DNA from: Brachycybe producta
Lineage: Eukaryota > Arthropoda > Diplopoda > Playtdesmida > Andrognathidae
Reading direction: 5' to 3'
Length of the DNA: 64,000 nt
Assembly: GCA_036925085.1 (NCBI GenBank)
Contig: JAUPFP010000011.1
Coordinates: forward strand, 1,820,797 to 1,884,796
Numbering within the stretch: the stretch's first letter is position 1; every line of letters begins with the position of its first letter. The position numbers and the translations under genes are program-made. Below the pieces are notes generated by a model. It ran no database searches and was not told the DNA's origin. It saw only the letters and a program-made list of their open reading frames with translations. This document shows, in pieces, positions 1-64,000 of the stretch.

Positions 1-789
1 AAGTAGGGGCTAATAATGGTTTTGAAATCAATAAAACACCTCTGAAAATGCAACTAAAGATATAAATTAGTGTTGGGACGAATTTCTTTACAAATTGTAA
101 TTACATTAGCGCAAAATAATTATAGTTGCAATTACTAATTACTTTCTAATTACATAACAGGTGACAGAAAAAGTTTTGAATCATCATATGCAAAAACATA
201 AAAAAAATTACTGAACTTAATTTAGAAAGTGATGCTCTTAACCCGGTTTCAAACGGTAAGGGTTTTTCCCGTCCGGGTGTGATTGTGCGGACGAGCAGCA
301 CACGGATGCTGACGAAAGGAAACACAAAAAACTTGTTGTGCTTGCACCAGAGAGCACTCGGACATGTGAAGGCATGCATTAAACACTTGTCCGCTTGAGT
401 GCAGTCCGGGTGAACGCCTGTCTGAGATCCGGAGATTTGTAGCAGAGCAATCCGAGTGTTTTTTACACCCGGACAGAGATATGCTCGTGTCCGGATGGTG
501 TGAAAAACTCCATGCCTTCCCAGGACCATGTGAAACCAGCCTAACACACATCTGTCTATCTGACAATTATCAGGAATAATTAACGCAAGTTCCGAGTGGT
601 TTGAGAACACAAATTGTTTAAATACAAACACAAAAGTAATTTAGAAATTAGAAAGTGATTGTATATTGCATTAGAAAAAGTAATTAATTACAACAACAAA
701 TTACTCATTCATTGAAGTAGTAATTGAATTACAGTAATTCATTACTTTTGGCAAATTACTTCCCAACAGTGAAATAAATTAATAATTAC
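1..789. other. Dscam intron downstream of FN2, no coding exon seen
   Basis: AT-rich intronic sequence. Between about 235 and 550 there is a GC-richer block with repeated CCGGGTGT and GTCCGGA-like words and loosely inverted ends (CCGGTTTCA and TGAAACC), possibly an old MITE. No FN3 exon was found here. Confidence 0.5.
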
Positions 790-1033
790 CTCCTTCTGAG
801 GTCATGACAACAATAGGTTCTGTCTGTGGTCCTTTGCCCTTGCTATTGTATGCGAGCACCACAATGGAATACTTTGTAAATTGTTTTAAACCACCAATTT
901 GCACGTAGAGGTCATTCGCCTTTGGTTCGGCAGTCATAAGTGTCTTAAAGAGGTAACGGTCACCGCTGTCTGTTTCTTTGTAACCAATGTAATAGCCTTG
1001 AATTTTGCCATTCCACAATTTATCTTCTGGTGC
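790..1033 (-). CDS. Dscam exon: fibronectin III domain 2, second part
   Basis: A 244-bp exon encoding APEDKLWNGKIQGYYIGYKE and the FNIII GLKQFTKYSIVVLAYNSKG motif, ending MTSEGG at donor GTAATT in phase 1. This is the last Dscam exon inside the window. Confidence 0.88.
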
Positions 1034-4000
1034 CTTTTGTATGAACAGTTATACTCTTAGAGTTTTACTTCAAAACTACTAAAAGTGCCTAACTAAACAA
1101 ACCTTCCAATGTACTTTAAATGTCTCAACATTGACTGGTTCAACCTCAACTTGTAAAGGAGTTCCTGACGGAACTACAATCATAAGTGAAGCAGTTGTTT
1201 ATATTTCAGCTACCGGTACCAAATTATCAATTGATAATGATCAATTCTCACCATCTTCATCAGTGGCAACATGAATACTCTGACTGGCTGAGCTACGTCC
1301 TTGAGAGTTCTCGGAGAATACACGGAACATGTAATTGGTCGCTGGTTGAAGTTGGCTAATAATGCTATTTGTTGGTTCTCCATTCACAGTTTCCATCATA
1401 ATCGATTCTTGCCATGAATCTACAAAAGAAAGCTTCAATGAGAAATGTTGTCCTGCAACACCGATATATACTATTCAAAATACCAGATTCCAACTTGTAT
1501 TGAATAATGTACTTCGTAATAGCATCATTTCCATCGTATGAAGCCTTCCAAGTCAATTCGATTGTTTGACTCCCAATTATGGGTGCCTTTAACTCTTGAG
1601 GTGAATTTGGAGGCTCTTCAATAAAAAAAATACATATATACAAAGTGATTATAACCAACGCATAGTCTCAATGTTCACTTTAGCACAACACCATATATAT
1701 AGCTATTGGGAGCTTATATTACAGTACTGAAGGTGCTGGCATTTCATGTCGTGATCAACTTATTATCCTCCACGTCAGTTAACTCCAAACGTGCCTTCAA
1801 GAATGCCTACGTTTGGTGCACAGATAGAAGCCCGTGTAGAAATTTAGTGGCTTCTATCAACATCAACATCTCTAGAATATAAGGGGCTACACAAAATTGT
1901 GACACCATACATAGAAATCCCATTTTACAAAACGAAAAACAGAAACACTCATTAAAATTTGGTGGAGTCGTTAGAAAAAAATGTGCCATAATCGCAGTGT
2001 ACGGGCCGCTTGCCAATTTCAATAAACAATAGAATGTTGGAAAGAACTTGTTGAGTGTCATGAGTACGAATATGCAATTTTTTTTGGCAGAAACGCCAAA
2101 AAACCTGCAATAAAATGTAGCATTTACACAAAGGTCTATGACATTTTAAAAGGTATTATACATATAAGGGCTAGCTAACATATAAGTTGGCTAGCTTAAG
2201 TTAAGTTAGGTTAGGTCAAGGTAGGCTTTTTGAGAGGGCCTTGGGGTGCAGCCTCCAATCTGAAAAATCAGTACTTTTAATTAAAAATAATTTAGGCCGC
2301 TAGTATGTTATCGTAGCCAATAACTTCAAAGTACCGTAAATATCTATGCAGATGATGAAACGAGGCTTGCCACATGTGACAGACAGTCCTCCATTCGGAA
2401 AAACTGTCCTACAGCCAGGACCACCCTCCAAGAACGTATTTAAGTTTTTATACAACTTATTGTGTGGAGAACATGTTTGCCATCGTGGAGGTCGGTCCTG
2501 GTTGGAGGACATTTCCTCCAAATGGAGGACTGTCCTCCACAAAAAAGGAAAGGTGGCAAGCCTAAATGAGACCTATGCTAGGATTCTAAAAAGTAAAATA
2601 ATCTATAACAATATCAAAAATTATTTATCAACAAAAACAAAATACAACTTAAACATGAAAATAATGTGATGATGCTGGCCCTCTTGATCGGCCCGCGATG
2701 GGTGGATTGGGCTGCGGGCCAGCCTCTCGTGGTTCTTTGGATTTAGTCACTCGTGACATATCATGCGTCACGAATGGCTAGATCACTCTTTGAAGCCCAC
2801 AAAAAGACTTCTAGTTACTCTCGGGAATCTTCGGTATGGGCGTGACGACGTCGACGACACATCTCTCCTTTTGGCACTATAGTTCCTGGAGGTCCCAAAC
2901 AGAGGGACTCAGACTATGTCCGAGTGCCTCTGTTGGTACCTTGTTTTAATGGGGTTTCGAACCCCTAAAAATGACCACAACACTTCCACAGTTTTACGTT
3001 AATAAAATATATAACTCTTAACTATTGTATAACACATTACATTGTTGTATACACGCTTATTAGAAGGTTCTTGACTTTTCGAAATTCTAACTCCAACTCT
3101 CTACTCTACAATTCTCTATCTGGAACTGTTCTCTTCGAATACTATTTCTGAACTGTCTCACACATACGTCTCATGGCACACTTGTCCGGTCTCCTGGAAG
3201 GGGCAACTGTCATCTCAGGGCTCAATGATTGACCAACTGGGCCAATCATTGCCCTGGGCTGGGGATATTACCATAAAAGGAAAGGTATTTTTGGGACTCT
3301 ATTCCCAATTCTCACGGTCCGACTGGGTTCCACGAATTCACTTATAGAATTCGGGCCACCCAAGTCTGAACATCTGTGCACCAAGGGGTGCCATACTGTT
3401 AGAAAGAAATTTCTGCAGGGTGTTCCACCATTCTGTTGCTACAGGGTGTCACAATAGTCAATGCCACTCCCCAAGAAAACCGGGACGAACAGTCAACACA
3501 TTGAAACATGTGTGCCACAGCGACAGACAAAATCTTGTTTCTTACCTAGTTTTCACCTGCGTGCTACTATTACTAATCCACTGCTTATCTTTGTTGTACA
3601 GATAGAAGTACTGTAGGAGTTTAGTGGCTTTTATCAACATCAACACTTAAGGTGGCCATTCACGATAGGATCTGGACTGACAAAGATCGCGGATCTGATC
3701 TTTGTCAGTCCATATCCGTCCCTTTTTAGCCATTAACGTACGGATCAGATCTGACAGATCTCAAGAGGTTTTTCAGATATTGTTTTTTTTTTTCATTTGT
3801 CCAGATCCTTTAATTTCGCAGATCAAAATTTTTGGCAAATTTTGAACTGAAGGATCTTATGAGATGAGCCCATTGACGATGGGATCAACGACGGATTTGG
3901 ACTGACAGTCCAGATCCCATCGTGAATGTTCACCTTTAGAATACACGAGACTACATGTTTCTTACCTAGTACTCACACGTCTGCTACTATTACTAATTAT

Positions 4001-7000
4001 CTGCTACTTATACACATCATTTTGGCTGTTTTTGTCATCGTTCTACAAACCATCTTTTTTAGTAATTCACAAACGTAAATATCATTTTCAAATGCATGAT
4101 ACCAAAAACTAATAAACAACCAATGCAAAGGTAGTCACTCTCAAAGGCAACCCAGGACTGGCTGTTAGCTGTAGGGAATGTCGTTTTTCGCCAAAAAAAA
4201 TGCACAGAACTTTATAGTTTCAAGTGTGGCGGCACTAAGGCGTCAGAGATCAAATATAGTAAAAAATCATCAAAACAAATTAACTAAAAATGTTGCTAAC
4301 TTCCACATCCAGCCCCTATTGTCGACCCATATGAAATCGGTGAGAGTGGAATACACTTTCACTGCCCATTTATCGCCCTTAAGTTTATTTCCACCCTCTT
4401 GTTCTATACTAACCAATAACATTACCATTGTAATAACTCCTCAGTGACACTAAACACAGTAAACAGGATTAAATAAAATAACAAAACATACCAACAACTT
4501 TCAGTATGCCAGAAGATCTGTTCGTCCCAAATGAATTCTCTGCAACACATTCATAACTGGCACTGTCTTCTCGAGAAACTTTCTGAATTTTCAACAGCAA
4601 AACAATGTCGGAAGATGAGTTTTTTAGTTCTATCTTCAATCTGAAATGTAAAAGTATACTAAGTCACTTCTAAAATTGATAAAAAATAAGAATATTTAAT
4701 ATCGTACCTCGATTGCCCAGTTTGTATCAATTTTCCATCTCTGTAAAAACTAATCTTAAGAGGCAAATCTCCTTGAACAACACAGCGCAACTGAGCTTCT
4801 TTTCCTAAAGGAACAATTTGCTCCGAAAGACCAATCGTGAAAACAGGTGGTGCTACAACAAAATATATTTTGTCTATTATTCGGTCCATTTGGGAAGGTT
4901 TTCCCGTATATTTAAATTCGTTTAAGACAAAAATGTTTTTCGGTCCCAAGAATATAATTCTATACAAAATCTTTTTCCTAACACGAAATAACTTTTAAGG
5001 CCTGGCTATTCAAATTCTCTTTGAAAAAGTATATTTGTAAAACTTGTTCAAAAACAAGAAACCACTTAAATCAGTGGCCGCGTTTCCGAATTCACATCCT
5101 TTCTGGACAATAAACAAAATTAACGACTTTTCTTTAAAAAAAATTGAAGTCAACTGCCATATATTATGTTTTGGATGTTTTTTGCTGTTTTCGTCGTTAT
5201 CATGATAGCATATACTCATATTGCAAAACCAATGTAGCATAAATACATAATAAAATACATTTTAAAATTCTTTTAACAAGTTAAATTTGTATAACAAAAA
5301 AATATCCTGGTTCCTTCCATTTAGTGATAAACGTTTTACATTGTAACTAAATAAAATAAATAACCTTGCAGTTTTATCTGTACTTGTTTGCTTAAACCGT
5401 TACCAATGCCGTTTGAAGCTTCGCAATAGTAATATCCTTCATCGCCAACATTTGTGCTTGCAATAAATAAAGACCCATTAGGAAACAACAGCATTTCAGG
5501 TGTGCTAATCAACGGAGTGAATTTATGATCTTAAAACAATAAATAAACTTAAATATTAAAAACATAGTTCTATTAATGGTTCAAAACGAAATTACCAGAA
5601 ACCCTCATCCAAGACACTACCGGTTGTGGAAATCCTCGTACATTACAGTGGAGAATCACACTGTTTCCTTTCAATACTGAAATATCTTCAGGTTCATCAA
5701 TCCATTGTGGTGGAACTACAGGTAAAATATTAAATAGAAAATAATGAACGAATGTAGAAACAAATTTAATTTATATAAAAAGTTAACTCAGTGAAAAACA
5801 AATTAAAACCAATTACTAAATCTGCAAATTAAGTCTAAGTCACAGCGTAATTAATTAGTATGTAGTTCTAGCTGATAAAGTGTCATATGCATAATATCCA
5901 TGCTTTACAGTCAAATATTAATATTAATAATATTAATAATAATATTAATATAAATAATAATACTCATATTAATAATATTTGGCACAAATAACATCAAAAT
6001 GCATAATGAACTAAAATGGTAACAATGCTATTAACTATTAAAGTTATTAGTAACTATTTAAATTCACAAATATTTTATTTATGGACATTTTTTGTGCGGT
6101 GGAAGAAAATTGTACGTGAGTGTGAATAACAATATGCATACAATTATTTAAATTCAAGTTGTTTAGATATAACAAACAAACAGAGTTACATTACGACAGT
6201 CAAGATGACATTTTGAACTTAAATTTAATTTTTAGGTAGTGTGAAAGTGTAAACGCCTCTTGAACTCTTTAAGTTGAATGTTTTTTTTATAAACTAGAAG
6301 GGTAGCTCAATTACTTAAAAGTATTTTCATGTTGATATATTTTAAAATAAGCTTTTTATGTGAGTTTGAAAATGAACCAACTTCAAGCGGAAGACGCTTA
6401 GCAGACGATATTTTTTGTGTATAAAAGTTTATTTTGAAAAATATAAACATGACCGCTAATTTTCATAACACTTTCTAGTTTCTGAAGAATATGACACTTA
6501 ATCTTAATAAAGAATACCAAAAATTTGTATTTACTAGAAAGGGTAATCAAAACCCCTGAAACAAGACTGGAACATTTGCGTCTTTCACAAAAAATTTCAA
6601 ACAAAATTTTGGTCTTTCTGGTTGCCAAATAATGTTAATATTTTTTTTAAAAAAATGATATTGAAAAAAAAAACCTGTCTTATGTTTAATAACAAACATT
6701 ATAACCTCACAAAAAATAGATCAATTACCATTGACAATCAGCTGGGCTGAGTGTCTGGCCGATCCTGCCCCATTGCTTGCAACACAAGTGTAAACTCCAT
6801 TGTGTTCAGGAGTCACACGAGTAATAGACAAAATACTCGAGTGTTCATCGAATGACTTAATCTGAACTCCAAAAAGATGTGGCGAGATTTCAACGCCATC
6901 TTTCGCCCAAACGAGTTGCAATGGCAAATCTCCACGGCTCACAATGCAAGACACTCTGGCCAGCTGACCTTCGACTAAGTGCTCGTCTTGGAACGAGAAT

Positions 7001-10000
7001 GACACCACTCTCGGGGGAACTGAAACACAAGAGAATAACATCGTTCAAGAGGAAGCCCCTACCATTAACAATCAGAACTGCAGTGTGGCTTGCAGAAGCT
7101 GCCTGGTTCTTGGCCACACAACTATAGTTGCCACCATGCTCGACTTTAACGTGGTCAATGGTCAGTATGCTCGTGTAGGTGTCAACATTACGAACTTCGA
7201 TGCCCATAGATGGGAAGGAGGAGGGAATGGGGCTGTGATCTTTAACCCAGCTGATGGTCAACGGCAAGTCACCCTGATAAACAACGCAAGTGAGGCGTGC
7301 CAACGCTCCGTCGAATACATGTTCTCCTTGGAAGGAGAAGGGCACGATCTTCGGCGCTACTGGAACATGCAAATATGATCACTTAGAATTACCATTCACT
7401 CTCAAAATGGCGTCGTGCCGGTCGATGCCCGCCCTATTCTTGGCGATGCAAGTGTAGGTGCCGGCATGATCGGCTGTGAGGCTCTCAAAAGAGAGAATGC
7501 TCGACATGCCATCCACCTCATGGACCGAGATGGTAGAATCGCCATTGAATAAAGGGACACCATCTCGAAGCCATGAGAACTGGATTGGGGCGTCTCCTTC
7601 TTGCAAGCCACACATCACTCTGGCTGCAGACCCTTCATATTGAATTGTCCCGAATTGGAAAGGAACTATCTTTGGACCGACTGTAACAGATCGAGTAAAC
7701 AAAATAACCCAGATGTAAATGATTACCGCGAACAAGTAGTTCGGCAGTCCAAGTAGTAATCCCCGCCCGATTGCTAACAACACAACTGTAGTTGCCAGAA
7801 TGCTGAGAGCTCACATTATCAATGCTCAGAGACTCAGTTTGTTCATCATATTTGCGGCTTGCCACTCCAAACTGAGACGAGTGGAGCATGGAGCCATCCT
7901 TCAGCCACTTAAAAGTGACTGGCAAATCGCCCTGACTGATCGCACATGTGACGTGAGCTCGCATTCCTTTGTAAAACTGGTCATCAAGAAACGCAAACGG
8001 GATAATCTTTGGAGGAACTGAAAAATAAGTAAAAACATAAAGCACTGGTTTTACCGTTGACAGACAATTCCGCTGTGTGCATCACTGTAGCCGCCCTGTT
8101 AGAGGCCACACAGGTGTATTTGCCGTTGTGGCTGGGGGTTATGCTGTTTATCGTTAGAATGCTGGAATATTCATCCAGAACACGCACCAAAACCCCCAGC
8201 GTTGGTGAGAGGGGTATTCCATCCTTGAGCCAAGAAACTGTTATGGGTAATTCCCCATCACTAACAACACATTGCAGTCTGGCTCTCATCCCCTCTCGTA
8301 AGAGTTCATCTTGAAACTCAAATGGAACAATTTTGGGAGCAACTGCAATGCAATTGAAAACAGTTGCTCACTTTGGAATTGAAAATCAAGACATATAACG
8401 TTGAAATAATGAATTACATTTTTTTAAATTAATTGTGCCATGGGCGCCCGCAGCTACTGGCAAAGGGGGCGCTTGTCTTCCTTTCAAAAGCCAAATTTCT
8501 TACTTTAATACATAATTTTATATTAAAAAGATAAACTGTGTTTGATCCACTTTTTTACATATTACAAAATGATTGAGGTTATTTTCTACCCAATGTAGTC
8601 ATTTTCATATGTAGCCTTCATCTTTTGTCCTCCACTCTTTATGAGATAGCCCTGCAGGCGCCCCTGAATTGTGCTCTCATTGAGAAAACTGTAAATACAC
8701 TAATATAACCGTTTCAGATAATAAGATCATTAAAAATAATCATGAACATTACAACCATCAAATCTGTATTTATAATAATAGTGGTTACTTTAACTGTGCT
8801 CACTACTTCAAGATTTAGGCCCTTTGCACACATGCGACTTTTGGAACACTTTTCGACAGCAAAATTAAGTCGGGAAAATACATTGCAAACACAGCCCAAA
8901 CACCTTTGATTTCCGTTTGCAGGCGAAAACTGTTCCAAAAGTGGTCTATCCATAGTTGAATTCCACCCCGCGGTTTTGAGAAAATTTAGGTTTTTCAAGC
9001 AAACTTTTCCTAGAAAAACATTATAAAAAATTGAAAGTGTTTTAGTAAGTAGAATAATAGTTGATGATATTGCTAAGCGTCTTTTCATAATGACATCTTT
9101 CAAATTACTATACATTTCTTTTATTTTTTAAGATGTTGTCATGAATAAGTTAATGAAAACAATTTCAATTTTATTATGTTGTTCCAAAAATCATCTTAAT
9201 TAGAATTTATATTTTTTCTAAATGCAGCAGCTAGTTTCCAAAATTTAAAATTAAACCCATACTGTGTGATTACCTCGCTTCAACAATGAGAGCACATTGA
9301 ATTCAACAACAATAACAAAAAATAAGTAGTTTTACCCATTATAGTGACATTCATGTTAGCATCCACTTCTTGTCCATTTTCACCTTTTGCAATGCATTTG
9401 TATGTACCAGAATCAGTTTTACGATCAACATTTTCAGCAATAAGAGTTCCATTGGTAAAATACATGAGTCTCCGACTAGAACGAAGTGGCTTATTGTCTT
9501 AAAATAATGTAGTTATAATAAGATGTTTCATGTTATTCTCATTAGGAGCGTAAATACACATAAAACAGACCTTTTTCCCAGACAATGTTTGAAATAGGAT
9601 ATCCATAAACAGGACAGTTCAAAAGCAACGTTTGGCCAGAAACCGCTAAAGTATCGTGAACAATGCGACTTCCAAGATTTCCTAAAAGAAATTACGTAAT
9701 TGTAACTGAAGTACATAATACAATATAAAAAACGGCGCACCATAAACATTCACTCTTGCAGAGTGAACCAAACGCCCAGAAGAACTGGATGCAACACAAC
9801 TGTAGACACCACCGTCCTCTACGACAGTCGTAATCAACTTTAAAGTACTCGCTGCTTTTCCGTTACGATCTACAGCAGATGTAACGAGCACCTTTGAACT
9901 ACTATTCAATCGCATTCCGTCAATGGTCCAAGAAATAGTGGGAAGAGGAATTCCAGTCGCAGTACATACGAGTATAACTGAATTGCTTGGTTGAACAACC

Positions 10001-13000
10001 GTCTCATCAAACACTTCAAGAAACTGAGGAGAGATTTCTAAAAACAAGCAAAACAAACATTCCGATATTAGATAAGTAGATTAACAAAAAGTAAAATTTT
10101 TTTTTTAAAAAAAATTGAGACAAACCAGAAAGAATAAGCTCTGAAGTAGATTGCATCACATAACCAGACTCATTCTTAACGAAACACTGATACATTCCAC
10201 GATCGGACATCGTGACACTTTCAATAACTAGACTGTTGTCAGAAAAATCCTTTATTGGAACTCCGTTGTGCAACCAAGTCAAAAAAGAAATCTTTCCTGT
10301 TGCAATGCACTCGAAAACAACTCTCTCGTTGAGTTTAGCTCTTCTAACAGAAGGTGCAACATTCACCGACAATGGTTCTATTTATTTTATGTAAAATAAA
10401 TATACTGTAGAAGTCAATTAAACATCCCAATCACAAAAACATTCGTTTACCAGTAATGGTTAGCTTAATGTCCAATACATCCTTCCCCAAATCGCTGACA
10501 GCTTCACACGTGTAAACTCCTTTATCCAAAGCAACACTGCTTCCAATGATCATCGCACTGTCAGTTTTCATAAATCGACCATCGAAAGTGATTTCCGTCA
10601 TTTCATTGCCTGAATTCTTTTTGTACCACCTATAAAGAAAAGCAAAAATAACATTTGGTCACTTTACTCCCAGTTAAAATAATTTCTCAATGCAGTTTCA
10701 TTTGAAACTAGAAAAACGAAGGTGAAAATTCAAATTCCAACAGTTTAAAAAAAAAAACTTTTTGTGGGTGTTTGAATATTTACAATAAAACCGCATGGCA
10801 TGTCTTTTTGATCTAGTTCAATTCCAACAATGTTCAAATATTAACAAAGGTGTTTCCGGGTCAAAGTCCACTTTGTCTGAATGACTAATGAGGCCATTTC
10901 TGTCGTCGATTACAACCACTTTTGTGCAGTTCACTTTACTGCACAACAACCTCACAGACAACATTTTTGCAGTCGAAATCAACCACTCAAAAGTGGTTTG
11001 TGTGAATAGAGCCTTAAAGTGTGAAAACCATTGAACACGAAAAAAATGAAAAATCTAGAAGAATTTTTTTTCCTGACTTTTTATTACTATATTCTGCTTT
11101 TTCAGCATGTGGAGGCCCAGGTCTTACTGAATATGCTAAAAGTATTTTTTTTATAAAGATATGTTTAAAAATTAATGTATTTGCTAGAAAAATTTGAAAA
11201 TCATTTTCAACTAATAGTTGTTCTTCTTCCCCTGGACCACGACCCACGCCCAGCGAGGTTGGTCAAATAATAATGATGATAAATAATGATATAAGCAACA
11301 TATGAATCGGATTTGGTAAAATGTGTTTCACGACTGGCTACACTGCCTGACGTCAACTCCGCGAAGATGAAGAAAACTATGAAAGACAAACAAGAACCAT
11401 GCCTCAACCGGGATTCAAACCCAAGACACCCACCACCACAAGCGGAGGCTATCTCCACCGTGCAACCGAGGCGTCATCTTGCCACTAATACTTGATGATG
11501 CCAACAATATTAAAATTTCACAAATGTTCAAACTTCTAATCATCAAAATAATTTCAGAATTTTCACCAACTATTTTAATTACAACCAAATTTTTTTAAAA
11601 AAAAAACGTTCCACTTCTTTTTATATAGATGTAGAAATTACTACTGATATAATTAAAAAAATTACTTACCTAATAGTTGGCAATGGATTTCCTTGTGACG
11701 CACATGGAAGAACAACAGATTGCCCAACAACAACAGAAACAGATTTCCCACTTTCTATTATCTTCGGTGCAATCAAACCACGAGATTCTGCAACAATTAC
11801 AATAAGTACGATAAACGACATTTACAATTCCATTAAGATGTTCAAGAGGAACAATTGAGTGACTGGACATTGTATTAGAAACGAGAACAGCAGCTGAGTC
11901 ACTTAATTATACATTTATTCATTTATATACTGTGAAAACCCTTTTACACAACGGATAACACAGAAAAAAAAACAATAACAAGAAATACATTTTGGCCCCT
12001 TCACTCAGGATAGGGGTTTCCATATATTTTAAATTGCTTAAGACCAACCGAATAACATGAATATATCCGTTAACAGAGAAATGGTTTGGACCAATGAATA
12101 AAAATCTATTCAAAATCATTTTAAACAAGGAAAAAAAAAACTTCACTTTCCAAATTCGCCTGGTTAAAAAAACACGAATCAGTGGAAGGCCTTCTCGAAT
12201 TTGCTTTTTATCACGATTAAATACATATTGTTACATACATTCATAGAAATTACATATTATTATATTAAGAAAACGGCAATTAAAAATTACGTATTTTTAT
12301 TTAAGAAAAAAGTAGACAGAGCCAAAATGCAAGTTTTAAGTTTTAAGAAAACTTCACATTTTTTGTCTTATGTCATGAACTTTTTAAAAATAATTTCTTT
12401 TAACACAAAATTCGATTCACACGAAATAAATATTCTGCAGCCTTCAACTTCGTGGTAAGCTTTTCCCACCGTAATTAAAAATAAACTTTTCATCCTAACT
12501 CACAACTAACTTGTCCACTAAGCATCGTTACCTTACAGTTGGGTTATTTTCAAATTAAATTCAAAAAACTTATTGTTAAAAGATATGAACATTAAAATAC
12601 CCTTAAGTGACTGAGCTACCATTCTAGTTTCTAAAACACTTTCAAGTTTCTCGCAATTTTACTTCTGAAAGACAAAATAACAAGAGTTTGAGAAGGGGTT
12701 ATAAAACTTTAAACCAGCTTAAATGTTAATATCATTTACGTGGCTATTTTACCAGTTACAAATAGCTGTCCATCGGCCGAACTAATCTGAGTCTCTTCAG
12801 TTAAGCGATGGGATGTTTTACATTTGTATCTAGATCCTGATTCTCCTAACGTGACGTTACGAATGTGTAATTCTCCAAACGGCATGATGGCAAACTTTCC
12901 ATTTAAAACTTCCAACAGAGATAGACATGAATGCTAACGACAATTGAAGAGTTTCCAAAGAAATAAACCTTCTTCAAAAGATGGACGAATGAGCAAGTTG

Positions 13001-14417
13001 TCGTTCTTGATCCAAGCAGTGACAGTCACGTAGTCCTTGAGAACGGTCGGAATGTGGCATTTAAAAACAGCTGTGTTACCTTCGATGGCATATGAGTCGT
13101 AGACGAGAACTTCGTGACTCTGGAGAACAACTTTCAAAACAAATGTTAATTAAAGACTTACACAGCCATATTCAAAAACGTTATTCGAGTCAAACGCAAA
13201 CTTAAGACGGTTTGTAAACAGCTTTTTTTCGAACCCTGATTATTCAACAAGCTAAATTGAAAGTGTTTCAGAAACTAGAAAGGTAGCTCAATTACTTAAA
13301 GCCTTCTACAGACCAGGCGATAATCGCCGAACACGTGTCTGGTGATTATTGCCTGGTCTGTTTCGTCGGACACAGCAACATTTATTTGGATACCCATGGC
13401 CAATGATGTTGCAATTTCAAATCGAATTCAGTAAATGTGGTTCAGTTCTGCAATGAATTTGTTGACCACCGGTGATGTTCGTGCTGCATTTCTATACCGA
13501 TTGAGCGATGATTTCCATTTGAAGTGAGAAATAGAGAAACAAGCAACACTTTGTTGTCAAGCCGCTGTATACTAATGCGATGTTGCAATTCGAGCCACAA
13601 ATAAGTCACCAGTTGTTGGGAAACATCGCTGGCCACAATGTTCCCGGCAATTATCGCCCGATCCGTACGAGATTAAGTATTTTCATGCGATATCTTTCAA
13701 AATATACATACCCTTTAAAAAGCTTCTTTTGAATGGTAGGGCCTATAAACATGAAAATGCCTTAAGTAACTGAGCTATCTTTCTGTGTTCTAAAACAAAT
13801 TCAAGTTACACTTCATTTTACACCTGAAATAATCAAGAGTTCGAGAGGCGTTTACACTTTAAACCCACTTTAAACAAAGCTAAACTTTAAAACTCTCTTT
13901 TATCTAAGATTAATTTTATTTCAAGCAACGTTTTTGATTATGCGGGTAAAAGAAAGCGGTAACGGCATAAAACATACCACCATGCACACTGACGTCTCGG
14001 CTATGAATCACGCCGGCAACATTCGAAACAACGCAACGGTAAATGGCAGAATGAACGTCGGGACGGTAGTTGTCAGCCCTGAAGGTACGGAACACGAGAT
14101 TTCCCGATTTCGTGGTATCACGTAAACCGTGGACATTCACAACTGTGCTTCCATCAATAAGAGTCCAGTTGACGGTCGGTAAAGGGTTTCCAGTGGCCAA
14201 ACATTCCACTTCAGTTCCTTTGGTGTTAATAAACTCAACTTTCGCAGGAGGCTCCTTCACAAACTTAGGTCCAGACTGAACTTCAACACCTAAAGAAAAT
14301 CATATCATCATTTTAAATTGATACATTCTTGTAATATCAACCAATATTTGACAGTTCCTCGCCTTGAATCAAGGAACAAATGGCCAACATTAACAACAGA
14401 AATGACAAAATAATCAT
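790..14417 (-). CDS. Dscam-like: Dscam-like cell adhesion receptor gene, N-terminal two thirds (partial at left edge)
   Basis: This is a homophilic neuronal and immune adhesion receptor of the immunoglobulin superfamily. Nineteen exon positions were placed by hand from GT/AG borders, running signal peptide, Ig1, Ig2 (two exons), Ig3 (two), Ig4, Ig5, Ig6 (two), one of five Ig7 variants, Ig8 (two), Ig9 (two), FN1 (two) and FN2 (two). This is the canonical Dscam order. Phases agree at every junction and give about 1,103 codons before the window ends in phase 1 after FN2. Typical family signatures are visible, such as GPKFVKEPPAKVEF in Ig1, NGTLI in Ig6, ASNGIGNGLSK in Ig8 and WNGKIQGYYIGY in FN2. 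FN3-6, Ig10, the membrane segment and the cytoplasmic tail must lie at lower coordinates outside the window. No exon contains a stop or frameshift, so the gene looks functional. The paralogue type (Dscam1 or Dscam2) cannot be settled from this window. Confidence 0.92.
1103..1173 (-). CDS. Dscam exon: fibronectin III domain 2, first part
   Basis: A small 71-bp exon, phase 1 to phase 0, encoding VPSGTPLQVEVEPVNVE and FKVHWK. It reads into the next exon as WKAPEDKLWNG, the conserved FN2 core. Confidence 0.82.
1252..1419 (-). CDS. Dscam exon: fibronectin III domain 1, second half
   Basis: A 168-bp phase 1-1 exon starting DSWQESIMME, with the FNIII motif LQPATNYMFRVFSENSQG and the linker VATDEDG. 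Confidence 0.85.
1484..1615 (-). CDS. Dscam exon: fibronectin III domain 1, first half
   Basis: A 132-bp phase 1-1 exon starting EPPNSPQELKAP, with the FNIII core ELTWKAS and YIIQYKLE. The acceptor (ATTGAAG) has an A-rich tract before it and is the least certain border. Confidence 0.82.
2363..2563. mobile_element. MITE with long imperfect terminal inverted repeats
   Basis: Both ends read AGGCTTGCCAC inward, followed by matching stretches with GACAGTCCTCCATT and CAGGACC. The element is about 200 bp, non-coding, and sits in the Ig9-FN1 intron. The target duplication is not clear, so the superfamily is open. Confidence 0.6.
2670..3453 (-). mobile_element. Solo LTR, same family as the LTR at 36.9-37.7 kb
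   Basis: It shares long stretches with 36938-37728, including CAACTGGGCCAATCATTGCC, AAGGAAAGGTATTTTTGGGA and GGGTTCCACGAATTC, and both end CTACAGGGTGTCACA. Minus orientation is inferred because the other copy has a polypurine tract on that side. Neither an internal region nor a second LTR is nearby. The left border is approximate. Confidence 0.65.
3650..3935. mobile_element. PIF/Harbinger-like MITE with TTA target duplication
   Basis: Terminal inverted repeats start AGGTGGCCATTCACGATAGG on the left and AGGTGAACATTCACGATGGG on the right, and TTA flanks both sides (3647-3649, 3936-3938). A 3-bp TWA duplication is the mark of PIF/Harbinger elements. An internal inverted pair around GGATCTGGACTGAC makes a second hairpin. 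Non-coding. Confidence 0.7.
4492..4640 (-). CDS. Dscam exon: Ig9, second half
   Basis: A 149-bp exon with LKIELKNSSSDIVLL, the second cysteine (YECVAENSFG) and ILKVVG. TTTCAG acceptor and GTATGT donor. It precedes a 2.9-kb intron and then FN1. Confidence 0.86.
4708..4852 (-). CDS. Dscam exon: Ig9, first half
   Basis: A 145-bp exon beginning APPVFTIGLSEQIVPLG and containing LRCVVQGDLPLKISFYRDG. The usual core tryptophan is phenylalanine. It ends in phase 2 at GTACGA. Confidence 0.86.
5365..5529 (-). CDS. Dscam exon: Ig8, second half
   Basis: A 165-bp phase 1-1 exon with FPNGSLFIASTNVGDEG and YYCEASNGIGNGLSKQV, the strongly conserved Dscam Ig8 end. Confidence 0.88.
5596..5715 (-). CDS. Dscam exon: Ig8, first half
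   Basis: A 120-bp phase 1-1 exon encoding VPPQWIDEPEDISVLKG and ILHCNVRGFPQPVVSW, the Dscam Ig8 entry. The acceptor is CTGTAG and the donor GTAATT. Confidence 0.88.
5716..6728. other. Intron between the Ig7 array and Ig8
   Basis: No coding exon. It holds an AT microsatellite of TATTAA/TAATAT words at about 5913-5982 and one copy of a dispersed intronic repeat (6238-6350) with the word CTAGAAGGGTAGCTCAATTAC. No further Ig7-like exon, intact or decayed, was recognised. Confidence 0.6.
6729..7019 (-). CDS. Dscam Ig7 alternative exon, variant 5
   Basis: A 291-bp phase 1-1 exon: VPPRVVSFSFQDE, VSCIVSRGDLPLQLVWAKDG, YTCVASNGAG, QLIVNG. It is the last variant; about 1.0 kb of intron separates it from Ig8, mirroring the roughly 1.0-kb intron before variant 1. 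Confidence 0.9.
7063..7359 (-). CDS. Dscam Ig7 alternative exon, variant 4
   Basis: A 297-bp phase 1-1 exon: VAPKIVPFSFQGE, LTCVVYQGDLPLTISWVKD, YSCVAKNQAA, VLIVNG. The 43-bp gap to variant 5 has no stop but would shift the frame if retained. Confidence 0.9.
7393..7680 (-). CDS. Dscam Ig7 alternative exon, variant 3
   Basis: A 288-bp phase 1-1 exon: VGPKIVPFQFGTI, VMCGLQEGDAPIQFSWLRDG, YTCIAKNRAG, ILRVNG. The usual GDLP is GDAP here. The gap to variant 4 is only 33 bp; if retained it would put a TGA in frame. Confidence 0.9.
7727..8017 (-). CDS. Dscam Ig7 alternative exon, variant 2
   Basis: A 291-bp phase 1-1 exon: VPPKIIPFAFLDD, VTCAISQGDLPVTFKWLKDG, YSCVVSNRAG, ELLVRG. The 46-bp gap to the next variant contains the donor GTAATC and that variant's acceptor. 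Confidence 0.9.
8055..8342 (-). CDS. Dscam Ig7 alternative exon, variant 1
   Basis: A 288-bp phase 1-1 exon encoding a whole Ig7 domain: VAPKIVPFEFQDE, LQCVVSDGELPITVSWLKDG, YTCVASNRAA, ELSVNG. TTGCAG acceptor and GTAAAA donor. It is followed by the next variant after a 37-bp gap. The family's alternative Ig7 exons have this APPKI-PF opening and GDLP motif. Confidence 0.9.
8439..8666. mobile_element. hAT-type MITE with 8-bp target duplication
   Basis: The ends read CATGGGCGCCCGCAG and, inverted, CAGGGGCGCCTGCAG (13 of 15 matching). Both sides are flanked by the 8-bp repeat AATTGTGC (8431-8438 and 8667-8674), as hAT transposases produce. It lies about 100 bp upstream of Ig7 variant 1 in transcript sense. 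Confidence 0.75.
8675..9335. other. Intron between Ig6 and the Ig7 array, remainder
   Basis: AT-rich, without coding exons. A block at about 8815-8960 (GGCCCTTTGCACACA, TGTTCCAAAAGTGG) looks like a repeat fragment. Confidence 0.5.
9336..9497 (-). CDS. Dscam exon: Ig6, second half
   Basis: A 162-bp phase 1-1 exon with the Dscam hallmark FTNGTLIAENV and the second cysteine (TYKCIAKGENG). It ends VTIMG at donor GTAAAA, immediately upstream of the Ig7 variant array. Confidence 0.87.
9571..9681 (-). CDS. Dscam exon: Ig6, first half
   Basis: A 111-bp phase 1-1 exon encoding GNLGSRIVHDTLAVSG and LLNCPVYGYPISNIVWEK, matching the Dscam Ig6 pattern CPVxGYPI and W. The acceptor is TTTTAG and the donor GTCTGT. 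Confidence 0.86.
9741..10037 (-). CDS. Dscam exon: Ig5
   Basis: A 297-bp phase 1-1 exon starting EISPQFLEVFDE, with the cysteine pair in ILVCTATG and YSCVASSSSG and core tryptophan in TISWTIDG. The acceptor is TTTTTAG. Confidence 0.88.
10126..10377 (-). CDS. Dscam exon: Ig4
   Basis: A 252-bp phase 1-1 exon encoding EPLSVNVAPS, VVFECIATGKISFLTWLHNG and YQCFVKNESG. It is a short Ig set domain with all core residues. The acceptor AAATAG is T-poor and the donor is GTTTGT. Confidence 0.87.
10451..10629 (-). CDS. Dscam exon: Ig3, second half (single copy)
   Basis: A 179-bp exon beginning at the Ig3 core tryptophan (WYKKNSGNE) and holding the second cysteine (GVYTCEAVSD). It corresponds to the exon 6 array of insect Dscam1, but no second copy is present in this window. 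Confidence 0.85.
10630..11669. other. Ig3 split intron
   Basis: Apart from the tRNA-like unit, this holds AT-rich DNA and, at about 10780-11010, a repeat-like block ending GTTTGTGTGAATAGAGCC. No exon variants for Ig3 are present. Confidence 0.5.
11401..11472 (-). repeat. tRNA-like sequence, probably a SINE head
   Basis: On the minus strand 72 nt can be read as a tRNA-like unit. A GCCTCGG 5' acceptor strand pairs with the TTGAGGC end (with G-T pairs), and GGTTTGAATCC fits the pol III B box. The D and anticodon arms pair poorly, so a functional tRNA is unlikely; a tRNA-derived SINE or tRNA pseudogene is more probable. It lies in the Ig3 split intron. Confidence 0.45.
11670..11787 (-). CDS. Dscam exon: Ig3, first half
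   Basis: A 118-bp exon starting ESRGLIAPKIIESG and containing the first Ig3 cysteine (VVLPCASQGNPLPTI). Acceptor TTGCAG and donor GTAAGT are strong. It ends in phase 2 so that AG plus G makes the arginine before the core WYKK. Confidence 0.87.
11788..12752. other. Intron between Ig2 and Ig3
   Basis: No exons. It contains one copy of the dispersed intronic repeat at about 12590-12730 (minus sense, GTAGCTCAGTCACTTAAGG) and a related block at 11990-12180. No second Ig2 half-exon is present. Confidence 0.5.
12753..12908 (-). CDS. Dscam exon: Ig2, second half (single copy)
   Basis: A 156-bp phase 1-1 exon with NGKFAIMPFGELHIRNVTLG, the second Ig2 cysteine (YKCKTSHRLTEET) and the terminal strand QLFVTG. 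This is the counterpart of the exon 4 variant array in insect Dscam1. Here only one copy is present, and it follows the first-half exon after a 60-bp intron. Confidence 0.87.
12969..13130 (-). CDS. Dscam exon: Ig2, first half
   Basis: A 162-bp exon encoding VVLQSHEVLVYDSYAIEG and the first Ig2 cysteine and tryptophan (FKCHIP, TAWIK). It ends within the domain in phase 1, as in other Dscam genes, where the second half is a separate exon. Acceptor AAAG and donor GTTTAT are usable but not strong. Confidence 0.87.
13308..13672. mobile_element. Foldback MITE in the Ig1-Ig2 intron
   Basis: Ends with ACAGACCAGGCGATAATCGCC on the left and the inverted form TACGGATCGGGCGATAATTGCC on the right, about 365 bp. 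The left end also forms a local hairpin with GGTGATTATTGCCTGGTCTG at 13343-13362. Flanked by two copies of the dispersed intronic repeat (13250-13305 and 13680-13880). No clear target duplication. Confidence 0.5.
13978..14289 (-). CDS. Dscam exon: Ig1
   Basis: A complete first Ig domain in a 312-bp exon, TTTAG acceptor and GTATGT donor, phase 1 at both ends. It contains the Ig cysteine pair (VECLATG and YRCVVSN), the core tryptophan (VNWTL), and the EPPAKVEF entry typical of Dscam Ig1. Confidence 0.9.
14342..14417 (-). CDS. Dscam exon: start codon and signal peptide
   Basis: A 25-codon exon that begins at an ATG and encodes a short N-region, a leucine-rich hydrophobic core (MIILSFLLLMLAICSLIQG) and a likely cleavage site before EEL. 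It ends in phase 1 at a GTTGAT donor and joins the Ig1 exon to read SNIGVEVQSGPKF. No competing upstream ATG in frame was seen. Any 5' UTR exon lies at higher coordinates and was not identified. Confidence 0.8.
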
Positions 14418-15540
14418 TCTGATCGATGGAGAAAAAGCCCCTACAATTTTTAATTATTACTTTTCTTAAAAAGATATAACTTTTTTCAACCTAAAATTAT
14501 AAGAAAAGCAATGTATAATGATTCCAAGTGACAGTTAGGAGACCACGCTTGAATCGTGACAAACTGAGTAAACAGACTTTGCAATTTGCAAAGAACGAGA
14601 AATTGACTCAATTGAGAAGCTATATAATGTCAAAAAGGGAGGAACAATGAATGGAAGAACCCAAAAAAAAGGATCCTCAAGGCACGAAATGGTGATTCTG
14701 TACTGGAGGTAACAAAATCTAGATATCTACATTGGAAACGAGTGGACTATTCCTACAAACAAACTGTCTGCTATACATGATTAACCCCTCCTCTCTTTTT
14801 ACAAAAAATATTCAAAATATTACATGTTGTCTCCTTTTTTATATAAAAAGTTTTATAACAAACAAGCCAACATGACACAAAATGGGGAGAAAAAACACTG
14901 AACATCTAAAATAAATACTTTAATTTTCATGAAATATGGGAATTCATAATGGAAAATGGAAAATTTTAATTTCATTTTCTACACAAATTGAGATACATTT
15001 GGTGCATACCAGTATCGAGAAATGGAGAAAAAAATGATTACACTTCACGATAAAATAATTTCAGTCAGTACTGGCAGTACCCGGCCAGACCCTAGGTATC
15101 ACTTTTGAGAAACATCAAGAAGTGTCATAAAACTCTCTAAAAAAAATTATAATGTATAGGCCTACAGGAAAAATTATGAAATCTGAAACCTACGTGAGTT
15201 CAATAATGTCAAGACAAACTAAATAGTTTATCACTATTGTCTACACGTTTATAAACATGATTAATTAGTAAACATTGCATGCAATTAATTATATGCAAAT
15301 GGACAACAATTTCAAATACATATATCATGCCAATATATCGCGCGTGCCAATGCCATTTTGCGCACATAAGAGAACATATAAAACACATAAAACAATAAGA
15401 AACTCACAAGTCGGGTCACGGTTCCACATGTCCGGCATCCTGATGTCCAGGGGCTCCCAGGTACTTCTAAATATAAACAAAGTAAAAAAAAAAAACACAA
15501 CACAAATGAAAACTGATCTCATAAAAAAAACGATTAAGTA
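14418..15540. other. Region upstream of Dscam, nothing recognised
   Basis: AT-rich DNA presumably holding the Dscam promoter and 5' UTR. No convincing core promoter or upstream exon could be picked out by eye. Confidence 0.4.
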
Positions 15541-15617
15541 TAAAATATATGGCCTGTGGGGCCGGGCCCCAGGCTCCTCCATCCATCGATGCGCTCCATC
15601 GGTGGGCACGGAATCGT

Positions 15618-15752
15618 GGTTCCTTCTTCTATTCCCACAGCGGGCATGGAATCCTGGTGCCTTCTGTGCTCCAACGGCGAGCACAGAATCCTGGTGCCTC
15701 CTCTGGTCCCACGGCGGGCATGTAATCCTGGTGCCTCCTCCAGTCCTTCCTC
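15618..15752. repeat. GC-rich minisatellite, about 37-bp unit
   Basis: Roughly 3.6 tandem copies of a 37-bp unit starting GGTGCCTCCTCTGGTCCCAC and ending ATCCT, with point differences among copies. It is much more GC-rich than its surroundings and all three frames read through, which produces spurious ORFs on both strands. Confidence 0.75.
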
Positions 15753-16249
15753 CATGATGGTCCGGTGGTCCAGGTGTTTTTATTTGTCAAACTTGAGAAA
15801 AAAACGTTTTGTTTTACTTTAATTTTCACAATGTTTTTTATTTGTAAAACACTAGTGCCTTTTAGGGGCACTTCTTACATTAAAAACACATACATTAAAT
15901 TTTGTAGCTAGGAGGCTGCAGCTACCGCAACTGTGAGAGGGGGACGTAGGAGGTTTGGGAGCACAATGTTCAGAGAGTATTTATTAAATCTATATTGTTT
16001 AGTGAGGCAACCAGAAAAAAAATGTACATAATAACTTCGTTTTAGGGCTCGTTTAAGGCTATGCTAGGATGCTGGTTGGACCTTTGAATTCTAGTCTTTA
16101 ACTAGGTTCTGCAACTGCAAAACGCAATTTTTCGTTTACTTACGAATTTCTATTTTAAAAAAAAAAATTGGGGGCGGGAGGCGCACTGAAGAGTATTGCT
16201 CCTGGGCGCCAAAAATATAGCTACGTCCGCCACTGGTCTATGGGTAATG

Positions 16250-16595
16250 AAATTTGTAATGCTTTTAATGAGTGGCATAGCTAGAATTTGTTTTGGGGTA
16301 AGGGAGGAGGGAGGTCCGGCCCCATGGACCTTTGCACCCTGGTTACGCCACGACACAGGCAAATGTGCCCAGCACTAAAATTTTGTTTGCCCCGCCTTTT
16401 TATGAGCGCCATCAATTTCTAATTGGGTTGTTACTTGGTCTGATGTCATAAAATGGCGGGGCAAACGAAATTTTAATGCTTGGCACACTTGCCTGTTTTA
16501 ATGAGTGACATAGCCAGGATTTGTTTTGAGGAGAAAGGTGGGGGTCTGGCCCCATGGACCCTTGCCCGATGGCTACGCCACAGCTCTTAATATAA
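16250..16595. mobile_element. Palindromic MITE (16355-16496) set between two direct repeats
   Basis: Inverted ends ACAGGCAAATGTGCCCAGCA and ACAGGCAAGTGTGCCAAGCA continue about 50 bp into TTTGCCCCGCC. The flanks 16262-16350 and 16497-16585 are similar direct copies (TTTTAATGAGTG, GGCCCCATGGACC, GGCTACGCCAC). A related but right-truncated copy lies at 36689-36811. Non-coding. Confidence 0.6.
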
Positions 16596-16599
16596 GCAA

Positions 16600-18931
16600 T
16601 TAATTTCGTAGTGAATAATTTGCTCCTCACAAAGTTCGAAATTTGAAGGTTTGTTTTTAACTTGTTAGGGAAGAATCATACATGCTCAATAAAATCCCAC
16701 TGAATTTCACTTTGTAAGGCATTTAGTGTAGAAGCGCCATAGGCCTATATCGTTTTGTGCAAAGAACCATAGAAATAATCTCATTTTTAATTATTTCCAA
16801 TTCCGTGTTCTGGCGGTTTTTCAGTGTAGGTATGTTATTCGTCCCATATTCGTCCCATTCGTCCACGTCGTATCAGGTCGTTCCCGTAGGCGTACACACG
16901 TACAGTAAACCATGTTGACCAGTTGACCATGGCAAGGACGTACTGGCTACAAAATTCTATGTCGGCAATATCCGGCATCAGCACTTCGTCTATCTTCCAA
17001 TATTTATTTTTTTTAGTTGCAAGCAAAGCAAGCCAAAAAAAAATCAACAACATTTTTTTCAATATACATTGCACATACATACCATACATGTAAAACGTAT
17101 GAAATCGAAGTAGTTTTTAAATTTTGGTAAATGTAAATTTACACTTCACAGTTACGAAAGAGGCTCTCGATGTCCATTCAATTTTGAGAAGTTCCCGAGG
17201 GCCTCACGATTTCTACATGCTTATATAGGTGATTCTTAGCTTTGAGAGGCTACCAATGGCCTTCTAGTTTTCAGAGGTTTTTGGATGTTAGGCTCCTGTA
17301 GGGTTGTTTATCCTGTAACTTTTTTTTAATTTTCAAATAATACAGTATCTAGTTAGAATTGTATATTTATAGTATATAATAGCCCAATAAATTGACATGT
17401 TTATTTATGTGCATAAAATGAAAATAGAACCAAAGTGAAATTTAAAAAAAATTACTTTCATATTTAAAAATGCTTGGGTTCTATGCATTTTTGGAGAAAA
17501 TTTGAACCGGGCAACTATTTTTTTCTAGTCCACCCATGTTCGAGTTTGTTAAAAACGTCTTCACAACGTCCAATCTCAAGTACGAAAAGCATTTTAAATG
17601 TTTACTTTAAAACATTTCATCATAGAAACACATATAATGAGATTCAGTTAATTTTCTAAAATCTAACACACTAAAGTTGTTAACAATATGCAAATTAACC
17701 AGTTCTTAGTGACGTTTTTGAAAATTTTGAAAAGTATAGAAAAAGTTGATACGATATTAATTAAAACAAGATGTTTAATGAAGCTTATGGACCTCTGAGT
17801 GCTGTTTATGCTAGTATTAATTTCAGTAGTAATTATGTGGCATAATATTATGATGCTTAAGAACTTTGGCGCACAGGTGACTTGAAGTCGGGTTGTCGCG
17901 AAAACAGAAGACTTTCAAAACACCGCGGTGTTTTCGAAGTAGTCCAAAAGTGTTCGATATGTTATAGATCAGGACAACATCAAACAGACCAGTGGTTGGA
18001 AGGCGTATTCAAAGCCGCCCTTACGCGAGTTAAAAGCTAAATACACACTAGGAAAACTTCTTGTAAACTTTGCTTACAAACTCTTTGTTAAGAAAGTTTT
18101 CAAGAAGTTTGCAAACTGTGTGTAAATTGTGTGTATGAAGGTGCAATCAAGGGGTCATTATAGAACTGTTTTAAATTATTTTTAATTTTTTTAATAACAA
18201 AATCGGGACGCATTTTTTGTATATTTCCATAGACAAAAATTTCTAACAATAATTATTAAATTAGGTGGGATGTATTATTTAGGATCATTTATGACGAGAT
18301 ATTTTTTGCATAATTTGTATTTTAGGTGTTTATTTTATACTTGTATAAAACACAAATTCTAAAAACAATTTGCTCATTGTTGAATTTTTATTTGCATAAA
18401 AGTGTTGGCAACAATAATTTATTACCCTTATAACTACATACTTAGAGCTGGCATTAGGGAAAAATATAAACGGTAAATCCAATTTGATATACAAGCATAT
18501 GCATGCTTATCTCTTAATCCATGTGACAATCAGTAAGGACCTTCTGTCACCTTCAGTTAACTTCGCGAGAAAAACCTGTTAAACAAAAATGTTGGACAAA
18601 TGTAAATACCATGCACACTACAAACAATAAAAAATCAATAACTGGAATTTGTGATGAATGATTTGTTGATTGATTGATTGTCATGGCATCAAAAAATTAG
18701 ACGATAACATTAGTATCAAACATTAGATGTTATTTTCATAAGAAGAATGCATCCTTGCACTATTAACGTATTTACAACAGTAGTCTATTCGTGAAGCTGA
18801 TTTGTAATAATTAACGACTTTTTCATTGGTAACCATAAAAGTATAATTGTTTATTATTACCAGAAAAAATATTTATTTCACAATTTTTCATTTTTACTGT
18901 GGCTGTTATAGATAGCAGAAAACAAACAAAG
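16600..18931. other. Intergenic region upstream of the first chemoreceptor-like gene
   Basis: No gene recognised. It contains an 18-bp perfect palindrome (AAAACACCGCGGTGTTTT, 17917-17934) and a hairpin of about 90 bp at 18040-18130 formed by AAACTTCTTG and CAAGAAGTTT arms, probably a small MITE. Confidence 0.5.
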
Positions 18932-21654
18932 ATGCCGCTCAATGAAGCAAAAATAGGAAACGTGATTCAAAAGTTAGACAATGTCTTTCTGATATATGGA
19001 GTAGAATCAAATTCAAACTCAAAGAAGTCTCGTCGCATTTTACTTTTCTTAACAAACTGTATGTGGGTCATAATGCAGCTTTTTATAATATACGTTGCAT
19101 TTCCAGCTATTGAGATAAACATTGCAAATAAAAAGTCACTTGTACATGGGGTGGTATACATTGAAAAGATGGATTATTATTATTTATTTCTTCTTTCTTC
19201 TGTAGTTTGCTTTGCACTTGCTCTTTGTTTCATGAAATATGCTCTTCAGCAAACACATTCTTCGCTTCATGAAATTTCCCATTTTAGCCTAGAAAATGAC
19301 TATTGCTCCCATATCGCCAACTATATAAAGGTCGCTGAAGCAATTTTTGCCATTAACTCAATTGCAAGTTTGACACTTGTGATATTATATTCGATTTATC
19401 AATGTGTTTTTGTAAATACAGAAAAGGCACAAAGCGATACAGTTTGTGTTTTTGCTGCTACTTTATGTTACATACCATTGTAAATATTCACACTTATGCC
19501 AATGTTTATCACCTTATGTTTAGTGTATGTGAGTATAGTTTATAAAATCCTATTTCAGATTCTTACTTCAGCAAGTAAATTATCCTCTAGTTATTGCAGT
19601 GTTCGTGCAACTATGTCTAGTCTGCAAAGATTTTATGCAATTCATTCAAAAGTTATTTCGGCTGTGAAACTATTTGATAACTTGAGTTCTAAATTTCTTT
19701 CTTTATGTTCTGTTGTTTCCATTATTTCAATCGCATTGCTAGTCCAAACGTTAATGGATGAAGCAAGCTACAAAAATGTCGAATTAACATTTCTATCTAT
19801 TCTTATATTCGGGATTAACTATTGTTTGCCATTGTGCTTTATATACTTGGGAGTTATTTTCTGGCTTAAATCTGCATCTGAACTTAATGATCAAGTGAGT
19901 TTTTTCGTTATTAGAAAGTTTTCATTTTCAAATTAAAGTTCATTAAGAGAGACAGGAAAAACATAGATATATTTAAAAAACTACAAATCAAACTACCCAG
20001 TAAACTATAATCAGTGGCAGATCACCGCACAGGCACAAAAAGCATGTACCTGAAGCCTCATATTGCAGAGGCATAACAAAAAGAACACGATCATTTTTTA
20101 GAAAACAAACGTTACCATATAACACAATCATTAACACAATCTTTATTCAGGTTGCATTTGGGCCTCCAAAATCTTAATCTGACACTGGTTATACAGGGCG
20201 AACTATCCGTCACGAAGGGGTTTAAAAATTTAATAACTTTTTATTTTTAATTTTTTTTTTCAATCTTTATTTTGTATTTTATTATCAACATGTTAGAAAT
20301 ATATAAAAAAAAATTCACAACTGAACATTAAACAAAACCTTTTAAATTTTCATTTCAAAATTCTCAAGTAAATGGCTTACCACCACCCGAGAGCTATGCA
20401 TTAGCATCAATTGTATTCTTTTCAGCTGCACTGTCCAGTATGTTTTTGGGTGTCATCGGTCCTTACTTTCTTGAAAATAATGATGGCAGGACAGCAATGG
20501 TCACTGATGAGCGATAGAGCCATGATCGAAAATAGTTTTGAAAATATAACTACGGCCTATCCGCCCATATGATTTAGGATACTGGCACCATGAGGTACAC
20601 AATTGTGTCCTGCAGTTAATGACACGCCTGAGATGTAGTTTCAGCATGATGACGTCCTTACCCACATGACCAGAACCACTGCACACATGACCCGTGCCAT
20701 AATGTAGCTCCAAATTCAAATTTTTGGAGAGCAAATAATTTCACGAGATTAAGAAATTGGTCATCACGTTAGCAGGATTTGATGACACCATACTCTCCTA
20801 AAGGAGAGTGAATGTGAATAACCTCCACCCCCGGACAATCTAGCAGCTTAATGAAACGGCCAGAAACACTGTCAGATGTCGTGGAAAATATAGTGAAAAG
20901 AACCCATACTTATGAAGCCAAAATGGGAGGGCAGCATTCATTCGAAATTCAATTTCATGCCCATTTCAAAAAAATCTTCCTGTTACACACTTTATTAAAA
21001 AAAAAATTACAAAAAGTTATTAAATAAACTTTTTCGTGACTTATGGCCCACCCTCTAGTTAATTATTAACAGGTTGCCTTTTACGAATGAATTAAAAAAA
21101 TAAGCTTACCAGCATACAGAAATACACAAAGTAAAATTATTTATGCATAAAGTATTATTATTTATTTATAATTTTATTAATAATTTTAAAAATTGTTTTG
21201 TTTTAACTGTTGTTTTAAATTTGCAAAAACTATTTTTTTTTTCTTTTCAGATTTTGAAATCGTGTATCAAAGTAATAGACCAATTATCCGAAAACAAACA
21301 GTTTGTTAAATCTAACCGAGGAAAAATGGTTCGCAAAATATATTTGAGAAGAAAAAGTTTTATAATATTTTTTTGAAAATTATATTTAAAATCTTTAGGC
21401 CCTATTGAATCTCATGATAAGCACCACAAGCCTAAAAGTTAATCCGGTGGAGGCGACCTTTGCGAAAAATAGAGAGATTGACTATTTGGTTATTGTCGAG
21501 GTAAAAACTCACAATTGTTAATTTTGTATCATAGAATAGCGGTCTTAACCTGCATCTTCTTAAAAAATAAACTAAAAAATCCGACAATTTTTTCCAGGTA
21601 CTTTTACTGACTATTGACATCGTTAATTTATTCTCAACAGGATTTTCTAACTAG
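18932..21654 (+). pseudogene. Chemoreceptor-like (gustatory receptor type) gene 1, one in-frame stop
   Basis: Exons: 18932-19894, 21251-21328, 21399-21500 and 21598-21654, all joined in phase 0, about 399 codons. One long exon followed by three short phase-0 exons is the ancestral arthropod gustatory receptor layout. About seven hydrophobic segments are visible, for example LLFLTNCMWVIMQLFIIYVA, FLLSSVVCFALALCFMKYAL and CLPLCFIYLGVIFWL. The protein has no signal peptide, as expected for this family. A TAA at 19481-19483 interrupts exon 1, where its relative at 29130 reads through; otherwise the frame is open. The classic TYhhhhhQF end motif is not evident, so the family call is an inference from topology, length and introns. 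It may be a recent pseudogene or contain a sequencing error. Confidence 0.6.
20013..21060 (+). mobile_element. Degenerate mariner-like DDE transposase relic in intron 1
   Basis: At about 20420-20540 one frame reads FLGVIGPYFLENNDGRTAMV and TDERYRAMIENSF, followed by a broken FQHDD / HMTRAIM / FGEQIISRD segment. This matches the order seen in arthropod Tc1/mariner-type DDE_3 transposases (catalytic D in a Q-D-G-A-like context, then H-x-A-R). Several stops and an internal deletion show it is dead. A hAT-like fragment (CAGTGGCAGATCACC at 20013) sits at its left. Confidence 0.6.
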
Positions 21655-24264
21655 ATGTGACACCCTGCATTTCTGGGTGCTTTAAAAGAGGCCCCATTAT
21701 TATCCCTCTCTACACCCCAATGCCCCTTCACCCCCATTTGTATCAATGGTTGCATGAACACTCAAGAGTAGGTGTCCGGCCACATAGGTGTCTGTTTACC
21801 CCTCTGAGATATACATTTACCCAAGTATACAGTATAAAGTGCCGGACACCAGAAATACAGGCGTATCATATTTATGTAACTCTATGTGTGATTGCTGGAA
21901 TTTCTAAATAAAGTGTTTTGCAATTTTTTCTCATAATTCTTATAATGATTTCCTCGTCACATTCAACTGGTGCCCTGGTGGATGTGCTCTGGAGACACGA
22001 CCCCGCTGCATTCAACAAGAGGCCACTTCATTCTTCATTCTTGACTTCGGATCTATATGTATCGTTGTTATAACTGTCTCCATATGGTTAAGAGCTCATA
22101 GGTCTGCTGGTTCAGAAAAGTCACATAGATGGCAATTATATCAGTAAATACATATTCGCATAAGATGTGTACAACATGCATAAATATTTTTAACATTAAT
22201 TAAAATATAGGTATAAATTAATTAAATATATACAACAAAATTAACTTTTATATCTTGTTGTACTCTGTTTTAAGGCTCAGGAGACGATCTAGTATGTACC
22301 TAGTGTTTATTCTTCAAGTATATATCCGTCATGTAATAATGTTACTATAGATTACCACGCATAGCAACACAACGGACAACTGATTTGAACTGAAGAAAAT
22401 CAGCCACCAGTTGTGGTTAGGTTCGGTACATGGTATCTCGCTTCCTGAGCATTAAATGGAAATTTAATTAGATATAAAAGTTAATTTTATTATGTTAATA
22501 ACATTTTCATGTTTTATATTTTAATTAATACATTGAAAATATTTTTAATATCGTACATAGTAATCGCTACCTATATGACTTTTTTTCTAAACCAGCATGC
22601 CCTTTCTGTCCTCATCATTGGCTATTAATAAAGCACTTCTTTATTGAATGTTGTGGCCGCTGTAATGTGTTTTAGTCGCAATATTTAAAAGAATTTATAT
22701 TTTATACCCTTGTAAATTCGATTATTTTTGGAAAGTTATTTTTTCAATAAAATTTCGTGCTACGACTTTCTTAAGCTCAGTGGGTTAATTTCTCTTATGA
22801 AATTTTTAATGTGTGCAAAATGTTTTCAAGGGGCGTTCCTAATGAAAAACGTTGAACGAACTGTAAACTTTGAATCTGCATAACTTTCGATTAGTTAGCA
22901 TTTCCCTTTTTATAAGACAAAAGTGAAGAAGTTCTCCAGGGGATGACGTGAAAAACAAAAAGAAAGAAGGGACGTTTGGAAAAAGCCAATGGCACTAAAT
23001 GATCATGCAGCAAAATTTAAAAATCCCCGTTCATTAGGCTACATATGCAAAGAAGCATTAGATTGTAAACTTGCATAGGTTACAAACAGAAAATTGAAGA
23101 GTAGGTGTTGCATGAATGGCATAACGGGCAGAGCAGTCGAAACAGGCCACTATGGATGAATGGCAGAACAGTCCGAACAAACACTATTTTGATGATTGGC
23201 AAACAGGGATAAAAAAAGGTTGAAGTATTGCAAGCTATCCTTTTTCTTCCCCAACTGCCTAGGATATGTTCTGCTATGCAATTCAATATAATGAGTTAAT
23301 AGTGTGTTCATTATCCATGGTGGAGATTGTTTAACAGATGAGTCGTGTGAGCACCGCCGTGGCAAAAGCGATTTCCAATTGTTGTAGAATACGTGATTCT
23401 ATTGAGTACTCACGAATTTGGATTGAGCAGCTAAACACACATACTGTAGTATGTTGTCTAAGGAAGTAAAAAATAACCTGCATTGTTTCAACTTACACAC
23501 TTTTTATCAATGTTCAGTCGTTCATCAAAATAGTGATTGTTGCAAGAGTTCCGCCATTCATCTATTTAGAGCCCCGTTCCGAATATTCCGACGTTCACCA
23601 AAAAGTGCTACCCAAGAGTAGTATCTCAAAATTAATAAGCAAGGAATTTCAGAAGAATGCTTAGCAAACGAATATACTACTGTCGTATATTGTCTGAAAA
23701 TCGAAGTGTCATTATGAATTTTTTCATTAATAATTTTTGACTTGCTTTTTTGCGAGTCAAAATTATTATGAATTGAATTAGGTAATCTTTTCAACATACA
23801 AAGCCTGGCAATAAAATGTGATGCATTTGGGCACATCATTCCAAAGCTCGTGTAAGTTTGCAAGCAGTTTAGAAACCGTTTGCAAATTTTGTTTAAAAAC
23901 TGAGAGCATCTTTTTCGACTACAATCTTCAAGAATGCTTTCGGTGCCTGAGTAATTCATAGAACAGGTTAAGCTGAGTAGAGAAGTAAATAATTGATACA
24001 CTACATACATATGTCATATTATTTTTTTTACCTCGCACTTCCTTGCATAAATACAGTTGCTATCAGGGTGTGTGCAGATAAGCAAAGTGAGCCGTGATTG
24101 GTTGAAGATGGATGATGTCACTCAGGGGTCTAGCTGCTTGGGAGTTGAAATGAAAACAATAAGAAAATATTGTTTTTTTTTTACTTAATTTAGCTTGTTT
24201 TTTGTGTTGTTGGTGATTTCAAATAAAGTGGAATTCTATTTGATTGGAAACATTTTTGTTTTAA
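21655..24264. other. Intergenic, no gene recognised
   Basis: AT-rich with many short spurious ORFs of no recognised family. No RNA gene was recognised. Confidence 0.5.
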
Positions 24265-24965
24265 AAGGCTCGATCCATCGCAAAATTACTTCGAAAAATC
24301 TCCACAAAGAGCATAAGCATCGTTTTTCTATTGAACCCATACACCCAATAGTTAAATAAAAAACGTTCATTTTTAAATACACAATCGTGGCAATACTTTT
24401 ATTTTTCATATTTAAAGTTGTCCAATTTTTATGGTGTAGTTCTAGTTTTAAAAACTATTTCAAAAGCGCGAATTTTTAACTCATGTTAAACTCCATTGAA
24501 TACGCGCTCATAAGAAAAACATCCATTAAAATGCTCGTACAATTACGTAAAAATAATTTGAAACAACCAGAAAAAAAAATTCATCACGTATGTGAATGTG
24601 CTGACTTCACTGTGGTTTACTTGTGGTTTTTAAAATTATTTTACGAGCATTTTAATGGATATTTTTTTTCTTGCGGGCGCGTACTCAATGGAGTTTAACA
24701 TAAGTTAGTAATTCATGATTTTGAAATACTTTTTAAAAATAGAAAAACACCAATTTTTTATCATTCTACCACTAGATCAGCATATAATTAAGGTGCACAT
24801 TGCACATTTAACCATCAAAATTGGACAACTTTAAATATGAAAAATTAAACATATTGCTGCAAGTGTATTTTAAAAATTAATCAGGTATATCGGCTCAATA
24901 GAAAAACGATGCTAGCTAGCACTCTTTGTGGACATTTTTCAAAGTAAGTTGCGATGTAACCTCTT
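24265..24965. mobile_element. Foldback element, about 700 bp near-palindrome
   Basis: The two halves are inverted copies over almost their whole length. Outer arms share TCCACAAAGAG and CATCGTTTTTCTATTGA, middle arms share TTCATATTTAAAGTTGTCCA, inner arms share GTTAAACTCCATTGA and ATCCATTAAAATGCTCGTA. The centre lies near 24600. Non-coding; probably a foldback MITE. Confidence 0.75.
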
Positions 24966-25362
24966 AAGGTGGCTAAATAAATGTTTCATTATATAATTCC
25001 CCTTCAGATGGCGCCACATTAAATTTCATAGTGGATACTTAGAGATTTCCTATTGAAAAAAGTGTATGGTGAAAAATTAGTTTTTAAAAATACTTTAGTA
25101 TACCAAATGAATTTAAAACACATTAACACAATCCCAATTAGAAACACACACACACTACACGTGCATGCACATATATACACACACATGAATGCTTGCATGT
25201 ATTCACATACATTACATACACATGTAAGAGTAAAAAATTAAGGTAGTTCCTAAAAAAAAGTAAGCACATATATCCAAAGTTTTGAGTAAATATACAAAAT
25301 TAACCAAGTATTACTTTATTTTAAATACATTTTAATTCCAAATTGATTACATGAATATTACA
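24966..25362. other. Spacer with CA-rich microsatellite
   Basis: Contains an impure ACACAC/ACATAC tract at about 25143-25222 and nothing else recognisable. Confidence 0.6.
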
Positions 25363-27647
25363 TTATTTTCCTGATTTTGAAAATTGAATTTTCTTTTTAT
25401 CTGCCACTAATTTTTGTTGTATTTCTCTAATAGAGGTATTTAAACGGCGGATCCGTATGAAAGTTCTTGTATGAACATACATTTTAATGATGTCCTTGTT
25501 AATTAATGAAAACTTGAACTGCAGCATCCCAATTAATGAAGCCATTACACCGTCGCAATTTGACAGTTTCTCTCCATGGAAACCTAAAAAAAATTGCATA
25601 TAAAACTTAAAATTCTGAAAACACACACACACCACTTACCAGCAAATATTATTTTGAATTGAGTGATGGTATCTAGTCATGATACTGAAGGAACCCACAA
25701 ACCTCCTCGTGATAAAACATGAATCCATTCGTGATCTTGTTCTTTGATGTGTAACATTCCAGTTGAGGTTCCTAAAGTACTGTCAAGTTTTTCACATCGA
25801 AAAGCAATGTAGCCAGCAATATATTTGAGGGCTTCATTTCCACAATCAGGTGAAGCAGTTTGTATGTTAGAAAATGAAGTTTCTATAATTTTTGCTTGTT
25901 GCATTGCATCAGTTGCCACAATCAGATTGTCATCAGTCTCAGATTCCACAATGCCAATGAACAATTCATGGGTAATGAATGTCGCAAAATCACTATCAGC
26001 TTCTATATGACAAAAATCATGACTGGTCCCAGTTTCTTCTTCAGAAACTGAAGCACGAGTTGACAATGTTATTTCCCCAGCACTTGATGATAATATCAAA
26101 AGTCGAATATTGGAACGAACTTCTGATGGTAATGGATGATTATTGCATCCTCCCAAAAACTTGATTCTGGAAAAATTTCTTTCCAGGCAATCTTGGTTTA
26201 ATCTTGCTGTCAGTATGTATGTTCTATTTAGAGTCTTAAAATCACGGTAAAGCCCACACAAGGACTCAATACTCATGATGAATCCCTTCTGAAATGGCAA
26301 CAAACATTTCTTTCTGCCTACACGTAATCTGTATATAGCATGTTTCATGTCATTTAAAATACTATTTTGCTCCTGTAGAGAAAATCCAAATGCATTTTTG
26401 TTGACATTTGTTGAATCTGTGGGTACTCGTGAATTCAAAACATCAAACCCATCATTTATTGTTTGAAGAAATTGTGCAATTTTTGCATTTTTTAAAACAA
26501 ATTGGAGTGCTTTCGTTGTTCGGTTTGAGAAAAGTTGTGCAGCCATGCGAACATTTTGACAACCTCGTCCCGTTACCTTCAGATGATAATCATTTAAGTG
26601 ATAGGTCAGTTTCAGTTCATTGTTATTTTTCGCAATGAGTTCCTCAATAACAGACTTTGTGATGAAAGTGCCATCTGCCAGTGTGAGCCCAGAATCGAGA
26701 AAATGGTTACGGAGTAATTTCAGAAGATAAGGCACATCAAAAAACACCCAAACTTTTCTTTTATCATTGACAGGATTTTGAAAAAATGATTTTGTTAAGG
26801 AAACATGTAACTCTCGCCATACCTTTTGATTGTTTCCTCCCATATCATTGACAACCCCTACCACCATTAATCCAGCACCATCAACAGCTTTAATAATTTT
26901 ATTGAGAAGATTGGCAGTCATCGTAACATCAAAATCATAATAGATTGGCTGTTTCCAATTGCTTAGAAGACCTCTTGCCATAACAACCTGCACATTGCTG
27001 TGAGGACCAAATATTTTGTCTAGTTTTTGATCATAGCAAATCTTTGAATCCACAATCATTTCATCAAATGACAATATGCAAAGACTTTCAAGTGTTGTCA
27101 CATTTGCAATACGAGCTTCTATTAACTTTAATACCTCCAGAAGGATGCCAGGCTTACATGTGAAATTCGTCGTCCATGTTCTGAGCGTTGTTGAGCATGG
27201 TAATGGGTAACCCTTTTTTCGAAGGTACTCATATCCTTTTCGTGTTACAGCTCGAAGTGCTAATGCAGATGCGATGTCGATGGTTTCCCAATGTACCAGT
27301 TTGCTACCATTTTTGTCTCCTGATTTAATTAGATATTTGATTTGGCCAGGGGTAAATAGTTTCTGCAATTTGTTTGAAATTGTCACAGCATTATTGATGG
27401 GCATAGAATATCTTTCTTTTCTCAACAGTGGCAATGTAGGTGCCCTGATCCTTGAATCTTGAGTTTTAATCAACTGATTCAATACATTGTTCTTTCTCTT
27501 GCTTGTTGAAAGTTGCATTCTTAAATTCTTTTTCATTACAGCTGATCGTTGTAGATTTTTTTCCAATAACTTGATTCTCTTGGCCATAGCTTCCTTCTCT
27601 TTATTGCACGAGTTTATCTGTTTTAAACTTTCAATAAAAGTTAACAC
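25363..27647 (-). pseudogene. P-element / THAP9-type transposase, lacking its THAP exon and carrying one stop
   Basis: The long exon (25640-27647) starts at an acceptor (TTTAG) rather than an ATG, and the last exon is 25363-25583. After an N-terminal leucine-rich, probably coiled-coil stretch come P-element transposase hallmarks: LSFDEMIVDSKICYD (first catalytic aspartate), VVNDMGGNNQKVWREL (second aspartate region), VFFDVPYLLKLLRNHFL, QLFSNRTTKAL, and the late DCLERNFSRIKFLGGCNNHP. An in-frame TGA at 25677-25679 follows GGLWVPSVS, yet the same frame continues to a good donor (GTAAGT at 25639) and splices in frame to FHGEKLSNCDGV. The upstream THAP zinc-finger exon was not found within 28.2 kb, so the copy is probably inactive. 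Only one interruption suggests recent decay or domestication followed by loss. Confidence 0.75.
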
Positions 27648-28070
27648 CTAAATTTTATGTAATGATAATGATAAGTGTGAGGATAAGTGTGTCAGCCTGT
27701 CTCATTCATTTGTATGCTGTCGTGCTGCTCTGCAGCAAATAATACAGTAATATTTACTTTCAAATATGTTACAAATTCACAATTTATCATTTATGTGCCT
27801 AAAAGAGCACCCCCTTATAGCCCCTTTTTAAGGAATGGACAGGGCCACGAATCTACGATACATCTATTTAGACTTTTATTCTCAATATTCTTTTGGAACA
27901 AATCGAACATTTTGTGATTTATTTTAAAATGAATATTCAAATCTCGTTTTTACTTTTAACGTTTACATGTACGTATGTATAACAGTATAGCAGGAACTTT
28001 TAAAAATAATAAAAGCAGCTATTCTTATTTTATTATCTAAAGTAAAAAGGAAGCTGCAGGCGCCAAAAAA
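27648..28070. other. Spacer upstream of the transposase, no THAP exon seen
   Basis: AT-rich. At 28060-28127 a hAT-like terminus occurs (inverted, CAGTGGCGGATTTAAAG), marking an old insertion. Confidence 0.45.
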
Positions 28071-28137
28071 CTTGGGGGGCCAAAAGACTTCGGCCTATGG
28101 GCGCAAAATCTTTAAATCCGCCACTGCCTATCATATT

Positions 28138-28469
28138 AAATAGAAAAAATACATCATAGGGCTGCAAGATTTGTTAAAGGTAAATACATGTACTCTGACA
28201 GTGTGACCCTCATGCTAGATGAACTTAAGTGGGAATCACTAGCAAACCGTAGAGCTGAACAAAGCCTTGCCCTTCTTGAACACTTGCTAGTTAAAGACAA
28301 CAGATCATTGTTAAATGAAATTATTACTAGAAACCCCCGTATATCTAGAAATGGCCATCCGAAGTCTATTAGAGAAATAGGAGCTATAACTGATGCATAT
28401 TCGTGGACTTTCTTTCCAAATGGATTAATGGGCTATGAAATGCTCTTCCAGCACATAGTTATGTTTTAG
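28138..28469 (+). pseudogene. LINE reverse transcriptase C-terminal fragment
   Basis: One frame reads KIHHRAARFVKGKYMYSDSV, MLDELKWESLANRRAEQSL and WTFFPNGLMGYEML, the familiar C-terminal tail of Jockey/CR1-type LINE ORF2 (RAARF, LxWxSLxxRR, FP). The 5' part is missing, so this is a truncated dead copy. Confidence 0.7.
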
Positions 28470-29129
28470 GACGAGTTCAATTTCACGATGATGTCTATGC
28501 CTCGTCTCAGTGACAACCATTTGTGATTGGGGTGTTCGTTTGGAAAGTTTAAGGCAGTTTCGCTGAAATGCAGTCGACATACTGTTGTTTCTGTTTCATT
28601 TATTATTTACTCTAAATTATAAAAGAAACAGAAACAACTGTATGTTTCTGTATCTTTTATTATTTACTCTAAATTAACTTAAAACTGTAGTATGGCAACC
28701 AGCAAACATGACACAAAACAAAAAGATAGTATGTTTATCTGTGTAAGGGGATGCATTTTAGCTTCTGTTCAAAGTTGGACAATTCTTCACGCCCTAACCC
28801 GACATAAATAAATGTCTGACAATGCCTGTCAATATCACATTATACACAAAAAAATCAATATAAAATAATTCCGATTTTTTTTATTTAGTGTATTGCAACG
28901 ACATTAGGATGATAGTAGTTAACAGCTGTAGCAAATATTTGTTACATATATGTATATCGTCCATTGTCAATTTATTTGTAATATTCAATCATAATACAGG
29001 AAATTGTTGTTTCTTAGAAGGAAGCAATTTGTTTATGAGAACACATAAAAGTATTGAGTTTTAAATGTTGCAACTACTACCTGCTCATTACAACAAAACA
29101 CAAAATATATAATTTAAACATTTTCAAAG
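28470..29129. other. Spacer upstream of the second chemoreceptor-like gene
   Basis: Contains at about 28580-28676 two related blocks with TTTATTATTTACTCTAAATT and inverted AGAAACAGAAACAAC arms. No gene seen. Confidence 0.5.
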
Positions 29130-30491
29130 ATGCAGCAGGTTGATGATAAATTGGGAAACTTGTTTCACCACTTGCATAAACTCTTCATTTTATATGGCCT
29201 TCAACTAAATTCAAACAAAAAGAAATATTTCTGCATTGCACTAATCTTAATAAACTGCATGTGGAACATTATGCAGATATTAGTTGTATGTATTGCATTT
29301 CCAAATATTCATATAAACATCGCAAACGAAAACACAACAGTATATGGTGTGATTCAGATTGAAAATTTAACTAACACAAAATTATTTTTTAATTTTACTG
29401 TCGTTTGCTTTGCAATTGCTTTTTTCTTTATGAAATATGCTTTTCTTAAAACATCTCCTTTGTTTGAACAAATATCCCATTTTAGACTGGAAAATAATTA
29501 CTATTCACAAATCACCAAATATATAAAGCGTGTTGAAGCAATTTTCGTATTGTTTACAATTGCAGATGTGATAACCATGATATCATTCTCAATTTATGTG
29601 TGTTTCACGTATTATCCAGACACCCTTATAGAATGCCATAGAGAAGTTACTTTAAATATGATAGTCACTTACCTATTTTCACTTATGCCAATTTTTGTTG
29701 CATTTTGTTTAGTGTATGTGAGTATTGTTTATCAAATTCTATGTAGAATTCTTAAATCAGCAAGTACGTTTCCTTATAGTTGCAATGTTCATGGAAATTT
29801 ACTTATTGTGAAAACATTTCTCGCAATTCATTCAAAAGTTATTTCAATTTTGAAGCTATTTGATAGCCTGTAATCAAATTTTCTTTCCTTTTGTTCTGTT
29901 ATTTCTATTATGTCGATTGCATACTTAGTTCACATGCTATTAGAATTAAGATATGAAAAATTTGTATATACTTCTTATTCGGTTGTGACGTGTCTGTTCA
30001 GCTTCTGCTTGCCATTGTGCTTTACATACTTGGGAGTAATATTCTGGATTAAATCGTCATCTGAGCTAAATGAAGAAGTAAGTTTTCTTCGTCATTAAAA
30101 TGTTTTTGTTTACAAAGTAAGGACCAACACAAACTGTTAAACACAAATATAAAATTGAGAACAAATTACCAATACACAAATCTTCATTAGTTTAAATAGT
30201 CATATACTTAACAACTGCTAAGTCAAAGGTACTGCTAAACTGAAACTTTTGTTAGGAAGTTTCATGTAAAAGTTGGTGAGTTCAGCTCTACCTTTCAATT
30301 CAATTTAGCTCAACATAGTACACCTGCAATAAGCCCAAAGACCCTGCCACAAGGAAGATTTCTCCCAATCACAAATGAAGGGTCCTCCTTTCATGAATTT
30401 TGTAGCACTATACTGTACAATTTTCAATTTCATGTTTTACATTATTTCTAAATTGATTCCAAATTGGAAAACAATATTCTATTATGTCTAA

Positions 30492-33235
30492 CTACGATAA
30501 AGTAACATGTTTGAGGGTGCACTGAGCAAACCATAGCTTTTGATTAGCTTTAATGAATGCATTAGTTATATGGTCTTTCCAAAGTATGTTTTTTGATGAG
30601 GTTAAGACTAGATATTTGATTTTATCAACATGGGTTTGAATTTGAATTTGAATTTGAAAAATTACTCTGCAAGCAGCCATAAAGGCCTATGGACTAATGT
30701 TAGCTAATTTCCACATATGTGGTACAATACCTACAACTAAACTCAGTTGAAAAATTCACTGAAGGTATGGACCCAACTCTTGTGCAAGATTTTTTAAAAT
30801 GATAGCATACATCCCATCTGGACCACAGCTTTTATTTGAGTCTAATTTTAGAAGTTGCTTGACTATCCCATCTGCAGTTATTACAATTTGATCCATACAA
30901 AGTGATGTTGAAAGAAAACCCTCATGTTTTATGCCAACATCAACTGTATTGTTCAACAACAACTTGTATTGTTCATTTAATAAGGTAGCTTTCCCTACTG
31001 GATCTGAAACAAGCTTCCCATTTGTGTCAACCAGAGAAGGAATAGATTCTCTACTTCGTCTAGAGTTCTTAATGTAATGCCAAAATAATTTTGGTCCGTT
31101 TTTAACCATTTTCCAAGCATTTCTCTTTTAAAATTGTCATGAGCTAACACAATTTCCCGTTTTGCTGCTGTGCGTGCAATACGGAATTCATTGGAATTTA
31201 CTAAATTTGGGTGATTTCTACCCTATTTCTCCATAAGCTTTGCTTACGAAGAGCCCTTTTAACTTTGCTAGTGTACCATACTGGTGTGCAGTGCCGCAAC
31301 TAGGAATTTTGCGCCTAGAGACTACATTACTGCGAACGCCCCTTACCTCCCTACAGGCTACTCAAAGAAATTTGAGTAGTTAGTATAGTGTGAATAAATG
31401 TGAATTTTTAGGCTTGCAAGTGTTATACCTAGTACACACCTGATTTAAATGCATTTAAAAAATGTGTTCTACAGATCCCCGTGTAGGGCAAACAAACAAT
31501 GTCGAATTCAATTTATTGAGTTAATAATTTTAGTTAAATCTAATACATAAACTATTGAGAAAATATTGAATTTAGTATTTCAATTTAAAATATTAATAAT
31601 AGTCAATTTTTATTTAGTTCATGTCCTTAACTGGATTCCGTATAATTCACCTAAACACATTTAATTTGAATTCATTTAACTCGTGGTTACAAGGTATTAA
31701 CTTAAAATGAAAAACTATATTCACTTTAGTAGGTATTGCTTATAGCACAGCGTGCAACTTTTTCTAAATTTTGCAAATTGCACGACTGGTTTACTAGTGT
31801 GAATAATTTGAACAATACTTGAAAACTACTACATTATATGCAATAAGGAAAATAGTGGGGGTTTCTAAACGTTTGGTGCCCCTGTTTGTTGGCACCTGGA
31901 GATTAACTTTCCCCATCCTTCTTGTTTTCGCACCACTGCTGGTGTGGCACAGTCCCTAACTACCTTGGTTGGAATAAAGGAGGAAGACCTACTTAAAATT
32001 AAACTATGAAATTGTGACCAATTCAAATTCACATTTTGAGAAACATTCTTTAAATTTATGAAAATTATCTATCAAATGTGACTTAAAACCATCCCAATTA
32101 CATTTGTTAAAAAGAAACACTACTCTTTTAATAACTCTAGACTATTAGTCAGTACTACATCAAGAATTTTGTCATTTCTTGTCGGTTTAGTTACAACCTG
32201 TTCCATAGAGTAAGTATTCATACTATTCATACTATCTAAAAATGGAACTGCTAAAGGCCCATCACTGCCACTGATCACCGTATGCATTTCTCAGTTGATG
32301 TTTGGAAAATTTACACCACCTCCTAAAATAATGATTGGGCTATGGTATTTATTATGAAGAGTGTCTAAAGAAGTTCTTACACTAGTAATATCTGCTATGG
32401 AGGATCCCGGTGGCCGATAGAAAGAATATAAAAACACCTTTTTACCATTCTTTAGCCTTAAACTACAACATACTACTTCACAGTTTGTTTCAAAACTTGT
32501 TTCCCTGCAACTATGAAATATGTGTGAAATAGCTATGAAAACCCCACCCCCAGAACAACCAACCCTGTCTCTATGGTACACTGTAAAACCATCTGGAAAT
32601 ATTTCCCCATTATTAACAGTATCATCAAGCCATGACTGTACCAAGAATTATATTGCAACCAGTCTCCTCAACTGCCACATTGAACTCAGGAACTTTGTTT
32701 CGTAGACTCCTACAGTTAACCACCATAACCTTTACATGTGAAGGTATAGCTGAAGTTGGTTTTCCTAAATGATTTCCTTCCTGGACAGTGTTTGAAGAAA
32801 TAATACCTGAAACAAAGGAACTATTACTCCCAGCAACAAGCTGTGGAGCATTCATATTAGTATCAACCCCCTAAAGCATTTGCACCTAAACCCCAAAACC
32901 TTACCCTAAAAATGCTTAACAAAATCACCTATCTTTTTACCCACAATCCTGCCAGCCCTGTAATTAAAATGAACCTCATCCCTGCTCCAGGAACCCCCAA
33001 AATTGAGCATAGCTGCCCTCCAGTCTATTACATGGGCCCCCACCTTACTACATGCTTCAATTAATCTATCATTTACATAACGTGCCTTATGAGTAACTTT
33101 ATCTCCAACTCTCAGGAATAGCACTAACTTTAACAATAACTCCAGCTCTACAACGTAAAGTATGCTTTGGTTGGCTGTTTGGGCTAGCTGAACACCCCCC
33201 TGGTGTAAAGTATCTTGCAATGTTCATGCTTTTGG
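30492..33235 (-). mobile_element. CR1/Jockey-type LINE, decayed, in intron 1 of the receptor gene
   Basis: In minus order: an ORF1-like piece at 33220-32906 resembling an SGNH esterase end (IEACSKVGAHVIDW, WSRDEVHFNYRAGR); an AP endonuclease N-terminus at 32855-32625 (VNCRSLRNKVPEF) and middle at 32644-32291 (GGGVFIAIS, FYRPPG); reverse transcriptase entry at 31109-30756 (FWHYIKNSRR, SCGPDGM); and a late RT piece at 30680-30492 (WKDHITNAFIKANQKLWFAQ). The catalytic RT core is deleted and frames are broken. A hAT-type MITE interrupts it. Confidence 0.75.
31289..31938. mobile_element. hAT-type MITE nested in the LINE
   Basis: Left end CAGTGCCGCAACTAGG and inverted right end CAGTGGTGCGAAAAC, 650 bp, flanked by the 8-bp direct repeat CTGGTGTG (31281-31288 and 31939-31946). 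The 8-bp duplication and CAGTG ends fit hAT. No transposase is encoded. Confidence 0.72.
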
Positions 33236-34384
33236 GAAACAGATACAGTATTTATAGCTAAAAATTAGTTTGTGATTTAATTCAAGCAAAATTAATGAGA
33301 ATGGTTGCATTATTGTGGGCGAAAACTAAAAAATCGCAAACATCCCCGAACTCCCGTTTTTTTGTCATTCAGAAGCATAATTAAAAAAAAACTTGTGTCT
33401 TAGAAACTACAAAAAAACCCACAATCATTTGATGTATTTTATGCTGAAATTTTTTTAAAATATGCTTGTTATGTAAGTTTTAAAATGATCTAACTTTAAG
33501 CAGACAATATTTTTTAATTGTTGTTAATAAAACGTTTAGACCAACTTCGAATTTGATTCATCTATTATTCCATTTTCTAACACACTTTCGATTTCTCTTT
33601 AGTCTTGCTGATGAATAGCAGAATAACCAAAGTTCTAAAATAAGCCGTTCTTTAGCTGTTAGTCAGTATTGATCTTACAATACTAATTTTCTCTTATAAC
33701 TGCATATTTTGTAATAGCGGATTATAAATCATATGAGCGTATAAAGTACTTCTCGTTATCTGTTTTGTTTTCAGATTTTGAGTTCCTGTATTAAAGTAAT
33801 ATATCAACTTTCACAAAATAAACAGTTTGTTAAATCCAGACAAGGAGAACTGGTTTGAAATTTATTTTATATGTGAAACGTACAAATAATATGTATAATA
33901 CATATTTGAATTTTACAAAATATAGGTCCTAATTAATTTATTGATAAGTATAACAACTTTGAAAGTTTATCCAGTGGAGACAACATTTGCAAAAAGTAAA
34001 GAAATTGACTACTTGGTAATTATTGAGGTAAGACTATTATATATCAATGAGGTAGTCCTACTTATGTTGAAATTTAATATTTTAATTGATTATAATAATA
34101 GAGAGTTAAAATGACAACCGCAAAAGAAAATATAATGACGGGTATAAAATAGTATATATGCCGCTTGCCAGTTTAAATGAAACTGAGTGCGAATACGCCA
34201 TTTTTAACATGAGCACCAAATATGTGCAAGTGTGTGTATGACATAAACCGTGAAAGTGTAAATCACGTGACATAACGCAAGCAGTATTGTTGCCATGTGA
34301 CATCACAACACGCTGCATTTTTGTGACATATGATGTCACAAAAATGGTGACATGGTGACATGGTGACATCGCATGGTACAAGCT

Positions 34385-34490
34385 GTCATAGCACATGCTA
34401 CATGCTTGCATGTGTTGTCATAACACATGCTACATGGTTGAATCTGATGTCATAACACATGCTATATGGCTGCATGTGATGTCATAACAT
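34385..34490. repeat. 32-bp minisatellite in receptor gene 2 intron
   Basis: Just over three tandem copies starting GTCATAACACATGCTACATG at 34385, 34417, 34449 and 34481, exactly 32 bp apart. Just upstream (34347-34371) is a shorter GTGACATG triplicate. Confidence 0.8.
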
Positions 34491-34977
34491 AATTTATCCC
34501 CAAGTTTCTAAACTTATCTCGAACTCTATCTGCTAAATCAGCCATTAGTCGCATTGGTGATGTCAGGCTACTGCAAGTTAGAAACTATTCCGCTAACGTT
34601 TTTGCTAATATCCAACCTCCATCTCCATTTAAAATGGTTGCCATACTCAAGAAATCCACAGAGAGGCTATAAAATATCTCGTCATTGTCACTTTTAATCT
34701 AACTTAGCAAATACAAATTTAGGTACAATTGTAATTTTTGTGGCGTTAAAGTTTTGGGGGCTTTGCAGTTTTTAGGTGCGTTAAAGTTGTACATGCTTCT
34801 ATGTTGTGATAATATGTTAATATCAAAATTTTACTTTTAGAAAGTTATGACCCAATAATGACAAATTGCTGTTCTATTACAGTCTTCTTACCTTTCTGTT
34901 AAATTGTGTAACAATTTTTTTTCCAGGTATTTTTACTCACTTTTGACATCATCAATTTATATTCGACAAACATTTAA

Positions 34978-35219
34978 CTACAATAAACTCAAAGATTAAT
35001 TGATTATCTGAAAACAACAATCTTAAATGGTTTAAAAAGCAAATATTTAATCCATGAAATAATTGTATTTTAAATTTATACTATAGTAAAAAAAATTGAT
35101 TGTTTTGTAAAAATTTCTTTTGACTTTAATACAGTGGAACCACACTAATCCGAGCTAAAATATAATTAATGTTCAAATATAACTTATGTGAAGTGAGTTG
35201 CAGTAATTTGTGTAAAAAT
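34978..35219. other. 3' flank of receptor gene 2
   Basis: AT-rich; no gene recognised. Confidence 0.5.
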
Positions 35220-35504
35220 AAACAATGTTCTTTTTTTTAAAAAAAACTAAGTTAAAACCTAGCAAAAGCCAGAAAAAAATTTTATTTAATTTTTTAAAAT
35301 GAATTTTTTTAAAAGATGACTTGAAAACAAGTGGTTTTAATTATTCTCTGAAGATGACCAATTCCAGGTCGAAACATCAGCTCATTAAAAGAACTTGTTT
35401 TTAAGTCATCTTTTAACATTTTTTTATTTAAAAAAATTAAATCAAAAAAGTTTTCTGGCTTTTGCCAGGTTTTTAAATTAGGCTTTTAAAAAAGAACATT
35501 GTTT
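35220..35504. mobile_element. Foldback MITE, 285 bp
   Basis: Inverted ends AACAATGTTCTTTTTT, then CCTAGCAAAAGCCAGAAA against CCTGGCAAAAGCCAGAAA, then AAAAGATGACTT on both arms. The centre holds GAAGATGACC and GGTCGAAACATCAGC, a small stem-loop also echoed at about 36213-36252 (CCTGAAGTTGAT, GTCGAAACGTCG). Confidence 0.65.
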
Positions 35505-35806
35505 TATTTTTATAATTCAAAGCAAGAAATCTCGTATCTAAGTAATTTGTGTATTATATTGAATTGCAAGTGTAAAAATGCCTTTTTTATTTTAAAAAAA
35601 TATTGTATGTAATATGCTCAATGCTAATAAGAAAATAGGTCCCCATATTGGTATTGTTTTTTATCTCTCAAAAATATTATATTCGTGTAGACAGCTACAC
35701 TTAGACATGTTTTATTGTATCATGTTTAGCTTATGTGAGTATTAAAATTGAATTCAATTTAACTCAGTACACCTGCAATCAGCTTAAAAAGCCATGTGGC
35801 AGGGGA

Positions 35807-35969
35807 GACAGTTTTGGAGTAACGTTATACAATGATAGCAACAGCCAAGATAAAGACTGTAAGACAATTTTTTTCTCATGACAGAAAGAGACCTCATAAT
35901 AAAAAAAAACGTCTTACAGTCTCCATCTTGGCTGTTGCTATCATTGTATAACCTCACTCTAAAACTGAC
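35807..35969. mobile_element. Hairpin MITE, about 160 bp
   Basis: The arms TTATACAATGATAGCAACAG and its inverse are nearly perfect and continue through CCAAGAT and GACTGTAAGAC with few mismatches. The loop is short. Non-coding; could form a strong RNA hairpin if transcribed. Confidence 0.75.
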
Positions 35970-36286
35970 TGGTGTTCTCTTTTGATGTTAAAATAATTTT
36001 TATACTAAAAAAAATTCTTAATTTGTTTAATTTTACAAATAATCATTGTGACAAACTGTTTATTGCTACACTGCTTATCTTGATGTTATTTTTAATATGG
36101 ATTTTAATTATACTTCTATGTAGTTTTTGTTCTCCTGATTTTGTAAGTAATATTGTGATAACTTACTGTTGAAAATGTATCCCAAAGCACTGTAATTTTT
36201 TTATATATTTTAGTTTGTACCTGAAGTTGATGTTATATACTGTCGAAACGTCGTATGTAATAAACAATGTAATAGTATTCATAACT

Positions 36287-36937
36287 AGTGGGGTAACCCG
36301 TCATAAATGACGGGAGCACAATTCACAGGCAATTGTGCACATATGCGCATCGTATTTTCGTTTTTTTACTCCTTTCATTTCAATTTCAGTCACCCCCTCC
36401 CACTTCAACCCCCCATGTTTCTCTCTCTCTCTTTCTCTCCCTCCCCTCTACACTTTCCAACCTTTCCACTCTCCAATTTAATATCATGGGGTTCTTGGAT
36501 GGGAAGGGTGCAACATATAGTTGACCTTGAGAAAAAAAAAGCTGTTCATTTCTTCATTTATTTAAATTTATATAAATTCCGATGTGCTTCAAGGGTTTTG
36601 TTACTTCACACACACACACACAGACCTGGGATATTATATATATAATAACTAGTGGGGTAACCCGTCATAAATGACGGGAGCAAAATTCACAGGCAATTGT
36701 GCCCAGCATTAGAATTTCTTTTCCTCCGCCCTTTTATGCCGTCAGACCAAGTAACAAACCCAACAACACAATTCATAAAAGGGCGGAGCAAAAAAAATTC
36801 TAGTTTAATTTTGCTACATGTACTATTATCCCCTCCCTTTTTTATATTTGAAAGAGAAAATGAGCGTTTCATTTTCTCTGGTGTGCGCATTGTGACGTGA
36901 ATGGCCCTTTGGCGCCTCCGTTTCGCAAACACTTTTG
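36287..36937. repeat. Repeat patch with two copies of a 60-bp direct repeat
   Basis: ACTAGTGGGGTAACCCGTCA begins a shared block at 36285 and at 36648; each contains the perfect stem CCCGTCAT-AA-ATGACGGG (36297-36314 and 36661-36678). The second copy runs into a right-truncated copy (36689-36811) of the 16.4-kb palindromic MITE. A CT-rich and a CA tract lie between them. Confidence 0.6.
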
Positions 36938-37728
36938 ATGTTGAACCGGTGGTGCCGGGGTCGACTCTGTTGTCGGCTGCGGACCAGCCTCTGTTCCTCT
37001 AGGGGTTGACTTTACCGGGCGCGACATTTACTTGCCTGGCCTGGTAACGACCCACAAAAAGACCGTGTTTTAACGAGAACCTTCCTCTATAGTGCGTGAC
37101 GATTCCGAAGTGTCTTCAGTCCTCTTATTTGCTTGAGTCGCTGGAGGCTCCAGGCGGAGGGACTCAGGTAATATCTGAGTGCCTTCCGCTGGTTCTAGTA
37201 CTCCTTTCGGAGTACTAGAACCCAAAACAATTGGAGACACAACACTTTTATAGTAATAAAATAAAATATGATCTTTTACTTTGATTATTGGCATAATACA
37301 GTGTTGTGTCACTTACATAAAGCACTCCGCTCAAGTTCACTCTCTGAACTTGAGAACTGAACTCTAACTTTTCTAAGTGTCGAAACTCTGACTCTAGTTC
37401 AAGACTTACTCGTTTGAACTCTACGCTCTGACTGTCCACACACTCAAGTCTCAAGCTCACTCATCCAGTCTCCTGGGAAGGGCAACTGTCACCTCAGGGC
37501 TCAATGATTTACCAACTGGGCCAATCATTGCCCTGGGCCGGGAATATTACCTTAAAAGGAAAGGTATTTTTGGGACTATATTCCCAATTTCTCACGGTCA
37601 GACTGGGTTCCACGAATTCACTTAGAATTCGGGCCACCCAAGTCCGAACATCTGTGCATCAAAGGGTGCCATACTGTCAAGCCGGAATTTTGACTAAAGT
37701 GTTTCACCTTCTGTTTCTACAGGGTGTC
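36938..37728 (-). mobile_element. LTR with adjacent polypurine tract (3' LTR of a minus-strand element)
   Basis: In minus sense it starts TGTGACACCCTGTAG, preceded by the purine-rich AAAGGAGGGGGTG (about 37731-37745), which fits a polypurine tract next to a 3' LTR. A TATA-like CTATAAAAG lies inside on the minus strand at about 37240. It is homologous to the solo LTR at 2.7-3.5 kb. The left border is approximate and no partner LTR was found. Confidence 0.6.
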
Positions 37729-37745
37729 ACACACCCCCTCCTTTG

Positions 37746-38700
37746 AAGGAGGCACGTCTCTGGGCCTCTAAATTTTGACTCTTTTAACCCCTTTTCCTCT
37801 TAGCCCTCCTACGCCTAGGAGACCTCGGAACGAAACATGTGAGACTTGTGTGTGTTTCTAGTCATTACAGCAAATGATAGAAACAAACTCTTAAAACGAA
37901 AATGAAACAAAATACTTAATTTTTGATCGATTCTACAGAACACTACTGGTTCTTACTATGTAGCGAAAGCTGTGAAAAGCTTAGGACATGCCACCTCTTT
38001 GGTTTAAGCTGTAAACGAAAATATAAAAATAATACAAAAACTCTTTATGAGTATTATTAGAATATCACAACTTATAAAAATATTACAAAAATATTATTAT
38101 GCGTATTAAAAATACAAAACTAAACTTTCCGAAAGAAGAACTCTTTGGCTCTAGAAACTCTTAAAAAAAATATTATGAAAAATATTAACTAAGTAATAAA
38201 CGGATTCTATAAAACTAAATTTCTTGGGACCGACGTCCTCAAGACTCGAAAATAATATTGGAAAATATTAAAAAGCACTCTTCAAAAAAAAATTTCGCTA
38301 AATAAAATCTTTGGCATTTTATAAAAATACTAAATTTTTGTATCTCAAAAAAAAAAATTACTTCACAAAAATACTAACTTTTTGGCACTTGCGAAAATAT
38401 TAAATTTTCGACTTTACAAGAGGTTACGACCTCTGCTCTTTAATTAATGCATGCTAACAAGGAACTTAAAATTAAGAAGAAATTAAAATTAAAATGTTTT
38501 CACGTTCATGTTAATTGACACTCTCCGATGCTCTCTGGCGATCGGTGAACTTCACAGTCCATTGAAGAAGAGTCTCACCTCCGGAAAAATGCGAAGTAGT
38601 TACGACGGGGCTTCTGGATTCGAAAAACACTTTACACTCACTGGCACCTCAGGACTAGACACGCCAAGTTGGCAGGTCTAATGCCCTTCGCTCTTTTTTT
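37746..38700. other. AT-rich internal stretch of the minus-strand LTR element
   Basis: Repeated TATTAAAAA and ATATTACAAAA words, no ORF. Probably a non-coding part of the element ending in the LTR at 36.9-37.7 kb. Confidence 0.4.
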
Positions 38701-38707
38701 TTTTTTT

Positions 38708-39584
38708 CTATCTATTGTCGACTACGGGTAGGGGTCCCAAACATTGGCCCATCCATGGGGGTGCCTCTGCTGCCTGGGTGATCATGCAGAGTGTTGTCGT
38801 GATTAGACAGTCCCTTCCGACGACCTCTTGCTGGAGCATGTCCCCCATAATCGCATGAATGACTGCATCGTACAGTAGCACCACCCTTTCGGTGCATCCA
38901 CTCGTGAACCGAAACTCGCCGTAGGTAATGTCTATCTCATGGGTCGGTCCAGGCTGTAGCAGTTGGTGCAGGAAACACCTCATGTTCCCTCTCTCTCTTG
39001 GCACGTTCCACCCTCCCCTGAAGCACGAGGGCAACATCCCCTCTTGCCTTTGCTGTGAGAAGGTAATGGTGGCACGTGGTTGACAATGCGACTTGCGGCA
39101 TCCCTATATGTGATGTGAAGCACCCCAGGTACTGAACTGACCTGGGTACCTGGTGCCGATACCAGCGCACAATAAGGTTGTTCAGGAGGACTGGACCCAT
39201 GCTAATGTAGTGGTCTATACCTCCTGGACCACTCCCTTCTGCGGCATCCTCGGCGGAAAAAACTCGGTATCTTGAGGCTGCGACTGGCCTCTGAGGAACT
39301 GGCGGATAAACCTCTCCCGCTCTCTCTTGGTAGCCGCTACTTGCAACCACTGGTTCCTCCGCTCTCTGCTGCATGGCTTGGGTTTCGCTTCCTGGCCGCT
39401 CTCTACTTCTAACTCTTGGACGAGCTCCAACTTCTGCCCGGAGACTCTCCGGTGGTGGGAGTGGAAGTCCGATCTCTTGGATTTGTACGATCGGGTTGAA
39501 TCTCACCCGTCGCTGGCTAGACAACTCGGTATCTCTCTTGGTCTCGGGAGGCTCTCGGCTCTCTTTGCCCTGTCGTCCCTCCAA
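38708..39584 (-). pseudogene. Unrecognised retroelement-associated ORF, apparently frameshifted
   Basis: A 215-codon frame (38937-39584) rich in Arg, Pro and Glu is overlapped by a second 109-codon frame (38708-39037). The change of frame within about 38940-39035 suggests one original protein of roughly 290 residues. It is much more GC-rich than the surroundings. It lies in the same sense as the LTR on its left. No domain was recognised; gag-like or an extra ORF are both possible. Confidence 0.35.
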
Positions 39585-40314
39585 ATGTTGGGGACGATGA
39601 TGGTAGACCTCTCCGATGTCCTGCTCCGGTCGGCCGGGAATGGCGGTCGCTCGGGGCGGCTCGTTCGGGGATAAGGAGTTAGTGGCCAGGATCTGGGGTC
39701 ACTTGGATGGTGTCTACCCCCCTCTTGTGGTTGCTGCTCCTTGGCTGTGGACACCAACACTGTTCTTTTTCTTCCTTCCCTCTCTTCCTCGGTAGCCCTA
39801 GGGGTGTGTTCGCTGGCGGTGGCACATCCCTCCTGCCCCTCTTGTCCCCTTTCTCTAGTTCCTGGTGGACAAGAAGGCTCTTCCTTGGAAGGACCGTAAA
39901 ACGTCCAAACGTGACATTAAGGGGAGTCCAACACCTTCCACTAGTAATTGCCAGGGAACTGAAAGTGGAGGCATTGTGGTGGAGAAAGAGGAGTCCTGGC
40001 ATGCTAAAGCAGGCATGCCGGTTGGGAATCAGCCAATCCATACCCATCCCATTGAGCGGCATGGATGGATGGTAGGTCAATGCATGATGTTTTGGTCAGC
40101 ACGCCTCCATCCTCCCAAAGGTGGATGCAGTATTAAACCTGAGGATTCGATCAGTGAGAACTCTCCATTGTGTGACTTTGCCCTCACCTAGGGGTGAAGG
40201 AACCTCAATGGGAGGAGTCAGTGTTCCCCCAATACATGATCCCATGACCCCAGTGGGGGTACACCCTTCTCTCTGGTCCTAGGCATTGGGGTATTCGATA
40301 CCCTAGGACCTGAA

Positions 40315-40889
40315 ATGTCGACCTCCCCTAGGCCTGAGGCTGAGGGATGGCTTATTGGCACATTGTCCCCATATTCAGATGCAGAGGTGTATCTGAATAA
40401 CCGACTTGGTCTGTGGCAGGACCAGCCGGGAATGGATGATTGCCAGTACCACGGCTATTACTGTCTGTATGAGCCACTTCCAGAGCCATGGGTAGCAACG
40501 CTACCACCGTACAACATGCGCCATGTGGTGGCATTTGGTTGTGGAGGTTTTCCGGTGGTCATGGTGATAAACCTGGTCCAGCAAACATTCGCAATTCTGG
40601 AGGTCATGGGACTAGATGCCGGGATAGTTCGTCTATCCCATGTGCAGCCTCACTTATCGAATGTTTGCTGGTATGTGACTTAGGAGGTATGGCAGGTCAG
40701 TTTATTACTGAGCTGCTACTAGGGTGTGAGACCGAGCCCTCGGTCGCCCTGGTGGACCTCCTGCAACTCCAAGATATTCCTTTCGAGGAATTCCGAGCCT
40801 TGGAAGAAAGCCGACTTAGATGGACGGTTTTCGGTGGCGTAACACCCAGATGTGCTTGTGGTGTGCACGTCGGGTGGGCTGCAGAGTAG
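40315..40889 (+). pseudogene. Unrecognised GC-rich ORF pair, possibly one frameshifted gene
   Basis: Frame 1 (40315-40683) encodes 122 residues with WATLPPYNMRHVVAFGCGGF-type sequence (PWVATLPPYNMRHVVAFG); frame 2 (40488-40889) continues with LGGMAGQFITELLLG and FEEFRALEESRLRWTVFGG. Composition suggests a single coding stretch with a break near 40650. No family was recognised. It sits within the older repeat bed left of the large retroelement. Confidence 0.3.
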
Positions 40890-41702
40890 AGGGACTTCAA
40901 TTTTGTGCCACCACCAGAGAAACCGTCCAGTAGCTAAGGAGGTCAGGTTTGTGGGTGCAATCCTGGCTGCCTCAAGTTACCTGTTCCCGGGGCAGAACAG
41001 GGAACGTGAGAGGATTGTGGCAACCTTGTTTGCTCTAATCAAATTTTAGATTGAGCAGACGAACTCCCTATGGTGGTCTGCCTGACAGCATGCAGTAGGC
41101 TGTTGGGTTGGATGCCATTTTGGTGCCAGCAGACTTCTCACCATTGGAGTCAATGGGTGAGAGGTCAGAAGTGACCACTGTCCCCTCCAGGTGGAGTTGC
41201 CTGGAGGTATTAAATGGTTTGGTCAGCCATTTAATCTTGGCAGTGTGTTGTAGGCAGAAGACCATACCTGACCTATGCTGGAGGCCAAGGAAGCCTCCAT
41301 TGTCATCCTTTTTGTTTGCTTTTGGGCTGTTGGCCTTTGTGTAAGTTGATTAAATATCGTTTTTATTTCACCTTATACTGTGTTGTGTTGGTCATTTTTG
41401 GTAAGTTACCATGAGAAGCTGGGTTTCCGGTTTGCGAAAAATGCCACCATCCTTTACCATCCTTTTTCGACTGGTAACTCGTGTCGGCTCGCGGTGAAAC
41501 CGGTGTTTCCCATGATATTTCTTGGCATGGCGACTTGTTCTGTCGTGTCCGTCGAAAGAGGCTTCGAGTTTTTCTGGAGTTTTAACTATGAGAGGCGGCT
41601 ACGGGTGCAGTCCCATCCCTATAATGAGCCTGGAAGCGGGTAAGTTGGTTTTTTCTTGCCCGAAGTATTGTAGTGGTCCAGTCGGGACATTACAGGAGCT
41701 GG
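40890..41702. other. Repeat bed, nothing firmly recognised
   Basis: Moderately GC-rich DNA with no supported gene. It ends abruptly where the gypsy pol pseudogene begins. Confidence 0.35.
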
Positions 41703-42770
41703 CCTGAAACTTCATCCCGAAATATGCTTTTTTGGATATGAAGAGGTGCTCTATCTTGGGCACATCATTTCAAAAAATGGAGTTCATCTAAACCAACAGA
41801 AAGTAGCAGCAATTTTCGAGTTAGCGGCACCCATTAACTTGAAGGAAGTTCAGGGATTCCTTGAAATAGCCGGCTTCTACCGACGATTCATCATCAACTT
41901 TGCTCACATTGCAAAGCCTCTAACTGATCTGACAAAAAAAGAACTGCCGTTCGAATGGACAGAGAAGCTGGCACCTGTGTTGGCAGTATATGATCCGGAA
42001 GCCAAGATTGTGATGCATTTGGCCGCCTCTGGTTATGGCATTGCTGCCATACTTTACGAGAGAGGTTGAAACAAGGCCTTACAAATGATAAGTTGTTTGT
42101 CGAGAGTACTTCGTGATGCAGAACTCAATTACTCCGCCACAAATGAAGAATGCCTGGCAGTAGTATATGACGTGGTTAAATTCCGGCCATACCTCTCAAC
42201 AAACCTTTCACCACTTAAAAACAGCACAGAGATTACAAGGCTGACTTAGGAGGTGGCAACTCCTGCTGCAAAAATACATCTATACAGTGGTCTACAAGGC
42301 TGGAATCACCCATGTAGATGCTGACTGTATTTCTCGCAGTCCGATTGATGTGCCAGACAATTGGAGGCTTCAGGCAACCCCAGATGATTTGGATGACAGC
42401 GTAATTTATGCTGTCACTCTCTGATGGGATTGGACAAGGAAATACCCGGAATTAAGCAAAATCATTGATGAACTTCTACAGACACCAGAGTCCGAACTCC
42501 ACAAGATTTACATCATTATGGAGGAAGTTTTGTGTGCTGTCGTATATCACAGCAGCATAATCCCAAAACTAGGGACAGTCGTACCACACCAACTGGTACA
42601 AGAGGTGCTTCATCTCCTGTATGATATTCCGGAAGCTGGACACTTTGGACAAAACAAGACCCTGAAGATTCTTCTTGGGTACCTGGAAAAAGGACACCAT
42701 TGAGTTTGTACGCACCTGTGAGGTTTACCAAAAAGGTAAGGCACCTCAATCCAAACTGTCTGGTTTCTTT
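41703..42770 (+). pseudogene. Ty3/gypsy pol pseudogene (RT end, RNase H, integrase start)
   Basis: The first frame reads LKLHPEICFFGYEEVLYLGH, GFYRRFIINFAHIAKPLTDL and FEWTEKL, the late RT region of Ty3/gypsy. It then enters RNase H (ASGYGIAAILYERG) and stops at 42067. Shifted frames continue with LNYSATNEECLAVVYDVVKF, and an integrase-type LVQEVLHLLYDIPEAGHFGQ near 42590-42650. Several frameshifts and stops show it is dead. It is unrelated in detail to the intact element on its right. Confidence 0.75.
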
Positions 42771-42959
42771 CACGAGATGCAAATCAGAGACCCGGAAAAA
42801 TGCTAGAGATGGAGTTATGTCATCACCTGTGAGAATTAAATCACAAGGGAGGGGCTATAAAAGACATTTAAAAAAATCCCCATGTCAATCAAATAGAAAA
42901 ATTTATTCTGACCAATCAGGACACCACCTGCATCATCCAGGGGCCCATTCACAAAATAA

Positions 42960-42963
42960 AAAC
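42960..42963. repeat. Target site duplication, left copy (AAAC)
   Basis: The four bases AAAC directly precede the TG of the 5' LTR and are repeated at 62259-62262 directly after the CA of the 3' LTR. Four-base duplications are common for Ty3/gypsy integrases. Confidence 0.75.
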
Positions 42964-44540
42964 TGTTAGGTGTTGAAAAAATAAGTAAAGCAACACCTAA
43001 CAATAATTTGAAAGAGGGGCAGAAATTAGTAAAAGAGAAAATTAAAATAAAGTAAAAAGAGAAAGAGGCGGAGCTAGAAAGAGAAACAATGAAAGAGAAG
43101 TAAAAAAAGAGAAGAAAAAATGAGGAAATAAAAAATGGCGGGAAAGTAGTAGTAAAAGAGGGGGTGGATAAAGTATGAATGAATCACACCCACACACACA
43201 CACTCATAGTAAACAGAGGCAAAAAAGGGAGAGGCTGAAAAAAAGTAAAAGAAACCCACCCACCCATAAGAGAATGACGAAGCAAGAAGAAAGTCAAAGA
43301 AAGGGGGGAAACAAAAAAGAAACCCACCCACACAAGTAAAAAGTAATAAAAAGTTTTTAAAGAAAACAAGAGAGGGGGGAAATAGAAAGACTAAACCCAC
43401 CCACACACACTTTAGAAGGGTGAGCCCAAATAAGTGTACCATGTTAAATAAAAACTTTTTTACAAAATTAAATGTAATTAAAGAATGAAAAGAGTGGAAA
43501 ACATACTATAAAGTGTAATAGATAGATAGATGAAGTGGTTAATTAACCTGATATAATCTGATTACCTAGTGGAGTGTAAAATAAGAGAAAAGTAAAGTTG
43601 AACAATGAAAAAGTTTAAATGTGACACTTAAAGAAGAAAAACATATGGTTTATACTTCATACTCACACGGTAGAAGACCACCTGTTTTACAAATAATTAT
43701 GACGTCATTATAGAAAAAAAATAAAAAGAAAGAAGGGATGGAAAAAGTGTAACAAGATACTTTTTACCATACACTCTCTTCAATATGCAAAACAGCAAAG
43801 TAATAAAAAGTTTAAAAGAAAAAGTAAAGCACATAACAGGTTCTCAACACATTAAGAAAAGGGCCGTTAATAATATATAGAGTATATTGAAGACTATAGA
43901 GAGGAAACTTATGAATGAGTATAATGAAAAGAATGGAACAATATGTGAAGTCAAACATAACCCAAAAGAGGTACCGACAAGTAGCGAAAGAGTTGTATGA
44001 TGTTAGGGTTCTCAACAGAGTAGGGGTAAAAGGGCCAAAATCGTATTTAAATAGAAATACATTTCGGAGGGCCTAGAAAACCAAATAAAGGAACATTGGG
44101 AATGTTAGTCATTCAAATGAAATGTTATGAGTTGCCGAAAACTAAAACTTTCGATGAAAAGTTAAAAGGTTAACTATTCTAATTCATAGAAAATGACGGT
44201 TAGTGGAAATAACAGTATGTATCGACGATCGTAAAAAATTTATAAAAAATCCAAATTGTAATTTTACGACCGGATGCATATTAGGCAGATGTTCGTAGAA
44301 GAAGATCAAAAGCCAGTTGACCGATTGGTTATTTTAATTTTAGAAAATTAATTCTAACCAATCAGAATACTTAAAATTCATTTCTGACTAAACAAGATGC
44401 GATGAACATCGTATTCTAGAGAGAGTCCTACATTGGAGTTCTAGAAGAGAGGACATATGTTATAGATTTAGTAAAAAGAAAGAAGAAAGACCTTAGAAGA
44501 AATTTAGAGGATGAGACTTAGAAGAAATTTAAAGAATAGG

Positions 44541-44860
44541 ACTTAGAATTATTTTGAATTGAGTTTGTGAATTCATTTAGACTTAGAATTATTTTGAATT
44601 GAGTTTGTGAAGTCATTTGGATTTAGAATTATTTTGAATTGAGTTTGTGAAGTCATTTAGACTTAGAATTATTTTGAATTGAGTTTGTGAAGTCATTTGG
44701 ACTTAGAATTATTTTGAATTGAGTTTGTGAAGTCATTTAGACTTAGAATTATTTTGAATTGAGTTTGTGAAGTCATTTAGACTTAGAATTATTTTGAATT
44801 GAGTTTGTGAAGTCATTTGGACTTAGAGTTGTTTTGAGTTGAGTTTGTGAAGTGTTTTGA
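44541..44860 (+). repeat. 40-bp tandem array inside the 5' LTR
   Basis: Eight units of exactly 40 bp starting ACTTAGAATTATTTTGAATT, with the last unit diverged and running into AATAAA. The same array with the same unit order is at 61622-61941 in the 3' LTR. Confidence 0.93.
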
Positions 44861-44965
44861 GAAATAAACCTAGGAGTTGGTTTTTCATGTAATTTGGATT
44901 TTGAGTCTGAGACCAGGAAAGTGTTTTCACGAAGCTATAATTCTCCGAAGACAACAAGAAGCCAT

Positions 44966-44977
44966 CTAAGGTAAGGT
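44966..44977 (+). promoter_or_regulatory. Candidate major splice donor in the LTR
   Basis: CTAAG|GTAAGG is close to the full 5' splice site consensus. Located downstream of the LTR AATAAA, it would supply a short common leader for spliced messages. The paired acceptors proposed are at 46931 and 55938. Confidence 0.6.
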
Positions 44978-45182
44978 TAACAACTCTTGTTATCTTTATT
45001 AGGCCCAGTCCAAGAAAATTAAAAAATTACTACCACTCACTGATAAACTACAAAACCCATTCCCTACATAAGCCTTCATTGGCTGGGAGGGTCGAACCCT
45101 AAACCCAATAGGTACTATTTGGCTGAAAGGGGAATCACAGAACACCACTGTGATAGCCGTGAAAACGGAAACTTACAAAAAG

Positions 45183-45201
45183 TGGCGCAGTCGACAGGAT
45201 T
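45183..45201 (+). promoter_or_regulatory. Primer-binding site, tRNA-Ser type
   Basis: TGGCGCAGTCGACAGGATT begins five bases after the LTR. Its reverse complement ends CGACTGC-G-CCA, preceded by CCTGT and AAT. This fits a tRNA with acceptor GCAGTCG and T stem ACAGG/CCTGT, the pattern of eukaryotic tRNA-Ser(UCN). The match to a particular tRNA of this species is inferred. Confidence 0.8.
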
Positions 45202-46920
45202 AGTTAAAAAATCGGTTGGGTGGTTGAATTGTTTTATTAGAAAGTTTTGTGGCAAAGCAATTGGAACATTAGTTGGGGTTTTGGGATGGCAATTTGATTT
45301 TTAGAGTGTATTTTATTGAAGTGTATTGTCTTTTTCCTATTATTTGGTTGGGCTAAATTTGGATAAATAAAATTAGTTTGAGTTCAATTGGGTTGGATTG
45401 ATTTTTTTTTTTGTTTGGTGTTTAAATAATTCATTAGTTGCTTTGGTTAACAGTTGGGTTATTTTAAAGAAGTTCAGTTGAGACAATTGAGTTGTTTTGA
45501 AGCTTATATGGTCAAAGTTAATTGAAGTTATTAGATTATGTTGATTGGGATCTAAAAAGTGAATACATGAAAAAATTTTTTTTTTGGATTACAGAATAAA
45601 TTGTGCATGCTTACCTTGTTTTAAAATTGATGAACAAAGAGGTTAAAGAAATGAGTATTGAGTGATAGACAGAGTTGGATTAATTTATGAAGTAAAACTG
45701 AGAATAATTTGCATGTTCTAGGGAGAATTGATTTTTAGAAAGCTGATTGAGATATTTTATGAATTTTAATTGTAATTTTTTAGGGGTGAATTGGAATTGC
45801 GATTAACATGAGAAAATTAATTGAATTTTGAGAAAAGTTAATTGATTTGCTTCATTAAGTGTGGAATATCTTATTTGTTAATGTGTGAATTGGCTAATTC
45901 AGAAAAACTAAAAAATTTTTTGGGTTTGGATTAATTAGGGTTATTTGAGGAATTCAACTGATTGCTTATTTTGGAATTAATTATATCAAATAACATTTGT
46001 GGCTAAAAGATACTAGAAGATCTTTCACAACTTAAATGGGATTATTTTCAAAATTTTGAAAATTATTTGTATCTTAATGAGTTTCGAATTTTGTGTTTAG
46101 TATTTAATCTTTATTAAAATTGTAGAACCCTGCAAAATATTATTTTCTTGGGTTACTATAGTAGAATTATTGTTTGCAACTAAAACCTTTTTATTTTATG
46201 TATCTAAGACTGTTTTGTTTCATTTTTACCAAAATTGTCGAGGTTTGTCTAGTACAAGAATTGGACTGGACAAACATAGAAATAGCAATCGAAGAGATTG
46301 CTTATTTCTTTATTGCTTTATGGGCAATTAAAGCATTCTGGGGTTAAATAAAAATACTTACTGGTGAACAAAGAAATGAGCTGGAAATTGTTAGTGTATT
46401 GTTGCATAAAGTTAACTGACTTGTTCTGGTTTAGAGGATTTGATTGGGAGGAGGTAGATATTACTGCTAGAGACCTCATTTATCTTTGTGTTCATCTTAT
46501 CATGGTTAAAATACTTTGGGGTTAGAAGATAATGAAATTTGCAAGTCAATTAATGGTTTAATGAAAAAAAAAAAAAATTTCTGGAAGATTCTTAGGTTTA
46601 CCCATATTGTTGTTGTGAGTGGATATGTTGAGTACATTATTATTGATTTTGATCAAGATTTTTGGGGGTCCTAAAATATATTAAGTGGCCTATTAAGTGC
46701 ATGATTAAATTAAGTCATATTGCCTGAGTTGTTTTGTTTCAATTGTTTTGCAAATTGTTTTTGTATTGTACTTGTTTTTAAGATTTGCTCCCAACACATA
46801 CGCACGCTCCCATACAAAATTGCATACATAATTGCGCATAAAGTAATTAATTGATTAATTAGGTAATCGATTAATGGGCCTTATTAGAGTGTTTGGGGGG
46901 ATGAAAGAATCGTAATAATG
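45202..46920 (+). other. Long T/G-rich leader of the retroelement
   Basis: About 1.7 kb with no ORF of note, clearly T- and G-rich in contrast to the A- and G-rich coding part. It probably holds packaging and dimerisation signals, but none could be identified. Confidence 0.5.
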
Positions 46921-46934
46921 CTCTTTTCCAGGTT

Positions 46935-47366
46935 ATGGCCGAAGCACCAGAAGACCGTGAACTGAACAATTTTAAACCAGTGTGCAGAGTTTCCCCTAGA
47001 ATTATAACAGAAGAAGAGTACCGAGAGCGACGAGAAAGATTCATCGACGAGGCAGAATTAGCGTATCACTTACTCTTGGCTAACCTAAGACCGTTGGCGG
47101 GTTACCAGTCGGTACGATTTAGCTTGCCGTCTCCGGTGAGCCCAACACCGAGTTCAATACCAAGTCCAATACCAAGTCCGATACCAAGTCCGGTACATTT
47201 TTTGGAGAGTGGAGTGGCACAATTTTATCTTCACGGAACTCCAATCTTTAACGTGAGATCGGATCTTGCTGGTTTCATCGCACCTCCTTCGTCTCCCGTG
47301 GAAAGAGAACCACCGGAGCCACAGGACGAACGATTGGCAGACGACGGATTGCCATATCACGTTTAA
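46935..47366 (+). CDS. Accessory ORF A1, Pro/Ser-repeat protein (143 aa)
   Basis: The ATG lies four bases after a good splice acceptor (TGCTCTTTTCCAG, ending 46931), so this is the first ORF of a spliced message. The N-terminal half is charged, with an acidic/arginine helix (EEEYRERRERFIDEAEL). Residues about 64-86 are a proline-serine run built on SPIP repeats that stem from a 12-bp DNA repeat. The C-terminus is acidic and proline-rich (SSPVEREPPEPQDE). It lacks the CCHC/CCCH motif of the following ORFs, a signal peptide and membrane segments. No known family recognised; a matrix-like or regulatory role would be speculation. Confidence 0.65.
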   Translation: MAEAPEDRELNNFKPVCRVSPRIITEEEYRERRERFIDEAELAYHLLLANLRPLAGYQSVRFSLPSPVSPTPSSIPSPIPSPIPSPVHFLESGVAQFYLHGTPIFNVRSDLAGFIAPPSSPVEREPPEPQDERLADDGLPYHV

Positions 47367-47402
47367 AGGTGATTATATATGTAAGGTTAAGAAAATTTGT
47401 TT

Positions 47403-47642
47403 ATGGATGAGTGCATGTTGCAGGACATTTGCATATTACCCTGGTGCCCATTAAGACCAGAGTGTAATATCATTGACTTGAGTGACATTGATGTTATTTT
47501 TGTATGTACTACACATTTGAGAACATTTGAGGGTGCCGAATATAATATTTGGATGAATGCTAAAGAATTAATTGTTTCCGTCCACGATTTATGGCAGATA
47601 TTAGATGGATATTCCACTGATTTTGTAGGATTTGAAATATGA
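47403..47642 (+). CDS. CCCH-motif mini-protein Z1, type alpha (79 aa)
   Basis: Residues C15, C21, C35 and H38 form C-x5-C-x13-C-x2-H. The opening LPWCPLRPEC and middle NIIDLSDID-CTTH are shared with Z6 and Z8 (type alpha). The C-terminal half is a probable amphipathic helix (WMNAKELIVSVHDLWQIL). No signal peptide or membrane segment, so a cytosolic zinc-binding protein is the simplest reading. Its TGA stop overlaps the ATG of Z2 (ATGA). Function unknown. Confidence 0.75.
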   Translation: MDECMLQDICILPWCPLRPECNIIDLSDIDVIFVCTTHLRTFEGAEYNIWMNAKELIVSVHDLWQILDGYSTDFVGFEI

Positions 47643-47929
47643 GTTTTGTGGATGAATACGAGGTATCCTCAACCAATGATTTTGTATGCCCTTATAGTAA
47701 TATTTGTTTCAGAGCTCCAGATTTCTCAGACAATTCATATATGTGGAAGTGTATGAGCCACAATTACCTGTTTGATATTAGAGATTACCCATTTGTTGCA
47801 CTAGGAAGACCTGGATCAAACAATTTAGAAGCAAGTATAGAATATAGTGAATTTTGTGAATATATTGGACAATTTATCATACATCCAAATCTGGTTGAAA
47901 TCAAAAACTTTTTCAATAGCAGGAATTGA
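47639..47929 (+). CDS. CCCH-motif mini-protein Z2, type beta (96 aa)
   Basis: C17, C23, C38 and H41 give C-x5-C-x14-C-x2-H. The block YMWKCMSHNYLFDIRDYP and the following ALGRPGSNN match Z9 (YRWKCVTHYRHFDKRNYP, AFGRVACS), defining type beta. The start overlaps the stop of Z1 by four bases, suggesting coupled termination and re-initiation. No similarity to a known family recognised. Confidence 0.75.
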   Translation: MSFVDEYEVSSTNDFVCPYSNICFRAPDFSDNSYMWKCMSHNYLFDIRDYPFVALGRPGSNNLEASIEYSEFCEYIGQFIIHPNLVEIKNFFNSRN

Positions 47930-47944
47930 GAAGAAGTAAAGATT

Positions 47945-48154
47945 ATGTGTAAAAAAAAAAAAAAAAAATCTTTAGTAAGTATAACTTGTCCATTTAGTTT
48001 AAATTGTGTTTTTATTATAAAGAAAAGAGATAATTTGGTGAAGTGTGTTTGTCATCTTAATCATTTTCAAACTGAATACATTCAAAGTAATCGTGACTTG
48101 AAAGATAAGTTCGAAATTTTATCAGTAAAAAAGCATGAACTTAGAAGACACTAG
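47945..48154 (+). CDS. CCCH-motif mini-protein Z3, type gamma (69 aa)
   Basis: C15, C21, C34 and H37 give C-x5-C-x12-C-x2-H; CHLNHFQTEYIQ resembles Z4. Codons 3-8 are AAA inside an 18-base A tract directly after ATGTGT, making a poly-lysine start. Such a run is prone to slippage in replication, transcription and translation, so expression may be heterogeneous. It overlaps Z4 by 20 bases in another frame. Confidence 0.65.
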   Translation: MCKKKKKKSLVSITCPFSLNCVFIIKKRDNLVKCVCHLNHFQTEYIQSNRDLKDKFEILSVKKHELRRH

Positions 48155-48344
48155 TAGGAACATACCACAGTGCCCAATAGGTCCTTATTGCATTGTAAGA
48201 TTTTTTCGAGAAAGTGGTCGAGTTAAGTGTTTTGTACATGATACCTGGTATCAGACAGAAAAAATCCCAGAGAAAATTATAATTAAAGAGACAAGTAATT
48301 TGAAGTTGAAGGTAATAAAGGAAGAGGAAAAGAAAGAAAGTTAA
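48135..48344 (+). CDS. CCCH-motif mini-protein Z4, type gamma (69 aa)
   Basis: C13, C19, C32 and H35 give C-x5-C-x12-C-x2-H. The opening CPIGPYCIVRFFRESGRVKC is close to the first module of Z5 (CPIGPDCITKFHRSIGRIEC). The C-terminal third is lysine- and glutamate-rich (IKEEEKKES). Its ATG lies inside the end of Z3. Confidence 0.72.
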   Translation: MNLEDTSRNIPQCPIGPYCIVRFFRESGRVKCFVHDTWYQTEKIPEKIIIKETSNLKLKVIKEEEKKES

Positions 48345-48354
48345 GATATTTAGT

Positions 48355-48714
48355 ATGAGTGAGGATTATCAAACGAATAGGTTACAGTGCCCCATAGGAC
48401 CAGATTGTATTACTAAGTTTCATCGATCTATAGGACGGATTGAATGCCTCACCCATAAATTCTGGTATTTACCTGCAGATTACGTATACAGGTGTGCTAA
48501 TCAAGGTTATTTCCCGATACAAGCTGTTGTTGATTGTACTGATCAAGACACTGAGGAAGACATTCGAAGAATAATTATAAGTAGATGGGAATCGTGTCCT
48601 TATGCTAGGAATTGTGCCTTTGTAGCCATCACACAAAACGAAGCTCCAAGGGAATTCCAGTGCATTATACACGGAACAGTAATTAATACTCTTTTTAACG
48701 TAATCCATATGTAA
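48355..48714 (+). CDS. CCCH-motif protein Z5, type delta with two modules (119 aa)
   Basis: Module 1: C12, C18, C31, H34. Module 2: C81, C87, C103, H106 (C-x5-C-x15-C-x2-H). Between them are two further cysteines (C47, C61) that have counterparts in Z7. Module 1 resembles Z4, so this looks like a fusion of a gamma unit to a second, longer module. It is eight bases from Z6. No signal peptide. Confidence 0.75.
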   Translation: MSEDYQTNRLQCPIGPDCITKFHRSIGRIECLTHKFWYLPADYVYRCANQGYFPIQAVVDCTDQDTEEDIRRIIISRWESCPYARNCAFVAITQNEAPREFQCIIHGTVINTLFNVIHM

Positions 48715-48721
48715 AGAGGGT

Positions 48722-48946
48722 ATGGACTTAAATGTATTACCATGGTGTCCTATAAGACTTAATTGTGTAATAATTGATAGAAGAAACATAGATAACACAT
48801 ATGCTTGCCTTACACACCAAAGAATTTTTCAGATAGAAGAATACGAAAATTGGCTTCAAGTTAGAACATTATTGACAACACTAGGTGAACTATTGCAAGA
48901 TATATATAGCTTTTTCATAAGAATAGAAGAAGAAGAAAGTGTATAA
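48722..48946 (+). CDS. CCCH-motif mini-protein Z6, type alpha (74 aa)
   Basis: C9, C15, C29 and H32 give C-x5-C-x13-C-x2-H. LPWCPIRLNCVIID, YACLTHQRIFQIEEYENW and the helix VRTLLTTLGELLQDI are nearly the same as in Z8. The tail is acidic (RIEEEESV). Confidence 0.75.
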   Translation: MDLNVLPWCPIRLNCVIIDRRNIDNTYACLTHQRIFQIEEYENWLQVRTLLTTLGELLQDIYSFFIRIEEEESV

Positions 48947-49005
48947 AGAATTCCAGTTATAGACAGAAAATATTATGGTTTATTAATGAGTGATATTTAA
49001 AGGGT

Positions 49006-49365
49006 ATGGATTTAAGCATACAAAGGAAAACGGAACGAGATGCCAATAGATGTCCTTTTGGGAAAAGTTGTAGTATAGTACACGAAGATTTTCAAGAATT
49101 TGTAACATGCGAAGTCCACAACGTAAATTTTGCATTTCCTGAGTATCTATACATGTGTGGTATAAATCCTAATGTAAACAGAGTAATTTTTGAGACTAAG
49201 TGTAAAAGTCCCTTAGAAGAACTTCAGTTATTAACAGATAGAATTGGTAATCATTGTCCATTGCATGACGAATGCTTTTTTGTCTTAATTTCACCAAAAA
49301 CTTGGCCTAAACAGTATCAATGTGCAGTTCATCAAAAGATATTTAATGAACATTTGGGAGTATAA
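49006..49365 (+). CDS. CCCH-motif protein Z7, type delta with two modules (119 aa)
   Basis: Module 1: C16, C22, C35, H38. Module 2: C84, C90, C106, H109. It is the same length as Z5 and has the same spacings (x12 then x15), with the intermodule cysteines C51 and C66. It is clearly a paralogue of Z5 at low identity. Confidence 0.75.
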   Translation: MDLSIQRKTERDANRCPFGKSCSIVHEDFQEFVTCEVHNVNFAFPEYLYMCGINPNVNRVIFETKCKSPLEELQLLTDRIGNHCPLHDECFFVLISPKTWPKQYQCAVHQKIFNEHLGV

Positions 49366-49407
49366 AAGATAAAGGAAAAAAGCGTGTTTGTTTGAATTCT
49401 TAATAAA

Positions 49408-49644
49408 ATGAGTGTTGATTTAGAATTATTACCATGGTGTCCCTTAAGGTTTAGTTGTGATATTATTGATTTAACAGAAATAGAGAACATTTATGTGTGT
49501 CTCACACATCATAGAGCTTTTCAAGTAGAAGAATATGAACTTTGGCTTCGTGTTAAACAGTTGTTAACCTCATTAAATGAATTATTGCATGAATTAGATG
49601 AATATTCCATAGAGTCAGAAATAGATATTGACCGATTTAGATAA
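49408..49644 (+). CDS. CCCH-motif mini-protein Z8, type alpha (78 aa)
   Basis: C11, C17, C31 and H34. LLPWCPLRFSCDIIDLTEIE and VCLTHHRAFQVEEYELWLRV are the alpha pattern. The helix KQLLTSLNELLHELDEYS repeats that of Z6. The end is acidic. Confidence 0.75.
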   Translation: MSVDLELLPWCPLRFSCDIIDLTEIENIYVCLTHHRAFQVEEYELWLRVKQLLTSLNELLHELDEYSIESEIDIDRFR

Positions 49645-49677
49645 AGAAGTTTTATTGTCAGAAAATAATTTAGAATA

Positions 49678-49977
49678 ATGAGCGAGAATTTTAGTGATCA
49701 AGATAAGGTTTATAGGTGTCCTGAACTAAAAAATTGTTTCAAAACACAGTGTCACCATCATAGACAAGATTATAGGTGGAAGTGTGTTACACATTATAGG
49801 CATTTTGATAAAAGAAATTACCCAGAGATAGCATTTGGGAGAGTTGCATGTTCATATGAAAAAGCAGTTAGAGAATTGATAGATTTTAATGAGTATTTGT
49901 CCCGCTTAGGTCACCCCGCAAAAACACAGGAAAGAATAGATTTTTTCGTACAAAGAGACTTAGAAGGGGAAGATTAA
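49678..49977 (+). CDS. CCCH-motif mini-protein Z9, type beta (99 aa)
   Basis: C14, C20, C36 and H39, with additional C and H residues (CHHH) in the spacer. It is the paralogue of Z2. The end (FFVQRDLEGED) is charged. The gag ATG follows 31 bases after its stop, in a different frame. Confidence 0.75.
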   Translation: MSENFSDQDKVYRCPELKNCFKTQCHHHRQDYRWKCVTHYRHFDKRNYPEIAFGRVACSYEKAVRELIDFNEYLSRLGHPAKTQERIDFFVQRDLEGED

Positions 49978-50008
49978 AGATTAAAATTAAAAGTTGTTTG
50001 GAAATTAG

Positions 50009-51220
50009 ATGGAAGAAGACAAAATGGCTTCCAATGATGGAGAAGTCGGTAACTCCAATGGTAGTGCAGAAGGTAACGCAAATACGAATCTTAACATGCA
50101 TCACACAGGGTTAATACCATATTTTTCTGGGGATGAAAAAGGACCATCCGCCAAAGAGTTTTTTGAGCAAATAGAAGGTGTAGCTAATTTAGCAAGATGG
50201 ACAGAAGAGTTCCAGATCATTCTGATAAAATCCAAGTGCAGAGGTCCTGCTGCGGAATTTTTCAGAGATCATCCAAGCATTCGACAGATAAACTCAATTG
50301 AAGAGTTAAAAGCGTTGATGATACAAAGATTCGAGCCAATCGAACCTAAGTTGGTATCAATGCAGAAGTTTTTAGAAGAAAAACAGAGCAACACGGAAAG
50401 CGCTATTGAGTATATTTCCAGAGTAAAGACCAGAGGAAGAGCCTTCACCGAGGAAAATCCCAGTGCCGACCAGATAGCAGTCAGAGATGGGATGATACAA
50501 AATCAAATCATCAAAGGATTGCATCCAAGAATAAAAAGATTTGTACTTTCACGGAATCCTGCTGATTTGAACGAAACAATCAGAATCATTCTAGCGGAAG
50601 AAGAAAATGAGAAGTTGGTTCATGCGAAATATGGAATAAATGTAATAGAGACGATTACTGAAGAAAAGGAGATGCTGAAGAAATTTGAAGAGAAATTAAA
50701 GCAATTGGATGCTCAGAGAACTAAAGACATTGCAGTATTGGACCAGAAGTTTCAAGAAAAAATAAAGGCTCAAGAGAATGCCAAGAAAGAGGAAGGAAGT
50801 AATCAAAGGATGGATAAACGAAATGTTGAATGTTTCAGATGTCACAAGAGAGGACATTATGCTAATGAGTGTTGGTCAAAACCAACAATTCCACAGCAAT
50901 GGAGAAATCCGAGTTACCCACAACCAAATTGGAATCAGCCACAAGCTTTTCAGCCTAATGGTAGAGCTCCTAATTTTGGAAATACACAGAGAAATGTGCA
51001 GATTGAAAGGCAGAGAGGCCAAGGATGTTATAATTGTGGGAAAATGGGTCATTATGCAAAGGATTGTAGAATGAAACAAGTCCAAAGACAAAGTGAACCC
51101 ATAGTATGTTTTAAATGTGGAAAGCAAGGTCATTTTGCAAATGTTTGTAGATTAGGAGCAAGACAGAACCCAGGGAATCAGGTTCGAAGAAATCAAGCAA
51201 ATGGTAGGACGGAAAACTAG
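50009..51220 (+). CDS. gag: Gag polyprotein (403 aa)
   Basis: Structural precursor that assembles the particle and binds genomic RNA. A capsid-type helical region spans about residues 35-215 (YFSGDEKGPSAKEFFEQIEG, and FRDHPS, NPADLNETIRIILAEEEN typical of gypsy gag). A charged coiled-coil stretch follows at about 220-265. Three CCHC zinc knuckles then occur near residues 274, 340 and 367 (CFRCHKRGHYANEC, CYNCGKMGHYAKDC, CFKCGKQGHFANVC). Three knuckles is more than the one or two usual in gypsy. It ends with TAG at 51218-51220; the pol frame is -1 relative to gag and opens at 51208. Confidence 0.92.
   Translation: MEEDKMASNDGEVGNSNGSAEGNANTNLNMHHTGLIPYFSGDEKGPSAKEFFEQIEGVANLARWTEEFQIILIKSKCRGPAAEFFRDHPSIRQINSIEELKALMIQRFEPIEPKLVSMQKFLEEKQSNTESAIEYISRVKTRGRAFTEENPSADQIAVRDGMIQNQIIKGLHPRIKRFVLSRNPADLNETIRIILAEEENEKLVHAKYGINVIETITEEKEMLKKFEEKLKQLDAQRTKDIAVLDQKFQEKIKAQENAKKEEGSNQRMDKRNVECFRCHKRGHYANECWSKPTIPQQWRNPSYPQPNWNQPQAFQPNGRAPNFGNTQRNVQIERQRGQGCYNCGKMGHYAKDCRMKQVQRQSEPIVCFKCGKQGHFANVCRLGARQNPGNQVRRNQANGRTEN
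51205..51220 (+). promoter_or_regulatory. Gag-pol junction with possible -1 frameshift site
   Basis: The pol frame opens after a TAG at 51205-51207 and gag stops at 51218-51220, leaving a 13-base window for a -1 shift. GGAAAAC at 51211-51217, directly before the gag TAG, is the only slippery-looking word; its P-site half is not canonical. Re-initiation at the ATG of 51259 is an alternative. Confidence 0.35.
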
Positions 51221-51258
51221 AAACTCCTTCAAAGAATAGAACGCGTCAATGGGGGAGA

Positions 51259-54200
51259 ATGTATGAAAACCGCGTCACATTAAACATTCTGAATGACACA
51301 ACATGTCCTATCTTTTTAGCTCAGTCGAAAAACAATCTGATAAAGATTCTATATGACACAGGAGCAGGAATATCGATAATTTCCAAATCCTTATTTGAAA
51401 AGATAAAAGGACGGAAATCACGAGATATAAAGCCTATCACTGATCAAGCTAAGGTTATAATTACCACAGCGAATGGTACACCGTTTCGTACAAAGGGATT
51501 ATATGAAATACCCGTACGTATTACAGCAGAGAAAGTGGAAAAGGTTCCTTTATACGTGAGTGCAGAAGATTTGCCAAAGAAATATCAGATGATTTTCGGC
51601 ATAGATGTGATAAAGCAGTTAGGATTAACATATGAACCCTTGCTTGATGTAATTGGTTATAATGGGATGAAAATTAAGACAAGAAGTTTAGAGAAAAATG
51701 AAATGATTAATATGTTGCAGAAAAAGGGAGATAAAGAATGGATATTAGAAGTAGTAAGTAAAACGGAGACAGAGAATCAGAATCAATTAAGAAAATTTTT
51801 GGAGAAAAATGATGATATATTTGCAGGTTCACTTAAAGAACTGAAACCGACACCTGTTGTTGAACAAGAAATCCACATGGTGGATCAAGTTCCAGTTTTT
51901 ATACGACCATACAAGTTGCCACAGAAATCAGAAGTAGTTATGAAAGAGAAAATTGATGAGTTATTAGATGCAGGAATAATTAGACCATCGTTAAGTCCTT
52001 ACTCAGCACCGTGCATGCTTATAGGAAAACCAGATGGGAGTCAAAGATTAGTTGTTGATTATCGAGCATTGAATTTAAAGGTAGTTAGTGATAAATATCC
52101 ATTACCAGAGCTTTTGGGAGTAAGTAATCAATTAGGAGAAGCTGTTTATTTTTCTACTTTAGACATGGCAAGTGGTTTTTACCAGATTCCCATAACAGAA
52201 GAAGATAAAGCAAAAACAGGTTTTAGTACACCTTTTGGACACTATGAATTCAACAGATGTCCAATGGGACTAAAAACATCTCCAAGTGTATATCAGAGAC
52301 TTATGGATAATGTATTAGGTGATTTGAAAGGGAAAATTTGTTTTGTTTACATGGATGATATTATTGTATACAGTAAAACTATAGAGGAACATTATGAAAG
52401 GTTAAATTTAGTGTTTGAGCGACTTAGAAATGCAAACTTAAAAGCAAAACCAACAAAATGTTTGTTCCTACAGAAGGAAATAAACTATCTAGGACATACA
52501 TTTACACAAGGGAAATTCCAACCAGGTGGAAAGAAAGTAGAAGCAGTAGAAAATTTTCCGAGACCAACAAGTGTCAAGAAAATACAAAGTTTTGTGAGAT
52601 TAGTAAACTTTTATAGAAAATTTATTCCAAATTGTGCAAGTTTAGCAGGTCCATTAACAAAGTTGTTAAGTAAAGATACTCCATTTCTTTGGACAAAAGA
52701 CTGTGAAGAATCTTTTCAGAAATTAAAAGGATGTTTGATTACATATCCAGTTTTGATAATGCCAAATTTTGAAAGACCATTTTATTTGACTACTGATGCA
52801 AGTAATGAAGCAATCGGGGCAATCCTCGAACAAAAGATTGACGGTCAATTACACCCAATATCTTATGCGAGTAGGAAGCTCACCAAATCAGAACAAAATT
52901 ATTCTACGACATGGAAAGAGGCATTAGCATGTGTTTATGGTGTAAATTATTTTCGATATTACTTGATGGGAAGAAAGTTTACTCTTATCACAGATCATCA
53001 ACCATTAAAATACTTGATGACTATGAAAAAGGATAAAGCTATGTTAACTAGATGGGCATTACAGTTACAACAATATGATTTTGAGGTTTTATATAGAAAA
53101 GGTAAAGAGAATACTAATGCAGATGCTTTGAGTCGAAATCCTGTAGAAAGCAAAGAATTAAATGTGTTAAATGAACAAGAAACTTGGGAAGAACATGAGG
53201 TTGCTAAAGATCAAGAAAATTGCGAAGAATTGAAATCTTTCATGGAATGTTTATATGGTTGTCCAGTAGATAAAAAGGTAAAAGAAAAAGTTGATAAGTT
53301 GGGTTTAGAATTAAATACAAAAGGTTGGTTAGTAAAAAGATCCGAAAATAAATTAAGAACTGTAGTCCCTTTGAGTAAAAGAAATTATGTGTTGAAAATG
53401 TGTCATGATAATATTACAGCAGGTCATTTTGGTATTGAAAAAACAACAAGCAAAGTTGCAGACAGATTTTATTGGGAAACTTTAAAGAAAGATGTGAAAC
53501 AATATTGTGAAGCTTGTGTATCGTGTAATCAGAAAAAGATTCCACATGGGAAAAGTCCATTATGTAAGTTCCCAGCACCATCCAAACCATTTGAAAGAAT
53601 TGGAATGGATATACTAGGTCCTTTACCTACTACACAGAATGGAAATAAATACATTGTAGTTATTTGTGATTATCTAACAAGATACCCAGAAGCATTTGCT
53701 ATTCCAGATCAGAAAGCTGAAACCATTGCAAATTTGTTAGTAAGAGAAATTATTTCACGGTATGGTAGTCCCCAGACTCTAATAACAGACAGAGGTGCAA
53801 ACTTTATGTCTGAACTTATGAAAAGTCTGTGTGAGACATTCGGAATTAAAAAGATTTTTACGTCAGCATATCACCCGCAAACAGATGGTTTAGTTGAGAG
53901 ATTCAACAGGACACTAACAACAATGTTATCACATTATGTTGATAGTTCACAAAGAAATTGGGATGAGGAACTTCCATTAGTATTGATGGCATATCGTAGT
54001 GCGATGCATTCAAGCACTAAGGAGACACCTTATTTTTTATTGTTTGGACAGGATATGAATTTACCATTTGATTTAATAGGAGATGAACCTCAGCCAGTGT
54101 ACAACACTGAAGACTATGGAAAGGTAGTGGCAAATAGGATGCAGAAGATACATGATATAGCAAAAGAGAGTTTAGAAAAATCAGCAGAAAATCAAATTAG

Positions 54201-55071
54201 ATATCAAGGAAAGAAAAGAAAAAATAAAGGAATACAAGTAGGTGAAAAAGTATATTTGAATGTACCACAAGTAGCACAAGGTAAAACGAAAAAATTAGCG
54301 AAGTTGAACAAAGGTCCTTATCGAGTCATTAGACAAACATCACCTGTTAATTTTGAGATAAAGCACATGTATAGACACAAAGATGTACAAATAGTTCATG
54401 AAGAGAGATTAAGAGTAGTAAAAGGAAAAAATCCATGGGAAAAGATTGAGGACTGTACAGAAAAGGTGAAAGAACCTAAAGAACAAAGCAGAAAAGGCAA
54501 AAGGCCTAGTGAATCGAGTAATTCAAGTTCAGATGAAGATGATGAAGACAATGCAGATAAAATTGATTATTGTTGTGAAAAGGTACCTACAGTAAATACT
54601 AAGACACCTAAGGGAATTATTCGGAACACAGAAGCCGTACCCAGTACTAGTGGTTATAATTTACGAAGTAAAGGTTCCATACAGTTTGCTACGCCATTAC
54701 CAGTAAGAACAAGAAGAATTACACCTAGGACAGAAGTATTACCTAGACTACCAGATCCACCTAGAGTTAAACCAGGCGAATCTGAAGATGAAGGAGATTT
54801 GAGTTTAGCAAGGTTACGTAAAAAGTTGCAAGAGATATTGAATAAAGGAAATTCTAGGGATACCCAAGAGGAAGATAGACATCCTCCAAGTATTTCGGAA
54901 TCCCAAGAAATTAGTGCATCAGAAGAAGAAATTCAGAGTGAACAGGATTCTATAATTGAAGAAGATACTAGAAAAACTGGTCAAGAAGAGCCAGAAGATA
55001 ATGTAGCAGGACAATTGTTAGACAAGATGTTTAAATTAGTAAGTGTGATAGAAAGAATGAGTAAGAAATAA
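51259..55071 (+). CDS. pol: Pol polyprotein: protease, reverse transcriptase, RNase H, integrase (1,270 aa from first ATG)
   Basis: Copies the RNA genome into DNA and integrates it. Retropepsin active site DTGA at residues 33-36. RT catalytic YMDD at 364-367, after LDMASGFYQIP and FSTPFGHYEF. RNase H starts at LTTDASNEAIGAIL and ends at ENTNADALSR. The integrase zinc finger begins around H716 (HDNITAGHFG, CEACVSCNQ), and the catalytic triad is D784, D844 and E880 with the 35-residue spacing of DD35E. A GPY/F-like LNKGPYRVI follows. The last 200 residues are an unusual Ser/Glu/Asp/Lys-rich tail with no chromodomain seen. The frame is open upstream of this ATG to 51208, overlapping gag by 13 bases. 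All catalytic residues are present, so the element may be active. Confidence 0.95.
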   Translation: MYENRVTLNILNDTTCPIFLAQSKNNLIKILYDTGAGISIISKSLFEKIKGRKSRDIKPITDQAKVIITTANGTPFRTKGLYEIPVRITAEKVEKVPLYVSAEDLPKKYQMIFGIDVIKQLGLTYEPLLDVIGYNGMKIKTRSLEKNEMINMLQKKGDKEWILEVVSKTETENQNQLRKFLEKNDDIFAGSLKELKPTPVVEQEIHMVDQVPVFIRPYKLPQKSEVVMKEKIDELLDAGIIRPSLSPYSAPCMLIGKPDGSQRLVVDYRALNLKVVSDKYPLPELLGVSNQLGEAVYFSTLDMASGFYQIPITEEDKAKTGFSTPFGHYEFNRCPMGLKTSPSVYQRLMDNVLGDLKGKICFVYMDDIIVYSKTIEEHYERLNLVFERLRNANLKAKPTKCLFLQKEINYLGHTFTQGKFQPGGKKVEAVENFPRPTSVKKIQSFVRLVNFYRKFIPNCASLAGPLTKLLSKDTPFLWTKDCEESFQKLKGCLITYPVLIMPNFERPFYLTTDASNEAIGAILEQKIDGQLHPISYASRKLTKSEQNYSTTWKEALACVYGVNYFRYYLMGRKFTLITDHQPLKYLMTMKKDKAMLTRWALQLQQYDFEVLYRKGKENTNADALSRNPVESKELNVLNEQETWEEHEVAKDQENCEELKSFMECLYGCPVDKKVKEKVDKLGLELNTKGWLVKRSENKLRTVVPLSKRNYVLKMCHDNITAGHFGIEKTTSKVADRFYWETLKKDVKQYCEACVSCNQKKIPHGKSPLCKFPAPSKPFERIGMDILGPLPTTQNGNKYIVVICDYLTRYPEAFAIPDQKAETIANLLVREIISRYGSPQTLITDRGANFMSELMKSLCETFGIKKIFTSAYHPQTDGLVERFNRTLTTMLSHYVDSSQRNWDEELPLVLMAYRSAMHSSTKETPYFLLFGQDMNLPFDLIGDEPQPVYNTEDYGKVVANRMQKIHDIAKESLEKSAENQIRYQGKKRKNKGIQVGEKVYLNVPQVAQGKTKKLAKLNKGPYRVIRQTSPVNFEIKHMYRHKDVQIVHEERLRVVKGKNPWEKIEDCTEKVKEPKEQSRKGKRPSESSNSSSDEDDEDNADKIDYCCEKVPTVNTKTPKGIIRNTEAVPSTSGYNLRSKGSIQFATPLPVRTRRITPRTEVLPRLPDPPRVKPGESEDEGDLSLARLRKKLQEILNKGNSRDTQEEDRHPPSISESQEISASEEEIQSEQDSIIEEDTRKTGQEEPEDNVAGQLLDKMFKLVSVIERMSKK

Positions 55072-55307
55072 TTCGGTTAAGGTAGTCATTGAAAGGAAAA
55101 TGATGAAAAAGTTATGATAAATAATAGAGATTTTGAGAAAAAATGTTTGAGTTTAGATTAGCGGACAAAGTATTGATATTGTTAATGAATTGTTAGACAA
55201 CATGACATTGAGTTAGCTTATCTATATTTAACGACTAATGAGTAAAAATGAATGGTTTATTGAATTAATGAAGATAAAAAGATGACAGAGAAATAAGAAT
55301 AATTAAA

Positions 55308-55557
55308 GCATTAATGTTAGACGACGGACTGTCTGGAATAATGAAAGAAGAAAATTAGGAATTATTAAAGCATTAATGTTGGACAATGGACTGTCCGGAA
55401 TTAAGAGAAATAGAAATAAGAGTGATTAAAGCATTAGTGTTGGACGACGGACTGTCCGGAAATAAGTAAAAGAAAATAAGAATAATTAAAACATTAATGT
55501 TGGACGACGGACTGTCCGGAATTATGAAAAGGAAAATTAAGAATGATTGAAACAGTA
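55308..55557 (+). repeat. 61-bp tandem repeat between pol and env
   Basis: Four units spaced 60-62 bp, each with GCATTAATGTTGGACGACGG followed by ACTGTCCGGA. Within each unit GGAC and GTCC arms can pair as a short stem-loop. The region 55072-55950 is otherwise non-coding. Confidence 0.85.
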
Positions 55558-55928
55558 ATGATAAAAAAATAGTGAGTGTTGAGAAAATAAGTATATTTTG
55601 AAAAGAGAGTATAGAAATAAAATTGAATCAAAGAAGTTCTCATTAAAGATCTAAGCTAGGAAAATAATTGTTGTAAAGCAACAAAGGCTAGTAAAGATTG
55701 ACAGATTATGCTAAAGAAGAATTTAATAGAAATAGTAGAAGCTTAGGGGGCAGGAGACCCACTACTAATGAATATAGGAAGAAGAGATTAATGAAATTGA
55801 AATATTGTTTGTAGGAATTGAGATTTTGTTTTAAAGAGTTTGAAATTGTTGTTTAAAGATGTTGAGGAAATTGATTAACTATTTGTTATAAGTGTATAAT
55901 GATTTGGTTTTAGGAGATGAGAAGTTTG

Positions 55929-55941
55929 TTTATTTCAGATA
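55929..55941 (+). promoter_or_regulatory. Candidate splice acceptor for env
   Basis: TTTATTTCAG ending at 55938 lies 13 bases upstream of the env ATG. With the LTR donor at 44971 it would yield a subgenomic env message. Confidence 0.5.
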
Positions 55942-55951
55942 AAAGGAAGAA

Positions 55952-58645
55952 ATGGCGTTCGATAAGATGATTGGAATTTTGCTGTTGTGGACGATAGCAG
56001 TCACGGGACAGGAATATTACGACATCGAAATTTGTAATTGGAAGAAAGGTGAAAAGGTTTGCAAAGAAGCGGTTATAAACAGTCCGGAACCGTATTCGGA
56101 TAAAATGTGCCCGCAAAATGGTTGCAGAGAATGTATGGTTAAATGGGTTACAAAATTAATAAGTAAAGAGGGAAAAAGCGAATCAGCTGTAGAATTTCAA
56201 GTTAAGCAAACAGAAGAAACAAATGGTAACAGTGAAATGTATAAGTGCCAAAATAGAGGAATGCCATGTAGTTGTGCTAAAAATGATACTTGTTCAGGAA
56301 CAGAACAATATTGCAAAAGCACAAGAAAATGCGCAAGTAAGAAGACAGAATGTCATTGCGAAATAGTTCGAGCAAATACAAGATTAATACATGTGAACAA
56401 AAAGGGTATTGAATCAGAAGGATTTGAAATAATATCTTATAGAGAATGTTACTTCAACACATCTGAGTTAAAATATGGAAGGAAAAGAAAACGTATTGGG
56501 CGAAATTTATTGGGAATGGATACGTTCAAAATTGAGGAAGGGGTAAACTTCATCAAATTTAATGATCCCGTCATAACAGTAAGTGCAGAAGGCACAGTTA
56601 TAATTAGAAAAGACGGAGTAGAAAGAAGTTTACATGTGGGAAAAAAGAAACAGGTTATTATAAATCCTGAATTTGGTATGGAATCTGGTACCCTTCATAT
56701 CATCTTCATTTCCACAGAAGGTCATATGATGGAAGGAAAGTTCCATATTGAAGGTAAAGATATATGTCACAGATTAAAATGTGTTTTATGTTATGAGTTT
56801 GTCTATAATATTCAATGTATGCCAACATATCTAACATATGCTATAATCATATTATTGATGTTAATGACTAGTATTGTTGTTTTATATATCAAAGCAGTGT
56901 TGAAATCATTATGGAATTTATTATCTTGGTTTATTATGTGTTCATTGTTTATATATCGTATTGGTAAAAAGTGTTTAAAGGTATCTATGGTTATTGGTGT
57001 CGCTAGTGGTCGATCCGTAAAAAATAAAGTCAAAAAGGTTAAAGATAAGTATGATGATTTGGAAACAGGTACTTTATCAAGAAATAGTATCCTGAGTCCA
57101 ACAGTCATTACTATAATAATTTTGATAGGATTTTTATTAAGTTTGGTTTCAAGTGCACAAGCGAAATGCACAGAACATAAAATGATAAAATCACAAATTA
57201 CTGAATGTCAAGAAACGAATCAGGGACAAAAATGTTCCCTAGCCACATCAATACAGGTAACTTTAACCAATTTAGAGTATACTGCATGTTTATGGCTAAC
57301 TGATCATCAAGAAAACTATGTTGCAAGTGTTGAAATAAGATTTGAAAGTGTAAATTGTGAATGGCGAACGGAAAGATTATACTATACATTTCCAACCGAG
57401 CTATTCACTTTAAATCAAATTGCATGTCCTCAAAATAAGTATTGTGGATGGGGAGATCATTGTCACCCAGATTACAAATTTGAATTGTTAACTAAAGAAG
57501 CTTTAGATTGGCCAGGAGTAACAGATTGTTTTCCAGGTGATTCTGGAACTTCATGTTTTATTGCCAGTAGACAACCATGTCATCATTTCCGATGGTATTT
57601 GAAACCTGATTATAAAAATGTATTTGAAGTAAGAAAAATTTCTAGTATGAAGTGTCACCCTAAAATAATATTGACTATTAAGAATAATGATACTGAGACA
57701 AAATATGCAATCCGGTCGGCAAAAGAAGTGCCCGATCAAATATATGTTGAAGTAGTTGGAGTTTTTGATCAAGCTACTGATATTATTTCCAAGCATTTGA
57801 TAATCAAACATGGGAATGGGTCAGAAGCTTATTTAGATACAGCTGCAGAATTCTCAAGACCCTATAGAGGCCAAATTGGGGATGTACAAGCTGGTGAAGC
57901 CATATCAAAGGATTTTTTATTTGATAAAAGAATGGTAGAATGTAGTTTCTTTGAGTCACGAATGACTTGTACGAAACAACAATCATATCTAGAATTAATG
58001 ATGCAAAGTAAAAGGAATCTAATACCTATGGCATTAACGAATCATAAAGTGTTTGTTGACAAAGAAGGCCGATTGAAATCTTCTTTAATTGTATCTAGCC
58101 CAGCAGTAGTACATTTAATAGTAGAAAACTATCAGGTCATATTAAGTACAGTTCGAGTGTGTCCCCGTATATTAAGAATAGTAGCTCATCAGGGGTGTTA
58201 TTCTTGTTCAATATTAGCAGTATTGCAAATTGAAGCAATTAGTACATGTTTTCCAGGAACAGTAACAATTACCTTTGAAGACATACCTATGAGTACCAGA
58301 GCTCTCACTCTCACTACTAGTGCCAAAATATATGATATACAGATACAGATTAGTAAAAAATGTATTTCCGATAAAGTGTGTTTACAATCGCGAGTTGGAG
58401 TGTCGTGCGAGAAATTTGAAGGATGCTTCGAAGAACCACAGTTGAATCTTCAAAGAACTTTCGATGCTCGTGTTACATCTGTTGGAGGATATTCTCCAGG
58501 CGACGAATTTACGTTCTCATCAATCTTTCCAAACTTTTTGGGAAGCTTGGGATCTATGTTCTACGCTCCGTTCATGATCGGACTAAGTATATTAGGATCA
58601 TGTTTTGTGTTTTCATGTGTGCTCAGCATGATGCGAATGAGATAA
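55952..58645 (+). CDS. env: Env-like membrane glycoprotein with Gn-Gc type layout (897 aa)
   Basis: Putative surface and fusion glycoprotein. A signal peptide occupies about residues 1-20. A cysteine-rich ectodomain (about 20-285) follows, then a transmembrane segment near 292-316 (IIILLMLMTSIVVLYI) and a second hydrophobic patch at 324-342. A short basic cytoplasmic stretch leads to an internal signal-like helix at about 384-404 ending SSAQA, with a second cysteine-rich ectodomain starting KC at 405. In that ectodomain, C492-x5-C498-x5-C504 encloses CGWGDHC, a candidate fusion loop, followed by DCFPGDSGTSC at about 524. This order and the cysteine pattern resemble the phlebovirus-type G2 class II fusion domain known from some invertebrate retroelement Env proteins. 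A C-terminal membrane anchor (about 868-892) ends with a short basic tail. The ORF is intact. Family assignment rests on motif and layout only. Confidence 0.75.
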   Translation: MAFDKMIGILLLWTIAVTGQEYYDIEICNWKKGEKVCKEAVINSPEPYSDKMCPQNGCRECMVKWVTKLISKEGKSESAVEFQVKQTEETNGNSEMYKCQNRGMPCSCAKNDTCSGTEQYCKSTRKCASKKTECHCEIVRANTRLIHVNKKGIESEGFEIISYRECYFNTSELKYGRKRKRIGRNLLGMDTFKIEEGVNFIKFNDPVITVSAEGTVIIRKDGVERSLHVGKKKQVIINPEFGMESGTLHIIFISTEGHMMEGKFHIEGKDICHRLKCVLCYEFVYNIQCMPTYLTYAIIILLMLMTSIVVLYIKAVLKSLWNLLSWFIMCSLFIYRIGKKCLKVSMVIGVASGRSVKNKVKKVKDKYDDLETGTLSRNSILSPTVITIIILIGFLLSLVSSAQAKCTEHKMIKSQITECQETNQGQKCSLATSIQVTLTNLEYTACLWLTDHQENYVASVEIRFESVNCEWRTERLYYTFPTELFTLNQIACPQNKYCGWGDHCHPDYKFELLTKEALDWPGVTDCFPGDSGTSCFIASRQPCHHFRWYLKPDYKNVFEVRKISSMKCHPKIILTIKNNDTETKYAIRSAKEVPDQIYVEVVGVFDQATDIISKHLIIKHGNGSEAYLDTAAEFSRPYRGQIGDVQAGEAISKDFLFDKRMVECSFFESRMTCTKQQSYLELMMQSKRNLIPMALTNHKVFVDKEGRLKSSLIVSSPAVVHLIVENYQVILSTVRVCPRILRIVAHQGCYSCSILAVLQIEAISTCFPGTVTITFEDIPMSTRALTLTTSAKIYDIQIQISKKCISDKVCLQSRVGVSCEKFEGCFEEPQLNLQRTFDARVTSVGGYSPGDEFTFSSIFPNFLGSLGSMFYAPFMIGLSILGSCFVFSCVLSMMRMR

Positions 58646-59209
58646 CTGTACTCATCTTTCACTATGAAACAACAGTGAAAGGGAGAAAATTATTTTCTCA
58701 ATATTGCATCTATAATATACATCGAGAAGAATTATCTACAACAACGATACTGTAGAAGTTGTGACATTTTACCAGGTGATAAAATCTGTGAAAATGTACC
58801 AAAAAAGACTTCTAAAACAGTTTAAAGAAAGACATCAAAGAAAAGATCAGCCCATGACATCACACAAAAAGATGAACATGGATGATTTCTAAACATCATA
58901 AAGGTTGGAAAGAAGGAAAAAATTCAAGACATCAGAGATGAAAAGAATCAAGACATCAATGAAGAGAGAATTCAAGACTTCTGAGAATAATTAAGAGAAG
59001 ACAGCAGATGGACAGCATGGAAGACCACAGGAATCCATATGATTAAAGGCATCACGAAGATATGAAGATGACCAAGTGTGATGGCACGAAAGACTGAATT
59101 TCTGAACTTATTTGTGAGTAGAGACTTAATGGAAATATTGTGTTTTTAGATGTGAATTTTAAAATGTTATTAGGCTAGATTTGATGGTTAGAATGTAACA
59201 TTTTTGAGA

Positions 59210-59415
59210 GTGAAGAGTGAAGGGAAAACAGAATAATTTGAAAATAGAATTGGTACAATAGAAAAATGAAGAGATTAATGTCCAATGAAGAGTGAAGAGA
59301 AAACATAGAATAATTTGAAAATAGAATTGGTACAATAGAAAAATGAAGAGATTAATGTCCAATGAAGAGTGAAGAGAAAACATAGAATAATTTGAAAATA
59401 GAATTGGTACAGTAA
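59210..59415 (+). repeat. 77-bp tandem repeat, about 2.7 copies
   Basis: Units share GAAGAGTGAAGAGAAAACAT, AATTTGAAAATAGAATTGGT and GAGATTAATGTCCAAT and are almost identical, so expansion was recent. Confidence 0.85.
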
Positions 59416-59579
59416 AGAAACAAAGATGAAATTGATATCGAAGGAAACAAGAAAATATGTGGACTTTATATATAGAACATAGAATGATGTTGCTTATAAA
59501 CTAGTATTATATTAGTATTATCCTGATTATCTAACAAAAACAGGGCTTATTTTAATATTACTTATATATTATTGGAGAT

Positions 59580-59782
59580 ATCCTGTCGACTATATAATTG
59601 TATCGACTGTGTATCCGGTCGACCATATAATCAAGCAGAAATTATGCTAATACCTATGTAACGGTGGGCTAATGAAGTAGTATCCTGTTGACAAAGCAAA
59701 AGTAAAGTGAAGAGAAAATAGGAAACATGATGTAAAAGGGTATATCCTGTCGACAAAATAATGGAAGATAATCCTGTCGGCT
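59580..59782 (+). promoter_or_regulatory. Cluster of five motifs complementary to the primer-binding site
   Basis: ATCCTGTCGACT (59580-59591), ATCCGGTCGACC (59613-59624), ATCCTGTTGAC (59682-59692), ATCCTGTCGAC (59744-59754) and TAATCCTGTCGGCT (59769-59782). The first is an exact 12-base complement of the primer site and equals the 3' T stem/acceptor of the inferred tRNA-Ser. The core GTCGAC is self-complementary. A role in 5'-3' genome contact or dimerisation is inference. Confidence 0.5.
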
Positions 59783-60033
59783 AAAGGAATACTAAACAAA
59801 AAACAGCAATGATGACAGAATCATATTGGTGAGACGTAAAGTCTTAATGATCCAATGAAAATTGATTCGGAAGAAATTCCCTTGCATAAAATATCACAAA
59901 GATGATAGCAAGAAAATCTGAGCTGACTTAGAAATCATACAAGATATGATTATACACACTTAATAAACATAAAGTTAATTAAAGGGATTGAAAGGGATTT
60001 TGTATTGACATTGATAAAGAGAAGTAACATTTT

Positions 60034-60045
60034 AGGGGGTAGGGA
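60034..60045 (+). promoter_or_regulatory. Polypurine tract
   Basis: AGGGGGTAGGGA directly abuts the 3' LTR (TGTTAGG), the expected place for plus-strand DNA priming; a single T interrupts it. Confidence 0.8.
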
Positions 60046-62258
60046 TGTTAGGTGTTGAAAAAATAAGTAAAGCAACACCTAACAATAATTTGAAAGAGGG
60101 GCAGAAATTAGTAAAAGAGAAAATTAAAATAAAGTAAAAAGAGAAAGAGGCGGAGCTAGAAAGAGAAACAATGAAAGAGAAGTAAAAAAGAGAAGAAAAA
60201 ATGAGGAAATAAAAAATGGCGGGAAAGTAGTAGTAAAAGAGGGGGTGGATAAAGTATGAATGAATCACACCCACACACACACACTCATAGTAAACAGAGG
60301 CAAAAAAGGGAGAGGCTGAAAAAAAGTAAAAGAAACCCACCCACCCATAAGAGAATGACGAAGCAAGAAGAAAGTCAAAGAAAGGGGGGAAACAAAAAAG
60401 AAACCCACCCACACAAGTAAAAAGTAATAAAAAGTTTTTAAAGAAAACAAGAGAGGGGGGAAATAGAAAGACTAAACCCACCCACACACACTTTAGAAGG
60501 GTGAGCCCAAATAAGTGTACCATGTTAAATAAAAACTTTTTTACAAAATTAAATGTAATTAAAGAATGAAAAGAGTGGAAAACATACTATAAAGTGTAAT
60601 AGATAGATAGATGAAGTGGTTAATTAACCTGATATAATCTGATTACCTAGTGGAGTGTAAAATAAGAGAAAAGTAAAGTTGAACAATGAAAAAGTTTAAA
60701 TGTGACACTTAAAGAAGAAAAACATATGGTTTATACTTCATACTCACACGGTAGAAGACCACCTGTTTTACAAATAATTATGACGTCATTATAGAAAAAA
60801 AATAAAAAGAAAGAAGGGATGGAAAAAGTGTAACAAGATACTTTTTACCATACACTCTCTTCAATATGCAAAACAGCAAAGTAATAAAAAGTTTAAAAGA
60901 AAAAGTAAAGCACATAACAGGTTCTCAACACATTAAGAAAAGGGCCGTTAATAATATATAGAGTATATTGAAGACTATAGAGAGGAAACTTATGAATGAG
61001 TATAATGAAAAGAATGGAACAATATGTGAAGTCAAACATAACCCAAAAGAGGTACCGACAAGTAGCGAAAGAGTTGTATGATGTTAGGGTTCTCAACAGA
61101 GTAGGGGTAAAAGGGCCAAAATCGTATTTAAATAGAAATACATTTCGGAGGGCCTAGAAAACCAAATAAAGGAACATTGGGAATGTTAGTCATTCAAATG
61201 AAATGTTATGAGTTGCCGAAAACTAAAACTTTCGATGAAAAGTTAAAAGGTTAACTATTCTAATTCATAGAAAATGACGGTTAGTGGAAATAACAGTATG
61301 TATCGACGATCGTAAAAAATTTATAAAAAATCCAAATTGTAATTTTACGACCGGATGCATATTAGGCAGATGTTCGTAGAAGAAGATCAAAAGCCAGTTG
61401 ACCGATTGGTTATTTTAATTTTAGAAAATTAATTCTAACCAATCAGAATACTTAAAATTCATTTCTGACTAAACAAGATGCGATGAACATCGTATTCTAG
61501 AGAGAGTCCTACATTGGAGTTCTAGAAGAGAGGACATATGTTATAGATTTAGTAAAAAGAAAGAAGAAAGACCTTAGAAGAAATTTAGAGGATGAGACTT
61601 AGAAGAAATTTAAAGAATAGGACTTAGAATTATTTTGAATTGAGTTTGTGAATTCATTTAGACTTAGAATTATTTTGAATTGAGTTTGTGAAGTCATTTG
61701 GATTTAGAATTATTTTGAATTGAGTTTGTGAAGTCATTTAGACTTAGAATTATTTTGAATTGAGTTTGTGAAGTCATTTGGACTTAGAATTATTTTGAAT
61801 TGAGTTTGTGAAGTCATTTAGACTTAGAATTATTTTGAATTGAGTTTGTGAAGTCATTTAGACTTAGAATTATTTTGAATTGAGTTTGTGAAGTCATTTG
61901 GACTTAGAGTTGTTTTGAGTTGAGTTTGTGAAGTGTTTTGAGAAATAAACCTAGGAGTTGGTTTTTCATGTAATTTGGATTTTGAGTCTGAGACCAGGAA
62001 AGTGTTTTCACGAAGCTATAATTCTCCGAAGACAACAAGAAGCCATCTAAGGTAAGGTTAACAACTCTTGTTATCTTTATTAGGCCCAGTCCAAGAAAAT
62101 TAAAAAATTACTACCACTCACTGATAAACTACAAAACCCATTCCCTACATAAGCCTTCATTGGCTGGGAGGGTCGAACCCTAAACCCAATAGGTACTATT
62201 TGGCTGAAAGGGGAATCACAGAACACCACTGTGATAGCCGTGAAAACGGAAACTTACA
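60046..62258 (+). repeat. 3' LTR
   Basis: 2,213 bp. It matches the 5' LTR base for base in all stretches compared, apart from one A fewer in the run at about 60183-60188. It includes the same 40-bp array (61622-61941), AATAAA (61944-61949) and donor-like GTAAGG (62052). Confidence 0.93.
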
Positions 62259-62262
62259 AAAC
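62259..62262. repeat. Target site duplication, right copy (AAAC)
   Basis: Matches 42960-42963; see the left copy. Confidence 0.75.
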
Positions 62263-62640
62263 CATAGGGGCCCCACCAAGGGGCCGACCCAGCAGTCATC
62301 TTCCAGGAAATATACAAATGCCATTTTCCCACAAACTGAATCAGTAACCAATTTTCAGTTTGTTGTGGAAAGTTTTTCTCATCAGCAACAGAGAGTTTTC
62401 ATAACAACACAAAAAAGAAATAAGTTTTATCGAAAATCCACTGGGGAACCTCCATATATTTACAAAAACCGAAGACTGCAGGTTCTACTACCAACAAACC
62501 ATGCGAAAAAGACATATTTGGCTTGTAACCAGCTTGGAATCAAAGAAATCATAAATCTTGAAAGAGGTGGTGGTTTTCCCCCCTTTAACAAAATTTTTCA
62601 GTCCTTTCCATAGTAGTCATCATGCCTTACAATAGAGGCT
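62263..62640 (+). other. Right flank of the insertion with an unrecognised open stretch
   Basis: A frame without stops runs from inside the LTR to 62613; the flank part reads NFQFVVESFSHQQQRVFITT and VLLPTNHAKKTYLACNQLGI. There is no own start codon before the LTR boundary and no family was recognised. It could be a fragment of the older element that was interrupted. Confidence 0.3.
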
Positions 62641-64000
62641 CATGGCGGGTCGCCATAATGCACCAAAAGACTCATCAAGCGATGAGGAAGTGGTAGAAAG
62701 AAATGCCACCCTACCACCAGCGACTGATGAACCCATGGAGAGACACTCGTGCGGGGACTGCTAGTGAGCCTGCCACTAGACCACTATCACCTGGGTCCAG
62801 TTCTAAGCGTCGGCACCATTCTGTCCCTGAGAACTTTCATTGATGTGGAGAAAAATGACAGAAGCCCTCCTTCCGACACCCAGCCAATGTGGGTCACGAG
62901 GGGAACCAGAAGTACCTATCATTCTGGTTCCCCTCACCGCCGCCACCTCTTGTCACTGGGCTGAACAATGGGAGGACCAAACTGACATCTCCACGATGCT
63001 ACTGGGACCTCCCAAAGACTTCTGGAAGAGTCTGGCCCCTGGCCAGATGATTCCAGGAGGAGTTGGGCAATGGGGCACAAGTCATCTGGACCCACCTTAC
63101 CAACCGCTGCTGAACAAGAACTACAAAGATTAGAAGAGGAGCGATGCCACCGGATGCAAGAGGAAACCCGGATCATGGGCAAAAAAGACCTGATATTTCC
63201 AGCTGGCTTGTCTCCGCCTGGCAGAGTTAGGCTTCCCCTATACGGCCACGCTTCCCCAGGAGAAGATAAGTAAAATTGAAGCTCTTCTGGAGGCGGCACA
63301 ATGCCCAGCTGTGGGAGCCGCATCTGGACACTCTGTCACCGACACTGCCTCCTTCAACGACACCACCTACTACCGGCCTGACTCCGACAAAGCCTCATCA
63401 AGGGACCATCCCAAAGACAACAACACACCCACGAAGAAAGCCACCATCAAGAAAGCAGCCCTCCCAGGACCGTCATCGATCCCAGAGGAACCACTCCCCA
63501 AGACAACAATGCTCCTCTCACCGACCACACTCCACTCACCGTCAAGATCACCAGGAGTAACGCCGCCAACCTCAGGATCTCTGCCACTATCTGGATGCCA
63601 AGACCGGAGGACACTAAAGTCACGCTCCGCAAGGGTCCACTCATCCAGCAGCCGACCCCTGATGGAGACACCAGTACCCAAGCCCACATGTGTGCCTCAA
63701 CCTCCTGAAGCTCTTCAGCCACCACATCAGTGCCATCGCCATCACCAGCTGCTGCTACGCGAGAATATTTTCTTGCTCAGCAGAAAAAATGACAGACATG
63801 GTGTTGGACTTCGCCAGGCGAGGATGGGATCCCCGCAAGACCAGGGAATCCTTCTTCTCTAGAACCGGCCACCAATTTCCAAAAAAAGCCAGAAGAAGAA
63901 GCCTCGACAGCATGCCCGAGACATGGCCCGGGCAACACTTTTCTGTACCAGACACCCAGAGCTTTCTGGGGGTGCGGGGACTGCACCCCCTGTTCCTGTC
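62641..64000 (+). pseudogene. GC-rich degenerate retroelement-like coding relic
   Basis: Codon-like, GC-rich sequence split over several frames: an N-terminal MAGRHNAPKDSSSDEEVVER, then Pro/Thr/Ser-rich stretches at 63276-63560, and a final open frame from about 63690 to the window end with MVLDFARRGWDPRKTRESFF and VPDTQSFLGVRGLHPLFL. Stops and frame changes are frequent. The type of element is not recognised. Composition resembles the GC-rich blocks at 38.7-40.9 kb on the other side of the insertion. Confidence 0.35.

Follow-up and report, generated by a model that had tools for sequence, protein, structure and literature searches.

Small zinc-motif ORFs ahead of gag, a candidate accessory cassette in an env-bearing Ty3/gypsy-type retroelement from Brachycybe producta

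The LTR elements of animals are usually described as gag-pol elements, with or without env. In insect Ty3/gypsy elements of the MDG1 group, small ORFs (sORF1 and sORF2) are found upstream of gag, according to the part of the report available to us (PMC11952523). The first-pass annotation of the present locus had claimed that no gypsy or retroviral cassette of its kind was known, which stands as far as the zinc-motif family is concerned, since the open-licence literature yielded no precedent for a cassette of such genes, but has to be given up for small pre-gag ORFs in general, for which the same excerpt provides the precedent (PMC11952523). Here we relate the nine ORFs to the element that carries them, to the other element families of the same genome and to described systems. 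The best explanation that we can offer is that a Ty3/gypsy-type retroelement with an env carries them as a cassette of accessory genes; taken as a whole, i.e. including a host-facing role for the encoded proteins, we give it an even chance.

Organisation of the element and its zinc-motif ORFs

The window (i.e. the complete stretch of 64,000 nucleotides that was analysed) contains a Ty3/gypsy-type LTR retroelement of 19.3 kb (42964-62258), all features of which lie on the forward strand in the order leader, ORF0, zinc ORFs, gag, pol and Env-like ORF. The 5' LTR (42964..45177, 2214 bp, with TG...CA ends and a run of 40-bp repeats inside) and the 3' LTR (60046..62258, 2213 bp) share 2213 identical positions, with no mismatch and one gap; the element is young. 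AAAC occurs just before the former and just after the latter as a short target duplication, and a probable primer binding site (TGGCGCAGTCGACAGGAT, 45183..45200), read directly from the sequence, follows the 5' LTR. The paired TG..CA LTRs, target duplication and PBS-like stretch agree with the LTR structure of Ty3/gypsy elements (Metaviridae), and so does the coding order according to Pfam, namely a CCHC gag followed by protease, RT, RNase H and integrase. In gag (50009..51220, 403 aa, with CCHC knuckles) zf-CCHC scored above the Pfam cut-off and Retrotrans_gag below it; in pol (51259..55071) RT, RNase H and integrase scored above, and the aspartyl protease just below (27.6 bits versus a cut-off of 28.2). 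The env-like ORF (55952..58645, 897 aa) matches Phlebovirus_G2 (Pfam PF07245, 1.5e-29) and not the F-type Env, related to a baculovirus protein, by which insect errantiviruses are defined in the consulted parts of two reports (PMC12992720, PMC5408684).

A search with pol returned 1831 relatives, which implies that the protein database does contain such elements; among the best 120 of these the top named match came from a pseudoscorpion (45%), other named arthropods being found at 46-47%. COX1 of the host reads with genetic code 5. No relative of the RT piece was found in IMG/VR and no PDB match to the Env piece by sequence search, and Rfam gave no match at the gathering threshold.

The stretch from 47403 to 49977 comprises nine ORFs with eleven C-P-x4-C-x(12-15)-C-x2-H modules. 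Each module spans about 25 residues with the ligand pattern C-C-C-H, one or two being present per ORF, and five subtypes (A-E) were distinguished. The series begins with o1 (47403..47642, type A, 79 aa), which shares an ATGA overlap with o2 (47639..47929, type B, 96 aa), and continues with o3 (47945..48154, type C, 69 aa, basic), o4 (48135..48344, type D, 69 aa), o5 (48355..48714, type D, two modules, 119 aa), o6 (48722..48946, type A, 74 aa), o7 (49006..49365, type E, two modules, 119 aa), o8 (49408..49644, type A, 78 aa) and o9 (49678..49977, type B, 99 aa). The weakest of these is o3, which starts in a poly-A run, with a length that varies among copies. The ORF coordinates and a six-frame scan of the window (11 pattern matches, all within 47403-49977, versus a mean of 0.0 in 200 mononucleotide shuffles of that stretch) confirm the initial description of nine tandem ORFs with eleven modules, and its remark that every ORF has its own ATG and that spacing is tight was equally correct (ATG in 9/9; gaps between neighbours of -20 to +59 nt). 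The cassette was also said to lie between leader and gag; it does precede gag, but ORF0 (46935..47366, 143 aa, proline/serine-rich and acidic, with no zinc module) intervenes after the leader. Directly ahead of the ORF0 ATG lies a splice-acceptor-like ctcttttccag. Pooled against older copies ORF0 showed an omega of 0.13, and its value in PHROGs was 0.076.

The modules, which from their ligand pattern would bind zinc, were compared with known zinc motifs. CCCH fingers are spaced C-x8-C-x5-C-x3-H, of which only the C-x5-C part fits. PBZ fingers (C-x5-C-x6-H-x5-H) are excluded by the second pair in the window, C-x2-H after 12-15 residues, and CHHC fingers (U11-48K, GTSF1; C-x5-H-x9-H-x3-C) by a second ligand C and a rear pair C-x2-H in all 11 modules. 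The first knuckle, C-x5-C, resembles that of the PBZ (APLF) and CCCH fingers, whereas the second pair of the zinc ORFs, C-x2-H after 10-17 residues, does not. Kinship to the BIR, THAP, SWIM and zinc-ribbon families was considered and provisionally set aside. The gag CCHC knuckle, given as C-x2-C-x4-H-x4-C in the portion of the source at hand (PMC12440569), is excluded by the spacing of the 11 modules (C-x5-C-x(12-15)-C-x2-H) and the absence of a zf-CCHC match. The modules are thus spaced unlike both the gag knuckle and the CCCH finger, as had been noticed at the outset.

Database searches likewise agree with the view that the family is an unfamiliar one. Pfam contained no relative for any of the 11 window modules (o7 reached zf-CCCH_2 at E 4.5), the type A, type B and D/E profiles gave nothing near significance among PDB sequences (type B reached APLF at E 0.11), and four zinc ORFs were without match in PHROGs. 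Profile searches of the protein database with type A (511 candidates) and D/E (139 candidates) gave nothing at E 1. A scan for the motif in 121 proteins, 120 of the 1831 pol relatives and one COX1, found no instance, which for proteins of these kinds carries little weight.

Recurrence, selection and copy integrity

The subtypes A-E were met again in four diverged families of elements in this genome, one of which is the window's own, with gag identities between families of only 58-72%. The number and order of the cassette genes differ between families, but all four have type C followed by D and then by E upstream of gag. Types A and B share the ATGA overlap in the window and in family L056, and are joined in a single reading frame in L055. 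Compared all against all with phmmer, the 26 zinc ORFs from the four families fall into a single connected net at an E cut-off of 1e-4, whether the natural A-B fusion is included or not, and type B leaves this net at 1e-5 when the fusion is removed. The modules thus form one family to which type B is tied more weakly, and a shared origin of type B and the other types may be presumed from that weak link. In three further gag-related families no zinc ORFs were found in the ~3 kb before gag, for which reason the cassette is considered accessory, i.e. optional. The gags of these families are 62-75% identical to the start of that of L077, and one of the families has a dozen or so near-identical copies. 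The presence of the cassette in some families and its apparent absence from related ones offer a natural comparison within one genome.

In-frame pN/pS ranged from 0.17 to 0.61 over 15 copy pairs and was significantly low (p < 0.05) in 13 of them, where the family and selection statistics include pairs with a probable mismatch between paralogues (in L019, L020 and L043 what was paired with o6, at ~74% identity, is probably o8). In the two other frames pN/pS was 0.58-1.77, and significantly low in none of the 30 wrong-frame tests. The L013 pair, one of the two without significance, had an in-frame value (0.61) no lower than that of a wrong frame (0.58). As a set the ORFs are under purifying selection on the protein, in line with what had been proposed; o3 alone does not show it. 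The first-pass annotation would have been contradicted by a dN/dS near 1, or by related copies with randomly broken or absent ORFs. On the former point dN/dS is below 1, without significance in 2 of the 15 pairs, the exceptions being o3 in the window's family (omega ~2, where synonymous changes are few, at 4 and 36) and o7 in the near-identical set (1 synonymous versus 7 non-synonymous changes). On the latter, young copies mostly keep the ORFs, but the full set, ORF0 included, is retained in 6 of 17 only; o3 is intact in 11, broken in 5 and absent in 1, and o9 is broken in 3. At least one ORF is broken or absent in 9/9 old or truncated copies, and the three relatives in which the cassette was not found qualify the original reading, the cassette being optional. 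Taken together, the two tests gave a mixed outcome that mostly favours the first-pass annotation.

Possible roles of the encoded proteins

The proteins differ strongly in charge. Type A has a pI of 4.1-4.7 in 6/6 separate ORFs (4.4 in the A-B fusion), type B of less than 6 in 4/5 (7.0 in the fifth) and type C of 8.9-9.8 in 4/4, with types D and E mixed (5.7-9.6). The model of o8 (mean pLDDT 80, with block means of 93 for residues 21-30 and 90 for residues 31-40) consists of three short strands followed by a long helix, and no fold match to it was found; that of o7 was poor (pLDDT 46.7). The strands, taken alone, suggest a small knuckle with a ribbon-like fold. Types A and B, which are acidic, might act as protein-binding adaptors, the type A model having a helix that follows the knuckle, whereas nucleic acid may be bound by type C, which is basic, and by some of the D/E proteins. 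Jointly the proteins would act on host defence or cell-death pathways while the element replicates or spreads, and not take part in particle building, a host-facing adaptor function that we infer from sequence properties. Expression could proceed from a polycistronic RNA spliced to the acceptor before ORF0, with stop-start coupling at, for instance, the ATGA overlap between A and B, as far as the signals in the DNA can be read.

The L056 family adds a Bcl-2-like ORF to the cassette, between D and E. It aligns with nearly the whole Pfam Bcl-2 profile (1.9e-5; 25.6 bits versus a cut-off of 31.4) and with Bcl-2/Bcl-xL chains (E 0.002 and up), has a hydrophobic C-terminal tail (19-residue mean of 2.48 from residue 137 of 157) and showed an omega of 0.21. 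A 53%-identical relative adjoins an A32-type ATPase gene; the relative in L073 scored 42.6 bits against the Bcl-2 profile. Pox_A32 is matched by the ATPase of L072, and for L073 and L074 the likeness of the ATPases was judged by eye only. L072-L074 may be Polintons or adintoviruses; Bcl-2 is known from adintoviruses. The Bcl-2-like ORF speaks for a host-facing cassette, although guilt by association is thin, as only one family was seen to have it. One may go further and regard the cassette as an accessory island like the arrays of large DNA viruses, in which a zinc miniprotein was multiplied into separate host-binding adaptors and which, as the Bcl-2-like gene suggests, exchanges cargo with elements of DNA-virus type in this genome. 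We put this forward tentatively and with some doubt. If true, it would imply a gypsy-type element engaged in counter-defence with an amplified gene family.

Alternatively, the proteins may serve the element's own RNA, assisting the long unspliced form in export from the nucleus, control of splicing, packaging or translation, as in the case of CERV of Cer1, in the available excerpt an accessory protein that exports gRNA and has a cysteine-rich region (PMC10309623). The basic nature of type C and some D/E proteins fits this, as does the splice-acceptor-like site before ORF0, found in the window and in L055, from which it follows that unspliced RNA may need help in leaving the nucleus. Against it, the pI is 4.1-4.5 in four of the window's nine ORFs (o1, o2, o6 and o8), the cassette was not found in some related families including the one with many near-identical copies, and nine paralogues seem uneconomical for one RNA task, so that we think this unlikely. 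Control of LTR transcription or targeting of integration by small zinc-binding regulators would suit the zinc-type modules, the helix in the one good model (o8) and the position ahead of gag, but several ORFs are acidic and no match of the zinc ORFs to a DNA-binding family was found, which leaves it quite improbable. Very little speaks for a part in cell-to-cell passage like that of MDG1 sORF2/FAST-like proteins, even though position and size class are the same and dN/dS is likewise low in the portion of that study at hand (PMC11952523): the single membrane-spanning stretch of such proteins is absent from the zinc ORFs (0/26 with a 19-residue Kyte-Doolittle mean above 1.6, the largest being 1.27), and the element already has an Env-like ORF. 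Finally, that the ORFs are decayed or chance frames is scarcely credible and, for the cassette as a whole, refuted by the contrast between in-frame and wrong-frame pN/pS and the recurrence of the motif across families with diverged gags, despite the broken copies of o3 and o9, the three relatives without cassette and the L013 pair with no frame effect; for o3 in the window's family it is possible.

Comparison with described accessory genes

A cassette with as many as nine small genes of zinc type, each type being kept across diverged families, would show that animal LTR elements can possess virus-like accessory repertoires, and the Bcl-2-like gene that joins the cassette in one family is part of that argument. 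The benefits to ask about are host range, escape from silencing and survival of the infected cell.

The following comparisons hold for the parts of the respective reports available to us. MDG1 sORF1 and sORF2 likewise lie between leader and gag, have low non-synonymous rates and are disrupted in some members; they are two ORFs only, one helix-turn-helix-like and one membrane fusogen-like, of elements without Env, and zinc modules are not mentioned for them in the excerpt (PMC11952523). CERV of C. elegans Cer1, also an accessory protein encoded by an LTR element, is made from spliced RNA and has a cysteine-rich region, but it is a single RNA-export protein of 517 aa whose exons are shared with the gag frame (PMC10309623). 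The ORF3 cargo of bdelloid rotifers comprises GDSL and DEDDy enzymes besides further ORF3 types, with no amplified small zinc family in the excerpted account, but resembles the cassette as accessory ORFs common to different kinds of retroelement (PMC5408684). Burro, a giant gypsy element of planarians, has its domains mainly in one giant polyprotein and an Env of another type, and the CP-x4-C..C-x2-H family is not mentioned in the part consulted, whereas its Bcl-2-like, BIR and other host-pathway domains, next to accessory ORFs, are what it has in common with the present elements (PMC6431247).

Structure of the element and its cassette

The Ty3/gypsy-type element of the window (42964-62258) is a young insertion: AAAC borders it on both sides, and its 5' LTR (42964-45177) aligned with its 3' LTR (60046-62258) shows 2213 matching positions, one gap and no mismatch. 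Inside the LTRs follow, in this order, a PBS-like stretch, the leader, ORF0 (46935-47366), nine zinc-motif ORFs (o1-o9, 47403-49977; types A to E), a gag that carries CCHC knuckles, pol and, last, an ORF of 897 aa in which a Phlebovirus_G2 domain was recognised (1.5e-29). The nine ORFs are present where the first-pass annotation had placed them, and its count of eleven CP-x4-C-x(12-15)-C-x2-H modules was confirmed; ORF0, upstream, is additional. Within the 64 kb, read in six frames, the pattern is confined to the cassette; shuffling the cassette stretch 200 times yielded a mean of 0.0 matches.

Ahead of the 3' LTR (59580-59781) we observed five copies of ATCCTGTCGAC, two exact and three with one mismatch, a sequence complementary to a portion of the primer-site-like stretch (45190-45200). 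Counting that stretch itself there are six matches, a number reached in 0 of 100 shuffles; the repeats could serve 5'-3' pairing or form a second site related to the primer tRNA. Other repeats lie between pol and env (55290-55560, about 61 bp, four copies, core GGAC..GTCC) and after env (59225-59455, 77 bp, three in tandem). A broken pol-like stretch, judged by eye, adjoins the element (41800-42800), and a P-element-like (TNP) transposase ORF of 656 aa occupies 25677-27647 on the - strand.

Successive ORFs up to gag are spaced by -74 to +294 nt (mostly -20 to +59) in four families (the window's and those of the loci L055, L056 and L058). The A-B junction is an ATGA overlap in the window and L056 and a fusion in L055, and an acceptor-like sequence precedes ORF0 in the window and L055; judging by sequence, the cassette may be expressed via splicing and reinitiation. 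All four families have acidic type A and basic type C ORFs, and no membrane-like stretch was seen among their zinc ORFs. An AlphaFold2 model of o8 (input with two window paralogues; pLDDT 80) has strands at 19-21, 28-31 and 36-39 and a helix at 40-76, and a fold search with it gave no match; the o7 model was poor.

Distribution of the cassette in the genome

A search of the 295 Mb genome (442 contigs) with the initial 498 bases of the cassette gave 24 matching places, seven of them, window included, at the top E-value. We inspected 26 places belonging to the window's family or close to it, 17 young and nine old or truncated, and called intact any ORF that starts with ATG and shares at least 85% of the window's residues. 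Among the young copies ORF0 is intact in 16, and o1 to o9 in 16, 13, 11, 17, 17, 15, 17, 17 and 14, respectively; six of the 17, window included, keep all ten. At least one ORF is broken or absent in all nine old or truncated copies, some of which were retrieved only in part. Elsewhere in the assembly, a 15.4-kb contig carries a COX1 that follows the invertebrate mitochondrial code, and COX1-like pieces in long contigs (C17:4001073-4029047, C17:3332011 and C1:12697416) are possibly nuclear copies of mitochondrial DNA.

Protein searches with types A, D/E and B, scored on the best candidates, recovered, apart from close copies of the window's element, at least 41 clusters (one, C4, is also counted among the 26 places), and 26 of the 41 hold two or more types when grouped within 5 kb. 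Four cassettes were read directly: A-B-C-D-D-A-E-A-B-gag in the window, E-B-(A-B fused)-C-D-X-E-gag in L055, A-B-C-D-Bcl2-A-E-gag in L056, and B-A-C-D-E-gag in L058, the last covering sequence from 248 bases before its B onward. Another type B match, broken by stops, lies upstream of L056's A (C7:3934015). Gag identity among these families is 58-72%, and pol of the window and L056 is 78% identical over 637 residues. Their 26 zinc ORFs form one connected net (phmmer, E 1e-4, set of 26 sequences), also when the natural A-B fusion is left out; at 1e-5 without the fusion, the five type B ORFs separate from the other 20. The 38 modules in 30 ORFs comprise 31 of the strict pattern and seven of other spacing, a conservation of ligands that is partly circular because the ORFs were chosen by motif or similarity. 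In the ORF0 of L055 (L055:763-1449) a CPx4C stretch is followed by H-x3-C-x-H, which we take to be loosely CHHC finger-like.

Among weaker matches, L075 has a B-like frame (type B match, E 0.069), and of two loci picked from very weak type B matches (E 0.22 and 0.48), L077 reads B, C, then gag and L076 has a B frame with a related gag further downstream. A gag search (best 150 of 425 candidates) gave, among the matches listed, many with no zinc match nearby. Related families seem to have lost or gained the cassette, because in L078, L079 and L080 (74%, 75% and 62% identical to the start of L077's gag) no CP-x4-C..C-x2-H ORF was found on the + strand in the roughly 3 kb before gag; one 64-aa frame of L078 meets only a much looser pattern.

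The Bcl-2-like ORF of L056 (L056:1540-2013) has a Pfam Bcl-2 match of 1.9e-5, below the curated cut-off, and matches Bcl-2/Bcl-xL chains from E 0.002; none was seen in the window's cassette. A genome search gave at least 150 matches, some being two pieces of one gene. Relatives lie near an ATPase ORF in L072 (Pox_A32 match, 8.2e-6) and near one that looks similar by eye in L073 and L074; in these three loci no gag was seen in the stretches read; those of L074 are a tandem pair (L074:2321-3292) near an ATPase-like ORF. Since L056 shares 53% identity with L072, more than L072 shares with L073 (34%) or with the L074 pair (43% and 38%), these identities would fit movement of the gene between the retroelement and a DNA-virus-like element.

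Selection on the encoded proteins

Between the window and nine older copies (pooled), omega is 0.17-0.46 for o1, o2 and o4-o9, 0.13 for ORF0 and 0.18 for the start of gag. It is 0.12-0.43 for the zinc ORFs, 0.21 for the Bcl-2-like ORF and 0.07 for the start of gag in the L056 family, and 0.21-0.68 by zinc ORF between L058 and L060, with type C lacking synonymous changes. Six near-identical copies gave small numbers: omega 1.6 for o7 (one synonymous and seven non-synonymous changes), and no synonymous changes in o3 (0 and 6) or o8 (0 and 1). In a first comparison 9 of 10 copy pairs were significant (p <0.05), and the frame control took all 15 pairs of three sets (10 + 5), which share ancestry and hence are not independent. 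The selection on protein function that had been proposed holds in 13 of these pairs (p <0.05; in-frame pN/pS 0.17-0.61 over the 15) and in none of 30 tests in the two wrong frames (0.58-1.77), but falls short of significance in L013 (0.61, p 0.2) and L067 (0.36, p 0.08) and is not seen in o3, with omega 2.06 against the older copies (four synonymous and 36 non-synonymous changes).

Function and comparison with known elements

The zinc ORFs almost certainly represent a genuine accessory family under selection. We consider it an even bet that this family is directed at the host rather than at the RNA of the element itself; the host reading rests on the cassette being optional and diverse, on its acidic types and on the Bcl-2-like neighbour. 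The in-frame range reaching 0.61 and the weakened type B link leave both estimates unchanged. In elements of the MDG1 group, gag is preceded by two small ORFs, one of which reportedly permits passage between cells (excerpts of PMC11952523), and Bcl-2-like and BIR domains occur in Burro elements (excerpts of PMC6431247); CERV and the bdelloid ORF3s provide further accessory genes. As far as the excerpted sources describe them, none of these is an amplified family of small zinc-motif proteins like the present one.
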